From positions 1 to 43,599 of IMG/VR virus record IMGVR_UViG_3300009158_000005: 43,599 bases of DNA; one strand, 5' to 3'. The notes beneath the pieces are model-generated. The model saw nothing but the letters and a program-made list of their open reading frames with translations. It had not been told where the DNA came from and made no database searches. This DNA comes from a virus. This document shows, one piece after another, positions 1-43,599 of the stretch; position 1 is the first letter of the stretch; each line of letters opens with the position of its first letter. The translations under genes were made by a program, and so were the position numbers.

Positions 1-123
1 CATGTTGTGCACGACGTGGTGCACGCCATCCGGGTACAGCTCACTCGCTTTCATTGAACTCGAAGTGGCAGATCAGGTTTGCCAGGCGAGCGTATCCGGG
101 CGACTCATTGACCATGCGGACGC
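1..123. repeat. Terminal direct repeat, left copy
   Basis: Identical to 43477-43599. It contains the first 54 bases (minus strand) of the gp13-like gene and the last codons of the tail tubular B gene. Either it is the overlap left when a circular or circularly permuted genome was assembled, or it is a physical direct terminal repeat as in T7-like phages. Because it falls inside two overlapping virion genes, an assembly overlap is more likely. Confidence 0.95.
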
Positions 124-2695
124 CGATATGGCTACCCATTCCGGTTGCCTGGATGCGTCCAAGCGTAAAAGTTGGCTGGCTTACGGTGGCTACGATATCG
201 CGGGCATTCGGAGAAATAGGATCCATTCCAATCTCCACGGTCCATTCACCCTGGCATGTCATATCTAGACCCATGAGTGTCTTAGTATGGGCCGGCTTTC
301 CACCGTCCAGGTATGGCATGATAACCTCTACCGGAGAGCTATCGTATAGGTTTCCGGATAATCCTCCATACACATAAACGCTATTACCTTCCTTGGCATA
401 GACTTTACCATCCTTGGTAGTAAAATCGGTAAAGGAGTGACCCGGGTAATAAGTCGACCAGGCGGCTATCTGACTGCCTGGGAAGTATGAATAGACGTAA
501 ATCTTATTTCCAACGGCAAGCCAGTAACGTCCGTCATTCGGCTCAATAACGGATGCACATGCGACCTTCTGCGCTTCAGTCATCCCGGCCAGGTCTGCAA
601 GCACAAGATTATCGATGGGCGTACCAACGTCGTTTACGACCGCAGAGTTAGACGCATCGCGTGCACGGATAGATCGTACGCCAGAGTCAGAGAGGTAGAA
701 AACGTCGATGTCTCCCACTGAGATAACGCTCTTCTGACCTAGCGCACCGGTGTTTGATAGAACCTGCCCTTGTTTGTTATTTGCAGGATCAGTATCAATG
801 CTCCACATTTGAACCGTTCTGCGAGAAAATGAAGCAACATTGCTTTGATATAAACCTAAGGCAGTAAGTATTTCATTACCACCGGAGTTATTGGACATGT
901 TGATGAATCCTGCTCCGACTCCGTCTTGTCCCCATTTCGTAGGTTGATTAACTCCAGAGAAGAACAAGCTAGACGATGAACCAATGTGCGCCTTAGTTTT
1001 GTGAGTTAATGCTGCAATGGCCTTTGAATTAGTAACACGCGTTGCACCCCAATAGATTGGATTAGCTGAATCTAGTTTATTTGTAGCAATGAGAGTTACA
1101 TTCTGATCTGGATAGAAGTATGCTCCACCAATAGTATAACGAACAACTTTTCGTGTTGCTATATGTTCATCAACTCCACCAGACATTAAAAAGATAGAAC
1201 TAACAACTAGAGTACCAGTAGTAGCAACCCTTACTACCTTTCCATTTAGAGACGAACCACTTCCAGCCGTAGCCGTTAGGGTCAATTTACCGGATGCAAC
1301 TGATGCTGTAAAATCAACAGAACCTGTATAATTATTTATCTTAGATGCTACATCGATCATTGTGTCTGTATTAGATACAGCCCAACGCACAGTAGAACCA
1401 AGAGCTTCTACTCCATCAACAGTTACTGATGTTATTGAATTATCAAATCCTCCCGTAAGCGTTCCTCCACCAAAGTTTCCAATGTATCTGGTTGGAATTG
1501 GAGACGTGTCGTAAGGACTGATAACATTATCTGTCGTTAAGTAATCGGTTGGGTTTTCACCAGGATCAGAAAGGTATTCAAATTGTATGGTCTTACCATT
1601 CATAGTAGATCCAAGTTTAGGGTCTGCTAAAATAGTTAAAGTAGCCGCATCTGCACCGCTCCATTTATGATAATTATACGTTGCTGAATAACCGTGATTC
1701 GCAGTACCGGCATTGATTAACGAACAAAGCGTCCAAGCAAGACGAGGCGCTGGATCGCCATGACCAGGTCCATATTCCGGAACAGTAGTTCCATAGATAG
1801 GAGAACCAGTTCCAAGTCCAAATATTTCTACACCATCAATATACAATCCGGTTATTCCAGGAAGCCCTGCAATGGAATAACCTCCCATATATTTATTAGC
1901 AGATGCGCTTCCGCTTGATCCACTAGTTATTGAAAATCCACCTTTAGCAAGAACCTCTGTGACTGGTGCAACGTATTCCTGTAATACGGAAGTAGTAACA
2001 TAAGGACTAAACGCCGTCACCTCTGGACCGATTGAATAAGATGGGTCGAAATCAACACCAAGTGGAGCAGTAACATCAATATAACCATATGAATTAGATG
2101 TTCCATTTGATGAGGTAGCAGACCATTCAGCAGTTGATGTTGGTGCAGAAAATGTTTTTCCATTTATTTGCCATAGGATTGTGGAGCAAAACCTATCCCA
2201 AGGCGTAGCCGGATAAGTAGTTCCTTCTTGCATCCAACTTCTAGTAGTTCCTAAATAAAAATCTGAAATAAACTCACCATCAAGATATGGAATAATATCT
2301 CCATTGTCCCATTTAGTTATAATAAATGTTTTGCCTCCATATAACGTGCTGTAAGGTACTCCAACTAATTGTGGCGCAGGTTGATATGGGAAAAAAGTCT
2401 GTCTTGGGTGGCTAAGATATTGTACATAAAGACCATTGTTTCCATATGCACCAGATCCACCTCCGCTGGCAAAAGTATAGATTTTATCGGACGTGGCCTG
2501 TAGTCCATAAAGCGGACTACTAAAAATATTTGGATTTGGTGAATTGATTAACTCAAATGCTTTACGTTTTTCAATCTCTCCACCGCGTGAGATATGTGCA
2601 TTATTAAGGGTCTGTAACGTACCAGGCTTAGCGGTCAACGGATGACGACGCGTATCGAGGCCGGCGCTGAAGTTCTCGACGACAAGGTATGCCAT
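41..2695 (-). CDS. Tail tubular protein B-like (podovirus nozzle protein)
   Basis: 884 aa. The N-terminus (NFSAGLDTRRHPLTAKPGTL, then a KRKAFELI segment) and the beta-propeller-like C-terminal third (DGRYWLAVGNKIYVY, YFPGSQIAAWSTYYPG) resemble T7 gp12-type nozzle proteins, and the gene follows a tail tubular A gene, as is usual. Residues about 265-510 hold two related domains of the form vDGVE-G ... W ... IN ... LT-A ... SxLNGK (see findings). DNA from about 1000 to 2560 is clearly AT-richer than the flanks, as if receptor-facing modules had been inserted into a conserved frame. The 3' end overlaps the start of the gp13-like gene by 14 nt across the junction. Start ATG at 2695 has no SD. Family call is good; the middle is unassigned. 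Confidence 0.8.
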   Translation of the reverse strand: MAYLVVENFSAGLDTRRHPLTAKPGTLQTLNNAHISRGGEIEKRKAFELINSPNPNIFSSPLYGLQATSDKIYTFASGGGSGAYGNNGLYVQYLSHPRQTFFPYQPAPQLVGVPYSTLYGGKTFIITKWDNGDIIPYLDGEFISDFYLGTTRSWMQEGTTYPATPWDRFCSTILWQINGKTFSAPTSTAEWSATSSNGTSNSYGYIDVTAPLGVDFDPSYSIGPEVTAFSPYVTTSVLQEYVAPVTEVLAKGGFSITSGSSGSASANKYMGGYSIAGLPGITGLYIDGVEIFGLGTGSPIYGTTVPEYGPGHGDPAPRLAWTLCSLINAGTANHGYSATYNYHKWSGADAATLTILADPKLGSTMNGKTIQFEYLSDPGENPTDYLTTDNVISPYDTSPIPTRYIGNFGGGTLTGGFDNSITSVTVDGVEALGSTVRWAVSNTDTMIDVASKINNYTGSVDFTASVASGKLTLTATAGSGSSLNGKVVRVATTGTLVVSSIFLMSGGVDEHIATRKVVRYTIGGAYFYPDQNVTLIATNKLDSANPIYWGATRVTNSKAIAALTHKTKAHIGSSSSLFFSGVNQPTKWGQDGVGAGFINMSNNSGGNEILTALGLYQSNVASFSRRTVQMWSIDTDPANNKQGQVLSNTGALGQKSVISVGDIDVFYLSDSGVRSIRARDASNSAVVNDVGTPIDNLVLADLAGMTEAQKVACASVIEPNDGRYWLAVGNKIYVYSYFPGSQIAAWSTYYPGHSFTDFTTKDGKVYAKEGNSVYVYGGLSGNLYDSSPVEVIMPYLDGGKPAHTKTLMGLDMTCQGEWTVEIGMDPISPNARDIVATVSQPTFTLGRIQATGMGSHIGVRMVNESPGYARLANLICHFEFNESE

Positions 2696-2699
2696 AGAA

Positions 2700-3398
2700 T
2701 TAGACTCGGTCGCTAGGAAGGATCCGCGCGCCGTTCATGGTGCGATCCTCAAATGAGGGGATGCCTCCACCAAGAGAGAACACGTCGGTTTTGACGCCCT
2801 GCCCCTTGAGCTTGGTGTAGTGGGCCTGCGCGGCCTGGAGCTTCCCGCCGGCATCGGCGGACTTGGCTTTGGCCAGGAGCTCGGACGCGGCGAAGAGGAC
2901 GATCAGGTTATCGTCGAGGAGCGCGACGTCGGCGCCGGCCAGCATCTTAGGAAGGCGCTTGATCGCCTTGAAGCGAAGCGTGCACTCGTTGCTTGCCGGC
3001 ATCGGCCAGACCTCGAACTGATTACCTTCGTAGTGGCGCCAGTGAGTGGGAGGATCCTGCTTGTCGCCGACCGCCGGGTCGGAGGAGTTGTACTGTTCGA
3101 CGCCAATGCCGTACACCAGGGGACGCCAGGTTGCGCTGTAGCGAACATGGGTACTGGTGATGCGATTGAAGTCGATGTCGTTATCAAAACCATAATAACG
3201 CTCTCCGTTAAGGAGAGGTTCATCTCGCTCGACGAAAGCAAACGGCCAGTCAAAATCATTCCACAGGCGCTCCTGGGTTCGGTTCAGGATGTGATGCAAC
3301 GCCGGCAGGGAGTTGACTCCCATACCTACGTTGGTGGATGCACCGATCTCGGCCCGGAGGGCGTCGACCAGCGCGGAGAGCTGGGTGCCTCGGGCCAT
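2700..3398 (-). CDS. Tail tubular protein A-like (gatekeeper/adaptor)
   Basis: 232 aa, a little longer than T7 gp11 (about 196 aa). An N-terminal helical region (LSALVDALRAEIG, HHILNRTQERLWNDFDWPF) is followed by a beta-rich middle (WRPLVYGIGVEQYN, HYEGNQFEVWPMP) and a C-terminal helical region (LIVLFAASELLAKAKSADAG). This pattern is typical of the portal-proximal ring that joins head and tail in podoviruses. It ends 4 nt before the tail tubular B start and begins 3 nt after the preceding 103-aa ORF, so the genes are probably cotranscribed. Start ATG at 3398 lacks a clear SD. Confidence 0.85.
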   Translation of the reverse strand: MARGTQLSALVDALRAEIGASTNVGMGVNSLPALHHILNRTQERLWNDFDWPFAFVERDEPLLNGERYYGFDNDIDFNRITSTHVRYSATWRPLVYGIGVEQYNSSDPAVGDKQDPPTHWRHYEGNQFEVWPMPASNECTLRFKAIKRLPKMLAGADVALLDDNLIVLFAASELLAKAKSADAGGKLQAAQAHYTKLKGQGVKTDVFSLGGGIPSFEDRTMNGARILPSDRV

Positions 3399-3401
3399 CG
3401 G

Positions 3402-3713
3402 TTACTTTTTCTTCGAGGTTTCTTCCGGCAGATTCACACCAACCTCGGCGAGGCTGGTCGGGAGTTTGCTGACGGCGCCCGGGAAGAGCTTCTCCATCAC
3501 GGGTACGGTGTAAGCGTACTCCAGGCGATCGCGCTCAGCCTTGGCGTCAACCTGGGCGGTGCGGGTTTTCTTGATATTGACCAGTGCGTCATGGCCGTGA
3601 AGGGCCTTAAGCACAAGGATCTCGGGGGAGCTGACTTCCTTGATAACAGTGTTTTCAAGAGAGCCGGCGAGTCGGATTTCAACGTTGGCGTATTCCATAG
3701 GTGTTCCGAACAT
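3402..3713 (-). CDS. Hypothetical protein between capsid and tail tubular A
   Basis: 103 aa from ATG 3713 (MFGTPMEYANVEIRLAGSL); ATG 3698 (MEYANVEIRL) is also possible. The frame stays open to 3743, but starting there would run into the hairpin at 3746-3775, so a start inside the ORF is preferred. It is a small, mixed-charge soluble protein with a Lys-rich tail (EETSKKK) and no recognised domain. Position between major capsid and tail tubular A is where podoviruses often carry small head-completion or decoration proteins; that role is only inferred from context. Confidence 0.6.
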   Translation of the reverse strand: MFGTPMEYANVEIRLAGSLENTVIKEVSSPEILVLKALHGHDALVNIKKTRTAQVDAKAERDRLEYAYTVPVMEKLFPGAVSKLPTSLAEVGVNLPEETSKKK

Positions 3714-3741
3714 CGTGCCCCCCACGGGCGCTGTTGCAAGC

Positions 3742-3775
3742 AAAAGGGGGTGGTCTCCGTTAGGAAACCACCCCC
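3742..3775 (-). terminator. Hairpin terminator after the capsid gene
   Basis: On the minus strand a 9-bp perfect stem (GGGGGTGGT with ACCACCCCC, 3746-3754 and 3767-3775) with a 12-nt loop is followed by TTTTG. It lies 24 bp past the capsid stop. The T tract is short, so it may be a partial terminator that lets some transcripts into the tail genes and raises capsid mRNA relative to tail mRNA. Confidence 0.7.
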
Positions 3776-3798
3776 TGGGTGAGTCTATTGACTACCGA

Positions 3799-4845
3799 TT
3801 AGTCGGTGATTTCGTAGACGCCGGAGCCGTTGAACTGGGTGCCGACGAGACCGCCGGTCCAGGTCATGGCGCGGTACAGCACGTACTGGTCGTGCGGGCG
3901 GGCCGGGCTGTGGGTCTTGTTCTCCTCGCCGTCCATGACGTAGAGGTTGATCTTCGACTCGTCGATGAAGTACGCGCGGTTGGTGTAACCGAGGTCATCG
4001 AGGGTAGGATCGTAGACGAACTCACCGACGCCCTGCATGGTGATGCCGGCCAGACCGATGTCGGTCATGCCCTTGGCAAATCCCTGCTGGGTGAACGTAC
4101 CCTTCGAGGTGATCTCGAGGTCGAGCTTCTCGAGGAAGCCGGAACCGCAGAGAACCAGGGAGGGCTTGCCACCGAAGCGGGTCAGCTGGCGGATCTCCTT
4201 GCGGAGGTACTCGCTGATCTTCTGCTGGCCGGAGACATAGACGATCGCGTCAGCTCCGACTGCCGAGCGGTTGCGCCACTTGGCGTTGGTCGCGCGGTCG
4301 ATACCACCGACGGTGCCCGTGGTGGGGTCGTCCGTGATCAGGGAGAGGAGGCCTGGGACCTGCTTGGCGTCCTGGGTGCCGTCCTTCCAGAGCATGTCGT
4401 TGAACGAGCGGGACCAGCCTTCGTTCATGTCCTTGAGTTTCTCGTCGAGCAGGCCGGTCAGGACGGTGACGTCGCGCTCGGAGTGCTTGGAGGTGGACTC
4501 GCCGGACGTGCTGTCGACAACGGACAGGCCGTCGTGCTTGAGCTCGGTGAGGGTAAGGCTGATACCAGCGTGGATTTCCTTCCAGGGGAAGGAAGCGCGC
4601 TTGGTGTTAGCCGGATTGGCGTAGGAGACGGTGTCGTTGTGCGTGAAGCCAGCGATAGCCGTGGTGTAGTCGAAGACGACTGGCACCGTGATGGAGCCCT
4701 TGCCGCCCGGGAAAGACTTCTTCTTCTTGGACAGAGCCTTGAGAAGGGGTTTTTCCTGGATGGACTGAGCGAGCGCGCCACCCTTGATGTTGTAATCAAG
4801 AGCGGAGGCCGTGATATTAGCGAGTTCAGCGTTAGTGAATGCCAT
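3799..4845 (-). CDS. Major capsid protein
   Basis: 348 aa from ATG 4845 (MAFTNAELANITASALDY); the frame extends upstream to 4899 but would overlap the scaffold gene and starts poorly. Features fit an HK97-fold podovirus or P22-like coat: N-terminal helix, a beta-rich middle (GSITVPVVFDYTTAIAGF, WKEIHAGISLTLTELKHDG) and a C-terminal segment with AMTWTGGLVGTQFNGSGVY. It directly follows a scaffold-like gene and precedes the head-tail genes. The leader is A-rich on the minus strand (runs of A at -5 to -20) and has no SD. Very different codon-third GC from the AT-rich tail domains. Confidence 0.85.
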   Translation of the reverse strand: MAFTNAELANITASALDYNIKGGALAQSIQEKPLLKALSKKKKSFPGGKGSITVPVVFDYTTAIAGFTHNDTVSYANPANTKRASFPWKEIHAGISLTLTELKHDGLSVVDSTSGESTSKHSERDVTVLTGLLDEKLKDMNEGWSRSFNDMLWKDGTQDAKQVPGLLSLITDDPTTGTVGGIDRATNAKWRNRSAVGADAIVYVSGQQKISEYLRKEIRQLTRFGGKPSLVLCGSGFLEKLDLEITSKGTFTQQGFAKGMTDIGLAGITMQGVGEFVYDPTLDDLGYTNRAYFIDESKINLYVMDGEENKTHSPARPHDQYVLYRAMTWTGGLVGTQFNGSGVYEITD

Positions 4846-4876
4846 GGTATTTTTTTCTGTTTTTTTGAGGTGCTTG

Positions 4877-5911
4877 TTAGCGGGATGCCAGCATGCCACG
4901 CATTACCGCTTCTTTAAGCGATTGAGGCATGACAGTGGCGTTAGCGGACGACGTAGAGCTGGCGACGTTGGACACAGGTTGGCGCCGAGGCGCGAACCGA
5001 GACAGACGTTCCCTTACTGTGGAGTGGGCGCGCTCGACGAGCGCAAGAGCCTCCTCCGGGGTAGACGGTTGTTCGGCTGAAAGCATCAGCCTGACCTGGT
5101 CTGTCACCATCTCTTGTTTTGCAGACCAATCGGGATCCTTAATCTTCATCTGCTGTTCCCAACCTACCACGGCGGAATGGATACCTTGGCGTGCCTGATC
5201 GGCATGCTGTTGGATCGCCTGCGCCTGGCGCTCTTCTCCCAGACGTTGCTGGGCCTTGAGCGCGGCGAGCTCTTTCGCGGTGTCCTGGTCAATGAAGCCA
5301 TCGCGGACCTTTTCGGAAAGGTCCTCTGGCAACACTTCCCCGACTAGTGCGTCGAGCCGTGCCTTATAGTCGCTGATCCTCTTATGAGCTTCGACCGGGT
5401 TGGTCTTCATCAGGGCCATAATATGGAACCCCTCTGCGACCTCCTCGGTGTTAAGCCCATGCGAAGACATGAAAGTAGTGATCTTCCGGTATTCACCGGA
5501 GTCCGAACGGAATGCATCCCGCTCGTTGACCACTTCTTTCCAGCGTGGGTGGTTATGGAACGGCAACTTCTGATCGGCATCAGCGCTCGTCTTATCCTTG
5601 GCCTTGTCGTCCAGACTGGGCTGAGGGGACTGGGCATCCGATGCGGAAGCTCCGTTGTTCTCCACGGTGGACGATGCCGCGTCAGCCGCGGTCTTCCGCA
5701 CGGCGCTTTTTACGGCGTCGAGTAGAGACGTTGGCTTCTTGTTAGCGTCCTGGTCGCCCGCCCCCGACGAAATGGGCGTGCTATCTTGTTTAGCGTCGGC
5801 AACCTCAGGCGTAGCCTGGGTCGAAATGGGTTCGCTCGCCGGCGCGGAGGCCTGCGGCGTTTCGGAGATCGCTTCGGGTGCGACCTGTTCGTTAGTGTCG
5901 GTATCTGACAT
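4877..5911 (-). CDS. Scaffolding protein-like
   Basis: 344 aa. Residues 1-110 are low-complexity and acidic (rich in A, S, D, E, P, Q), the rest is strongly helical and charged (WKEVVNERDAF, DLSEKVRDGFIDQD, QRLGEERQAQAIQQHADQAR). Length, composition and position between portal and major capsid match podovirus scaffolds, which drive procapsid assembly and then leave. The C-terminal end (SLKEAVMRGMLASR) is basic, consistent with a coat-binding tail. Start ATG 5911 is preceded by an A-rich, SD-less leader. Confidence 0.75.
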   Translation of the reverse strand: MSDTDTNEQVAPEAISETPQASAPASEPISTQATPEVADAKQDSTPISSGAGDQDANKKPTSLLDAVKSAVRKTAADAASSTVENNGASASDAQSPQPSLDDKAKDKTSADADQKLPFHNHPRWKEVVNERDAFRSDSGEYRKITTFMSSHGLNTEEVAEGFHIMALMKTNPVEAHKRISDYKARLDALVGEVLPEDLSEKVRDGFIDQDTAKELAALKAQQRLGEERQAQAIQQHADQARQGIHSAVVGWEQQMKIKDPDWSAKQEMVTDQVRLMLSAEQPSTPEEALALVERAHSTVRERLSRFAPRRQPVSNVASSTSSANATVMPQSLKEAVMRGMLASR

Positions 5912-5944
5912 CGGTTGTTATTGTATGTTAGGTGTTACGGAAAA

Positions 5945-8062
5945 TCAAACGTTTGCTCCAGGCACGCCGTTCGCGCGGATTTGGGAGGGGGAAGGAGCCG
6001 GCGTAGGACCGTCGGTTCCGGGCGGAATCATCGGGGCCGGAGCATTCATGGCGCCGGCGCCACCTTGCATCGAAGGATCTGTGGCGGGATCTCCCATGCC
6101 GGACTGAGCTACGCTCTTCGCGGAGTTCATGGCGACGATCGACTGGAGGCCGGAGCCGATCGCGTCCTTAACGTCCATGCCGTCGTCCAGGCGCTTGATC
6201 GCCTCGCGGGCAAGCCACTCCGGCGAGATGCCGGGGATCTGGAGGAGGGTGGGCGCCAGTCGCTCAAAGTTCTGGATCTGGATCGCCTTGTTCGGTCGAC
6301 CGTTCGAGCCGGCCTCGACCTCCAGGAATAGCTCCTGGGCGATATCGCTTCCGGTAAGCTGTGGCCATACGGCTCCAGGGCCGGCGATCTTCTTGACGGT
6401 TGTCTCGTCCATCTCGAGGAGAAGTACCTGGCCGGTCGCGCGCGCGAGCTCGGATAGGAAGTCTTCGATGTCGTCGACATTCGACGAAAGGCTGGACATG
6501 CGTGAGCCCTCGGCCACGGAGACCTCGGTCGCGGTAGATCCGCCGGTGCCGCCGAGGTTAGCCTCCTGGGATCCGACTAGGCGCATCATGTCGTCCAATA
6601 GCATGGACGTGTCGTAGAGCGCGGCGTCGATCGGGGAGTGCTGGATTGGCTGGAGTATCGAGTTGACCGCCTGGCCTGGGTTCAAGTTGTTAAGCTTGAT
6701 GACCGCGTTGGCCGGGTGGGACTGGAGATTGATAATGTCCTTCTCGGACAGTGCGCCGTCGTACGTTGCGTAGGCAGGTCGGTTCGCGAAGCGGTGCTCG
6801 CGCAAGGACTGACGCGCGCGGTTGTACTCGCGCTGTACCGGAGTCAGAAGGCGGACGTCAGAAAGGGGATAGATGTCCTTGTCGGACTCGACCTCATTGA
6901 AGACCAGCGTAAAGAATGGCCAGAAGCGCTCGAGGTCAAGGACCGGTCGAGCCGGCTCCTTGAGGAAGTCGTAGTAGCCGTCGGCGACGACGTAGACCAG
7001 GCCGTCCTTCTTGGAGTAGATCTCCCAGACGACAACGCTCTTGCGATCATCGTCACCGGATCCGCCGTTTGGATCCTGGTACGCGGTGAAGGCCTTGCCG
7101 ATGTCGACCTTGTAGATCTCCTTAACTTCGTCTGCGTCCAGGATAAACTCCTGGGCGATCCAATCAGCGCCGACAAAGCCGGCGAGCTGGCGACACTTAG
7201 GGTCCGGAATGATCGTGGGCGAAAGTGGGAAGTCGAAGGCAATGCCCTCGCGGACGATCACGTCCTGCTTGGACTGGAGGTCCTTGAGCATGAGGCGGAG
7301 CTGTTCGAGCTTCTTGTCTTCTTCGGTGAAAATATTGTCCTGCTTGTCTGCAACGAGGCGTTCAAGCATGGTCATCTGCTCAGTGATGTCTGTGATCTTC
7401 TCGACGTCTTCTGGCCGTTTTTCCATGACGCGATTATATCCGAGCTTGAGAAAGCCGACTCCGGTCACGCACGTGCGTCGTACCAGCTGTTTCATCTGTC
7501 CCTTAAAGACGGGTTGCTGTTCCTGGATCTGATGCTGAGCGACGATCTCCATGGTCTTTGCGACCTTGTCGAGCATCAGGCGCTTGTCGTAGCCCTGCTT
7601 GATATCTTCTACTAACTGCAAAACAAGAGGATCGGGAGGCATGCCGGTCTGCTCTGAGGCCTGCATGGATGTTTGAACGCTTTGCACGCTGGACATTTCA
7701 CCGTCCCAGATCGAAAAATCTAAAGTGTTCCGGCGCTTCGCGGTGAACTTAGGGTTCTTCGCGTACATCTGCGAGACGCGCTGTGCGACGTGGCGCTGGA
7801 CGATATTGGCTACATAGCGGTCGTCCGTGTCGGAGCTTGACCACTGCTTGCCCATGTAAAAGTCCATGTCTTCGCGCATGCGATCAAAGGGCTTCTTCCA
7901 ATGTTTCTTGGCGCGGAGGACCTTGTCGGCCCAGTCTTTGACCAGGGCGGATCGGGATGGGCCGGGACGCTCGGAGTCACGTTTGATAGTGGGACCTTGC
8001 TCGACGGGCATGCCCATCGGGGGCTCAGTCATCGGATTCATGCCGGCAAAGTCGCTTTCCAT
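5945..8062 (-). CDS. Portal protein (podovirus/P22-like)
   Basis: 705 aa, the usual size of P22-type portals. Visible portal features: N-terminal FDRMREDMDFYMGKQW and RYVANIVQRHVAQRVSQMY, a central region with PLSPTIIPDPKCR, DRKSVVVWEIYSKKDGLVYVVADG and YNRARQSLREHRFANRP, and a C-terminal helical barrel-like segment ending in a Pro-rich tail (PAPMIPPGTDGPTPAPSPS). Forms the dodecameric vertex ring through which DNA is packaged. It begins 16 nt after the terminase stop. The start could also be an internal Met near residue 8. Confidence 0.88.
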   Translation of the reverse strand: MESDFAGMNPMTEPPMGMPVEQGPTIKRDSERPGPSRSALVKDWADKVLRAKKHWKKPFDRMREDMDFYMGKQWSSSDTDDRYVANIVQRHVAQRVSQMYAKNPKFTAKRRNTLDFSIWDGEMSSVQSVQTSMQASEQTGMPPDPLVLQLVEDIKQGYDKRLMLDKVAKTMEIVAQHQIQEQQPVFKGQMKQLVRRTCVTGVGFLKLGYNRVMEKRPEDVEKITDITEQMTMLERLVADKQDNIFTEEDKKLEQLRLMLKDLQSKQDVIVREGIAFDFPLSPTIIPDPKCRQLAGFVGADWIAQEFILDADEVKEIYKVDIGKAFTAYQDPNGGSGDDDRKSVVVWEIYSKKDGLVYVVADGYYDFLKEPARPVLDLERFWPFFTLVFNEVESDKDIYPLSDVRLLTPVQREYNRARQSLREHRFANRPAYATYDGALSEKDIINLQSHPANAVIKLNNLNPGQAVNSILQPIQHSPIDAALYDTSMLLDDMMRLVGSQEANLGGTGGSTATEVSVAEGSRMSSLSSNVDDIEDFLSELARATGQVLLLEMDETTVKKIAGPGAVWPQLTGSDIAQELFLEVEAGSNGRPNKAIQIQNFERLAPTLLQIPGISPEWLAREAIKRLDDGMDVKDAIGSGLQSIVAMNSAKSVAQSGMGDPATDPSMQGGAGAMNAPAPMIPPGTDGPTPAPSPSQIRANGVPGANV

Positions 8063-8077
8063 TTCAGTCTTTTTTGT

Positions 8078-9667
8078 TCAGAAGCCACCCATCCGCAAGA
8101 GATTGCGCTGGGTCTCCTCCCACTTGGAGGAGAGTTTGACCCATCCGAGAGTGCCACTCTTGGGCATAGTAGGCTCCTTGACGGTAACCTGGGATGCGCC
8201 CAGGGCACGGCCGAGACCCATGCCCACGTGGGCCAGGGCGTCGACAAAGTCGTCGTGCCGTGCTGACGGGAACTTGAGGAGCTCGGCTTCGGCTTCGCCC
8301 CACCAGGGTGCGAACTTGGGGAAATAGACCTTGCCCATGGCCATGCGTCCGCGGATCGCCTGGGCGCGCGTCTGCTTGTCCTTGACCGGTGTGACCTCCT
8401 CGACCGCGGTATAGACGCCACGCTCCTGCTGTACCTTGCGAAGGAAGGGGCCGATAGACTTTGAGATATGGCCACGTTCGGCCCACCAGATCGTGGGGCG
8501 CCGGCGCTCCATGAGCTCGATCATGCCCTCGATGACCTGGTCGGTCTCGGCCTTTCGCCACCAGACGTCCGGCAGGACCCAGATATTGTCATTCTCGTCC
8601 AGGCCGATCGGGAGCAGGCACGTCTTGTCCGCCTGCTGTGAGGTAGAGACGGCGTGGTCGCTCGCGACGTAGATCCGCAGGTTCTTGGGTAGCTGGTCCG
8701 GCTGGTAGAACTTGAGCCACTCGCGTTTAAAGAAGTCGCCGTCGTCCGGAGTAGGATTGCCCTGGTAGAGCGCGGAGAAGCCGGTCGGATCCTGGAGCTT
8801 GGCTTCGTTCAGGAAGTCCAGGCTGAAACGTTCAGGCCACAGGGCCTCACCTGGCTGTCGACCCATGGGGTCGTCGTTCACCGCGATCGCCGGCAGGGAG
8901 AGCACGCGCCACTTCTTGGCGATCTCCTCGCGGTAGCAGGGGTTGCTCGGGTCCGTAAGCCGGCCGATCAGGTCATCCTCGTGCCAGCGTGTCATGATAA
9001 TGACGACGCGTCCTCCGGGCATGAGTCGGGAGAAGGCCTCCTGGGTGAACCATGTCCAAAGCTTTTCGCGCGCCGACTGAGAGTCTGCTTCCTCGCGGCC
9101 CTTGACCGGGTCGTCAATGATCATGAGATCTGCGCCCTTACCGGTGAGACCACCGCCGACGCCGACGAACTGGCCGAGGCCACCTTCCTCAGTCTCGATG
9201 CGGTTCGCGGACGCGGAGCCCAGGCGGAGCTTGCAGTTGGGGAAGACCTGGGTGAAAGACGGAAGGCGCATGATCTCGCGCACCTTTCGACCGAAGCTCT
9301 CGGCGAGCTCGGCGTTGTACGTCGCGAACAACACCTGGCGGTAAGGATCTCGCCCCAGGAACCAGGCCGGGAAACGGCGAGAGGCGAGTTCTGACTTACC
9401 GTGGCGCGGAGGCATCGAGATGATCAGGCGCTGATAGTGCCCCTTCTCGACCTCTTCGAGCGCCGCGCAGATCGTCTCGTGATGTCGCACCGGCTCGTAC
9501 ATCGAGAGCGTCGGATCGTCCGGATCCTTCGGGTCCGGCATGGTCACCGAAGTGAAGCCGAGCATAGACTCGCGCGCCTTGCGGATCGCGAGCAGGCGCC
9601 GCGCCGCGGTCAGCATGCGCTCCTGCTCGGCGAGATCTGCTTGCTCCGTCGTCGGTTTTTTAGCCAT
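8078..9667 (-). CDS. Terminase large subunit
   Basis: 529 aa. ATPase domain: Walker A-like MPPRHGKSE at residues 85-93, Walker B LMIIDDP near 183, and coupling motif MTRWHEDD. C-terminal RNase H-like nuclease domain: YVASDHAVS (first Asp), WAERGHISKSIGPFLRKV and the distal HDDFVDALAH (last Asp). It cuts and pumps DNA into the procapsid with the portal. The start codon overlaps the stop of the 62-aa ORF as TAATG, so translation is probably coupled. The small subunit is not adjacent; it is encoded at 17787-18395. Confidence 0.95.
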   Translation of the reverse strand: MAKKPTTEQADLAEQERMLTAARRLLAIRKARESMLGFTSVTMPDPKDPDDPTLSMYEPVRHHETICAALEEVEKGHYQRLIISMPPRHGKSELASRRFPAWFLGRDPYRQVLFATYNAELAESFGRKVREIMRLPSFTQVFPNCKLRLGSASANRIETEEGGLGQFVGVGGGLTGKGADLMIIDDPVKGREEADSQSAREKLWTWFTQEAFSRLMPGGRVVIIMTRWHEDDLIGRLTDPSNPCYREEIAKKWRVLSLPAIAVNDDPMGRQPGEALWPERFSLDFLNEAKLQDPTGFSALYQGNPTPDDGDFFKREWLKFYQPDQLPKNLRIYVASDHAVSTSQQADKTCLLPIGLDENDNIWVLPDVWWRKAETDQVIEGMIELMERRRPTIWWAERGHISKSIGPFLRKVQQERGVYTAVEEVTPVKDKQTRAQAIRGRMAMGKVYFPKFAPWWGEAEAELLKFPSARHDDFVDALAHVGMGLGRALGASQVTVKEPTMPKSGTLGWVKLSSKWEETQRNLLRMGGF

Positions 9668-9855
9668 TACGCCTTGGGAGCGATAGGCTTAGCGGGAGCG
9701 TTTGGATCAACATAATCCGTGATGCCATCGTCCGTGGTCAAGATGGGCAACTTGGTGGCGATGGCTACTCGGTCATCTGCTTGGGAATACAAAATGCCAC
9801 GCACTCCGTCTTTAACTTTGTCGCCCTTTGGGTTTGGTTGGAATAGGTAACGCAT
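9667..9855 (-). CDS. Hypothetical 62-aa protein before terminase
   Basis: 62 aa, MRYLFQPNPKGDKVKDGVRG with the C-terminal end DPNAPAKPIAPKA. No domain recognised. It starts 11 nt after the tail-fibre stop in an AT-rich spacer and its stop overlaps the terminase start (TAATG), which supports it being a real gene that couples translation to terminase. Confidence 0.6.
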   Translation of the reverse strand: MRYLFQPNPKGDKVKDGVRGILYSQADDRVAIATKLPILTTDDGITDYVDPNAPAKPIAPKA

Positions 9856-9866
9856 ATAATAAATTA

Positions 9867-12023
9867 TTATTCTTCGGGTGGTGGTGGTGGAGGTATTTCT
9901 TCGTTATAATAAACATTCCATCCAAGCTCATCGACCAGATAAAGTAACGATGAGTTGTCTGCCAAAATCTGTCCGTTTGACCCGCCAGAGATATCCAAAA
10001 ATCCGGTATCTACTCCGTTGCTGATAATTGCATCTATTACATCAACAACATTTGAAATGCTATTACCCCCTAAATAAACAAATTGTAACATTGGACAGGT
10101 TGAAAGAATACCTCCACCGGGGAAAGAAGGTAACGCATTGTTTTCCATATTTACTTCTGAAAGGTGCGGAGATTGATAGATGGAAGGCCATGTGGATAAT
10201 CCTCCTTTTATTCTTAAGTATTCTAATTTTGGAAAGTAATCAGAAGCATCATAATAAAACTGAGTTATGCTTGGATCTTCAATGTCTAATGAAACAAGAT
10301 TGGGGGCTGAACTATACACTCCGATATAGGAACCAGAACCAAAATTGTGGGCATATATTGTTTCAGCGTATTGCGAGTTTAATACTCCAACCTTTGTCCC
10401 GCTTTGCATAATGAAACATTTTTCAATAGGTGTTACGTCCAAAACCATAGAGCCACCACCTATTCCTTCAAATTGCAAAACCGTAAACGGAAGTGATGCC
10501 GCCGTGGTTTGCACCGTAGCGTCCGGGAAAGTGATGCCGCCAGCTCGCATCTGAGTCATTCCAGTCTCATCCTGCACCGTAATCACGTCATGCTCGATCC
10601 ACGCGGAGTGAGGCGTCGCACCCATATCTTCAAAGCCGATATACTCGTTGGTGAAGTAGGCCGTCTGGTCGGGAGTGTCGATGTGCTGGATCGTGACGGA
10701 GTCGTGGGCAATAGACACGCCCAGCTCATTGGTAGACTCAAAGACCTTAACCAGATCAGGGGATACGTTGACGTAGTACGGCGTAGCGTTGGCGACATTG
10801 ATGCCGGTATGGGCAACCTCGACGCCGTTGTCGGTGGAGCTGTCCCAGGCGCGAAGCGTCGTACCAGCCAGAGAGTCGAGGTAGAGCGGACGAGGGGTGG
10901 AGCTACCTTGATTGGTAGTCGTCAGCCAGCCTGCTTGCCAGTTAAACTCGTAGCCGATGGAGCAGACTAAACTGATGCCGTAGTTGCCACCGCGAGACGT
11001 GTCGAACTGACCCTTGCCAATGAACTGTCCGGACGTTCCATCGAAGGTGATGTTGCCAGTCATCGTGCCGCCTGCCAAGGGAAGGTATGATCCACCGCCG
11101 CCACCGCCTGTGTAAGCCGTGGTCTGGATTGAACCGTCATTAAAGGAGATGCTTGCAACGGTTTGTAATCCATCTGCTGTAACGAAAAGTTCGTTACCAG
11201 AAGTGATACTATTAAAGTAAAGTTGGTTTGAATTAAGTGTTAATATGTTTCCATTTACACTTATTCCCAGTGACTCAGCATCAAACCACGAGTTTGTGCC
11301 TGTATTGGTAAACGAAATACCATACTCTGTGTGACTTGATGTGGATGCACCTCCGCTGTTTATGTCGATTGCCCCAGTCACCGTCCCGCCAGTCAGCGGA
11401 AGGAAAGAACCTCCGCTACCAACCACTTCCCATACTCCGTCCTTGCGGCCATAGGAAGATCCGTCCGAAGGTGCGTCTGTAAGGTATCCTTGGGTCGTGA
11501 CACTATTTGCCGCGTCCTGCGCCACCTGGGCGTGCACGATAGCGGAGTTTTTGGCCTGGAGCGCGGCGTTTGCGTAGCCTTGAGCCGTGCCGGCGTAGCC
11601 GTTCGCCAGGACCGCAGAAGATGCCGCGACGTCCGCCGAGGTATCGGCCGCGGAAGCGGCGCCGAGCGCGTCGATCGCATTCTGAGACGTTAAAACCGCC
11701 TCAAGTTCAGCCACCTTTGCGTCGCCGGAGGCGACAATCAAGCCAATCTGCTGAGCTCCAGCGTCCTCGATAGCCTGGATCGGTGCGTCCGTGAGCAATG
11801 GCTCGACGGCTTCGGCGATTACCTGAATATTGAGGGCACTTGTGCGGATCTTTCCGTCGTCTGCCTGGATCTCGCCTAGGCGAACCTGCGAGGAATTGAG
11901 GGCGGCACGTACCGCGTTGAGCTCCTGGTCGACCTTCTGGCCCGGTAGGGGCGCAGTGGGGTTTGCAGTCTGGTAATCTGTGAAATTGTACTGCCGGTCG
12001 TACGGCGCAGGAGGCTGACTCAT
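9867..12023 (-). CDS. Tail fibre with C-terminal leucine-rich repeats
   Basis: 718 aa from ATG 12023 (MSQPPAPYDRQYNFTDYQTA), the conserved N-terminal form of podovirus fibres that attach to the tail; an in-frame ATG nine codons upstream adds MHLLDTTDR and is less likely. The middle has an Ala-rich coiled-coil stretch (ADTSADVAASSAVLANGYAG) and fibre repeats LPLTGGTVTG (about 205) and LPLAGGTMTG (about 312), and two F-D---QTTA repeats. The C-terminal 180 aa look like leucine-rich repeats (PKLEYLRIKGG, PHLSEVNMENN, PMLQFVYLGGNS) and end in IPPPPPPEE. DNA for this end (about 9890-10500) is AT-rich, pointing to an acquired receptor-binding module. First gene of the minus-strand virion block. Confidence 0.8.
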   Translation of the reverse strand: MSQPPAPYDRQYNFTDYQTANPTAPLPGQKVDQELNAVRAALNSSQVRLGEIQADDGKIRTSALNIQVIAEAVEPLLTDAPIQAIEDAGAQQIGLIVASGDAKVAELEAVLTSQNAIDALGAASAADTSADVAASSAVLANGYAGTAQGYANAALQAKNSAIVHAQVAQDAANSVTTQGYLTDAPSDGSSYGRKDGVWEVVGSGGSFLPLTGGTVTGAIDINSGGASTSSHTEYGISFTNTGTNSWFDAESLGISVNGNILTLNSNQLYFNSITSGNELFVTADGLQTVASISFNDGSIQTTAYTGGGGGGSYLPLAGGTMTGNITFDGTSGQFIGKGQFDTSRGGNYGISLVCSIGYEFNWQAGWLTTTNQGSSTPRPLYLDSLAGTTLRAWDSSTDNGVEVAHTGINVANATPYYVNVSPDLVKVFESTNELGVSIAHDSVTIQHIDTPDQTAYFTNEYIGFEDMGATPHSAWIEHDVITVQDETGMTQMRAGGITFPDATVQTTAASLPFTVLQFEGIGGGSMVLDVTPIEKCFIMQSGTKVGVLNSQYAETIYAHNFGSGSYIGVYSSAPNLVSLDIEDPSITQFYYDASDYFPKLEYLRIKGGLSTWPSIYQSPHLSEVNMENNALPSFPGGGILSTCPMLQFVYLGGNSISNVVDVIDAIISNGVDTGFLDISGGSNGQILADNSSLLYLVDELGWNVYYNEEIPPPPPPEE

Positions 12024-12189
12024 GCGATCTGTTGTGTCTAATAAATGCAAACGCGCAAGAGAACGAGATGTAGGGAAAACTTTTTCAGACCACAGATTTT
12101 TCCGAGAGGGGGGAGATGATTAAGAGCTCGCGCGCGCGAGGGCCCCCGGGGGGGCCGGCCGGCCGGCCGATCGGCATCGAGCGTAGCGC

Positions 12190-12374
12190 GATCTAATCGC
12201 GCGCCCATGGCGCGATCTAACCGCGCGCGCGGAGTTAGCATGGCATCGCCTTGGGGAGGCAGTAACAGCCTCATCCGATCAACGACTTACGCATCGATCA
12301 GGTGCCGATCTGCGTGCCTGGTCCTCTAACGCGCACGCGCGGTTAGATCCGCGCGCCGGCCGGGCGGTTAGATC
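12190..12374. repeat. Four GGTTAGATC-like motifs in mirror symmetry
   Basis: Plus-strand copies at 12341-12349 and 12366-12374; minus-strand copies at 12214-12222 and 12190-12198 (the last with one change). Each is flanked by GCGCG-type sequence. Spacing within each pair is about 24-25 bp, so the two pairs mirror each other around about 12282. This arrangement suits a dimeric DNA-binding protein at an origin or operator. Confidence 0.6.
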
Positions 12375-12521
12375 CGAGGCTTCAACCGGCCCGCCGATCC
12401 GGCGCCGATCTCGGCCGGCTGGAGCGCGCGCGAGGTGGCAGGTGATCGGGGGGAATTGAGACGGTTTTGAGACAGCGATCGCCGGCCCGATCCGTCGCCG
12501 ATCCGTCGCGCCGTCGGCAAG

Positions 12522-12540
12522 TTGGCACGGCCCCTGCTTA
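12522..12540 (+). promoter_or_regulatory. Sigma-54-like promoter element 1
   Basis: TTGGCACGGCCCCTGCTTA matches the -24/-12 pattern (TTGGCACG-N4-TTGC) with the essential GG and GC separated by exactly 10 nt. It points to the small-gene operon. An identical 22-bp unit recurs 36 bp downstream. No enhancer-binding protein gene was seen, so a host factor would be required. A paired operator is the alternative. Confidence 0.5.
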
Positions 12541-12557
12541 CGGTCGGTCATTCTGAC

Positions 12558-12576
12558 TTGGCACGGCCCCTGCTTA
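12558..12576 (+). promoter_or_regulatory. Sigma-54-like promoter element 2
   Basis: Second identical copy of the TTGGCACGGCCCCTGCTTA element, 36 bp after the first, with flanking CGG also shared. If used, initiation would fall near 12585, leaving a leader of about 310 nt before the first ribozyme. Confidence 0.5.
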
Positions 12577-12897
12577 CGGCGTCGCCCTGGTGCCGATCCT
12601 GAGCTCCTGGCGCCTGGTGCAGATCGGCCGATCGGCGGAGGATCTACGCGAAGTTCTGAGATTTTTTTGCTGTTGGATTTCATTGCCAGACAACGACTTA
12701 CAGATCCGACTGAAAAATGTCGTTGAACATTTCGGATCGCTTGACCAGTGTGCCGTCGTCGCTGATGCCTACGGGCCGACCCCACGGGGTTCAGATCGCC
12801 GACCGACACCCGGAAAGACGGGACCCGTTTTTTGACATTCAGCAGATCCCCTCACGCCGGCAATCGAACCGGAGAGCCTGCTGTGCCCACCCCAACA

Positions 12898-12962
12898 GGG
12901 CGAAACGCCCCCAGCCCACAAGGCCGGGCGTAGCACCGGTAAAGCCGGTGCCTGATGAGCCC
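12898..12962 (+). ncRNA. Type II hammerhead ribozyme 1
   Basis: Stem II GGGC (12898-12901) pairs with GCCC (12959-12962). GAAA core 12902-12905. Stem III is closed: ACGCCC (12905-12910) with GGGCGT (12926-12931), then an interior loop and GCC/GGC. Cleavage triplet GUA, cut after A12932. Stem I GCACCGG (12933-12939) pairs with CCGGTGC (12945-12951), loop UAAAG. Core CUGAUGA 12952-12958. Stem II is the open helix, so the topology is type II. It lies in the 5' leader of the operon, 27 nt before the first start codon, and differs from the other four in its stem II sequence and larger stem III. Confidence 0.88.
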
Positions 12963-12988
12963 AGTAGGTTCAACCAACCAACAACACC

Positions 12989-13240
12989 ATGAAAAACTAC
13001 AGCATGACCGCAATGATCAAACACGCATCCAATGAAGCCCAGGCTTGGTTACTCCACCCGTTCGTCTGCTACTCCGACACGAACAAGGGTTACGACCAAG
13101 CGGTGCAGGCCCATCGGGACCTGATGGACTTCGAGCTCGGATCCGACGAGCACCCGGATGTCCAGCAGGCCCTCGTCGACCGGCGCTGGGAAATGGCCGA
13201 GTACTACCAGCGCCTGCGTGGCTGGGATGTCCGGTGCTAA
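12989..13240 (+). CDS. Small hypothetical protein, first gene of ribozyme operon
   Basis: 83 aa, MKNYSMTAMIKHASNEAQAW, with an acidic middle (DFELGSDEHPDVQQALVD) and an aromatic/basic end (WEMAEYYQRLRGWDVRC). No known domain. Start ATG 12989 follows a CAACCAACCAACAACACC leader without SD. Its TAA stop lies 2 nt before ribozyme 2. Such early small-gene clusters in phages often hold host-takeover or anti-defence proteins; nothing in the sequence proves this here. Confidence 0.75.
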   Translation: MKNYSMTAMIKHASNEAQAWLLHPFVCYSDTNKGYDQAVQAHRDLMDFELGSDEHPDVQQALVDRRWEMAEYYQRLRGWDVRC

Positions 13241-13242
13241 CA

Positions 13243-13294
13243 GATCGAAACGCCCCACGGGGCGTCGCAGGGTAAGGCCCTGCCTGATGAGATC
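13243..13294 (+). ncRNA. Type II hammerhead ribozyme 2
   Basis: Stem II GATC (13243-13246) with GATC (13291-13294). GAAA 13247-13250. Stem III ACGCCC (13250-13255) with GGGCGT (13260-13265), loop CACG. Triplet GUC, cut after C13266. Stem I GCAGGG (13267-13272) with CCCTGC (13278-13283), loop UAAGG. Core CUGAUGA 13284-13290. All invariant core positions are present. It starts 2 nt after the stop of the upstream gene. Confidence 0.92.
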
Positions 13295-13326
13295 AACCAA
13301 CAACCCAACCCAAAACCCAACCCAAC

Positions 13327-13665
13327 ATGACCAAAAAAACCAACGATGAAAAAGGCAACCTGATGCAAACCGCCAGCAAGATCCGCGAACTCCGGCGCGA
13401 CGCCGAGGCCAAGGGCGACAAGCTCCTGGCCCTGGCGCTCAACACCGCCGACAACGCTCTGATGTCGATGGCCTGCTCGAAGGCCGAGCACCGCGTGACC
13501 CTCAGGGACGGCGCGATCCGCGACGCCGGCCGGTACGTCGAGCTCTGGCACAGCTCCGGCACGGCCGAGCGCGAGACGAACGCGTGGATCGCCAGCCTGA
13601 CGCCGGCCGACATCGAGCGGATCGAGAAGATCAGCCCGGACTTCAAGATCCCCCGCGCGGTGTAA
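13327..13665 (+). CDS. Small hypothetical protein, second gene of ribozyme operon
   Basis: 112 aa, MTKKTNDEKGNLMQTASKIR. Mostly helical and charged (RELRRDAEAKGDKLLALAL, AGRYVELWHSSGTAERETNA), with a C-terminal SLTPADIERIEKISPDFKIP segment. No domain recognised. Start ATG 13327 follows a leader of repeated AACCCA units; an internal Met at residue 13 is less likely. The TAA stop directly abuts ribozyme 3 with no gap. Confidence 0.8.
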   Translation: MTKKTNDEKGNLMQTASKIRELRRDAEAKGDKLLALALNTADNALMSMACSKAEHRVTLRDGAIRDAGRYVELWHSSGTAERETNAWIASLTPADIERIEKISPDFKIPRAV

Positions 13666-13722
13666 GATCGAAACGACCGGCAAGGGCCGGCGTCGTGACG
13701 TTACGCGTCACCTGACGAGATC
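13666..13722 (+). ncRNA. Type II hammerhead ribozyme 3
   Basis: Stem II GATC (13666-13669) with GATC (13719-13722). GAAA 13670-13673. Stem III ACG-CCGGC (bulged A13676) with GCCGG-CGT (13686-13693), loop AAGG. Triplet GUC, cut after C13694. Stem I GTGACG (13695-13700) with CGTCAC (13706-13711), loop UUACG. Core CUGACGA 13712-13718; C at the variable position 7 is allowed. Begins immediately after the upstream stop codon. Confidence 0.92.
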
Positions 13723-13749
13723 GTAAAACCCAACAAAACCCAACCCAAA

Positions 13750-14163
13750 ATGACCCAACCCAAATACACTGAAAACCCCATGGCCTGCCTCCGCTCGATC
13801 GTCGCCAACGCGACTTACGTCCGGATCAGCAGGCTCAACAAAAAGGCCGAAGAGGCTAAGCGCACGGCGGAGATCGCCCAGAGCGAGCTCGACAGCGCCC
13901 TGGCCGAAGCCGAGGCCGGCACGTTCAACGACATCGATTGCATCGCGATCTGCACCGGCGACAGCGACTGCTGGGCCGAGGTTTGCCGGCGTGTCAAGGT
14001 GCTCGACAACGGCGAGTCCTGGGGCCCGATGTACCAGCGCGTGAGCTCTCACCCGGCCGACCGCGAAGACTACGACGTGGCCCTGCTGGCGAAGATCTTC
14101 CCCGACTTCAACCCGGCCCCCGGGATCATGGAAGGCCTGGGGATCTACAAGGCCAACAAGTAA
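13750..14163 (+). CDS. Small hypothetical protein, third gene of ribozyme operon
   Basis: 137 aa, MTQPKYTENPMACLRSIVAN. A coiled-coil-like stretch (KKAEEAKRTAEIAQSELDSA) is followed by a Cys-containing middle (DIDCIAICTGDSDCWAEVCR) and a C-terminal DFNPAPGIMEGLGIYKANK. The four clustered Cys residues are notable but not arranged as a standard zinc finger. Leader of AACCCA repeats, no SD. TAA stop 2 nt before ribozyme 4. Confidence 0.8.
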   Translation: MTQPKYTENPMACLRSIVANATYVRISRLNKKAEEAKRTAEIAQSELDSALAEAEAGTFNDIDCIAICTGDSDCWAEVCRRVKVLDNGESWGPMYQRVSSHPADREDYDVALLAKIFPDFNPAPGIMEGLGIYKANK

Positions 14164-14165
14164 TA

Positions 14166-14215
14166 GATCGAAACGCCGTGAGGCGTCTCCGGGTAATGCC
14201 CGGACTGATGAGATC
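14166..14215 (+). ncRNA. Type II hammerhead ribozyme 4
   Basis: Stem II GATC (14166-14169) with GATC (14212-14215). GAAA 14170-14173. Stem III ACGCC (14173-14177) with GGCGT (14182-14186), GNRA loop GTGA. Triplet GUC, cut after C14187. Stem I TCCGGG (14188-14193) with CCCGGA (14199-14204), loop UAAUG. Core CUGAUGA 14205-14211. This is the most compact copy (50 nt). Starts 2 nt after the upstream stop. Confidence 0.92.
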
Positions 14216-14239
14216 CAACCCAAACCCAAACCCAACAAA

Positions 14240-14509
14240 ATGCACATCGAACACAACGTCGCCGTCAACGTCATGACGGAAGAGAAAACCAAGATCCTGC
14301 GCGGGATCAACGCGGTCCACCGGACCCTCCGGGACATGGAGGCCGACGCGGAGTACCTCAAGCTCACCCCCGAGCAGACCACCGCGATCCGCGTGGCCAG
14401 CGAGCTGGTGATGTCGGCGCTCGTCAACATGGACCCCGACTCGAGCCGGCGCGGGGCCGACGAGCACTACCACATCGCTCTTTACCAGGCGATCGGGGCC
14501 AAGTACTAG
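14240..14509 (+). CDS. Small hypothetical protein, fourth gene of ribozyme operon
   Basis: 89 aa, MHIEHNVAVNVMTEEKTKIL; predicted helical bundle (NAVHRTLRDMEADAEYLKL, EQTTAIRVASELVMSALVNM). No domain recognised. ATG 14240 follows an AACCCAAACCC leader; Met12 is an alternative start. The TAG stop lies 2 nt before ribozyme 5. Confidence 0.78.
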   Translation: MHIEHNVAVNVMTEEKTKILRGINAVHRTLRDMEADAEYLKLTPEQTTAIRVASELVMSALVNMDPDSSRRGADEHYHIALYQAIGAKY

Positions 14510-14511
14510 CA

Positions 14512-14569
14512 GATCGAAACGCGACCGGAGGCCGGCGCGTCGCACCGTTACGCGGTGCCTGACGAGATC
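14512..14569 (+). ncRNA. Type II hammerhead ribozyme 5
   Basis: Stem II GATC (14512-14515) with GATC (14566-14569). GAAA 14516-14519. Stem III ACGCG-CCGG (bulged A14524) with CCGG-CGCGT (14532-14540). Triplet GUC, cut after C14541. Stem I GCACCG (14542-14547) with CGGTGC (14553-14558), loop UUACG. Core CUGACGA 14559-14565. It shares the stem III bulge and loop I with ribozyme 3 but has different helix sequences. Confidence 0.92.
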
Positions 14570-14604
14570 GTAAACAACCAACCCCAAACCCAACACCAAC
14601 ACCC

Positions 14605-14970
14605 ATGAAAGACCGAGACAACCACAACCAACGCACCGGCGCCTCGCTGGTGCTTCAGGCCCGCGACGCATCGCTGGGCTACGACGCCATGATCCGCAAC
14701 CTCAGGATCCTCGCCAGGACCGCCGAGAACTTCGGCGTCATCCTGGACTACAACGAGGGCACCGTGACGGCCACCGGCGTCGACGCGTGCCTCGTCGTCG
14801 AATACGAGCGCGCCCGGGCGCGCGGTCGACGCGACGCGAGCTACCAGTGCTTCCGCGATCAAACCCAAGCCGGCTCATTCCTCGAAAGCAAGCTCGACCT
14901 GCTCGCCAGTGTCGCCGACGCCATGGGCGTTGACCTCGTCCAGTGGGGCACTTACCACGAGACCCTCTAA
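14605..14970 (+). CDS. Small hypothetical protein, fifth gene of ribozyme operon
   Basis: 121 aa, MKDRDNHNQRTGASLVLQAR. Mixed alpha/beta character (YDAMIRNLRILARTAENFGV, TATGVDACLVVEYERARARG). No domain recognised. Last gene preceded by a ribozyme; the next gene follows 13 nt later with only a CCCCAACCCAACC leader between, so genes five to eight stay on one message. Confidence 0.78.
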   Translation: MKDRDNHNQRTGASLVLQARDASLGYDAMIRNLRILARTAENFGVILDYNEGTVTATGVDACLVVEYERARARGRRDASYQCFRDQTQAGSFLESKLDLLASVADAMGVDLVQWGTYHETL

Positions 14971-14983
14971 CCCCAACCCAACC

Positions 14984-15220
14984 ATGAACAACAAGCACAA
15001 GCACAAGCTGTCGGACCTTCGCAAGTTCGCCGGCACCCTCGGCCTCGAGATCGCCAAGTACAGCCCCGGCGACGGGCGCACGCGGTACAAGCTGGTCCGG
15101 ATCGGCCAGCAGTACTTCGAGACGGACGGCTATTACCGTCCGGCAACCCTGAGCGAAGCCCACGCCTTCCTGGCCGGGCTCGCCTTCAGGAACCACGCCT
15201 TGGAGGGGGGTCAGGTATGA
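14984..15220 (+). CDS. Small hypothetical protein, sixth gene of ribozyme operon
   Basis: 78 aa from ATG 14984 (MNNKHKHKLSDLRKFAGTLG), chosen because a CCCAACCCAACC leader sits just before it; the frame is open further upstream but overlaps the previous gene. Basic start, then LVRIGQQYFETDGYYRPATL and a helical end. The fold order could suit a small nucleic-acid-binding protein, but no motif proves it. Its stop overlaps the next start (ATGA). Confidence 0.75.
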   Translation: MNNKHKHKLSDLRKFAGTLGLEIAKYSPGDGRTRYKLVRIGQQYFETDGYYRPATLSEAHAFLAGLAFRNHALEGGQV

Positions 15221-15627
15221 CCCTCAAGATCGGCGTCGCGGTCGACGGCAAGCTGATGATCACCCTTGAGGGCGATCCCCTCAGCCTGCTGGTCTTCCTG
15301 CGCGACGAGGTCGTCGATTACGGCGACCGCGAGATCACCCTGTCCTTCGGGCCGGGCCAGCTGGAGATCCCGGCCGGCCAGTCCCTCGACGACGCGATCC
15401 GGGGCGCCCACGAGGAGCTCCAGGATCCCGACCTGGTCTTCGATGATCCGGCCGAAGAGGCCAGGACCCGTCTGGTCGTGCGCAACCTGTACCTCGCGCT
15501 CATGCTCGATACCACCGACCTGGTCGTCGAGCAGATCGAGGAGATCGAGGCCGGCGACCACTCCGAGGACGCCGGCGCCCGGTACGACCGGTACGACGAG
15601 CTCAAGGAGGGCGAGAGTTACAACTGA
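15217..15627 (+). CDS. Acidic hypothetical protein, seventh gene
   Basis: 136 aa, MTLKIGVAVDGKLMITLEGD. N-terminal beta-rich half (REITLSFGPGQLEIPAGQSL) and very acidic C-terminal half (VVEQIEEIEAGDHSEDAGAR). A DNA-mimic-like charge pattern is possible but not demonstrated. Start overlaps the upstream stop (ATGA) and, unlike its neighbours, has a good SD-like GGAGGGGGG just upstream, inside the previous gene. Confidence 0.75.
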   Translation: MTLKIGVAVDGKLMITLEGDPLSLLVFLRDEVVDYGDREITLSFGPGQLEIPAGQSLDDAIRGAHEELQDPDLVFDDPAEEARTRLVVRNLYLALMLDTTDLVVEQIEEIEAGDHSEDAGARYDRYDELKEGESYN

Positions 15628-15629
15628 CC

Positions 15630-15848
15630 ATGATCCGCTTCATCACGCGGTACAACCTGGTCGACGTCAACGATGGCACCCAGGATCCCGAGGTCTGGGA
15701 CATGGTGCCGGCCAAGCGCGGGGTCTACGTCGAGTACGACGACTACATGGTCGTCGTCCGCGAGCTCAAGCGCGAGATCGCCCACCTGAAGGGCGAACAC
15801 TCCGGCGAGGATCCTCCCGCTTCCCCTCAGATGCCGGACGGCTACTGA
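15630..15848 (+). CDS. Acidic hypothetical protein, eighth gene
   Basis: 72 aa, MIRFITRYNLVDVNDGTQDP; then VYVEYDDYMVVVRELKREIA and a Pro-rich end. No domain recognised. Begins 2 nt after the previous stop, so probably coupled. Last gene before the strong terminator. Confidence 0.7.
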   Translation: MIRFITRYNLVDVNDGTQDPEVWDMVPAKRGVYVEYDDYMVVVRELKREIAHLKGEHSGEDPPASPQMPDGY

Positions 15849-15859
15849 CCTAGACAGAC

Positions 15860-15888
15860 AACCCACCCTTCGCGGGGTGGGTTTTTTT
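15860..15888 (+). terminator. Rho-independent terminator of the small-gene operon
   Basis: Perfect 8-bp stem ACCCACCC (15861-15868) with GGGTGGGT (15875-15882) and loop TTCGCG, then a run of T to 15888. It lies 13 bp after the last gene and separates the operon from the convergent rusA gene, whose stop is at 15893. There is no T run on the minus strand, so it is directional. Confidence 0.92.
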
Positions 15889-15892
15889 GTGC

Positions 15893-16306
15893 CTAGTCGA
15901 TCCAGCTGGGGGCCGTCCGGGACGAGCGCCGGTCCTCGTTCAGGTAGATCAGGACGCCGGGCTTAGCGCCGTAGCTCTTCTTGATCAGTAGTTGGGACAC
16001 AATTGCGTCGTCGCCGATCATGCCGGCGCGCATGAGGCAGTCCAGTATCAGCTTGGCCAGGTTGTCGGCGTCGGGCCTGGCGGTGTGCGCTTCGCCATCC
16101 TGGTGGGCTTTGCCGGCCGGGAAGGTAAAGTTTAGGCCCACGAACAGTCCCCCCTTCAGCGGGGCATCCTGATGCCTTAGCTCGCGCGCCTTGGCCTCGA
16201 CCGCGGAGATCCACCGCTTCGCGTTGGCATCGGCGCAAGAGATCACCCTGCCCCGGACAAACCTGGGTCGGGGCTGGGGCCTGGGGATCCCGTCGACAAA
16301 GAGCAT
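15893..16306 (-). CDS. rusA: RusA-like Holliday junction resolvase
   Basis: 137 aa from ATG 16306 (MLFVDGIPRPQPRPRF). The frame also allows ATG 16321, but CAACCCATC directly precedes the internal ATG, the same leader as at 22293, so it is preferred. RusA hallmarks: N-terminal basic PRPQPRPRF, the acidic active-site region RPDADNLAKLILDCL and MIGDDAIV with conserved Asp residues. RusA cuts four-way junctions as a dimer; in phages it resolves recombination or replication intermediates before packaging. Last gene of the minus-strand replication block. Confidence 0.88.
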   Translation of the reverse strand: MLFVDGIPRPQPRPRFVRGRVISCADANAKRWISAVEAKARELRHQDAPLKGGLFVGLNFTFPAGKAHQDGEAHTARPDADNLAKLILDCLMRAGMIGDDAIVSQLLIKKSYGAKPGVLIYLNEDRRSSRTAPSWID

Positions 16307-16659
16307 GATGGGTTGCACCATTGAACCGTAAAACCCAACCCAATTCCGCGCAAGAGATCTGGGGATGTGGTTTGGTTGTATGGTATCATGCGGATCGGCA
16401 CCCCTAGGGGCGTGCCCCGAGGACGCTAGTACATACTAGTATACTGCCTCGGCGTCCTCGAGCTCCGAAAATGAGAGTTAAGTACCGTGCTATCAGTGAC
16501 TTAACTCGAGGACGTTTGGATCAAAAAAAGACGCGTCCTCGCGTCCTCGTTTTAAAAACCTCACTTAACCCACTGTCATTGCGTCACTTACAGAAACGTC
16601 CCCGCGTCCTCAAACCGCCGAGGACGCGCGAGGACGCGACGAGGACGCGATCCGCGTCC
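16307..16659. promoter_or_regulatory. 353-bp intergenic region with iteron cluster
   Basis: No gene seen. Between rusA and the 94-aa gene. It holds a palindrome-rich start (GGCACCCCTAGGGG, then CGTGCC, 16397-16416), the perfect palindrome CTAGTA-CA-TACTAG (16426-16439), an AGTTAAGT/ACTTAACT inverted repeat (16476-16483 and 16499-16506) and about ten GAGGACGC iterons (separate entry). Its density of repeats is like a replication origin or a complex operator. Confidence 0.7.
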
Positions 16660-16661
16660 TC
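16419..16661. repeat. GAGGACGC iteron cluster
   Basis: Nine exact copies of the octamer: plus strand at 16419, 16620, 16630, 16641; minus strand (GCGTCCTC) at 16452, 16533, 16541, 16604, 16654; plus one 7/8 copy at 16508. Two minus copies are directly tandem (16533-16548), and three plus copies are spaced 10-11 bp, one helical turn. Likely binding array for a replication initiator or regulator. Confidence 0.85.
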
Positions 16662-16944
16662 AATCCAGGTCTGACAGATCGATCCCTTCGGCGTGCTCCA
16701 TGATCTCGTCGAGCAGGCCGGGCACCTCGTCGACGTCTACCTCGTCCTCGGTAGACTCGGTGATCTCGTAGGCCACGATCTGCGTCTCGTCCCAGTCAAT
16801 CTCCCAGTGACCGCACTCCTCGGTCTGGCGCCGGCCTCCGCCGTCGTGGTCGAAGGAGTCGTCCTCCCACTGGCCCTCGATCTCCAGCTCGACGCTGTAG
16901 TATGCGCCGGCGTGCTCGATGTTGAATTGTTTGGTGATACTCAT
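16660..16944 (-). CDS. Acidic hypothetical protein
   Basis: 94 aa, MSITKQFNIEHAGAYYSVEL, very acidic (WEDDSFDHDGG; STEDEVDVDEVPGLLDEIME). Beta-rich N-terminal half. No known family. Its start overlaps the stop of the upstream 54-aa gene (ATGA). Leader carries CCCACCCCAATTCTACC. The stop codon lies inside the last iteron of the GAGGACGC cluster. Confidence 0.7.
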   Translation of the reverse strand: MSITKQFNIEHAGAYYSVELEIEGQWEDDSFDHDGGGRRQTEECGHWEIDWDETQIVAYEITESTEDEVDVDEVPGLLDEIMEHAEGIDLSDLD

Positions 16945-17105
16945 GGTAGAATTGGGGTGGGTTGCAACTTGTTGCGGGCCAGGAGATCCTTCCAGCGTTC
17001 GCGGTCCTTCGCGGTCATGCGCTTGATCGGCGCCGACTCGAAGGGGGTGAGTAGCTTGAGGCCTGGCGTGGCCCGGGCTTCCTGGGGTGTCTTCGCGGTC
17101 TTCAT
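16941..17105 (-). CDS. Very small basic protein (54 aa)
   Basis: 54 aa, MKTAKTPQEARATPGLKLLT, then a basic helix (KRMTAKDRERWKDLLARNKL). Begins 1 nt after the stop of the upstream membrane gene and ends in an ATGA overlap with the next gene, which supports it as real. No family recognised. Confidence 0.65.
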   Translation of the reverse strand: MKTAKTPQEARATPGLKLLTPFESAPIKRMTAKDRERWKDLLARNKLQPTPILP

Positions 17106-17106
17106 G

Positions 17107-17271
17107 TTACTTGCGGACACTGATCAGGAGCGCGATCCCCCCGACGGCGTAGGCGAACCACATGACGGCCAGGACCGGCCGGCCCATGAACAGGCACGCG
17201 ACGCCGGCGGAGAGGTAGGCGGCTGAGGCAATGCCGGGCACGACCAGGGTGGTGAACACGTCCAGGCTCAT
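17107..17271 (-). CDS. Small membrane protein (54 aa)
   Basis: 54 aa, MSLDVFTTLVVPGIASAAYL. Two hydrophobic segments (about residues 8-29 and 32-50) joined by a short GRP loop, ending SVRK, so probably a two-pass inner-membrane protein. Start overlaps the upstream stop (ATGA). A role in lysis timing, superinfection exclusion or membrane anchoring of replication is possible; none is shown. Confidence 0.68.
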   Translation of the reverse strand: MSLDVFTTLVVPGIASAAYLSAGVACLFMGRPVLAVMWFAYAVGGIALLISVRK

Positions 17272-17477
17272 CGGTTGCCCTCCTGGTCCCGGATCCCAAA
17301 CGTGTCGTTCCGGACCAGCTTGAATTGGTCGGTGGTCATGTGCCGGATCACGCCGTCCTCGTCGAGCACGATCGCGAACACGTCGTTCGAGAAGGCGCCC
17401 CCGTCACGGACGTAGATCAGCATCCCATACCCGAGCGGTGTCTCGACCGGCATGGGGTTGCGGAACTCGTGGATCAT
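17268..17477 (-). CDS. Small hypothetical protein (69 aa)
   Basis: 69 aa from ATG 17477 (MIHEFRNPMPVETPLGYGML). A compact beta-rich protein (LIYVRDGGAFSNDVFAIVLD, DGVIRHMTTDQFKLVRN). Both ends overlap neighbours by ATGA, the tight packing typical of this block. No domain recognised. Confidence 0.7.
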   Translation of the reverse strand: MIHEFRNPMPVETPLGYGMLIYVRDGGAFSNDVFAIVLDEDGVIRHMTTDQFKLVRNDTFGIRDQEGNR

Positions 17478-17794
17478 GGCACGACCCTGGCGTCGGGGGT
17501 GAGGGCCTGGCCGGCCGTGATGGCGTCGGTCAGCCTCTCGACCTCGGCCTTGAGCCGGGCGTTCTCCTGCCTCAGGTCGTCGCGCTCGACGAGCTGGCAA
17601 CCGAGCGTGTCTGACACGTGCCTCTCGATCGCGACCATGGACATGCTGATCGCGTGCTTCACGATCCTCATGACGTCGGCCTTCAGGGCCTTCTCAAACG
17701 CGTCGCGCTGGAGCTCTGCCTGGTGCAGTTGCAGGCGGAGCATGGTGATGTCGTCGTAGTCGCCGGGATGGGACTCGGGTTGTAGGTTACTCAT
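17474..17794 (-). CDS. Coiled-coil hypothetical protein
   Basis: 106 aa from ATG 17794 (MSNLQPESHPGDYDDITMLR), preceded by CCCAACACCA. Mostly heptad-like helices (LRLQLHQAELQRDAFEKALK, DDLRQENARLKAEVERLTDA), so a coiled-coil dimer is likely. Overlaps the small-terminase stop by 8 nt. Function unknown. Confidence 0.7.
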   Translation of the reverse strand: MSNLQPESHPGDYDDITMLRLQLHQAELQRDAFEKALKADVMRIVKHAISMSMVAIERHVSDTLGCQLVERDDLRQENARLKAEVERLTDAITAGQALTPDARVVP

Positions 17795-18395
17795 TGGTGT
17801 TGGGTTCAGGGGGTACGTCGATGACCGGGAGACCATTGATCTCCTGAGACTTCTCGTGCCCGCGCACGACAGTCTTCACGGTGGTCTTAACTGACTCGAA
17901 GGTGGCCTGGCCCTGTCGGATCAGCTCCTCGAGCTCGTGGATAGACATGTTGGAAAGGTCCTTCTTGGATCGCTGGAGCCCGAGCTGTAGTCCAGCCGCG
18001 ACGGCCGAGAGACCATGGCCGGAGGCCTCGAGCACCCATCGGGCGGCTTGGAACCTGGCCTGAGCCGGCGCCGAGGGATCGTTGAGCATGTTGTACATGG
18101 TCTGCCAGGCGCGCGTCGCGCCGTCGGTCTTGATCCTCATGTCGCGTAGCTGTTCGACGGCCAGGCGGATCTTCGGGCGCTCCAGGTTCTGCTGTGCCTG
18201 TACGCGGGCGCAGTCCTGGGAGTAGCCGGCGGTGATCGCGGCCTGGGTACCGTTGCCCCCGTTCTCAACGTAGGCCTCGACGAACTTGGCCTGCATCTCG
18301 GTGAGGGTCATGGTCGCCACGATCCTGCCGGTGTCGGCGTCGTTCACTGTGACTCCGCCCTTCCAGGCGGATCCTTGTCCTGCTGATGGGTTCAT
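17787..18395 (-). CDS. Terminase small subunit
   Basis: 202 aa. The N-terminal third carries the terminase_2-type helix-turn-helix: LTEMQAKFVEAYVENGGNGT, then QAAITAGYSQDCARVQAQQN and LERPKIRLAVEQLRDM. Central helices form the oligomerisation region (FQAARWVLEASGHG), and the C-terminus is polar (VPPEPNTNE). It recognises phage DNA and starts packaging with the large subunit, which lies about 8 kb away in another transcription unit. Start overlaps the endolysin stop (ATGA). Confidence 0.82.
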   Translation of the reverse strand: MNPSAGQGSAWKGGVTVNDADTGRIVATMTLTEMQAKFVEAYVENGGNGTQAAITAGYSQDCARVQAQQNLERPKIRLAVEQLRDMRIKTDGATRAWQTMYNMLNDPSAPAQARFQAARWVLEASGHGLSAVAAGLQLGLQRSKKDLSNMSIHELEELIRQGQATFESVKTTVKTVVRGHEKSQEINGLPVIDVPPEPNTNE

Positions 18396-18832
18396 TTGAT
18401 CTTAGATAGGTAGGCGATGTTCTTCTGGGTATGCTTCGGCATCCGGTAGAGCTTGAAGCCTAGCCGGCGAAAGCCGGTGAGCCCTCGGTTGTAGCAGGCC
18501 CAGGTCTCGGCCAGGGTGGCCGGCCGGCCGAGCTCGAGAGAGACACCGCGCTGGCACATGGCGATCCAGGTGCGCGCGTACTCCTTCGAGATCACCGGGT
18601 CGGTGGCCTTGCTGTAGGGGTGCACGTCCTGTCCGTGCTTCGCGCGGATCTTCGAGCACTCTATCCATGCCACCTCCCAAAATTGATAGCGCCCTTTCGC
18701 ACGGCCGGCGTCGCCGACCGCGTTGTCCGGATCCTTCTCACCGCCGGTCTCGACGTGGCCGATGGCGTCGACCCAGGTGTCGGGTACGGTGGGTGCCCCT
18801 TGAAGGAGCGCGATCATGAGCAGGCTGTTCAT
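18392..18832 (-). CDS. Endolysin-like lytic transglycosylase/lysozyme
   Basis: 146 aa. After a short hydrophobic start (MNSLLMIALLQGAP), the sequence has the lysozyme-like pattern AIGHVETGG, AVGDAGRAKGRYQFWEVAW, YARTWIAMCQ and TWACYNRGLTGFRRLGF. The Glu in HVETGG is the probable catalytic acid. It would cleave peptidoglycan glycan strands at lysis. The hydrophobic N-terminus could act as a signal-arrest segment. It is separated from the holin by about 10 kb, lying instead in the replication block beside the small terminase. Confidence 0.72.
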   Translation of the reverse strand: MNSLLMIALLQGAPTVPDTWVDAIGHVETGGEKDPDNAVGDAGRAKGRYQFWEVAWIECSKIRAKHGQDVHPYSKATDPVISKEYARTWIAMCQRGVSLELGRPATLAETWACYNRGLTGFRRLGFKLYRMPKHTQKNIAYLSKIK

Positions 18833-19056
18833 ACCTTGATCCCTTTCATGGCGCGCTTGCGCGCGCGGACCTGGCGCATGTAGACCTTGTGCTGTTCGCG
18901 CTTCATGATGGGGCCGACGAGATCATGCATCTCTTCGGCGTCGGAGACGCGGAGCATGACGAAGCTGTGCCCGGACCGCTTCGCGGTACCGAGGGCGGTA
19001 CCGAGAGCGGAGAGGCCGGTGCGCTTGCGGTCGTGCAGTGTGACGAACTCAGCCAC
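18829..19056 (-). CDS. Small basic hypothetical protein
   Basis: 75 aa with a GTG start at 19056 (reads VAEFVTLHDRKRTGLSALGT). Strongly basic C-terminus (KREQHKVYMRQVRARKRAMK), suggesting nucleic-acid or membrane-surface binding. Overlaps the upstream stop by 8 nt and the endolysin start by ATGA. No family recognised. Confidence 0.68.
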   Translation of the reverse strand: MAEFVTLHDRKRTGLSALGTALGTAKRSGHSFVMLRVSDAEEMHDLVGPIMKREQHKVYMRQVRARKRAMKGIKV

Positions 19057-19486
19057 GGCGGGTCTTGGGCTTGCGTCCGCGAACGGAACACTTGAACGAC
19101 AGGCCCTGCATGGACGCGACGGTCCGGACGGAGGCCTTGTTCATGTTGTACTTCTTGCACGCCTCGTCAATGGTTAGTCCTTCGGCGCAGGCTTTGCGGA
19201 CCAGGTCCTTAATCTGCGTGGCGTACTGCCGGCCGTTGACCTTGTCCTCGGCTTCGCAGAGCTCGCCTTCGAGGACGTCGTAGCTCTGCTCCAGGCTGTC
19301 GAGGCGGGCCCTGGTCTCGGCGTGCAGGACCAGCTCGTCGGCCAGCTTGCGCACGAGGTTGTCGTGCTTCTCGCAGGCCTCGAGTAGCTTCACGGAAAGC
19401 TGTTCGGCGGCGCCGATCAGGTAGCGGGCGTGAGCCCACGGGTTGACCCACCAGAAGGTGGGCAGTTGGTATTTATTAGTCTTCAT
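19049..19486 (-). CDS. Coiled-coil protein with C-terminal HTH
   Basis: 145 aa from ATG 19486 (MKTNKYQLPTFWWVNPWAHA), preceded by TTCCCCCCAAC. Residues about 25-85 are a long charged helix (LVRKLADELVLHAETRARLD); residues about 95-135 look like a homeodomain-type helix-turn-helix (GLTIDEACKKYNMNKASVRT) followed by a basic tail (KCSVRGRKPKTRRG). Likely a DNA-binding regulator; candidate for binding the iterons or the mirror motifs, as inference only. Confidence 0.68.
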   Translation of the reverse strand: MKTNKYQLPTFWWVNPWAHARYLIGAAEQLSVKLLEACEKHDNLVRKLADELVLHAETRARLDSLEQSYDVLEGELCEAEDKVNGRQYATQIKDLVRKACAEGLTIDEACKKYNMNKASVRTVASMQGLSFKCSVRGRKPKTRRG

Positions 19487-19502
19487 GTTGGGGGGAAGGT
19501 CT

Positions 19503-19697
19503 TTACTTTTTGCCCTTCGGCTTGGGTTTGGCAACCCTCTTCTTCGCTTTATTTTTATGCGACCTGCCGGTACCTGAGATCGCGGTCATGTCCCCATATT
19601 TGATAAAGAATGGGGCGTATTTGTCGATCAGCCGGGCGCACCTCTCGTATGCCGAGAGGTTGTCGCCGAAGCTTTCGGGTCTTAGTGGTTGTTTCAT
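19503..19697 (-). CDS. Small basic-tailed hypothetical protein
   Basis: 64 aa from ATG 19697 (MKQPLRPESFGDNLSAYERC). Start overlaps the primase-helicase stop (ATGA). C-terminal 20 residues are Lys/Pro-rich (NKAKKRVAKPKPKGKK), like a DNA-binding tail. No domain recognised. Confidence 0.68.
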   Translation of the reverse strand: MKQPLRPESFGDNLSAYERCARLIDKYAPFFIKYGDMTAISGTGRSHKNKAKKRVAKPKPKGKK

Positions 19698-21967
19698 TTG
19701 CGTGCAATTTGCTTGGTGACCTCGTCGAACTGGTACCGTTCCCACTCGTCGGGCTGGTAGGCGCCGGCGTTGAGCTCAGCACCGGCCGAGTCTGTCGCGA
19801 TCGGTCCGTTCGGTACGTCGAGCCAGGTCTTAGACTTGGATCCCTTCGACGCCGCGACGACGACCGCCTTGTTCATCAATAGCTCTTCGACGATGCCGGC
19901 GAACTCGTGTGCGCCGGTCTGCCTCAGGATGTTCGGGAGCTCGGCGCGACGGCGGTACAGTCCGCTCTTCGCGTTCTTACCCTCGTTGCTGTAAGGGTGT
20001 CCGGCCCGGGCCGCGAGGGTGATCGCGGCGAGTAGCCACGCGTGACGCTCGGACAGGTTGACCAGGGAGTAGGAGTCGTTCGCGGTGACGTCGACGAGCA
20101 GGCCGGTGTCGGATCTAAGCAGAGTCTTCTCACCCTCATACATCTCCGGGTTATTAGCCTTGAGCACGCCGAGCTTCCACAGGGATCCGCGCCTGGGCTT
20201 CAGTCCCATGGCGGTCATGCGTCGGTCATAGTCGGCGCAAGCCCAGATGCCGAGCACCGCGCGGAACGCGGCCGGCAGGGCGGAGGATCCGCGGATCGCG
20301 GCCCTCATCCCGTCGATGCCCCGGATAGGTTCGTCTCCCTGCTTGCGGATGTGGTGGGTGAATATCGTGGCCGATCCAAGCTCGCCGGAGATCTGAGACG
20401 CGAACCTGATAAACTCATTGATCACAGTCGCACTGTTCTCTTCGCCGTGCAACACGCTGTTAAGGGTATCGATGACGACGACGTCAGGCTTAACCTGGCG
20501 GAGCATGTCCATGAGCTCGATCCATTTGCGGGAGGCCTTAGCCTCGCCGGTCCTGGCGTCGTGCTCTACTACGGCAAAGGATCCGCCGGTATTGATGGTG
20601 GGCAGGATGATCAGGTCGTCGCCGGCTTCGCGTCGGCGGGAGCCGTCCGGGTCCAGGTCGTTCAGTCGGATGTGAAGCTCCTCCTGGTCGTCCTCGGTCG
20701 TGATGATCACGGCCTTACCCTTGCGGGTGATGGCCTGTCCGCACCAGTCGTCACCCACCTTAGGGCTGGAGATCTTCAGGGCCAGGTCCAGGCACAGGAA
20801 CGTCTTGCCGGCTCCGCCTTCGGCGACGAGCAGGTGGTGCTTTCCGGCGAGGATCAGCTTCTCCACCAGGAACTGTCGCTTCGGGCTGGCGCCCATGCTC
20901 CACCGGTGAGCGGCCCACGCCAGGATCCCGCCGGTCTCGGCCTTGGCAATAGGTGCCTCGGGCTTGGGCATGGGCCCGTGGCCGGAGATGTCCTTGCGTA
21001 CCAGGCCTTGCCACTCGGAAGCGAACCGGCCTGGAGGCCAGGGCGGATCCATGTGGGCGAGCATCCAGCCTTCGGCCGCGGCCTTCGCCTCGTCGATGGA
21101 CATGTCGCCCTTGCGCGCGACGTGGATGTAGTGGCCGGCCACGCGGGTGAAGGCGGACCAGCGGGTCTCTCCTCCTTCGGCGCCTGCGGCGACGTCGGTG
21201 GTCATGATGTCAGACATGTCCCCGCCCTCCGGGCGGAACATGGCGCCGACCTGGGCGACCTTGTCGGCCAGCGCCCAGGGGCTCGCCGGCATGGAGGTGA
21301 CGCGTCCGGGCATGGCCGGGTCTACGTGCTGTTCGACCAGGGTCTCGACGCGCACGGGTTTACGTACGCCATTCTTTCCGTGGATAGATCCGGCCAGCCG
21401 GATAGGCTGGTGTGCTCGGCCGTAAGGGTTGCCGTCGACGCCGAAGCCGAACTGGATGTCGGCCCCTACCTTGCGCGCGATGGCGTCGCGTAGCGCGACG
21501 ATCTCTGCGACCGGGATGCCCGGTGCCACTGACCAGTAGGCATGCCTCTTAGACTTGCCGTCCTCGGTAATGCCACCGGACAGCACGACCATGTCGGGCT
21601 GACCCAGGTGCTCGGACGCGTACGCGATCTTCGCGTCAGTGTCGCCGGTATCGAAGTCGGCGCACACGGTGCGGAAGACATTGCAATTCTCAGCGGTGCC
21701 ACGGTCCGCCTTCAGGGTGCAAGGCACGATGAAGCTCGCGACGTCGTGCTGTCCCCAACGGGTCGAGTGATGCAGGACCGAGGCGACGAACGCCGGCCAG
21801 CCTAGCACCTGGGGCTCGAGGAAGATGTCCTCACGGAACACGCCCTCTCGAGCAGTCCCCTTTTCCCCGATGCCCCGGAGGCAGACGTAGCCTTCAGCTT
21901 CATAGCCGAACAGCAGACGAAGGTGGGCCTCGATCGCTCTCGCGTCGACGGCATTATGTTGGTCCAT
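19694..21967 (-). CDS. Primase-helicase (PrimPol-like plus RecA-like ATPase)
   Basis: 757 aa from ATG 21967 (MDQHNAVDARAIEAHLRLLF). N-terminal AEP/RepB-type primase features: FRTVCADFDTGD (metal-binding Asp pair, about residue 103), SGGITEDGKSKRHAYWSV and HQPIRLAGSIHGKNG. C-terminal RecA-like (AAA_25/RepA-type) helicase: Walker A AEGGAGKTFLCLDLA near 385, Walker B DVVVIDTLNSVL near 495, and THHIRKQ. Such proteins make primers and unwind DNA at phage and plasmid origins. Start and preceding stop overlap by one base (TGATG). In the absence of a phage DNA polymerase this is the best replication-initiation candidate. Confidence 0.82.
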   Translation of the reverse strand: MDQHNAVDARAIEAHLRLLFGYEAEGYVCLRGIGEKGTAREGVFREDIFLEPQVLGWPAFVASVLHHSTRWGQHDVASFIVPCTLKADRGTAENCNVFRTVCADFDTGDTDAKIAYASEHLGQPDMVVLSGGITEDGKSKRHAYWSVAPGIPVAEIVALRDAIARKVGADIQFGFGVDGNPYGRAHQPIRLAGSIHGKNGVRKPVRVETLVEQHVDPAMPGRVTSMPASPWALADKVAQVGAMFRPEGGDMSDIMTTDVAAGAEGGETRWSAFTRVAGHYIHVARKGDMSIDEAKAAAEGWMLAHMDPPWPPGRFASEWQGLVRKDISGHGPMPKPEAPIAKAETGGILAWAAHRWSMGASPKRQFLVEKLILAGKHHLLVAEGGAGKTFLCLDLALKISSPKVGDDWCGQAITRKGKAVIITTEDDQEELHIRLNDLDPDGSRRREAGDDLIILPTINTGGSFAVVEHDARTGEAKASRKWIELMDMLRQVKPDVVVIDTLNSVLHGEENSATVINEFIRFASQISGELGSATIFTHHIRKQGDEPIRGIDGMRAAIRGSSALPAAFRAVLGIWACADYDRRMTAMGLKPRRGSLWKLGVLKANNPEMYEGEKTLLRSDTGLLVDVTANDSYSLVNLSERHAWLLAAITLAARAGHPYSNEGKNAKSGLYRRRAELPNILRQTGAHEFAGIVEELLMNKAVVVAASKGSKSKTWLDVPNGPIATDSAGAELNAGAYQPDEWERYQFDEVTKQIARK

Positions 21968-22293
21968 CAGACGAAGCGGATGAAGAGTGGGGTGCGGGAT
22001 CCGACATAGGCGCCGGTCACATTGAAGGACATGTGCTCGATCGCGTCCTCCTCTTTCATCTCGTCGCGGACCCGGAGGATATCGACGCACATGTCCCAGT
22101 CGTAGACGACGGTCGGTTCACCGCACTCGGTGATGCCGACGATCGCGGCGTCGAAGCCGTCGGCGACGAGCATCTCGCCGTCGCCCAGGTTGTCAGCGAA
22201 GTCGTCGACGAGCGCGCGCAGGCGCTTGCCTTCGAGCTCGAAGGGGTCGACGAACTTAATCGCCTTCTTCTTGGTCACTCTTTTTTTAGCCAT
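21967..22293 (-). CDS. Hypothetical protein in replication block
   Basis: 108 aa from ATG 22293 (MAKKRVTKKKAIKFVDPFEL), after a CAACCCATC leader. Basic start, then acidic body (DDFADNLGDGEMLVADGFDA, DEMKEEDAIEHMSFNVTGAY). Overlaps the Cas4-like gene by 19 nt in another frame and the primase start by one base. No family recognised. Confidence 0.7.
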   Translation of the reverse strand: MAKKRVTKKKAIKFVDPFELEGKRLRALVDDFADNLGDGEMLVADGFDAAIVGITECGEPTVVYDWDMCVDILRVRDEMKEEDAIEHMSFNVTGAYVGSRTPLFIRFV

Positions 22294-23072
22294 GATGGGT
22301 TGATAGATTGAATGTTGGTGTTGGGTTGGGAAGTAGTCTTCTGCCAGCACCGCGCCTTGTAGTCGCAGAACTTGCAGGTAAAGTCGTCCGCGGATCTGCC
22401 GGCCTTGCCGAGCTCTTCCGGGTTGGCCGAACTGACGATGCGCACGGCGCGATCGATGTAGTCCTGGGCGTCTCGCGCCACGAGGGGGATCAGCTCGACG
22501 TGAATGTCTCCGGTGTCGCGATTGAGACAGGTGAACATGCATGACTCGAGCTCGTGGTACGCCATGTAGATCTGAACCTGTGCGTAGTACACAGGCTTGC
22601 TGGTCTTGATGCCCTTCTTCACCGCGTCGCTCCAGCTCTTGTCGCCGAGCGCCTTGTTCTCCCACAGCATGGGATACTTGAGCTCGGGCACCGGGCCGGC
22701 GTGGATCACTCCGTCCAGGTGACCCTTAAACTTTCCGCCGGCGTCGGACATTCCGATCTGCTTGCCGTCGGGCGCGTGCGTCTGAAGCTGGAAGCCGGCG
22801 AGAGTCAGGTACTCGGCGACGCGCTCTTCGCCGTCGTGACCCATGTCGAAGATCCGGAGCGTCTTCCCCTTGAAGTCTGCGCCCTCGTCCTTCTCGGCCA
22901 TGTGGAACTCGTAGCCCAGCGATCTCTCGCAGTGGTGCCCGATCCGGGACGCGCCCAGGTATTGGCGCCTGGTCTGTCCTTTATTTTTGGAGAGCATCGC
23001 CGCGTCTATCGACGCAATGATCGCTTGCTCCGTTGTAGTGGCCTCGCGGCCCTCGTTTGGTGAGAAGATCAT
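22275..23072 (-). CDS. PD-(D/E)XK nuclease, Cas4/RecB-like
   Basis: 265 aa. Active-site motifs: GHLDGVIHAG (metal-binding Asp), MLWENKALGDK (E-x-K) and a following Gln motif (YYAQVQIYM). Four Cys fit an iron-sulfur cluster: one near the N-terminus (IGHHCERS) and three at the C-terminus (CKFCDYKARC), the Cas4/AddB layout. It probably acts as a 5' exonuclease making 3' ends for recombination with the neighbouring Sak4-like and SSB-like proteins. No CRISPR array is present. Confidence 0.82.
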   Translation of the reverse strand: MIFSPNEGREATTTEQAIIASIDAAMLSKNKGQTRRQYLGASRIGHHCERSLGYEFHMAEKDEGADFKGKTLRIFDMGHDGEERVAEYLTLAGFQLQTHAPDGKQIGMSDAGGKFKGHLDGVIHAGPVPELKYPMLWENKALGDKSWSDAVKKGIKTSKPVYYAQVQIYMAYHELESCMFTCLNRDTGDIHVELIPLVARDAQDYIDRAVRIVSSANPEELGKAGRSADDFTCKFCDYKARCWQKTTSQPNTNIQSINPSWLKKE

Positions 23073-24730
23073 ACGGAAAGAACCTTAGCTCTGATGAGCT
23101 TCTCCTTGAAAGTCCACGTCAAAAGGCAGGACGCGCGGTACTTGGTCATGGAAAAATCGTTGAGCTCGGTTGAAAGGTAGCGGAGCTGGTCGTCGCTGGC
23201 CGGCTCATTGATCCAGCGCTTGGTCTTCCGGGCCGCGTCCTTGTCGCCGTGCTCCCGGAGGTAGTCATCGGCGGAGGCCAAGGCCTGGAGCCGGTCGGTG
23301 GTCTTATGCACCAGGTGCACGACGCGCTCGGCGTCCTTACCGCAGATCACCTGGTAGACGCCGGCATGCTGGATGATCGCGGCCCAGGCCGACATGGCGT
23401 TGGCCATGGTGACCACGCCCCAGAAGGTTTCCCACTGGAAGGGGCTGAGCTTCATGATCTCGACCTCGGTCATGACGAAGTCGGCCAGGGCCTCGCGCTC
23501 CTTGACCTCCTGGGTCCGGCGCTCGACCGCGTCGAAGATGTGACCGCAGGCCGGGCACGTGCCACAGCCGGCGGGGATCTCCATTTCGCAAGACGGGCAG
23601 TCCTTGGTCATGCCCTTGCCCTTGATCGGGTCGAGCACGACGTCGGTCTCTAGGCCACCGTGAGTAAGCAGTGAATAACCGAAGTCCAGGACGACGCAGT
23701 CAGTCTTGATCACGCCGGGGTGCTTCTCCGGGTCCACCTTGCGGAGGCCTCGGCCGACCATCTGGATCATGGTAGATTTATAGGAGCAGGGCCTGAGCAG
23801 TACGACGCACGCGATCGTCTGGCAGTCGTAACCCTCGGTCGCGATCGCGACGTTGACCAGGACCTGGTACTTGTCCTTCTCGAAGTCGGTCAGGGACCGG
23901 CGCCTTTCGGTGTCGGTCATCTCCCCGTGGATCTCGGTCGCTTTTACGCCGGCGTCTGACAGGGCCTGGGTAATATGCCTGGCGTGCTCGATGGTAGAGC
24001 AGAAGACGATGGTCTTCCGGTCGCCGGCAAGCCGGCGCCACTCCTCGATCACCTTCTCGGTGACCGCGCTCTTGTCCATGATGGCTTCGACCTCGGCCAT
24101 ATCGAACTCGGAGATCGTGCGCTTCACGCCGGCGAGCTCTTCGCGCAGGCCGATGTCGATCACGTAGGTCTTTGGCCGGACCAGGTGGCCGGCGTCGATG
24201 AGCTCCCTGATGGAGATAATATCCGCGACGTTACAAAAGGCGTCCTTTAAGGCGGCTTTGTCACCCCGCTCCGGGGTGGCCGTGACGCCCAGGATCCGGA
24301 CGTTCTTGTTCAGGGCCCTGGCCCGCTCGAGGATCTTGCGGTAGCTGGACGCGGCGACGTGGTGGGCCTCGTCGATCACGACCAGGTCCATGGCCGGCAT
24401 GGTGTCCAGGTTGTCCGGACGGCTGAGGGTCTGGACCATGGCGTAGGTCACCCCGTCCGACCACTTCTTGCGGTCGGCGGCGTAGATATCAGAGGCCAGG
24501 TCGGGGTCGACGCGTCTGAGCGTGGCCCGGTTCTGGTTGACCAGCTCTTCGCGGTGCTGGATCACGAGCGCGCGGAAGGGCTTGTCCTTCTTGCGCGACT
24601 GGGCGATCGCCGAGCTGAGCATGACCGTCTTTCCGGCGCCTGTCGGCGCCACGCCGAGGGTATTCCCCTTGTCGGCGAGCGCGGTCAGTACGCGGGACAC
24701 GAAGTCCGCCTGGCGTGGCCGGAGCTTCAT
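23069..24730 (-). CDS. SF2 DNA helicase with zinc ribbon
   Basis: 553 aa from ATG 24730 (MKLRPRQADFVSRVLTALAD); the frame is open upstream to 24787 but the internal start fits helicase N-termini. Motif I APTGAGKT (about 28-35), motif II VVIDEAHHV (about 117-125), motif III LGVTATPERG, motif V VNVAIATEGYDC and motif VI MVGRGLRK. A four-Cys zinc ribbon (CPSC and CPAC, about 377-395) follows. Likely a branch-processing helicase for recombination or restart. ATGA overlap with the Cas4-like gene suggests they work together. Confidence 0.88.
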   Translation of the reverse strand: MKLRPRQADFVSRVLTALADKGNTLGVAPTGAGKTVMLSSAIAQSRKKDKPFRALVIQHREELVNQNRATLRRVDPDLASDIYAADRKKWSDGVTYAMVQTLSRPDNLDTMPAMDLVVIDEAHHVAASSYRKILERARALNKNVRILGVTATPERGDKAALKDAFCNVADIISIRELIDAGHLVRPKTYVIDIGLREELAGVKRTISEFDMAEVEAIMDKSAVTEKVIEEWRRLAGDRKTIVFCSTIEHARHITQALSDAGVKATEIHGEMTDTERRRSLTDFEKDKYQVLVNVAIATEGYDCQTIACVVLLRPCSYKSTMIQMVGRGLRKVDPEKHPGVIKTDCVVLDFGYSLLTHGGLETDVVLDPIKGKGMTKDCPSCEMEIPAGCGTCPACGHIFDAVERRTQEVKEREALADFVMTEVEIMKLSPFQWETFWGVVTMANAMSAWAAIIQHAGVYQVICGKDAERVVHLVHKTTDRLQALASADDYLREHGDKDAARKTKRWINEPASDDQLRYLSTELNDFSMTKYRASCLLTWTFKEKLIRAKVLSV

Positions 24731-24867
24731 GAAAAATGGGGGGCGGGGGAGAGAGGCAGACCCAACATCCGCGTCATCCCAGCGCAAGTATTATCGAGGT
24801 AATCGCCAACCGACGGTGGCACCTCGATCACTTGCTCCGCCCTTGGATTTAAAAGATCAGGCCGGCC

Positions 24868-24971
24868 GGCACCGGAGGTGCGTCGAACCCTAAGCCCACA
24901 CGATGACATGCTTTCTGGAAAAGTCACCATGTTTGTGGGTTAAGGTTCGACGCGTTGGGAATGCCGGTGCC
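24868..24971. repeat. Long imperfect inverted repeat (cruciform/stem-loop)
   Basis: Arms pair in three blocks: GGCACCGG (24868-24875) with CCGGTGCC (24964-24971); GCGTCGAACC (24880-24889) with GGTTCGACGC (24944-24953); CCCACA (24895-24900) with TGTGGG (24934-24939). Apical part about 33 nt with a further TGAC/GTCA. Lies in a 250-bp noncoding gap between helicase and SSB-like genes. Candidate structured RNA, single-strand initiation site or recombination site. Confidence 0.8.
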
Positions 24972-24980
24972 TGGAGCTCC

Positions 24981-25604
24981 TTAGAAGGGAGCGTTAGACG
25001 AGGCGGGAGGAGCGACCGGGGCCTTCACGATCCAGCCCGGACCCTGACCCACGGCGGGAGCCTGGGCGGACGGGGCGAACGCGTTGTTGCGCGCCTGATC
25101 GATGGCACCGGATCCGCCGACGAGGTTGTTGAAGTCGCGGAAGCCGGCGCTCTTCGGGTTAGGAGAGAGCCACTCGGAAACCTTATTCTTCTGAGAGTGG
25201 GCCGGATCCTTGGGCTCCTCGACCTTGATCTTGATCGCGACGCGAAGGCCGTCGACCGCGTTCATCAGGGCGAGAGTCTCCTTGCCGGCGAACTGGCCGT
25301 AGGTCTGGGGGTTGTTAGCCTGGAAGACGCCGCCCGACTCGAAGATGCGGACGATCGAGACCTTGCCCATGTCGCTCCACTTCGGGTTGTTGCGCGGGTC
25401 GTTGAAGTCCGGGAGCATGTCGAAGACCTTGCGTCCGGCGTACGGGCCGTCGACGATCGTGAGCGCGACCGGGTAGTACGTGCCGCCGGTGTTGCCGGAC
25501 TGGCGCGCGGCCTGAACCTGGATGACGGCCCACGCGAGCGTGCCGGTGGGGATGAGCTCAGGCGCCTTGCCGGCGCTGGAGTCGGGGGTGAACATGTTAT
25601 TCAT
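24981..25604 (-). CDS. SSB-like protein (DUF669-like)
   Basis: 207 aa. An OB-like beta-rich body (GTLAWAVIQVQAARQSGNTG, YYPVALTIVDGPYAGRKVFD, KVSIVRIFESGGVFQ) resembles DUF669 phage proteins thought to bind single-stranded DNA. It ends in a Pro/Ala-rich flexible tail with terminal SSNAPF, reminiscent of the Pro-Phe tip of SSB. Placed between helicase and Sak4-like genes. Leader ACACCCAAATACC, no SD. Confidence 0.72.
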   Translation of the reverse strand: MNNMFTPDSSAGKAPELIPTGTLAWAVIQVQAARQSGNTGGTYYPVALTIVDGPYAGRKVFDMLPDFNDPRNNPKWSDMGKVSIVRIFESGGVFQANNPQTYGQFAGKETLALMNAVDGLRVAIKIKVEEPKDPAHSQKNKVSEWLSPNPKSAGFRDFNNLVGGSGAIDQARNNAFAPSAQAPAVGQGPGWIVKAPVAPPASSNAPF

Positions 25605-25635
25605 GGTATTTGGGTGTGGTTCTGGGTGGGTGAAA

Positions 25636-26487
25636 TTAGGCCTTGTCGGGCATGGTGGTGACGAGCGTCGTATCGAGGCGCTTGCCTTCGCGGATCTTCA
25701 GCATGAGGGCGCCGAGGTCCGGGGCTTCGAGGAGCTCGAGACGGCCGGAGCGATCCTTCGCGGGGTAGCCCCACGGGTTCTGTTGCTGACAGCAGATACC
25801 GCGGTACAGCTGACCGTCCTCGGTCTTGAAGTTCTGGAGGGTCATGACCTGGTCGAAGATACCGGGCAGTTCGCGCGCGGTCTTGGCGCCTTCGATCTGC
25901 GGTACCCAGGACACGCGCTTGAGGTCATCCTCTTCGCGGTTCAGGATGCCGACGACGACGATAGACTTATTGCTATGCTGGAGGTGGGTCAGCCAGCGCA
26001 TCATCTCGCGACCGAGAAGGCCGTAGGCTCCGCGCATGTCGGGCTTGCCGGCGGCGTTGAGCGCGTCGGGCTGTTTCTCCGCCCACTTGAGACAGTCTCG
26101 AGACGCGACGGTGATCGAGTCGACGAAGATCGTCTTGTACTTGGCGAGAGGGATTTCCTTGAAGGCCTCGCAGACCTGCTCGTAGACCGGCCGGCTGTAG
26201 GCGCCGTTCAGATCAGACGGGTCGTGGCCACCGATGTAGAGGGCCAGGGCGCGAGCGATCTCCCAAGGCTGTTTGCCGAAGGCCTGAGCGGCGGAGCGGA
26301 CGTCGAGCACGTCACCGCGCCAGTCCTGGATCGCGAGCGTGCCGGCCTCTAGGTCCACGAATAGCGTGGTCTCGGGGTCGAGCGTGCGTGCGAGGGTTGT
26401 CTTGCCCACTCCGGACGGGCCGAAGAGTGCGATGTTGACTTTGGGGGCGAGCTTCAGGCGCTCGTCTGCCTTGATGATGCGTAGCAT
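25636..26487 (-). CDS. Sak4-like RecA-fold ATPase (single-strand annealing)
   Basis: 283 aa. Walker A GPSGVGKTTLA (about residues 23-33), Walker B KTIFVDSITVASRD and a NREEDD segment; single RecA-like core as in the Sak4/AAA_24 phage recombinases. With the SSB-like protein, Cas4-like exonuclease and RusA it makes a complete recombination set. ATG 26487 follows TTTCCCAAC directly. Ends 31 nt before the SSB-like start. Confidence 0.8.
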   Translation of the reverse strand: MLRIIKADERLKLAPKVNIALFGPSGVGKTTLARTLDPETTLFVDLEAGTLAIQDWRGDVLDVRSAAQAFGKQPWEIARALALYIGGHDPSDLNGAYSRPVYEQVCEAFKEIPLAKYKTIFVDSITVASRDCLKWAEKQPDALNAAGKPDMRGAYGLLGREMMRWLTHLQHSNKSIVVVGILNREEDDLKRVSWVPQIEGAKTARELPGIFDQVMTLQNFKTEDGQLYRGICCQQQNPWGYPAKDRSGRLELLEAPDLGALMLKIREGKRLDTTLVTTMPDKA

Positions 26488-26496
26488 GTTGGGAAA

Positions 26497-26931
26497 TTAC
26501 TTAGGGAAGGTGACGGTCGGGGCGGAGTACTTGACGGTCCGCGCGTCCATCAGGCGGTCCTTGAGCTCGTCGTCCGGAAGGATGTTGAAGTTCTTCTCGG
26601 GCACGGAGAACTCGATCTTCATGATCCGGCGGACCTGCTCCCAAGGGAGCGTGTTCGCGATGGACTCGAGGACACTGCTGTCCCAGTCAACGCGCTGGCC
26701 GATCTTGAACGTGAGCTTCACGCCGTCGATCTCGGTCGAGTGCTGGCCGTGGGTCAGGCCGGCCTCGGCCATGTGCTTGTCCAGCAGGGCACCGTGCTCG
26801 GCCAGGATGATGGCCTCGACCTCGGCGATGTTCGCCTTGGCGGTGTCGATGAGGGACTTGTTGGCCGCGATCTGATCGCGGAGTTCGGAGAGCGTCGGCT
26901 TAGCCGGCGCGGACTTGTTTGTTTTTTTCAT
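26497..26931 (-). CDS. Hypothetical early protein
   Basis: 144 aa from ATG 26931 (MKKTNKSAPAKPTLSELRDQ), preceded by TTCCCCAACCGACC. Helical N-terminal part (ANKSLIDTAKANIAEVEAII), then beta-rich IDGVKLTFKIGQRVDWDSSV and an MKIEFSVPEKNFNI strand. It has the general size and layout of phage nuclease-inhibitor or recombination-accessory proteins, but no motif assigns it. Overlaps the regulator gene by 32 nt. Confidence 0.68.
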   Translation of the reverse strand: MKKTNKSAPAKPTLSELRDQIAANKSLIDTAKANIAEVEAIILAEHGALLDKHMAEAGLTHGQHSTEIDGVKLTFKIGQRVDWDSSVLESIANTLPWEQVRRIMKIEFSVPEKNFNILPDDELKDRLMDARTVKYSAPTVTFPK

Positions 26932-27187
26932 GGTCGGTTGGGGAAAGTTTCTTCTCCGCGTTGGGGCGGAGGAGGAAGCCGTAGAGGTCAATGGGATGTC
27001 CTTCGGAAATGCCAAGCTCAAAGAGTTGGAGGATCCGCTTGCCGGGAAGGCTGTCGCGGGAGATCCACTTCTCGATCGCCTTCAGGGATACGGTGTAGCC
27101 CTTAGCATTCATGCGACGACAGAGCTCGCCCTGCCCACCGAAGCGGGCGACGAGTTTCTTTACGTCGATGTTTGTAGAATTAGTCAC
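26900..27187 (-). CDS. HTH regulator (Cro/CI-like)
   Basis: 95 aa from GTG 27187 (VTNSTNIDVKKLVARFGGQG); this start is preceded by GACCCAACGCC, the leader seen before many genes here. Helix-turn-helix-like core: KKLVARFGGQGELCRRMNAK, then YTVSLKAIEKWISRDSLPGK. Short, single-domain and without a peptidase, so closer to Cro or excisionase-type regulators than LexA-type repressors. It faces integrase, and the palindrome at 27262-27278 is its likely operator. Confidence 0.7.
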   Translation of the reverse strand: MTNSTNIDVKKLVARFGGQGELCRRMNAKGYTVSLKAIEKWISRDSLPGKRILQLFELGISEGHPIDLYGFLLRPNAEKKLSPTDHEKNKQVRAG

Positions 27188-27254
27188 GGCGTTGGGTCCG
27201 ATGTGGATCACTCTGCCCACGCATGTGCTTTGGTCAATGCGAAAAAACACAGAC

Positions 27255-27283
27255 TTGACTTCCCTACATTTTGTAGGGATGTT
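27255..27283 (+). promoter_or_regulatory. Integrase promoter with embedded operator
   Basis: TTGACT (27255-27260), 17-bp spacer and GATGTT (27278-27283) as a weak -10. A perfect palindrome CCCTACA-TTT-TGTAGGG (27262-27278) fills the spacer, so a bound dimer would block polymerase. The integrase ATG is only 11 bp after the -10, giving a very short leader. Confidence 0.65.
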
Positions 27284-27294
27284 ACTGCCCCAAC

Positions 27295-28314
27295 ATGAAT
27301 AATAACGACGCACGAATTGTTAAGAATAACGCCGGTATCTACGAGATCCGCTTCGGCGGAAAGCGTAGCAAGCGCAAGTCGACCGGCTCCACCGACCTCC
27401 GTGAGGCCTACGCATTCTACGGCCGGTGGATGATGCAGACCCAGGCCAATGTCGTGAGCGTGTCGAAGATCCTCGATGACTACATGGCCGAGCACGTCGC
27501 ACAGCGCGTCGTCTGCACCGAGCGCCAGGCCGATTGCGTCACGGTACTCAAGGCCGGCCTGGGCGAAAAGCTTGTCACCGATCTGGACAGTCAGGTCATG
27601 ATGAAGTACTGCAACGCTCGCCGCGCCGGCGCGATCAATGGTCGCGAGGTAGGCGACGGCACGTTGCGTCGCGAGCTCAACTGCCTGATCGCCGCGATCA
27701 ATCACGCCTTGCGCCAGCGACGGATCTCCATGGCCGACGTTCCTCACATCGATCTGCCGGCGGCGCCGGCACCTAAAGACTCGTGGCTTACCGGCGAACA
27801 GCTGGACAAGTTGATCGCGACGAGCGTGTCGACGCACGGCGACATGTCCCGCATCCACCGCTTCATCGTGATCGCTTCGGAGACGGCCGCGCGCAAGACG
27901 TCTGTCGTCGAGCTCCGCTGGGATCAGGTCGACATGGCCCGGGGTTTGATCAATTTCCAGGACGACGGCAAGGCCCGCACGAAGAAGCGACGCGTGCCGG
28001 TGCCAATGTCGTCCAGGCTGAAGGCATTCCTAGAGCGCGCCTGGCTGGCACGCACGCAAGACGAGTGGGTGCTCGATACACCTTACTCAATCCAGCATCA
28101 CTTCGAGGCGGTCGTGAAAGCGTCCGGCCTGGAGGACGTCACTCCCCACACCTTGCGCCACACATGGGCAACGCTCGCGGCTCAGGCCGGCGTCGAGCTG
28201 TTTCAGATCGCCGGCGTGCTGGGAGATTGCCTGGCCACCGTCATGAGGGTCTACGCGCACCACTGCCCCGAGCACCTGCGCGGAGCAGTGAACTTCCGCG
28301 ACCAGGTTACTTGA
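27295..28314 (+). CDS. int: Tyrosine recombinase (integrase)
   Basis: 339 aa. N-terminal arm- and core-binding region (about 1-160), then the catalytic domain: R200 (ETAARKTSVVELRW), a basic beta-turn (DDGKARTKKRRVPVP), H285-xx-R288 (HTLRHTW) and nucleophile Y320 (VMRVYAHH). The usual LG[H/W] position is D311 (GVLGDCLA), which is unusual. It should integrate and excise the genome, so the phage is probably temperate. Only plus-strand gene outside the ribozyme operon. Its 3' end overlaps the convergent holin gene by 8 nt. Confidence 0.88.
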   Translation: MNNNDARIVKNNAGIYEIRFGGKRSKRKSTGSTDLREAYAFYGRWMMQTQANVVSVSKILDDYMAEHVAQRVVCTERQADCVTVLKAGLGEKLVTDLDSQVMMKYCNARRAGAINGREVGDGTLRRELNCLIAAINHALRQRRISMADVPHIDLPAAPAPKDSWLTGEQLDKLIATSVSTHGDMSRIHRFIVIASETAARKTSVVELRWDQVDMARGLINFQDDGKARTKKRRVPVPMSSRLKAFLERAWLARTQDEWVLDTPYSIQHHFEAVVKASGLEDVTPHTLRHTWATLAAQAGVELFQIAGVLGDCLATVMRVYAHHCPEHLRGAVNFRDQVT

Positions 28315-28606
28315 CGATCGCGTCGCCCTTCTTCCGAACCATGGCGAGCACGTAGAAGAGGACCTCCGGGGACGCGTATGAAAGGCAACCGACGAGCGCG
28401 TAACGGAGGTTCTGCTTCTCTACGCCCATGCCTTCTACTGCCCAGCCGGCGAAGACCGCGGTGATGCCGGCCGCGAAGAAACGACCGAGCAGGACCAGCC
28501 ACGGGTAACGGTCCTTCGACATGGCGTGCCGCGCGAAGTACGCCGCAAGGCCTAGGCCAAAAGATACCAGCGCTTCCTGGATCGGGTTTACGGGTGGAGG
28601 TTCCAT
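28307..28606 (-). CDS. Holin-like membrane protein
   Basis: 99 aa. Three hydrophobic segments (about residues 9-27, 34-58 and 70-90: SFGLGLAAYF, LVLLGRFFAAGITAVFAG, LVGCLSYASPEVLFYVLAM) and a charged C-terminus (VRKKGDAIVK) fit class I holins. It would form the inner-membrane lesions that time lysis. It is the last gene of the lysis block and ends within the integrase 3' end. Confidence 0.72.
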   Translation of the reverse strand: MEPPPVNPIQEALVSFGLGLAAYFARHAMSKDRYPWLVLLGRFFAAGITAVFAGWAVEGMGVEKQNLRYALVGCLSYASPEVLFYVLAMVRKKGDAIVK

Positions 28607-28607
28607 G

Positions 28608-28847
28608 TCACTTCTTTCTATAGCCCTGTTTCCATAGGACCTCCGCGATATACTTCGCCCGGAACTTGACCTTGCGTTCGCTGAGTTTCCAATCGGCTAA
28701 ATGTAAAGCTTCGTGTACATAGACTTCCAAAAGTGAGCGATCACTAGAGATGCCTGGGTCGATCTCAATCGTGTTGTCCGCCTTGCAGGCCAGGCCGCAG
28801 ATGTCTCCGGGCAGTGGTCGGACGATGACCTTAGGTGGTCGTCTCAT
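28608..28847 (-). CDS. Tiny HExxH zincin-like protein
   Basis: 79 aa. A single clear motif: LLEVYVHEALHLADWKL (HEALH), preceded by a beta-rich N-terminus (PKVIVRPLPGDICGLACKA) and followed by a basic helical end. The third metal ligand is not obvious. This is a minimal metalloprotease-like domain in a lysis block, between holin and spanin-like genes. It could cleave a host or phage envelope protein; the role is unknown. Confidence 0.65.
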   Translation of the reverse strand: MRRPPKVIVRPLPGDICGLACKADNTIEIDPGISSDRSLLEVYVHEALHLADWKLSERKVKFRAKYIAEVLWKQGYRKK

Positions 28848-29577
28848 TGGGCTTAATCATCCTCCAGGTCTTGACGCCGATCACGACGGCCAGGTTGATC
28901 GCGATAAAAGCGAACGTGCAGATCAGGACGTACTCAGACTTTTCGCTTCCGAAGAAGTCAATAAGGGGACGGGCAGTCGAAGCGACTAGCACGCCGGCGC
29001 CGATGGTCAGGCCGGCGACCCACTTCTGGATCCCGATCAGGTGGCCGAACAAAAGGGCAAGCACGCCAGCGGCGATCGCGTAGGTGCCGTACCGGGTAAG
29101 CTGGCTGGACGACTCGTTCAGGCTGGCCATACGGTCAGACTCCGCCTTGTCGGCCCTGGCCTGTTCGGCGTCAGACTCGGCACGGATCCTGGCGTCGCGC
29201 TCCTCAGATACCTTGAGCTCTAGCTCGCTGGTCTTCTTGTCCAGGGCGATCTTGTCGGCGCGCAACGCGTCGAGACGTGCCTGGTCGGGCTTGTCGACAT
29301 ATCCGCGGAACGTGTCGACAGCCTTCGCGGTAGGATCTCCGGACAGGGAAGCAAGCCCCTGTGTCGCGGAGTCGTAAAGGTTTAACGCCGGCGCCGGGCC
29401 GGTGATGGATGGGCGGATCGCCTTGAAGATCGCCAGGTCCTCAGATACCTCCTTCTCCCAGACGCCGAGCAGGGTCGTTTGCTGGGTGGTTGGCAGTGGC
29501 ACCATGGGTAACGGCTTGTCGTCCGGCACGGATGAGCATCCGGCCAGGGCGAGCAAGGCTACCATCCAGGGCTTCAC
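28831..29577 (-). CDS. Spanin-like lipoprotein with coiled coil
   Basis: 248 aa from GTG 29577. Lipobox LALAGC in the first 14 residues (lipid-modified Cys), a long coiled coil (RADKIALDKKTSELELKVSE) and hydrophobic segments toward the C-terminus (IAAGVLALLFGHLIGI, LTIGAGVLVAS, CTFAFIAINLAVVIGVKTW). Linking outer-membrane lipid to inner-membrane helices through a coiled coil is the plan of a unimolecular spanin, which disrupts the outer membrane at lysis; the multiple C-terminal helices are atypical. Overlaps neighbours on both sides. Implies a Gram-negative-type host envelope. Confidence 0.6.
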   Translation of the reverse strand: MKPWMVALLALAGCSSVPDDKPLPMVPLPTTQQTTLLGVWEKEVSEDLAIFKAIRPSITGPAPALNLYDSATQGLASLSGDPTAKAVDTFRGYVDKPDQARLDALRADKIALDKKTSELELKVSEERDARIRAESDAEQARADKAESDRMASLNESSSQLTRYGTYAIAAGVLALLFGHLIGIQKWVAGLTIGAGVLVASTARPLIDFFGSEKSEYVLICTFAFIAINLAVVIGVKTWRMIKPNETTT

Positions 29578-29702
29578 TTGCGGAACTCGTCAGCCAGGGT
29601 CTTGGCCTTGGCTTCGAGGACCTGGGCGCGGGCAAAGTTCTTGCGATACGCCAGGGCGCCGACGGTAACGCCGGCCAAAAATGAAAGTGCAATAAAGATC
29701 AT
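29574..29702 (-). CDS. Small single-pass membrane protein (42 aa)
   Basis: 42 aa, MIFIALSFLAGVTVGALAYR with one N-terminal membrane helix (residues 2-18) and a charged helical tail (AQVLEAKAKTLADEFRK). Overlaps the lipoprotein start (GTGA). Its position just before a spanin-like gene suggests an antiholin, pinholin or inner-membrane spanin partner. Confidence 0.65.
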   Translation of the reverse strand: MIFIALSFLAGVTVGALAYRKNFARAQVLEAKAKTLADEFRK

Positions 29703-29717
29703 ACCCGTTCAGCCTGT

Positions 29718-30086
29718 TCAGTATGGCCGGCGGGTCAAACGTTTCAGCCACCTGTAAACCTTGCCGATCTGCTCGAAGCTCGCGTCGTGCTTGATCATGT
29801 TGGCCATACGGCTGATGACCACGACGTTTCCTGGCACATACCCCAGGGCAGGGTCGATCCGGTCCAGGCTGGGAGCATGCGGGTGAGGGATGTGGTTCTT
29901 GCCTGTCTCGTATGGCACCCCGAGGACCGGACACTTCGTTCCGATCGTGATGTCCTGCTCGGTAATCGAGAAAGGGATGCCAGCCCTCTTGGCCCTCTGG
30001 TTGGCAAGCGAAAGCAAGACGCGGGCCGGATGGCTTTTTCGGTATGCCCGGAGCCATTCGGTCCTGTCCTCTCGTTTCTTGGCCAG
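29718..30086 (-). CDS. HNH-like endonuclease, non-ATG start
   Basis: About 122 aa if read from CTG 30086, or 99 aa from TTG 30017. The upstream part (TEWLRAYRKSHPARVLLSLA) continues smoothly into the family body (QRAKRAGIPFSITEQDI, KCPVLGVPYE, SLDRIDPALGYVPGNVVVIS, MANMIKHDAS), so the longer form is favoured although no ATG, GTG or TTG exists there. Resembles small phage HNH/endonuclease VII-like proteins. A TAG just before CTG and the near-adjacent DUF1599 stop suggest unusual initiation or recoding. Confidence 0.62.
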   Translation of the reverse strand: MAKKREDRTEWLRAYRKSHPARVLLSLANQRAKRAGIPFSITEQDITIGTKCPVLGVPYETGKNHIPHPHAPSLDRIDPALGYVPGNVVVISRMANMIKHDASFEQIGKVYRWLKRLTRRPY

Positions 30087-30093
30087 CTACCTG

Positions 30094-30423
30094 TCAGCGC
30101 CACTTACCGCTCCGGAGGAGCAGGCCGATCACGCCATAGTTAGCGAGATCCGCCCAGGAGTCTTCGACGCTTTCGTGGTTCACGGCCGTGTCGCCCTTAA
30201 CCTCCTTAGTCAGGAGATTACGGAGACGACTGACCTTGTCCTGCGATCGCACCATGACCCCTAGCTCGCCGTTGAGGGTAATGTTGCTCGACCCGTAGTC
30301 CTGCTGTTTGCGGTCCATCAGCTGGGCTAGGGGGAGGATGGCGCGAAGGTACTCGCGACCCATCTCGGTCTTGAGGCCGAGCTCTTCGTGGAGCTTGTCG
30401 GCCAGGTCGTCGGTATTGATCAT
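30094..30423 (-). CDS. DUF1599-like (nucleotide-modification associated) protein
   Basis: 109 aa from ATG 30423, preceded by GCCCAAC; ATG 30432 and 30462 are further upstream in frame. Motifs of the DUF1599/Nmad1 family (all-alpha, MazG-like): MDRKQQDYGSSNI, RSQDKVSRLRNLL and ESVEDSWADLANYGVIGLLL. Members are thought to act on nucleotides, for example in DNA base modification or nucleotide-pool cleansing. Start region lies in a 10-bp inverted repeat (30421-30463). Confidence 0.72.
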   Translation of the reverse strand: MINTDDLADKLHEELGLKTEMGREYLRAILPLAQLMDRKQQDYGSSNITLNGELGVMVRSQDKVSRLRNLLTKEVKGDTAVNHESVEDSWADLANYGVIGLLLRSGKWR

Positions 30424-30463
30424 GTTGGGCATGGGAACATCAGCATGCCCCAGGCCCAACATG
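30421..30463. repeat. 10-bp inverted repeat over the DUF1599 start
   Basis: CATGTTGGGC (30421-30430) and GCCCAACATG (30454-30463) are perfect inverted repeats; an overlapping pair GGGCATG/CATGCCC (30427-30433 and 30444-30450) forms an alternative hairpin. The start codon ATG 30423 lies in the outer stem, so the two folds could expose or hide it. Confidence 0.6.
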
Positions 30464-30474
30464 TGTCAACAGGT

Positions 30475-33400
30475 TCAGCGCCCGCCGGGCCGGCGCTCTC
30501 CTTCTCGTCCCTTGTCACTACCGCCCTCTCTTGCGCCTGGTTGCCCCTGGCTCTTGGGGGCGGCAGGACCGGCAATAAAGTCGGTAGCCATTTCGCGGAA
30601 GTCCTTGCTCGCCAGGATTTGGTTCACGATCACAGCCGCCGGCATGGGGATGAGTGCCGCGCTTGCGCCTAGGGCTACCGGTACTGCCCCGCCCCTAATT
30701 ACCCCACCCGTTACGGCACGCTCTTTTCCGTTCTTCTTATCGTCGTTTCGGTTAAGATCTTTTACCAGGCGGTTACCCTCATCAAGGATCGGTGGCAATT
30801 GTCCTCGGCTTGCTCGGCTGGCAAACTCGGACTTTCCTCCAGCCATGCCGGTGTAAGTGAAGCCCTCAAGCAGGTGCTTCCACAGTGGCTTTGCCTTAAC
30901 GTCGTCCTCGTGCCCAGAAAGCCATGCCCTGACAGCCAGGAACACTGCCGCAGATACCGCCATGGCTGGGATCGAGAAGGCGCGAGCGGCCATTCGTGTG
31001 CGTTCGTATCCGCTATAGTGCGTGGACTGTCCACCCTCAGACTCGTAACCGCGGGCGGCAGTCTTGACGTCACGGATCATGGGCTTCCCGATCTGTTGAA
31101 GGAACGTGGCCGGGTAGTTGAGGAACGTCATCGCGGCCTTACCTGCAAATGTATCCTGGCTGACGAGAGGGTTCTCCTTGCCACCTGGCTTCATGCCACG
31201 GTTGGTGTTCACGGAGGCTCGAGCGCTCTCCATCCGGATCACTTTGCGGGCGAGCTTGGCCATCGGATCGTTGCCCTTGATCGCGGAGTTGAAGTCATTG
31301 GCGCGGGCCGTCTCCCACCACTGTGCAAATGCGATCATCTGATTATCAGAAACACCAGCTCGACGTAGTCGCATGCGCGCTTCGTTGCGTAGGGTGAACG
31401 GATTGAGGCCCGGGTTAGGGTTGTTCTGTTGAAGCTTGTCCCATGCGCGAGCGAACAGGCCATCACGGAGGAACTCAGACACATGTGCGTCTAGGCGGAT
31501 GGATGCGTACTTAGCGGCCATTGCCCGCTTTGCATTCTCAGTTGCCTCAATACCAAACGTGCGTGCAAGACCACCGGTTGCATGGGAAGTAACGCGTGCC
31601 AACTTATCAGTCTTTGTAGCTCCAGAAAAGTCAGATGCGCTCTCGATATTCCATGCGCTGTTTTCCATCATCTCATGTACTCCGGCGGCATCGATCAACC
31701 CGACGGCACGCGCAAGTTCCATAGATCCAGTCTCGCTGGATAGCTCCATTCCGATCAGCTTCTTGAGCTGTGCCTGCTGGCGTGGAGGAAGCTCAGTGAC
31801 AATCGCCATGAATTGACCGAGCATATTGATGGGCGCGGTGATCGTCTGGCGTAGGTCGCCCGGGATAGCCTGGGCCTGGGCCTCGAGGAAGTTTGTGAGG
31901 GCGGTGCTCTTCAGCTTAGCCATATTGCTTAGGCCAAGTACGGAGACGGCGAGCGCGTGACCCTCCGTCGGTGCCACGTTGAGCACGCCGAGCGTGTCTA
32001 GCACCATGTTCTTGATCCGGGTGACGTCCTTATTAGACACCTTCTCGATGCGCATCTGCTTGACCATGTCGGTCCACTTGGATCCGTCCCCACCGAAGCG
32101 GCGGGAAAACTCGGCGAGCGTGGTCGCGCGCGCGATGTAGCTGTTCCATGCGTGGCGAGGATCGTTGTTGAAGTAGTCGCGTAGGATCCGTCGAGCGGCC
32201 GGCTCGAAGATGCGCTCGCGGGTGAAGTCGGCCTTGTTCTGGCCGGTACCCTGGGCCTCCAGTAATAGCCCCTGCGTAGCGTCTCCGCCGGCATTGGAAG
32301 TGTCAATGGCACCCAACAGGGCCTGTGCCTGATCGGCCGGCTTGGCGTTCTGAAGCTCATTGATCTCCTTATTCAGCGCATCCGTGCGCTCAACCATATC
32401 GGCAGTCATTCCACCCCGAGCCGCGGCCTGGTTCTGGATCTGCTGAATATAGTCCGTCAGGCGCTTGATGCGCATTGGGTTATTAAGATGGTAGGCCCGG
32501 GTGGCGTCTGCCACGAATGCCTGATCGTTAGTAATTACCTTCTCTGAGTTAAAACTGTGAGGCATGCCGTAGTCCTTGGCGTAGTTCACCTTCACGCCGG
32601 CCTCCCTTAGGTAATCGAAGAGCTCATCAGAGAAGGCCTGGAGGTTTGCAACGACCTGTCCTTCGGCTCCGGTCAGGGTCTTTTCGCCGGCCAGGGCCAT
32701 AGCGATGTCCTGGTCGAGCGCCTTCAGATCCGCGTCACTGAGGTGGGCCAAGGGCTTAAACGCCTCGACAAGCTTGTTTCGGAAGATGCGGCGGTTGCCG
32801 TCGCGCTCCTCGAAGTAGGTTTCCTGGGCGCCCTCTGCTACATTGCCTCCAAGGCGGTTAAACATCTCTGCCACGCTCAGGATCGTCGGAGACTTGGTGT
32901 CCCTGGCAAGAAGGTGCATGTTTGCCACGATCGGATTGAGCCCCTGGAGGATACGGTCGTTGCCGGCCAGGCCGATTGCCGCCGCCGCGCTAACCAGGTC
33001 CATGTTAGTAACGGCAGACAGGGCGGCGCCTGATCGCGTCGCCGCTTCGGCCACGCTGGGGGTCATGGCCGCGACCGCGGCGAGCAAACCACCCTTCGGG
33101 GTGCTGACCTCTGGTAACGCTGGTGGCTGTGGCGCCGTCTCCTCGTCGCGGGCGCTGTAGATCCTGTCACGGCGGATGCCGTATGCGGCGTCGCCGTCTT
33201 CGGCGCTTGCGTAGTCGGGGGTCTTTTGTCCGAACACGATGTTAAGCGCGTCCAGCTCGTCGTTGATCTGGATGTCATCAGCGCCTAGCTTTCCTACCAG
33301 CTCATTTACGGCGTCCCGTTGGTCCCATCCCTTGAACGGAACAATCACCATGGTGGCGCCGGCCATCTTTGCGCGCTCGACAGCTTCGGCCGCCACAGCT

Positions 33401-36400
33401 ACCTGAGCCCTCGGATTGTCTCCTGAGATCATCTCGACAGTCATGGTCCAGCCTTCATCCAGTTTCGGCTCATTACGCTGGATCTTCCCGTCGAGGTACT
33501 TGGGGCGCTTCGTGAAGACGTGGAACCTATCTGCAATAACGTGAGCACTTGCGATTTCATTTCCATCCTTGTCCCGGACGATGATCTCGTGAGCGCTGTG
33601 ATCATTAGCATCAGGACCAGGACCGCCATAACTGCGATCAAATCCGTACTGATCCTCATCGAGGGGGCCGAACTCCATAGTGGATCCGGCCGGGAGGTTT
33701 TTCTTGGCCGTCGGGCTGTAAAGACTTTCGATCGGAGCAGACTCTTCATTGAAGAGCTGTTCCACCGGAACGAACTGGCGTCCTGCCGTCTCCTCGTCAC
33801 GGGCGCTCAAGGCGACATCTTCTCCAGACGGATTTTTCCCGACGACGAACTCTTCGTAAGCTCCGCGCAGGCCGACATTCAATGCGATGACGTCGTCAAT
33901 AGGGATAGAGCGACGCTCGATGTTTTTACCGTACTCCTTTGCTCCGGCTTCAGTGGAGTGCCAGTTTTGCGTGGCCTTCTGCATCTGATTACCATGTGCC
34001 CGATAGAGCTCGATCGTGTCTCCGAACTGCTGTCGGAGAGCGTCGCGCGTCTTGTTGAAGGCAGAGTATAGGTCAGACGGGGAGATGTTTGCATTATCTC
34101 CGTTCATGATCACGTCAACCGCGGTATCTTGATTAAATCTAACTCCAAGTGATGCTTCGGTAAGCGCATCAAAGACAGCACGATTAGAGGCAAGTTCGTC
34201 TGCCGCGATCTTTACGATCCCTGAAGGGATTGTGCTTACGCGTTCCCCTTCTGACTTGATCAGCTCAAGCTTCAATCCTCGTCCGGCACGAATGTCAAAA
34301 CGATGACCCTCAAGCTCCATTCCAAGCTTGGAATAACGAGCCCCCTCTTCTCGGCTTAGACGCACTCTCCCTCCGGTAATCTGAGCGATCTCTTTCTTAA
34401 TCTCCTCGATCCTTGACTTGCGTTGCTCGGCGGACATGGGTGCCTGAGTAGGCTCCTCGTCGCGGGCGCTGAATGCTTCAGGGCCGGTGAAGGGTCCGGC
34501 GTCGGTGAAGTCGTAACCGCGTAGACCAATCGGATCTTCGCCCAGGGCTTCGCCAAGCTTCTCCTTCACGTGTCTCTGCATGTCCGCCTTGATCTCAGGC
34601 GTGGACTGGTTCTTCTGGATCAGGGACACGCGGAGCACGTCGCCGGTGGCGTCGATGCGTCCGTGGGCCGGGCCGCTCAGCACGAACTGAGGGACGCCCA
34701 GGTCTTTTCCTGTGGTTCGATCAAACTCTCCTGCCAGGTTAGCCCAGTCAAGGTGTGTCGGGATCCGGGTCCACTCGGATAGGCCGTCAGACGGACCTGA
34801 GATTACGTCGCCCTGGTCGTTCATACCGGACGCGATCATCTTGTCGTTTAGATCAGAGACAGAAACCACGTGCATTTCACCCCGTCGGTCGATGGACCAC
34901 AGGAACTGCTTTGTCTGGTCCGCGTCCGGGTCATGGCCAAGGTCGGTCCAGAACTTGATCTGTTTTGGCCCAGGGGCTCCGGCGCCCTTCTTAGCCAGGA
35001 AGAAGGCCTCGCGATAGCCGCCTGGGATGGGGGTGTTCTCGCCGTCGTCTCTAGATGAAGGGGTGCGCGGGATCGGCTTGTTGGGCTCCAGATTGTCAAT
35101 GTTGTCGACGCGTGTCTGGCGCTCGGCGTCAGCCGGGCCCATGCGCCGACCGCGATAGTCAGCGGTTGTAAGGTTATCCTTTACCGGGTTCTGACCTCCG
35201 GTTCGATCGTAGCCATGAAGCTCCTCTCTCTTGAAGCCAGGAGAGTATTCTCCGCGTTGGAACTTATCCCAGATCTTCTCGACCTTGTCCTTTCCAAAAA
35301 TGTCCATGAGTGACTTCTTCACCTGGGCAAAGAATGCTTTCATGCGGGACCATACTCCTGGCATATCCTGAGGGTTGGTGCGAGCGTCATCTCGAGCTGT
35401 AGCAATGTCGGCAACCTTGTCCGCAAAGTACTCCGAGAAGTTGGTAAGACGGTAGGTTTCGTCCGTGCGCTTGATGCGCCAGCGTCCGGTGTTGGTATCT
35501 CGGATAAAGTACTGCCCGATGAGCGAAACGTCCATGTCGTTTTTCGCCAGGAAGTCATGGATCTGCTCGCGCGTGAAGCTTCGGTCCAGCCAGTTGCCTT
35601 CACCGAGGAGCTCGCGGAGACCCTTCTTGTCCTTGAGCCACTTGGCTCGCTCGCGAAGGAACTGCTGGCGCGCCGCTTCGAGATCCTTTGCCGGGACCAT
35701 GCGCTCAAGGTGGTGTGCTACCTCGTGCGCGAACGTGTACTTGAAGACGCCCGGACGGTTGGTGTTTCGAACGAAGATCTGCACTAGCTCCTTGGCCGGC
35801 TGGTAGCCTCCGCGCACGGCTTCGCCAGGATTGGCCTTGCTGACGGACGCGGAAAGGTTGTCAAGGTAGCCGTTCTCAATCAGGCTTTCGACGATACGGA
35901 GTGCGGCGGTTGCCTCCTCAATGGATAGGTTGCCGCCCCGGCGTAGCTCATTGACCAGGCGCTGGGCGATCTGCTCGCCTCCGCGTCGTCGGGTCTCTGG
36001 ATTGGTGTTCCTTTCCTGTGCCTGGGATCGAGCGGCCTGCCGACGATCTAACTCCTGGGCCTTGCGGTCTACTTCAGCCCACTCGGCTTCTGTCCGGACT
36101 GTGGCCGGGGACTCGTCTCGGGCAGATCGCGCAGGTCCTGCTTCACTCCCCCCCGCATCAGCTTCAGGATTTGCTGGGCGTAACCCTGCATCTCCTTCAG
36201 CGGATCTGCGTTCTGAGTATCCGATGCGATCGCGGTTTCCACCGAAGACGCGGTAGGAGCCGTCGCCGGTGTATTGCTCGGTCGATTTGTCGAGAGCGGG
36301 GAAGGTTTGGGGGAAGTCGGTTTTTTCATAGAGTCCTTCTTGGAGCGCGCGGGTAGATGAGTCAAGGCTACTGTGCCCAACGGGCTCATTCTTAATGATA

Positions 36401-39400
36401 TTCCAGCTAAGCCAGTGGATGTCCGAAGCTAATGGGCGCCGGCCAAGGATTGGCTCTAGCCACGAGCGGGCGTCGTCTGCGACCTTCTGTAGTCCAGACT
36501 CGATAAGGCTATAGACAGCTTCAGCAGACGACTCCTTGTCCAGGGTGTTGAGACTTGCGTAGGCACGCGTAGTGTCCTCCGGGATGCCGTTCTTATTGTA
36601 CGAGAATACGCCGTCCGGGCCGGCCGTGAGCTCGAGGTGGGGAAACCATAGGTTCACGAACTGCCAACGGTCACCGATAAACATGTCACGTCGGGCAAGC
36701 GTAAGCAGATTGAACGATAACACCTTAAATCCAAAGCCGGAGCCAGATCCGAGGCCGGACTTGTAGATCTCTCGGCGCATTTGGGGGCCGGAAAGCTTAG
36801 GATTGTTGATAATGGCTGTGAGCTGGTCCCACTTCCCGTTCCACTTGGTAAGGGTAAGGTGGAAGGCGTTGGCATTAGAGATAGAGTTGTTGCCGGCCTT
36901 GAGTTCCGGGCCGAGGCGAATGGCGTCTCCGGTAAGCTTCATCCATTCCTCGCGAGTGAGGTTAAATGTACCGGCTACGGACTGGTCGATAGCACGTAAG
37001 ATCTCCGGGCTATTGGTAAGCTTGATCCAGCCAGCTTCCTGCTCGAACGGTCCAAGCATCTTGCTTAGCGCACCCCACATGAAGTGAAGCGCAACCATGC
37101 GGGTAGGAAGCTGGCCCTTCATGGCAACAGCATGTACCGGGTCGAGCGATCCTAGCCCTGATACGGCAGACCTAATAAGCTCAGGGTTCTTTCCGTTTGC
37201 TTCGTCAAAGAATGATTTAAATGCGGCCGGGTCTGTGGCCCACTTGTGAAGGCGTAGCGGTGCCGGAGGAAGATCTCCAGTGCCTCCAGGGATAGAGAGT
37301 GAAATTACCTTTGACCAGTTCTCGGAAAGACCAAGATCAGGAAGGGTGAGAGAGTAGGCCCTAGCACGGTCAACGTTATCAAAAAGGTTCTGCCATTTTT
37401 CAGGGGTGTCGGGCGTCTGAGTAACTTTCTGGCCAATCTTTGGCGCGTTGCCCTGTAGGCCCACCATTGGGAATTGTGAGACAAGCTTTGCGTCACCCAT
37501 CTTGTAATCAGTAACGCCATCCTTTACGATCTTGGCTTCGACCTTACGCTTAGCTTCAGCACCACTGTCTGCCTGAACGGACGTTACCTTGGATTGAGGT
37601 TTTCCCTTTTCATTCGTGAACTCATACGATACGTCGTAATTAGTAACACTAGACGGCTTAGAGTTTTTATCTGCCTGGCGGAGCTCCTGCTCGGTGTAGC
37701 CCTGTTGTCCCGCCGGCTCCGCGTCACGCGCGGACTGTGCGACGTCACCCTTGGGGCTCCATCCGAACTCATGAAGGCTGTTGCCCTCGGTGTAGAGATC
37801 GCCCGCCTTGACCTTTTGCTCGATAATATCAAAGCCACCATCAAACCTTTGGCCATGATCGCTGGCGTATGCCTTAGAGGGTGTCACCCAATCACCAGGG
37901 TTGATACTAGACGTGGATCCCTTGGGCACGGCACGGAACACGCTGACTTCGGCTTCGGGGTTTCCGCGTACAGACTGGATAAGACGGTGCATCTGGACGT
38001 CATCGGATCGACGGGCGCCATAATATTTTGCACCATTGGGACCATAAATATCGTCAGGATAGGTTCGGTCCATGGCATCAAGCGAACCCTCTCCGCTGGT
38101 TCCATCGGGGGCCTTGTGCGAACCCCTATAGCCGGCATCATCGCGAGCCGACTCCACCATTCCTTTTGGTCCAAACTGATCGGAGATCTGTTTCGCCTGG
38201 GCCTTAGGCACGGACACGAATGTAGACCTTGCTCCAAGCTCTTCAGCCGCCTTGAGGCGGTGGCGCCCGTTTGTGATAGACAGCTTTCCGCTGTCCGAAT
38301 AGCCAAGCTCGGCGGGCTCAGCCCCACGGTAGTCGCCGGCTTGAATATATTCCTTGGCCCTTTGCGTACGCGTCACACCGCCGCGCGAAAGTTCGTTGCC
38401 GGGATTACGCACGCTCTCGCCTGGTGACGATCGCTGGTGCTCGTCGTTGATCAGCTTGGGGTCGACCTCAACAAGTTCAAAGCCGGAGCGGGTCGGCTTT
38501 AGCGCCTCGCGCGGAACCGTGTTATTTCCGGAAGATGGCTCATCCCTGGCGCTTAATACTGGCTGATCGTTAGTAGTGCTTGGCTGTTCATTTGTAGACT
38601 GAGTGACGCCGCGCGTGTTGGCTTCATGGGTTGACCCGAGAGGAATAAAATCAGGCAACGTTTCTGCTACCGCAGTACCCTCAGCCCGGACGGATGGAGC
38701 TCGTGGACCAGCTACTGGCTTCTCTCCTTCCGCCGGCGTAGATGGCTCAACGGTGGCCGTAGGTGCTGGCTGTGCCTGCTCCTGGCCGGCGGACGCGCGG
38801 CGCGCGTCTTCTCGAGCGGCAAGGTCAGCAAATGCTTTCTGGACTTTAGCCCTATTGGATTTGATCCAGGTGACTTGCTGTTCGGGGTGAAGGTTCGCCG
38901 GCATACCTTGAGCAATAAGGGCTTCAAGTTGCCACTGGTTGAGGGTGCTCGGTCCGCTCGGCTTACCGCCAGAACCTACCTGTGGGCCAGGATCGGATCC
39001 AGCGCCCGGTGCTCCGACGTTGGTGCCAGCCATCTTCTCCCTGTAGTATTGAGCGGCTCGACCACCGCCGGCGTGGATCGTACGGAATAGAGCGTCCTGA
39101 ACGGCAAACATTGTTGCCGTGTCAGCCACACCTTCTCCGAGAGGCTTACCTGACATGTAGTTGGTACCTACCTGCTGGCCGGCACCGATAGTGACGGCGG
39201 TACCGAGTCCAGCGATCTGACCAGCGGCCGAAGATGCTAAACCTTGCGCGGCCGGGGTCAGTGCAGACTGAGCTAAGGCCCTTCCGGTTGCCGCCTTGGT
39301 GAGCGCTTGGGCGCCGCCAGGCAGGAGACCTAATGCAGTTCCGCCAACGGCGCTGACGGCTCCAATCTTCATAGCAAGGCGATCCCTGTAGGACACGAAA

Positions 39401-40440
39401 TCAGGATCACTCATCGCAATCTTCATCCCCTTCTCACTGGTAATATCAATCCCCTTATCTGCTCCGTATTGTTTTAGGGCCTCGGCCTGAACAACGTTGT
39501 AAGCTTGATTACCCATGACTCCACCCGACGCACCAGCCGCCGCAATGTGTAGTGGAATAGTTGCGGGAGCCGCTAGACCTCCCGAAAAGAAATCGACCGC
39601 GGATAACCCAAGTTGTGGTGCCAGTGCGTACGCCATTGGCTCTGCCCCCTGGAAGATATGACTTACCATGTTGGGATCACCTGGATCGCGACGGGTATTA
39701 GCTTCAATGCCAAGATCTGCTTCCACCATGGATCGCTTGATCTGAAGAAGCTTTTCCGCGCGACGCGCGGATCTGAGTAAGCGATCAACCTTAACTGGCT
39801 TGAAGCCCATTCCACCGCTCATACCTCCGGTCATCTTGCCGGTCTCGTACGTGTCATCAATTCCGCCAGCTTCATCAAGAGACGCCTCCTGCGTAACCTT
39901 GGCAAGATCGTTCATAGCCCCCTGCTTGACGGTATTCCAGTGTCCTAGCGCGACGGCATCGACCGTGTCTCCACCAAGGCTGAAGCTCTGTGTTGGCTTT
40001 ACCGGAGATGGCTTGGGGGCGCCCATTGGCTTTGCCTTAGGAAGATTGAGCGGGATCTCGTCAGGCAATACTGCGTTGGCGTCTGCGGAGAATACCGGTT
40101 GATTGTTTGCGGATCTAGACCTGGCATGCTCAACCGCTTTTGACACAATAGACTGGTTCTTGCGGGGGTCTCCTCCGGACAATAAATAGCTCTTTTCCTC
40201 AGGGGTAAGCGTGGGGACAAGGGTCGGGATCTGTACATCCTTACCGTCAATGTTTACTCCAATCGAGATCTCGGTGGCAACACGATCTGAACCGTCCGTC
40301 ATCTTGAGGGGGCCGAAGTACCCATTACCTTTCTTGGTTCCGTCCTCGCGGTTACCGTACCCGCCGGCAAAAAGAGACGACAGACCAGCAGGCTGGGGGT
40401 CGAGGGGGATAAAGTCGGGAGCGCCTTCGAGTTCGGACAT
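30475..40440 (-). CDS. Giant polyvalent virion protein (3321 aa)
   Basis: Nearly a quarter of the genome. N-terminal 1-115: TEISIGVNIDGKDVQIPTLV domain. About 270-450: Gly/Ala-rich hydrophobic region. About 660-760: ParB-like segment (NGRHRLKAAEELGA, 724-737). About 770-895: ART-like segment (VFRAVPKG, R836). About 1500-1760: zincin protease (HEVAHH 1572-1577; SEYFAD with E1670). About 2000-2200: second ART-like segment (YRAHG, R2147; HSTEAG). Last 900 aa: virion-type helical region ending in a basic tail. Domains are separated by SARD[DE] motifs at 630, 764, 903, 1439, 1991, 2212 and 2429, with SRDD at 1796. Such polyvalent proteins are packaged in the head and injected with DNA to counter host defences. 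Sub-domain calls are pattern-based. Confidence 0.78.
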   Translation of the reverse strand: MSELEGAPDFIPLDPQPAGLSSLFAGGYGNREDGTKKGNGYFGPLKMTDGSDRVATEISIGVNIDGKDVQIPTLVPTLTPEEKSYLLSGGDPRKNQSIVSKAVEHARSRSANNQPVFSADANAVLPDEIPLNLPKAKPMGAPKPSPVKPTQSFSLGGDTVDAVALGHWNTVKQGAMNDLAKVTQEASLDEAGGIDDTYETGKMTGGMSGGMGFKPVKVDRLLRSARRAEKLLQIKRSMVEADLGIEANTRRDPGDPNMVSHIFQGAEPMAYALAPQLGLSAVDFFSGGLAAPATIPLHIAAAGASGGVMGNQAYNVVQAEALKQYGADKGIDITSEKGMKIAMSDPDFVSYRDRLAMKIGAVSAVGGTALGLLPGGAQALTKAATGRALAQSALTPAAQGLASSAAGQIAGLGTAVTIGAGQQVGTNYMSGKPLGEGVADTATMFAVQDALFRTIHAGGGRAAQYYREKMAGTNVGAPGAGSDPGPQVGSGGKPSGPSTLNQWQLEALIAQGMPANLHPEQQVTWIKSNRAKVQKAFADLAAREDARRASAGQEQAQPAPTATVEPSTPAEGEKPVAGPRAPSVRAEGTAVAETLPDFIPLGSTHEANTRGVTQSTNEQPSTTNDQPVLSARDEPSSGNNTVPREALKPTRSGFELVEVDPKLINDEHQRSSPGESVRNPGNELSRGGVTRTQRAKEYIQAGDYRGAEPAELGYSDSGKLSITNGRHRLKAAEELGARSTFVSVPKAQAKQISDQFGPKGMVESARDDAGYRGSHKAPDGTSGEGSLDAMDRTYPDDIYGPNGAKYYGARRSDDVQMHRLIQSVRGNPEAEVSVFRAVPKGSTSSINPGDWVTPSKAYASDHGQRFDGGFDIIEQKVKAGDLYTEGNSLHEFGWSPKGDVAQSARDAEPAGQQGYTEQELRQADKNSKPSSVTNYDVSYEFTNEKGKPQSKVTSVQADSGAEAKRKVEAKIVKDGVTDYKMGDAKLVSQFPMVGLQGNAPKIGQKVTQTPDTPEKWQNLFDNVDRARAYSLTLPDLGLSENWSKVISLSIPGGTGDLPPAPLRLHKWATDPAAFKSFFDEANGKNPELIRSAVSGLGSLDPVHAVAMKGQLPTRMVALHFMWGALSKMLGPFEQEAGWIKLTNSPEILRAIDQSVAGTFNLTREEWMKLTGDAIRLGPELKAGNNSISNANAFHLTLTKWNGKWDQLTAIINNPKLSGPQMRREIYKSGLGSGSGFGFKVLSFNLLTLARRDMFIGDRWQFVNLWFPHLELTAGPDGVFSYNKNGIPEDTTRAYASLNTLDKESSAEAVYSLIESGLQKVADDARSWLEPILGRRPLASDIHWLSWNIIKNEPVGHSSLDSSTRALQEGLYEKTDFPQTFPALDKSTEQYTGDGSYRVFGGNRDRIGYSERRSAEGDAGLRPANPEADAGGSEAGPARSARDESPATVRTEAEWAEVDRKAQELDRRQAARSQAQERNTNPETRRRGGEQIAQRLVNELRRGGNLSIEEATAALRIVESLIENGYLDNLSASVSKANPGEAVRGGYQPAKELVQIFVRNTNRPGVFKYTFAHEVAHHLERMVPAKDLEAARQQFLRERAKWLKDKKGLRELLGEGNWLDRSFTREQIHDFLAKNDMDVSLIGQYFIRDTNTGRWRIKRTDETYRLTNFSEYFADKVADIATARDDARTNPQDMPGVWSRMKAFFAQVKKSLMDIFGKDKVEKIWDKFQRGEYSPGFKREELHGYDRTGGQNPVKDNLTTADYRGRRMGPADAERQTRVDNIDNLEPNKPIPRTPSSRDDGENTPIPGGYREAFFLAKKGAGAPGPKQIKFWTDLGHDPDADQTKQFLWSIDRRGEMHVVSVSDLNDKMIASGMNDQGDVISGPSDGLSEWTRIPTHLDWANLAGEFDRTTGKDLGVPQFVLSGPAHGRIDATGDVLRVSLIQKNQSTPEIKADMQRHVKEKLGEALGEDPIGLRGYDFTDAGPFTGPEAFSARDEEPTQAPMSAEQRKSRIEEIKKEIAQITGGRVRLSREEGARYSKLGMELEGHRFDIRAGRGLKLELIKSEGERVSTIPSGIVKIAADELASNRAVFDALTEASLGVRFNQDTAVDVIMNGDNANISPSDLYSAFNKTRDALRQQFGDTIELYRAHGNQMQKATQNWHSTEAGAKEYGKNIERRSIPIDDVIALNVGLRGAYEEFVVGKNPSGEDVALSARDEETAGRQFVPVEQLFNEESAPIESLYSPTAKKNLPAGSTMEFGPLDEDQYGFDRSYGGPGPDANDHSAHEIIVRDKDGNEIASAHVIADRFHVFTKRPKYLDGKIQRNEPKLDEGWTMTVEMISGDNPRAQVAVAAEAVERAKMAGATMVIVPFKGWDQRDAVNELVGKLGADDIQINDELDALNIVFGQKTPDYASAEDGDAAYGIRRDRIYSARDEETAPQPPALPEVSTPKGGLLAAVAAMTPSVAEAATRSGAALSAVTNMDLVSAAAAIGLAGNDRILQGLNPIVANMHLLARDTKSPTILSVAEMFNRLGGNVAEGAQETYFEERDGNRRIFRNKLVEAFKPLAHLSDADLKALDQDIAMALAGEKTLTGAEGQVVANLQAFSDELFDYLREAGVKVNYAKDYGMPHSFNSEKVITNDQAFVADATRAYHLNNPMRIKRLTDYIQQIQNQAAARGGMTADMVERTDALNKEINELQNAKPADQAQALLGAIDTSNAGGDATQGLLLEAQGTGQNKADFTRERIFEPAARRILRDYFNNDPRHAWNSYIARATTLAEFSRRFGGDGSKWTDMVKQMRIEKVSNKDVTRIKNMVLDTLGVLNVAPTEGHALAVSVLGLSNMAKLKSTALTNFLEAQAQAIPGDLRQTITAPINMLGQFMAIVTELPPRQQAQLKKLIGMELSSETGSMELARAVGLIDAAGVHEMMENSAWNIESASDFSGATKTDKLARVTSHATGGLARTFGIEATENAKRAMAAKYASIRLDAHVSEFLRDGLFARAWDKLQQNNPNPGLNPFTLRNEARMRLRRAGVSDNQMIAFAQWWETARANDFNSAIKGNDPMAKLARKVIRMESARASVNTNRGMKPGGKENPLVSQDTFAGKAAMTFLNYPATFLQQIGKPMIRDVKTAARGYESEGGQSTHYSGYERTRMAARAFSIPAMAVSAAVFLAVRAWLSGHEDDVKAKPLWKHLLEGFTYTGMAGGKSEFASRASRGQLPPILDEGNRLVKDLNRNDDKKNGKERAVTGGVIRGGAVPVALGASAALIPMPAAVIVNQILASKDFREMATDFIAGPAAPKSQGQPGAREGGSDKGREGERRPGGR

Positions 40441-40507
40441 GCTTCTATGACTAATGACGAACCGGACTAAGTCCAGACATCACTGATCACGGCCAATTAA
40501 ATTGGGC

Positions 40508-41569
40508 TTACTTGATGCGACTCAGGCCACCAGGCACCTTGCGATACGCAGTGTTACCGATCTGTACGACTGCACCCTCCGGGGCATTAATGACTGGACC
40601 ATTGGGATCGTTGATCATGCCAAGGTTATCCGGGTGCACTATTACAACCTCCCCAACATCCATGCCGTTTTCATCTACCGACACATCGCCAATAGGCTTA
40701 GCTTGGGCTGGGCGTGGGTAGGTAATCTGCTTGTCCGGAGACCATCTATTTTTCTCCGTAAGTACCTCTTTCTTTGGAAGGTATCCTAACACTGCGATAG
40801 CACGCTCAACTGCATTCTCGCGTGTAGCCGCCTTTGATGCAATTAGGGCCTGTGCGGTACGCATGATCGGCTGGACCACTTCTTCCTCGCTTGGAGGAAC
40901 CCACGTTCCGTCTTCCTTGGTCATACCAAATAAGCGAGAAATGTCACCGGCTGGATCGCGGGTTACGAATGGCTGGCTGTTGGGATCTACCTTTCCAGTT
41001 CCGGATCCCGAGAGAGCACGGATCTTTGCGACATCATTAGCTCCACTAGCGGCGATCCTGGCGACAGCTTCCTTAGATCCAGCGTCAATGTTTTTACCGG
41101 CTACAAGCGACGCAAGCGTGCTATCAGCCTTTGCCTTATTTACGGCATCAGCCCTAGCTGATGTTCCAGAGAAATTAGATCCTCCAGCTGAAGCAAAGTT
41201 AAGCCCAATGGCGGCACGACGGATCTCGTCTTCAGTTGCTCCAGGTTTATTCAAAAGACCAAATGCCTGGTTTTTATTACGACCAGCAAAGACGTCTGAA
41301 ACGCTGTTTGACCTGGTAAAGCGGATAGCGGCACGCTCCATTGGATCGGTGATGCCAGCGGCGATCAGTGCTTCATCTGTGAATGCCTTGTTCTGGTCTT
41401 CTGTACCTGCGGCACGTGCAGTGTGGTATCGGGTCTCGGCGTCAAAGTTACGCGTGCGAGCCTGTAGCGCCGATCCTTCGGCCGCTGACTTAGGGTCGAA
41501 TATAGATAGCAGGTGGCCAAGCCCAGCCTGGATGTTAGGGTCTCCCCCGGTATTAATTTTTTCGGCCAT
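40508..41569 (-). CDS. Internal virion/ejection protein, helical
   Basis: 353 aa, MAEKINTGGDPNIQAGLGHL; Ala-rich helical N-terminal two thirds (ALQARTRNFDAETRYHTARA, AVNKAKADSTLASLVAGKNI) and a beta-rich end (APEGAVVQIGNTAYRKVPGG). No named family, but its place between a gp14-like gene and the giant injected protein matches podovirus ejection proteins. Starts at the stop of the previous gene (TAATG). Confidence 0.62.
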   Translation of the reverse strand: MAEKINTGGDPNIQAGLGHLLSIFDPKSAAEGSALQARTRNFDAETRYHTARAAGTEDQNKAFTDEALIAAGITDPMERAAIRFTRSNSVSDVFAGRNKNQAFGLLNKPGATEDEIRRAAIGLNFASAGGSNFSGTSARADAVNKAKADSTLASLVAGKNIDAGSKEAVARIAASGANDVAKIRALSGSGTGKVDPNSQPFVTRDPAGDISRLFGMTKEDGTWVPPSEEEVVQPIMRTAQALIASKAATRENAVERAIAVLGYLPKKEVLTEKNRWSPDKQITYPRPAQAKPIGDVSVDENGMDVGEVVIVHPDNLGMINDPNGPVINAPEGAVVQIGNTAYRKVPGGLSRIK

Positions 41570-42378
41570 TATCGTAATCTGTAGCCATTGCTGGCCGATT
41601 TTTGGAGGATATCCCCAATGCTAAAAGGCTTCGGCATGCTTGCAAGCGGCTGGGTTGTCCAACCAGGAACGTATGGTCCGGCGCCAATCCCAAGACCAGG
41701 CACGGATTCACCGGTAGAATTAAAGCCGGCGGCTAGACCAGTTATCGGGCTGGCAGTTATCGGGGTGCCAAACCAGCCAGACCCAACCCCAATGCCTGAA
41801 ATTGTGCCGGCCGTCGATAGGACCGAGCCCAGGGTGCGAAGGCCCTCGCCCTTGCGGGACGCGGCCTCGAGCTCGACCGGAAGTACGTCGGAGGATCCTT
41901 TTGCAAAATTGGCTATGCGTCCAAGATCCTGATTTGTTCGTGCGTTCAAGATCGAGTTATTAAAACCTACGTCATTAAATCCAGCAAGCTTTGCCCTGGC
42001 GGCACCCTGTTGAAGCGCGTATCCAAGGCCCTTTGCGGCTTGAGTTGCATTCTCTCCAGCAACGAGTTTTGCGGCAGAACTGTCCCCGGCGAGATTTGCT
42101 CCGGTAGCTTCGACTGGCGCCTTGACCTCGGCAACAGCCGCATCGGACGCGGCCTTACGTTCTCCTTCTGCCTTCTTCATTCCGGCATCGGTAGCATCTT
42201 TACCAGTACTAGACCGGTTCTCTATGGCACGAGCATCGGCTTCTGATTGAAAGCCTTTCTGACGGATCCGCTCAGCTTCGCGCGCTCCGTCCTGGGCCCT
42301 CTGGGCCTTTCGTACGCCGGCGGCGTTGGCCGCGGCACCGGCGGCGGTCAAAGCAAGAGCAATGAGGGGCGTGCACAT
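41569..42378 (-). CDS. Internal virion protein-like
   Basis: 269 aa, MCTPLIALALTAAGAAANAA with a hydrophobic N-terminus and long Ala/Lys/Glu-rich helices (AREAERIRQKGFQSEADARA, ATDAGMKKAEGERKAASDAA). C-terminal half is Gly/Pro/Ser-rich (GVGSGWFGTPITASPITGLA). Such composition is common in podovirus core/ejection proteins. Begins 2 nt after the upstream stop. Confidence 0.62.
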   Translation of the reverse strand: MCTPLIALALTAAGAAANAAGVRKAQRAQDGAREAERIRQKGFQSEADARAIENRSSTGKDATDAGMKKAEGERKAASDAAVAEVKAPVEATGANLAGDSSAAKLVAGENATQAAKGLGYALQQGAARAKLAGFNDVGFNNSILNARTNQDLGRIANFAKGSSDVLPVELEAASRKGEGLRTLGSVLSTAGTISGIGVGSGWFGTPITASPITGLAAGFNSTGESVPGLGIGAGPYVPGWTTQPLASMPKPFSIGDILQKSASNGYRLR

Positions 42379-42380
42379 TG

Positions 42381-43001
42381 TTAGTAAAAAAGTCCTGGTT
42401 TCCTAGAGCTAGATCCACCGAAGCCAAAAGCATCCTTGAAAGGCTTCAGTCCAGGGCCACCGGAGTAATTACCGGCCTGGTTTGCGCCGGCAAGAACCGA
42501 AGTGGTGTTCTGGAACAGATTGGCAAGGGGGCTAAATTGGTTCTGCATAGCCAGGATACCTGCCTGACGAAGGGCATTCTGTCCGGCAAGTCCGGCGTCA
42601 GAGGTCATATTGACCTGTGAAATTAGGTTATTGCGTTGTTCCTCGACCGCCTGCTTGGCTTTCTGGATCTCAGAGGTTGCTCCCTCGGCGATCAGCTGGC
42701 GGGCCGCGGCGTTATCGCGCATAAGGATGCCGCCTTGGCGCGCGGACTCGCTCGACTGACCAAGGCCGGAACGAGCTAGGCTGTAGGCAAGCTGGTCTCC
42801 GACCTGTTTGTACTGGTCATTGACCTGTGGGGTTACGAACCCGCGGTAAGCATTGGCGCGATCACCATAGAAACTATCGTCAAATCGTTCAAACTCTTTA
42901 TTGACGTTGCCGACACCCTCCTTGACACGCGCCTGGCGCTCCATCTCGTCACGACGAGCCTGTCCCGCGCCGCCGTCGCCTCCTCCGCCTCCGAAGCACA
43001 T
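42381..43001 (-). CDS. gp14-like internal virion (DNA-ejection) protein
   Basis: 206 aa, MCFGGGGGDGGAGQARRDEM. Typical T7 gp14/podovirus ejectosome layout: Met-Cys-Gly-rich start, central amphipathic helices (KAKQAVEEQRNNLISQVNMT, GQNALRQAGILAMQNQFSPL) and a Gly/Ser-rich end (GGSSSRKPGLFY). It would leave the head first and help build the channel across the outer membrane. Leader CCACACTATA without SD. Confidence 0.7.
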   Translation of the reverse strand: MCFGGGGGDGGAGQARRDEMERQARVKEGVGNVNKEFERFDDSFYGDRANAYRGFVTPQVNDQYKQVGDQLAYSLARSGLGQSSESARQGGILMRDNAAARQLIAEGATSEIQKAKQAVEEQRNNLISQVNMTSDAGLAGQNALRQAGILAMQNQFSPLANLFQNTTSVLAGANQAGNYSGGPGLKPFKDAFGFGGSSSRKPGLFY

Positions 43002-43053
43002 TATAGTGTGGCCCTGATGGGCTGTTTATGACCGAGGTTTCGCATCAGTTGGA

Positions 43054-43530
43054 TTATGCGAGTGAAGGTGTCTTTGTCCAGCAATACACCAGGAAGGCCT
43101 CCCCGGCCTTTCCGTAGTTAGAGCTCTCTGACTCCTTATAGGCGCCAAGGACCTCAAGCCAACGGTGGGCCACCTCATGAGAAGCCATGCTTCGGCATTC
43201 TAGCCGGTGCCAGCCTGCGGCATCTAGGGATGGGAAGAATACCCGCCTGGCAAAACGGTGCACTGAAGTTGATATCTCGTCGAAACGGTCGGTCGCGAAC
43301 ATCCAGATTGACCATACACCCTCCCACATTGGGATGGCGCCACAGCAGACTACGGGCTCCCCGTCGTCTGTATGGAGCACAAAGCCAAAATCCCCGGAGA
43401 GTAGCACCTGGCCGCTGAAGGACGTGGGGTCATCAGACCACCGGGTAGAGAAGATCTCCTCACGGTCCTTGGAGCGCATGTTGTGCACGACGTGGTGCAC
43501 GCCATCCGGGTACAGCTCACTCGCTTTCAT
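43054..43530 (-). CDS. T7 gp13-like internal virion protein A (GNAT-like)
   Basis: 158 aa, MKASELYPDGVHHVVHNMRS. GNAT-like pattern: FGFVLHTDDGEPVVCCGAIP, WSIWMFATDRFDEI and LECRSMASHEVAHRWLEVLG, as in gp13-type proteins, which follow tail tubular B and help tail assembly. Its start overlaps the tail tubular B end by 14 nt across the circle junction, so the partial copy at 1-54 is the same gene. Enzymatic activity is not assured. Confidence 0.72.
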   Translation of the reverse strand: MKASELYPDGVHHVVHNMRSKDREEIFSTRWSDDPTSFSGQVLLSGDFGFVLHTDDGEPVVCCGAIPMWEGVWSIWMFATDRFDEISTSVHRFARRVFFPSLDAAGWHRLECRSMASHEVAHRWLEVLGAYKESESSNYGKAGEAFLVYCWTKTPSLA

Positions 43531-43599
43531 TGAACTCGAAGTGGCAGATCAGGTTTGCCAGGCGAGCGTATCCGGGCGACTCATTGACCATGCGGACGC
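43477..43599. repeat. Terminal direct repeat, right copy
   Basis: Exact copy of 1-123. Joining the two copies restores the gp13-like and tail tubular B genes without frame changes, which shows the sequence is circular or circularly permuted. Confidence 0.95.

Follow-up and report, generated by a model that had tools for sequence, protein, structure and literature searches.

Why a phage operon should carry a ribozyme-like element in front of each of its first five genes is the question raised by the 43,599-base IMG/VR record IMGVR_UViG_3300009158_000005 (positions 1 to 43,599, one strand), which was analysed over its whole length and is called here the window. The source of this five-unit array is an uncultured phage, and the window contains tailed-phage genes for a terminase, a portal, a major head protein, a primase/helicase and a Sak4-like protein. 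It also holds a reading frame of 3321 codons (30475-40440, minus strand) without Pfam match, which can be compared with the 7.3-kb gene annotated as peptidoglycan transglycosylase in the related Microcystis phage Mae-Yong1326-1.

The five elements, all on the plus strand, are HH1 (12898..12962), HH2 (13243..13294), HH3 (13666..13722), HH4 (14166..14215) and HH5 (14512..14569). The original prediction had described them as type II hammerheads, and a core pattern, a structural descriptor and a covariance model all placed them where it did, with the core and the order of parts that it gave. Each unit runs from the 5' strand of stem II through GAA, the stem III hairpin, A or C17, the stem I hairpin and CUGAYGA to the 3' strand of stem II, so that three stems surround the core, I and III closed by loops and II open. 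In all five the core consists of CUGANGA and GAAA with H, and not G, at the cleavage site, as type II demands; core, stems and covariance model thus support this identity. Cleavage is predicted after A12932 in HH1, C13266 in HH2, C13694 in HH3, C14187 in HH4 and C14541 in HH5, and these previously proposed sites agree with the structure that we re-derived. The CUGACGA variant that had been noted was found in two units, HH3 and HH5, and GUA at the cleavage site of HH1. Stem II is GGGC/GCCC in HH1, and a self-complementary GATC stem II is common to four of the five units.

For HH1, HH2, HH4 and HH5 the structure of lowest energy is the hammerhead. In HH3 an alternative (-23.4 kcal/mol) lies 1.1 kcal/mol below the hammerhead fold (-22.3 kcal/mol), a point against the processing reading given below. 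The stems had been said to differ between copies and yet to be fully paired; the covariation was confirmed (see below), whereas full pairing does not hold for stem III, which is interrupted in HH1 by an internal loop and in both HH3 and HH5 by a bulged A.

The core pattern matched five times in the window and never in 100 shuffles, and a descriptor combining the core with three stems also gave five matches, against none in 60 shuffled windows; the latter had no match on the opposite strand of the window. We then searched with a covariance model, R1, whose 22 training units were drawn from other phage contigs and included no window sequence; one of them, L151, lies on a contig whose terminase is related. 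R1 recovered exactly HH1 (41.5 bits, E 1.9e-11), HH2 (70.0 bits, E 5e-21), HH3 (48.9 bits, E 6.1e-14), HH4 (61.1 bits, E 4.8e-18) and HH5 (53.0 bits, E 2.5e-15). The next best match had an E value of 0.26, and no sixth unit was found in the window with this model.

The Rfam model RF02276 (Hammerhead_II), the kind of check that had been proposed for these units, detected only three of them, HH1 and HH2 with 30.9 bits each and HH4 with 25.2 bits, and at its gathering cut-off of 37 bits it reported none of the five. This silence can be ruled out as a refutation, given the 25-31 bits on three units and the strong R1 scores on all five; Rfam's own hammerhead model is insensitive here. RF02276 and the window units are alike in permutation, core and cleavage site, whereas the model has two pairs in stem II and the window units have four.

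Covariation was assessed on 14 units, all distinct, that the window and the related contigs L206, L209 and L103 supplied, in an alignment that was fitted to the model and so leans towards it. In this alignment 99.1% of the pair cells are formed and both sides have changed in 10 of 16 pairs. The covariation score was 0.463, compared with 0.126 for shuffled alignments and at most 0.049 for slid partners, and it was equalled in none of 500 shuffles, which indicates that pairing was kept through compensatory change. A second set, taken from IMG/VR by core sequence alone, is free of the fit-to-model bias but was picked for GATC in stem II and is not representative of phage hammerheads at large; stem I had at least five pairs in 104 of its 106 units.

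Could the units nevertheless be inactive relics, or chance hairpins that resemble hammerheads? The Rfam scores below the cut-off, the two bulged units and the one competing fold would fit such a reading, but the core is intact in all five, chance matches were zero, and both covariation and conservation in relatives argue against it, so that we consider it extremely improbable. HH1 to HH5 are almost certainly real hammerhead ribozymes.

The operon comprises eight genes, g1 to g8 (12989-15848, plus strand), and the coordinates bear out the claim of one unit before each of its first five genes; the others have none. HH1 precedes g1 (12989..13240, 83 aa), which has homologues at the same place in L206 (80%) and L209 (68%). 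Gene g2 (13327..13665, 112 aa) is an open frame between HH2 and HH3, and g4 (14240..14509, 89 aa) one between HH4 and HH5; both were seen elsewhere only in the near-identical L205. Gene g3 (13750..14163, 137 aa) has a 35% homologue in L103. The last gene preceded by a ribozyme is g5 (14605..14970, 121 aa), with homologues in L209 (72%), L206 (51%) and L103 (38%), each with a hammerhead before it. The ribozyme-free tail (14984..15848) consists of g6 (14984-15220), g7 (15217-15627) and g8 (15630-15848), and is tightly packed, with 13 nt between g5 and g6, an overlap of 4 nt between g6 and g7 and 2 nt between g7 and g8. PHROG and Pfam searches gave no usable match for g1-g5, g7 and g8; g6 alone weakly matched a family, whose function is unknown.

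The units fit closely into the spaces between these genes. HH2 to HH5 begin 0-2 nt past the preceding stop codon, each of the five ends 24-35 nt upstream of the next ATG, and the distance from predicted cut to ATG is 52-63 nt. The leaders of g1-g6 (window 12989-14984) are CA-rich (AACCCAACCC) and have no Shine-Dalgarno sequence; such a leader is missing from most other genes of the window. Two further contigs, L207 and L208, matched the CA-rich-leader pattern yet showed no unit, and were set aside. The operon ends at an intrinsic terminator (15860..15883, plus strand) made of a 10-pair stem followed by Ts, a hairpin also present in L206, L220 (the L209 record) and L103. Further 3' of the operon, at 16527-16548, repeated GAGGACGCG segments form terminator-like hairpins, and L103 has the like at about 3530-3760.

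HH1 differs from the other units in having upstream no same-strand gene with a known relative; it follows instead a conserved stretch facing a divergent frame. In this stretch (12270-12840) GATCGGC- and TTGGCACGGCCCCTGCTTACGG-like segments are repeated, and it is kept, with indels, in L218 (the L206 record) and L220. It overlaps a reading frame (12279-12809, minus strand) that is itself conserved in part, and its last segment, TTTTTTGACA, is conserved and lies some 50-60 nt upstream of HH1 in the window, nearer in the relatives. The stretch is possibly a promoter or origin region. A sigma-70-like promoter scan of 12200-17400 found none, although it was a simple scan from which phage-type promoters between genes could escape.

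The relatives of this phage show what is constant in the arrangement. L205, with 100% protein identity and the identical five-unit set, is the same phage. The terminases of L206 and L209 are about 94% identical to that of the window, and both contigs read unit, g1, unit, another gene, unit, g5, g6 and g7, with g8 in L206 too. The fragment L103 reads g3 homologue, unit, gene, unit, gene, gene, unit, g5, g6 and g7, so that one of its gene junctions has no unit. In L206 and L209, the relatives holding both g1 and g5, a unit precedes each of these two genes, while g6-g8 are never preceded by one; the tail homologues follow in order and without ribozymes (g6-g8 in L206, g6-g7 in L209 and L103). HH1 has an orthologous unit in L206 and L209, kept in both including its 3' tail. 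HH2 has a counterpart in L206 in which a stem I pair changed from A-U to C-G, and stems I and III generally vary with compensation between the relatives' units. Within the g1-g5 interval genes are swapped and units stay at most junctions; a unit near-identical to HH5 stands before a different gene in L103. This conservation of units at the junctions across relatives is new here.

Such exchange raises the question of whether the units serve chiefly as DNA, their repeated cores being recombination joints for gene cassettes and cleavage being secondary. Junction units remain where the genes of the g1-g5 interval differ between relatives, and halves of units seem to have been recombined. In L209 the second unit shares its stem III with HH4 and its stem I with HH2; in L206 the third shares its stem III with HH5, and its stem I loop and core are HH2-like. 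Moreover, the phage encodes a Sak4-like annealing protein and an exonuclease. Recombination alone, however, would keep neither a catalytic core nor pairing by way of double changes, nor would it preserve the single orientation and the stop-ribozyme-start spacing, and we regard this explanation as very unlikely.

More distant terminase relatives have one or two units, of which most begin 0-4 nt behind a stop codon. In many members of the same terminase group no units were detectable, which means that the system is dispensable. No hammerheads were found in the stretches examined of the two isolates with the best annotation among those related by terminase, Microcystis phage Mae-Yong1326-1 and Rhizobium phage RHph_N65.

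The position of the units, their conservation in relatives and the single terminator at the operon end strongly suggest processing into mRNAs with defined ends, and we think it likely that the main effect of the units, whose cleavage is predicted, is to process the transcript co-transcriptionally into separate mRNAs. Five active type II hammerheads would cut one polycistronic phage transcript during its synthesis, each between its stem III hairpin and its stem I hairpin. Since a type II unit is cut between two local hairpins, both new ends should be hairpins, whereas types I and III would by their geometry each leave one end unpaired; when the predicted cleaved ends were folded, both hairpins formed. 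The upstream mRNA would thus end in the stem III hairpin with a 2',3'-cyclic phosphate, about 24-32 nt past the stop codon, and the downstream mRNA would begin with a 5'-OH and the stem I hairpin, followed by the short CA-rich leader. HH1, having no upstream partner gene, would act on a 5' end only. The predicted products are separate mRNAs for g1, g2, g3 and g4 and a joint g5-g8 mRNA ending at the terminator; of the monocistronic messages with defined ends that had been proposed, the single-gene form would therefore apply to g1-g4 and not to g5-g8, which would stay together.

In bacterial RNA turnover, 5'-OH and hairpin ends slow decay. For the phage, the likely benefits would be that hairpins at the ends keep exonucleases off, that the 5'-triphosphate end is removed, and that accessory genes, which are readily swapped, can be expressed independently. 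Sequence, structure, covariation, position and conservation are the observed basis of this scheme, from which we infer the cleavage, its effect on stability and the benefit.

The units might also be active and yet have as their main role the regulation of mRNA amount, as a switch tuned by protein, ribosomes or ions, and not constitutive gene separation. HH1 would fit this, as it stands before the first gene with nothing to separate and L206 and L209 have nevertheless kept it together with its 3' tail, and ribosomes terminating 0-2 nt upstream of a unit could disturb its stem II. A conserved sensor domain or ligand pocket was not seen, though, stem III varies in length and sequence, and in many phages units like these are found before unrelated genes, so that a regulatory main role appears unlikely to us. 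A different fate of the RNA is suggested by stem II: since the same self-complementary GATC stem recurs in four of the five, upstream and downstream halves are interchangeable, and each excised segment is predicted to have hairpins at both ends, with a 5'-OH on one and a 3' cyclic phosphate on the other. Ribozyme ligation or an RtcB-type host ligase could then circularise the segments as single-gene mRNAs or link them to each other. Circular or joined products were sought in the arrays of Perreault et al. and none were found (PMC3088659); we consider this fate highly improbable for the present transcript. Processing into separate linear mRNAs is the reading that we retain.

The window units belong to a group with a distinct stem I. 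Among the 106 core-selected, GATC-stem units from IMG/VR, the stem I hairpin is exactly 17 nt long in 98, and the first loop position is U in all 98 of these. In the published type II set a pseudoknot between loop I and the 3' tail is common, though not required of every member, and matters for fast cleavage in the ribozymes that were tested (PMC3088659). Pairing for this pseudoknot was possible in 7 of 131 units against 6.6 expected from shuffled pairings, a result without enrichment, and we do not claim it as a general feature. In the window four pseudoknot pairs are possible in HH3 and in HH5 (UUAC with GUAA), and at most two in HH1, HH2 and HH4; this contact, feasible in only two of the five units, is a point against the processing reading. 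The fixed length and the invariant U suggest instead that the stem I loop may make another tertiary contact. New in comparison with the set of PMC3088659 is that stem I forms a rigid hairpin, 17 nt long in nearly all related phage units, and that the published pseudoknot is not enriched.

Arrays of this type are not confined to one phage. The GATC-stem pattern was found in at least 119 stretches of viral contigs and in 15 stretches among 257 billion bases of bacterial and archaeal genomes. Among other uncultured phages of IMG/VR, ten type II hammerheads occur in L087 (5454-11441, minus strand), nine in L097 (6181-11521, minus strand), eight in L095 (3035-6289, plus strand), and seven each in L038 and L054. 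As in the window, these units are of type II, on the coding strand and between the stop and start codons of consecutive genes; unlike the window, these arrays have 7-10 units and other genes, and in several arrays of other phages Shine-Dalgarno-like AGGAG leaders are visible where the window leaders are CA-rich. With a stop codon at -3 to 15 nt and a start codon no more than 45 nt away counted as close, 48 of 70 units at 13 phage loci had both, compared with 4.8% of positions drawn at random from these spans. Three GATC-stem hammerhead pattern matches (L230, L233) were also observed in contig JALHNX010000012.1 of a Pyrinomonadaceae MAG, where they possibly lie in a prophage.

Clustered hammerheads have been described before. 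Perreault et al. reported in 2011 tandem hammerheads flanking single genes in prophages and proposed processing into operon- or gene-length mRNAs, and they showed self-cleavage of a similarly arranged triple Agrobacterium array both in vitro and in E. coli (PMC3088659). The window belongs with these clusters, having several coding-strand hammerheads that flank single genes in a phage genome. It differs from them in having a single type II unit before each of the first five genes, in an uncultured phage. The original prediction that no operon of this kind had been described was too strong in view of these clusters, the processing already proposed for them, the active triple array (PMC3088659) and the IMG/VR phages with 7-10 units. 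Our literature search covered openly licensed PMC papers, and long arrays may have been reported later elsewhere. A 2017 review left the role of prokaryotic hammerheads open and noted their links to phages and to small non-conserved ORFs (PMC6155905).

The function of phage hammerheads was thus still called an open question in that review, and the compact five-unit operon can address whether they serve to separate genes, to define the 5' ends or to make mRNAs more stable. A conserved HH1 with nothing to separate, a three-gene tail free of units and relatives distinguished by single cassettes make it a clean test system. Together with arrays of up to ten units lying between stop and start codons, it suggests that hammerhead ribozymes may be a common and little-noticed punctuation of phage operons.
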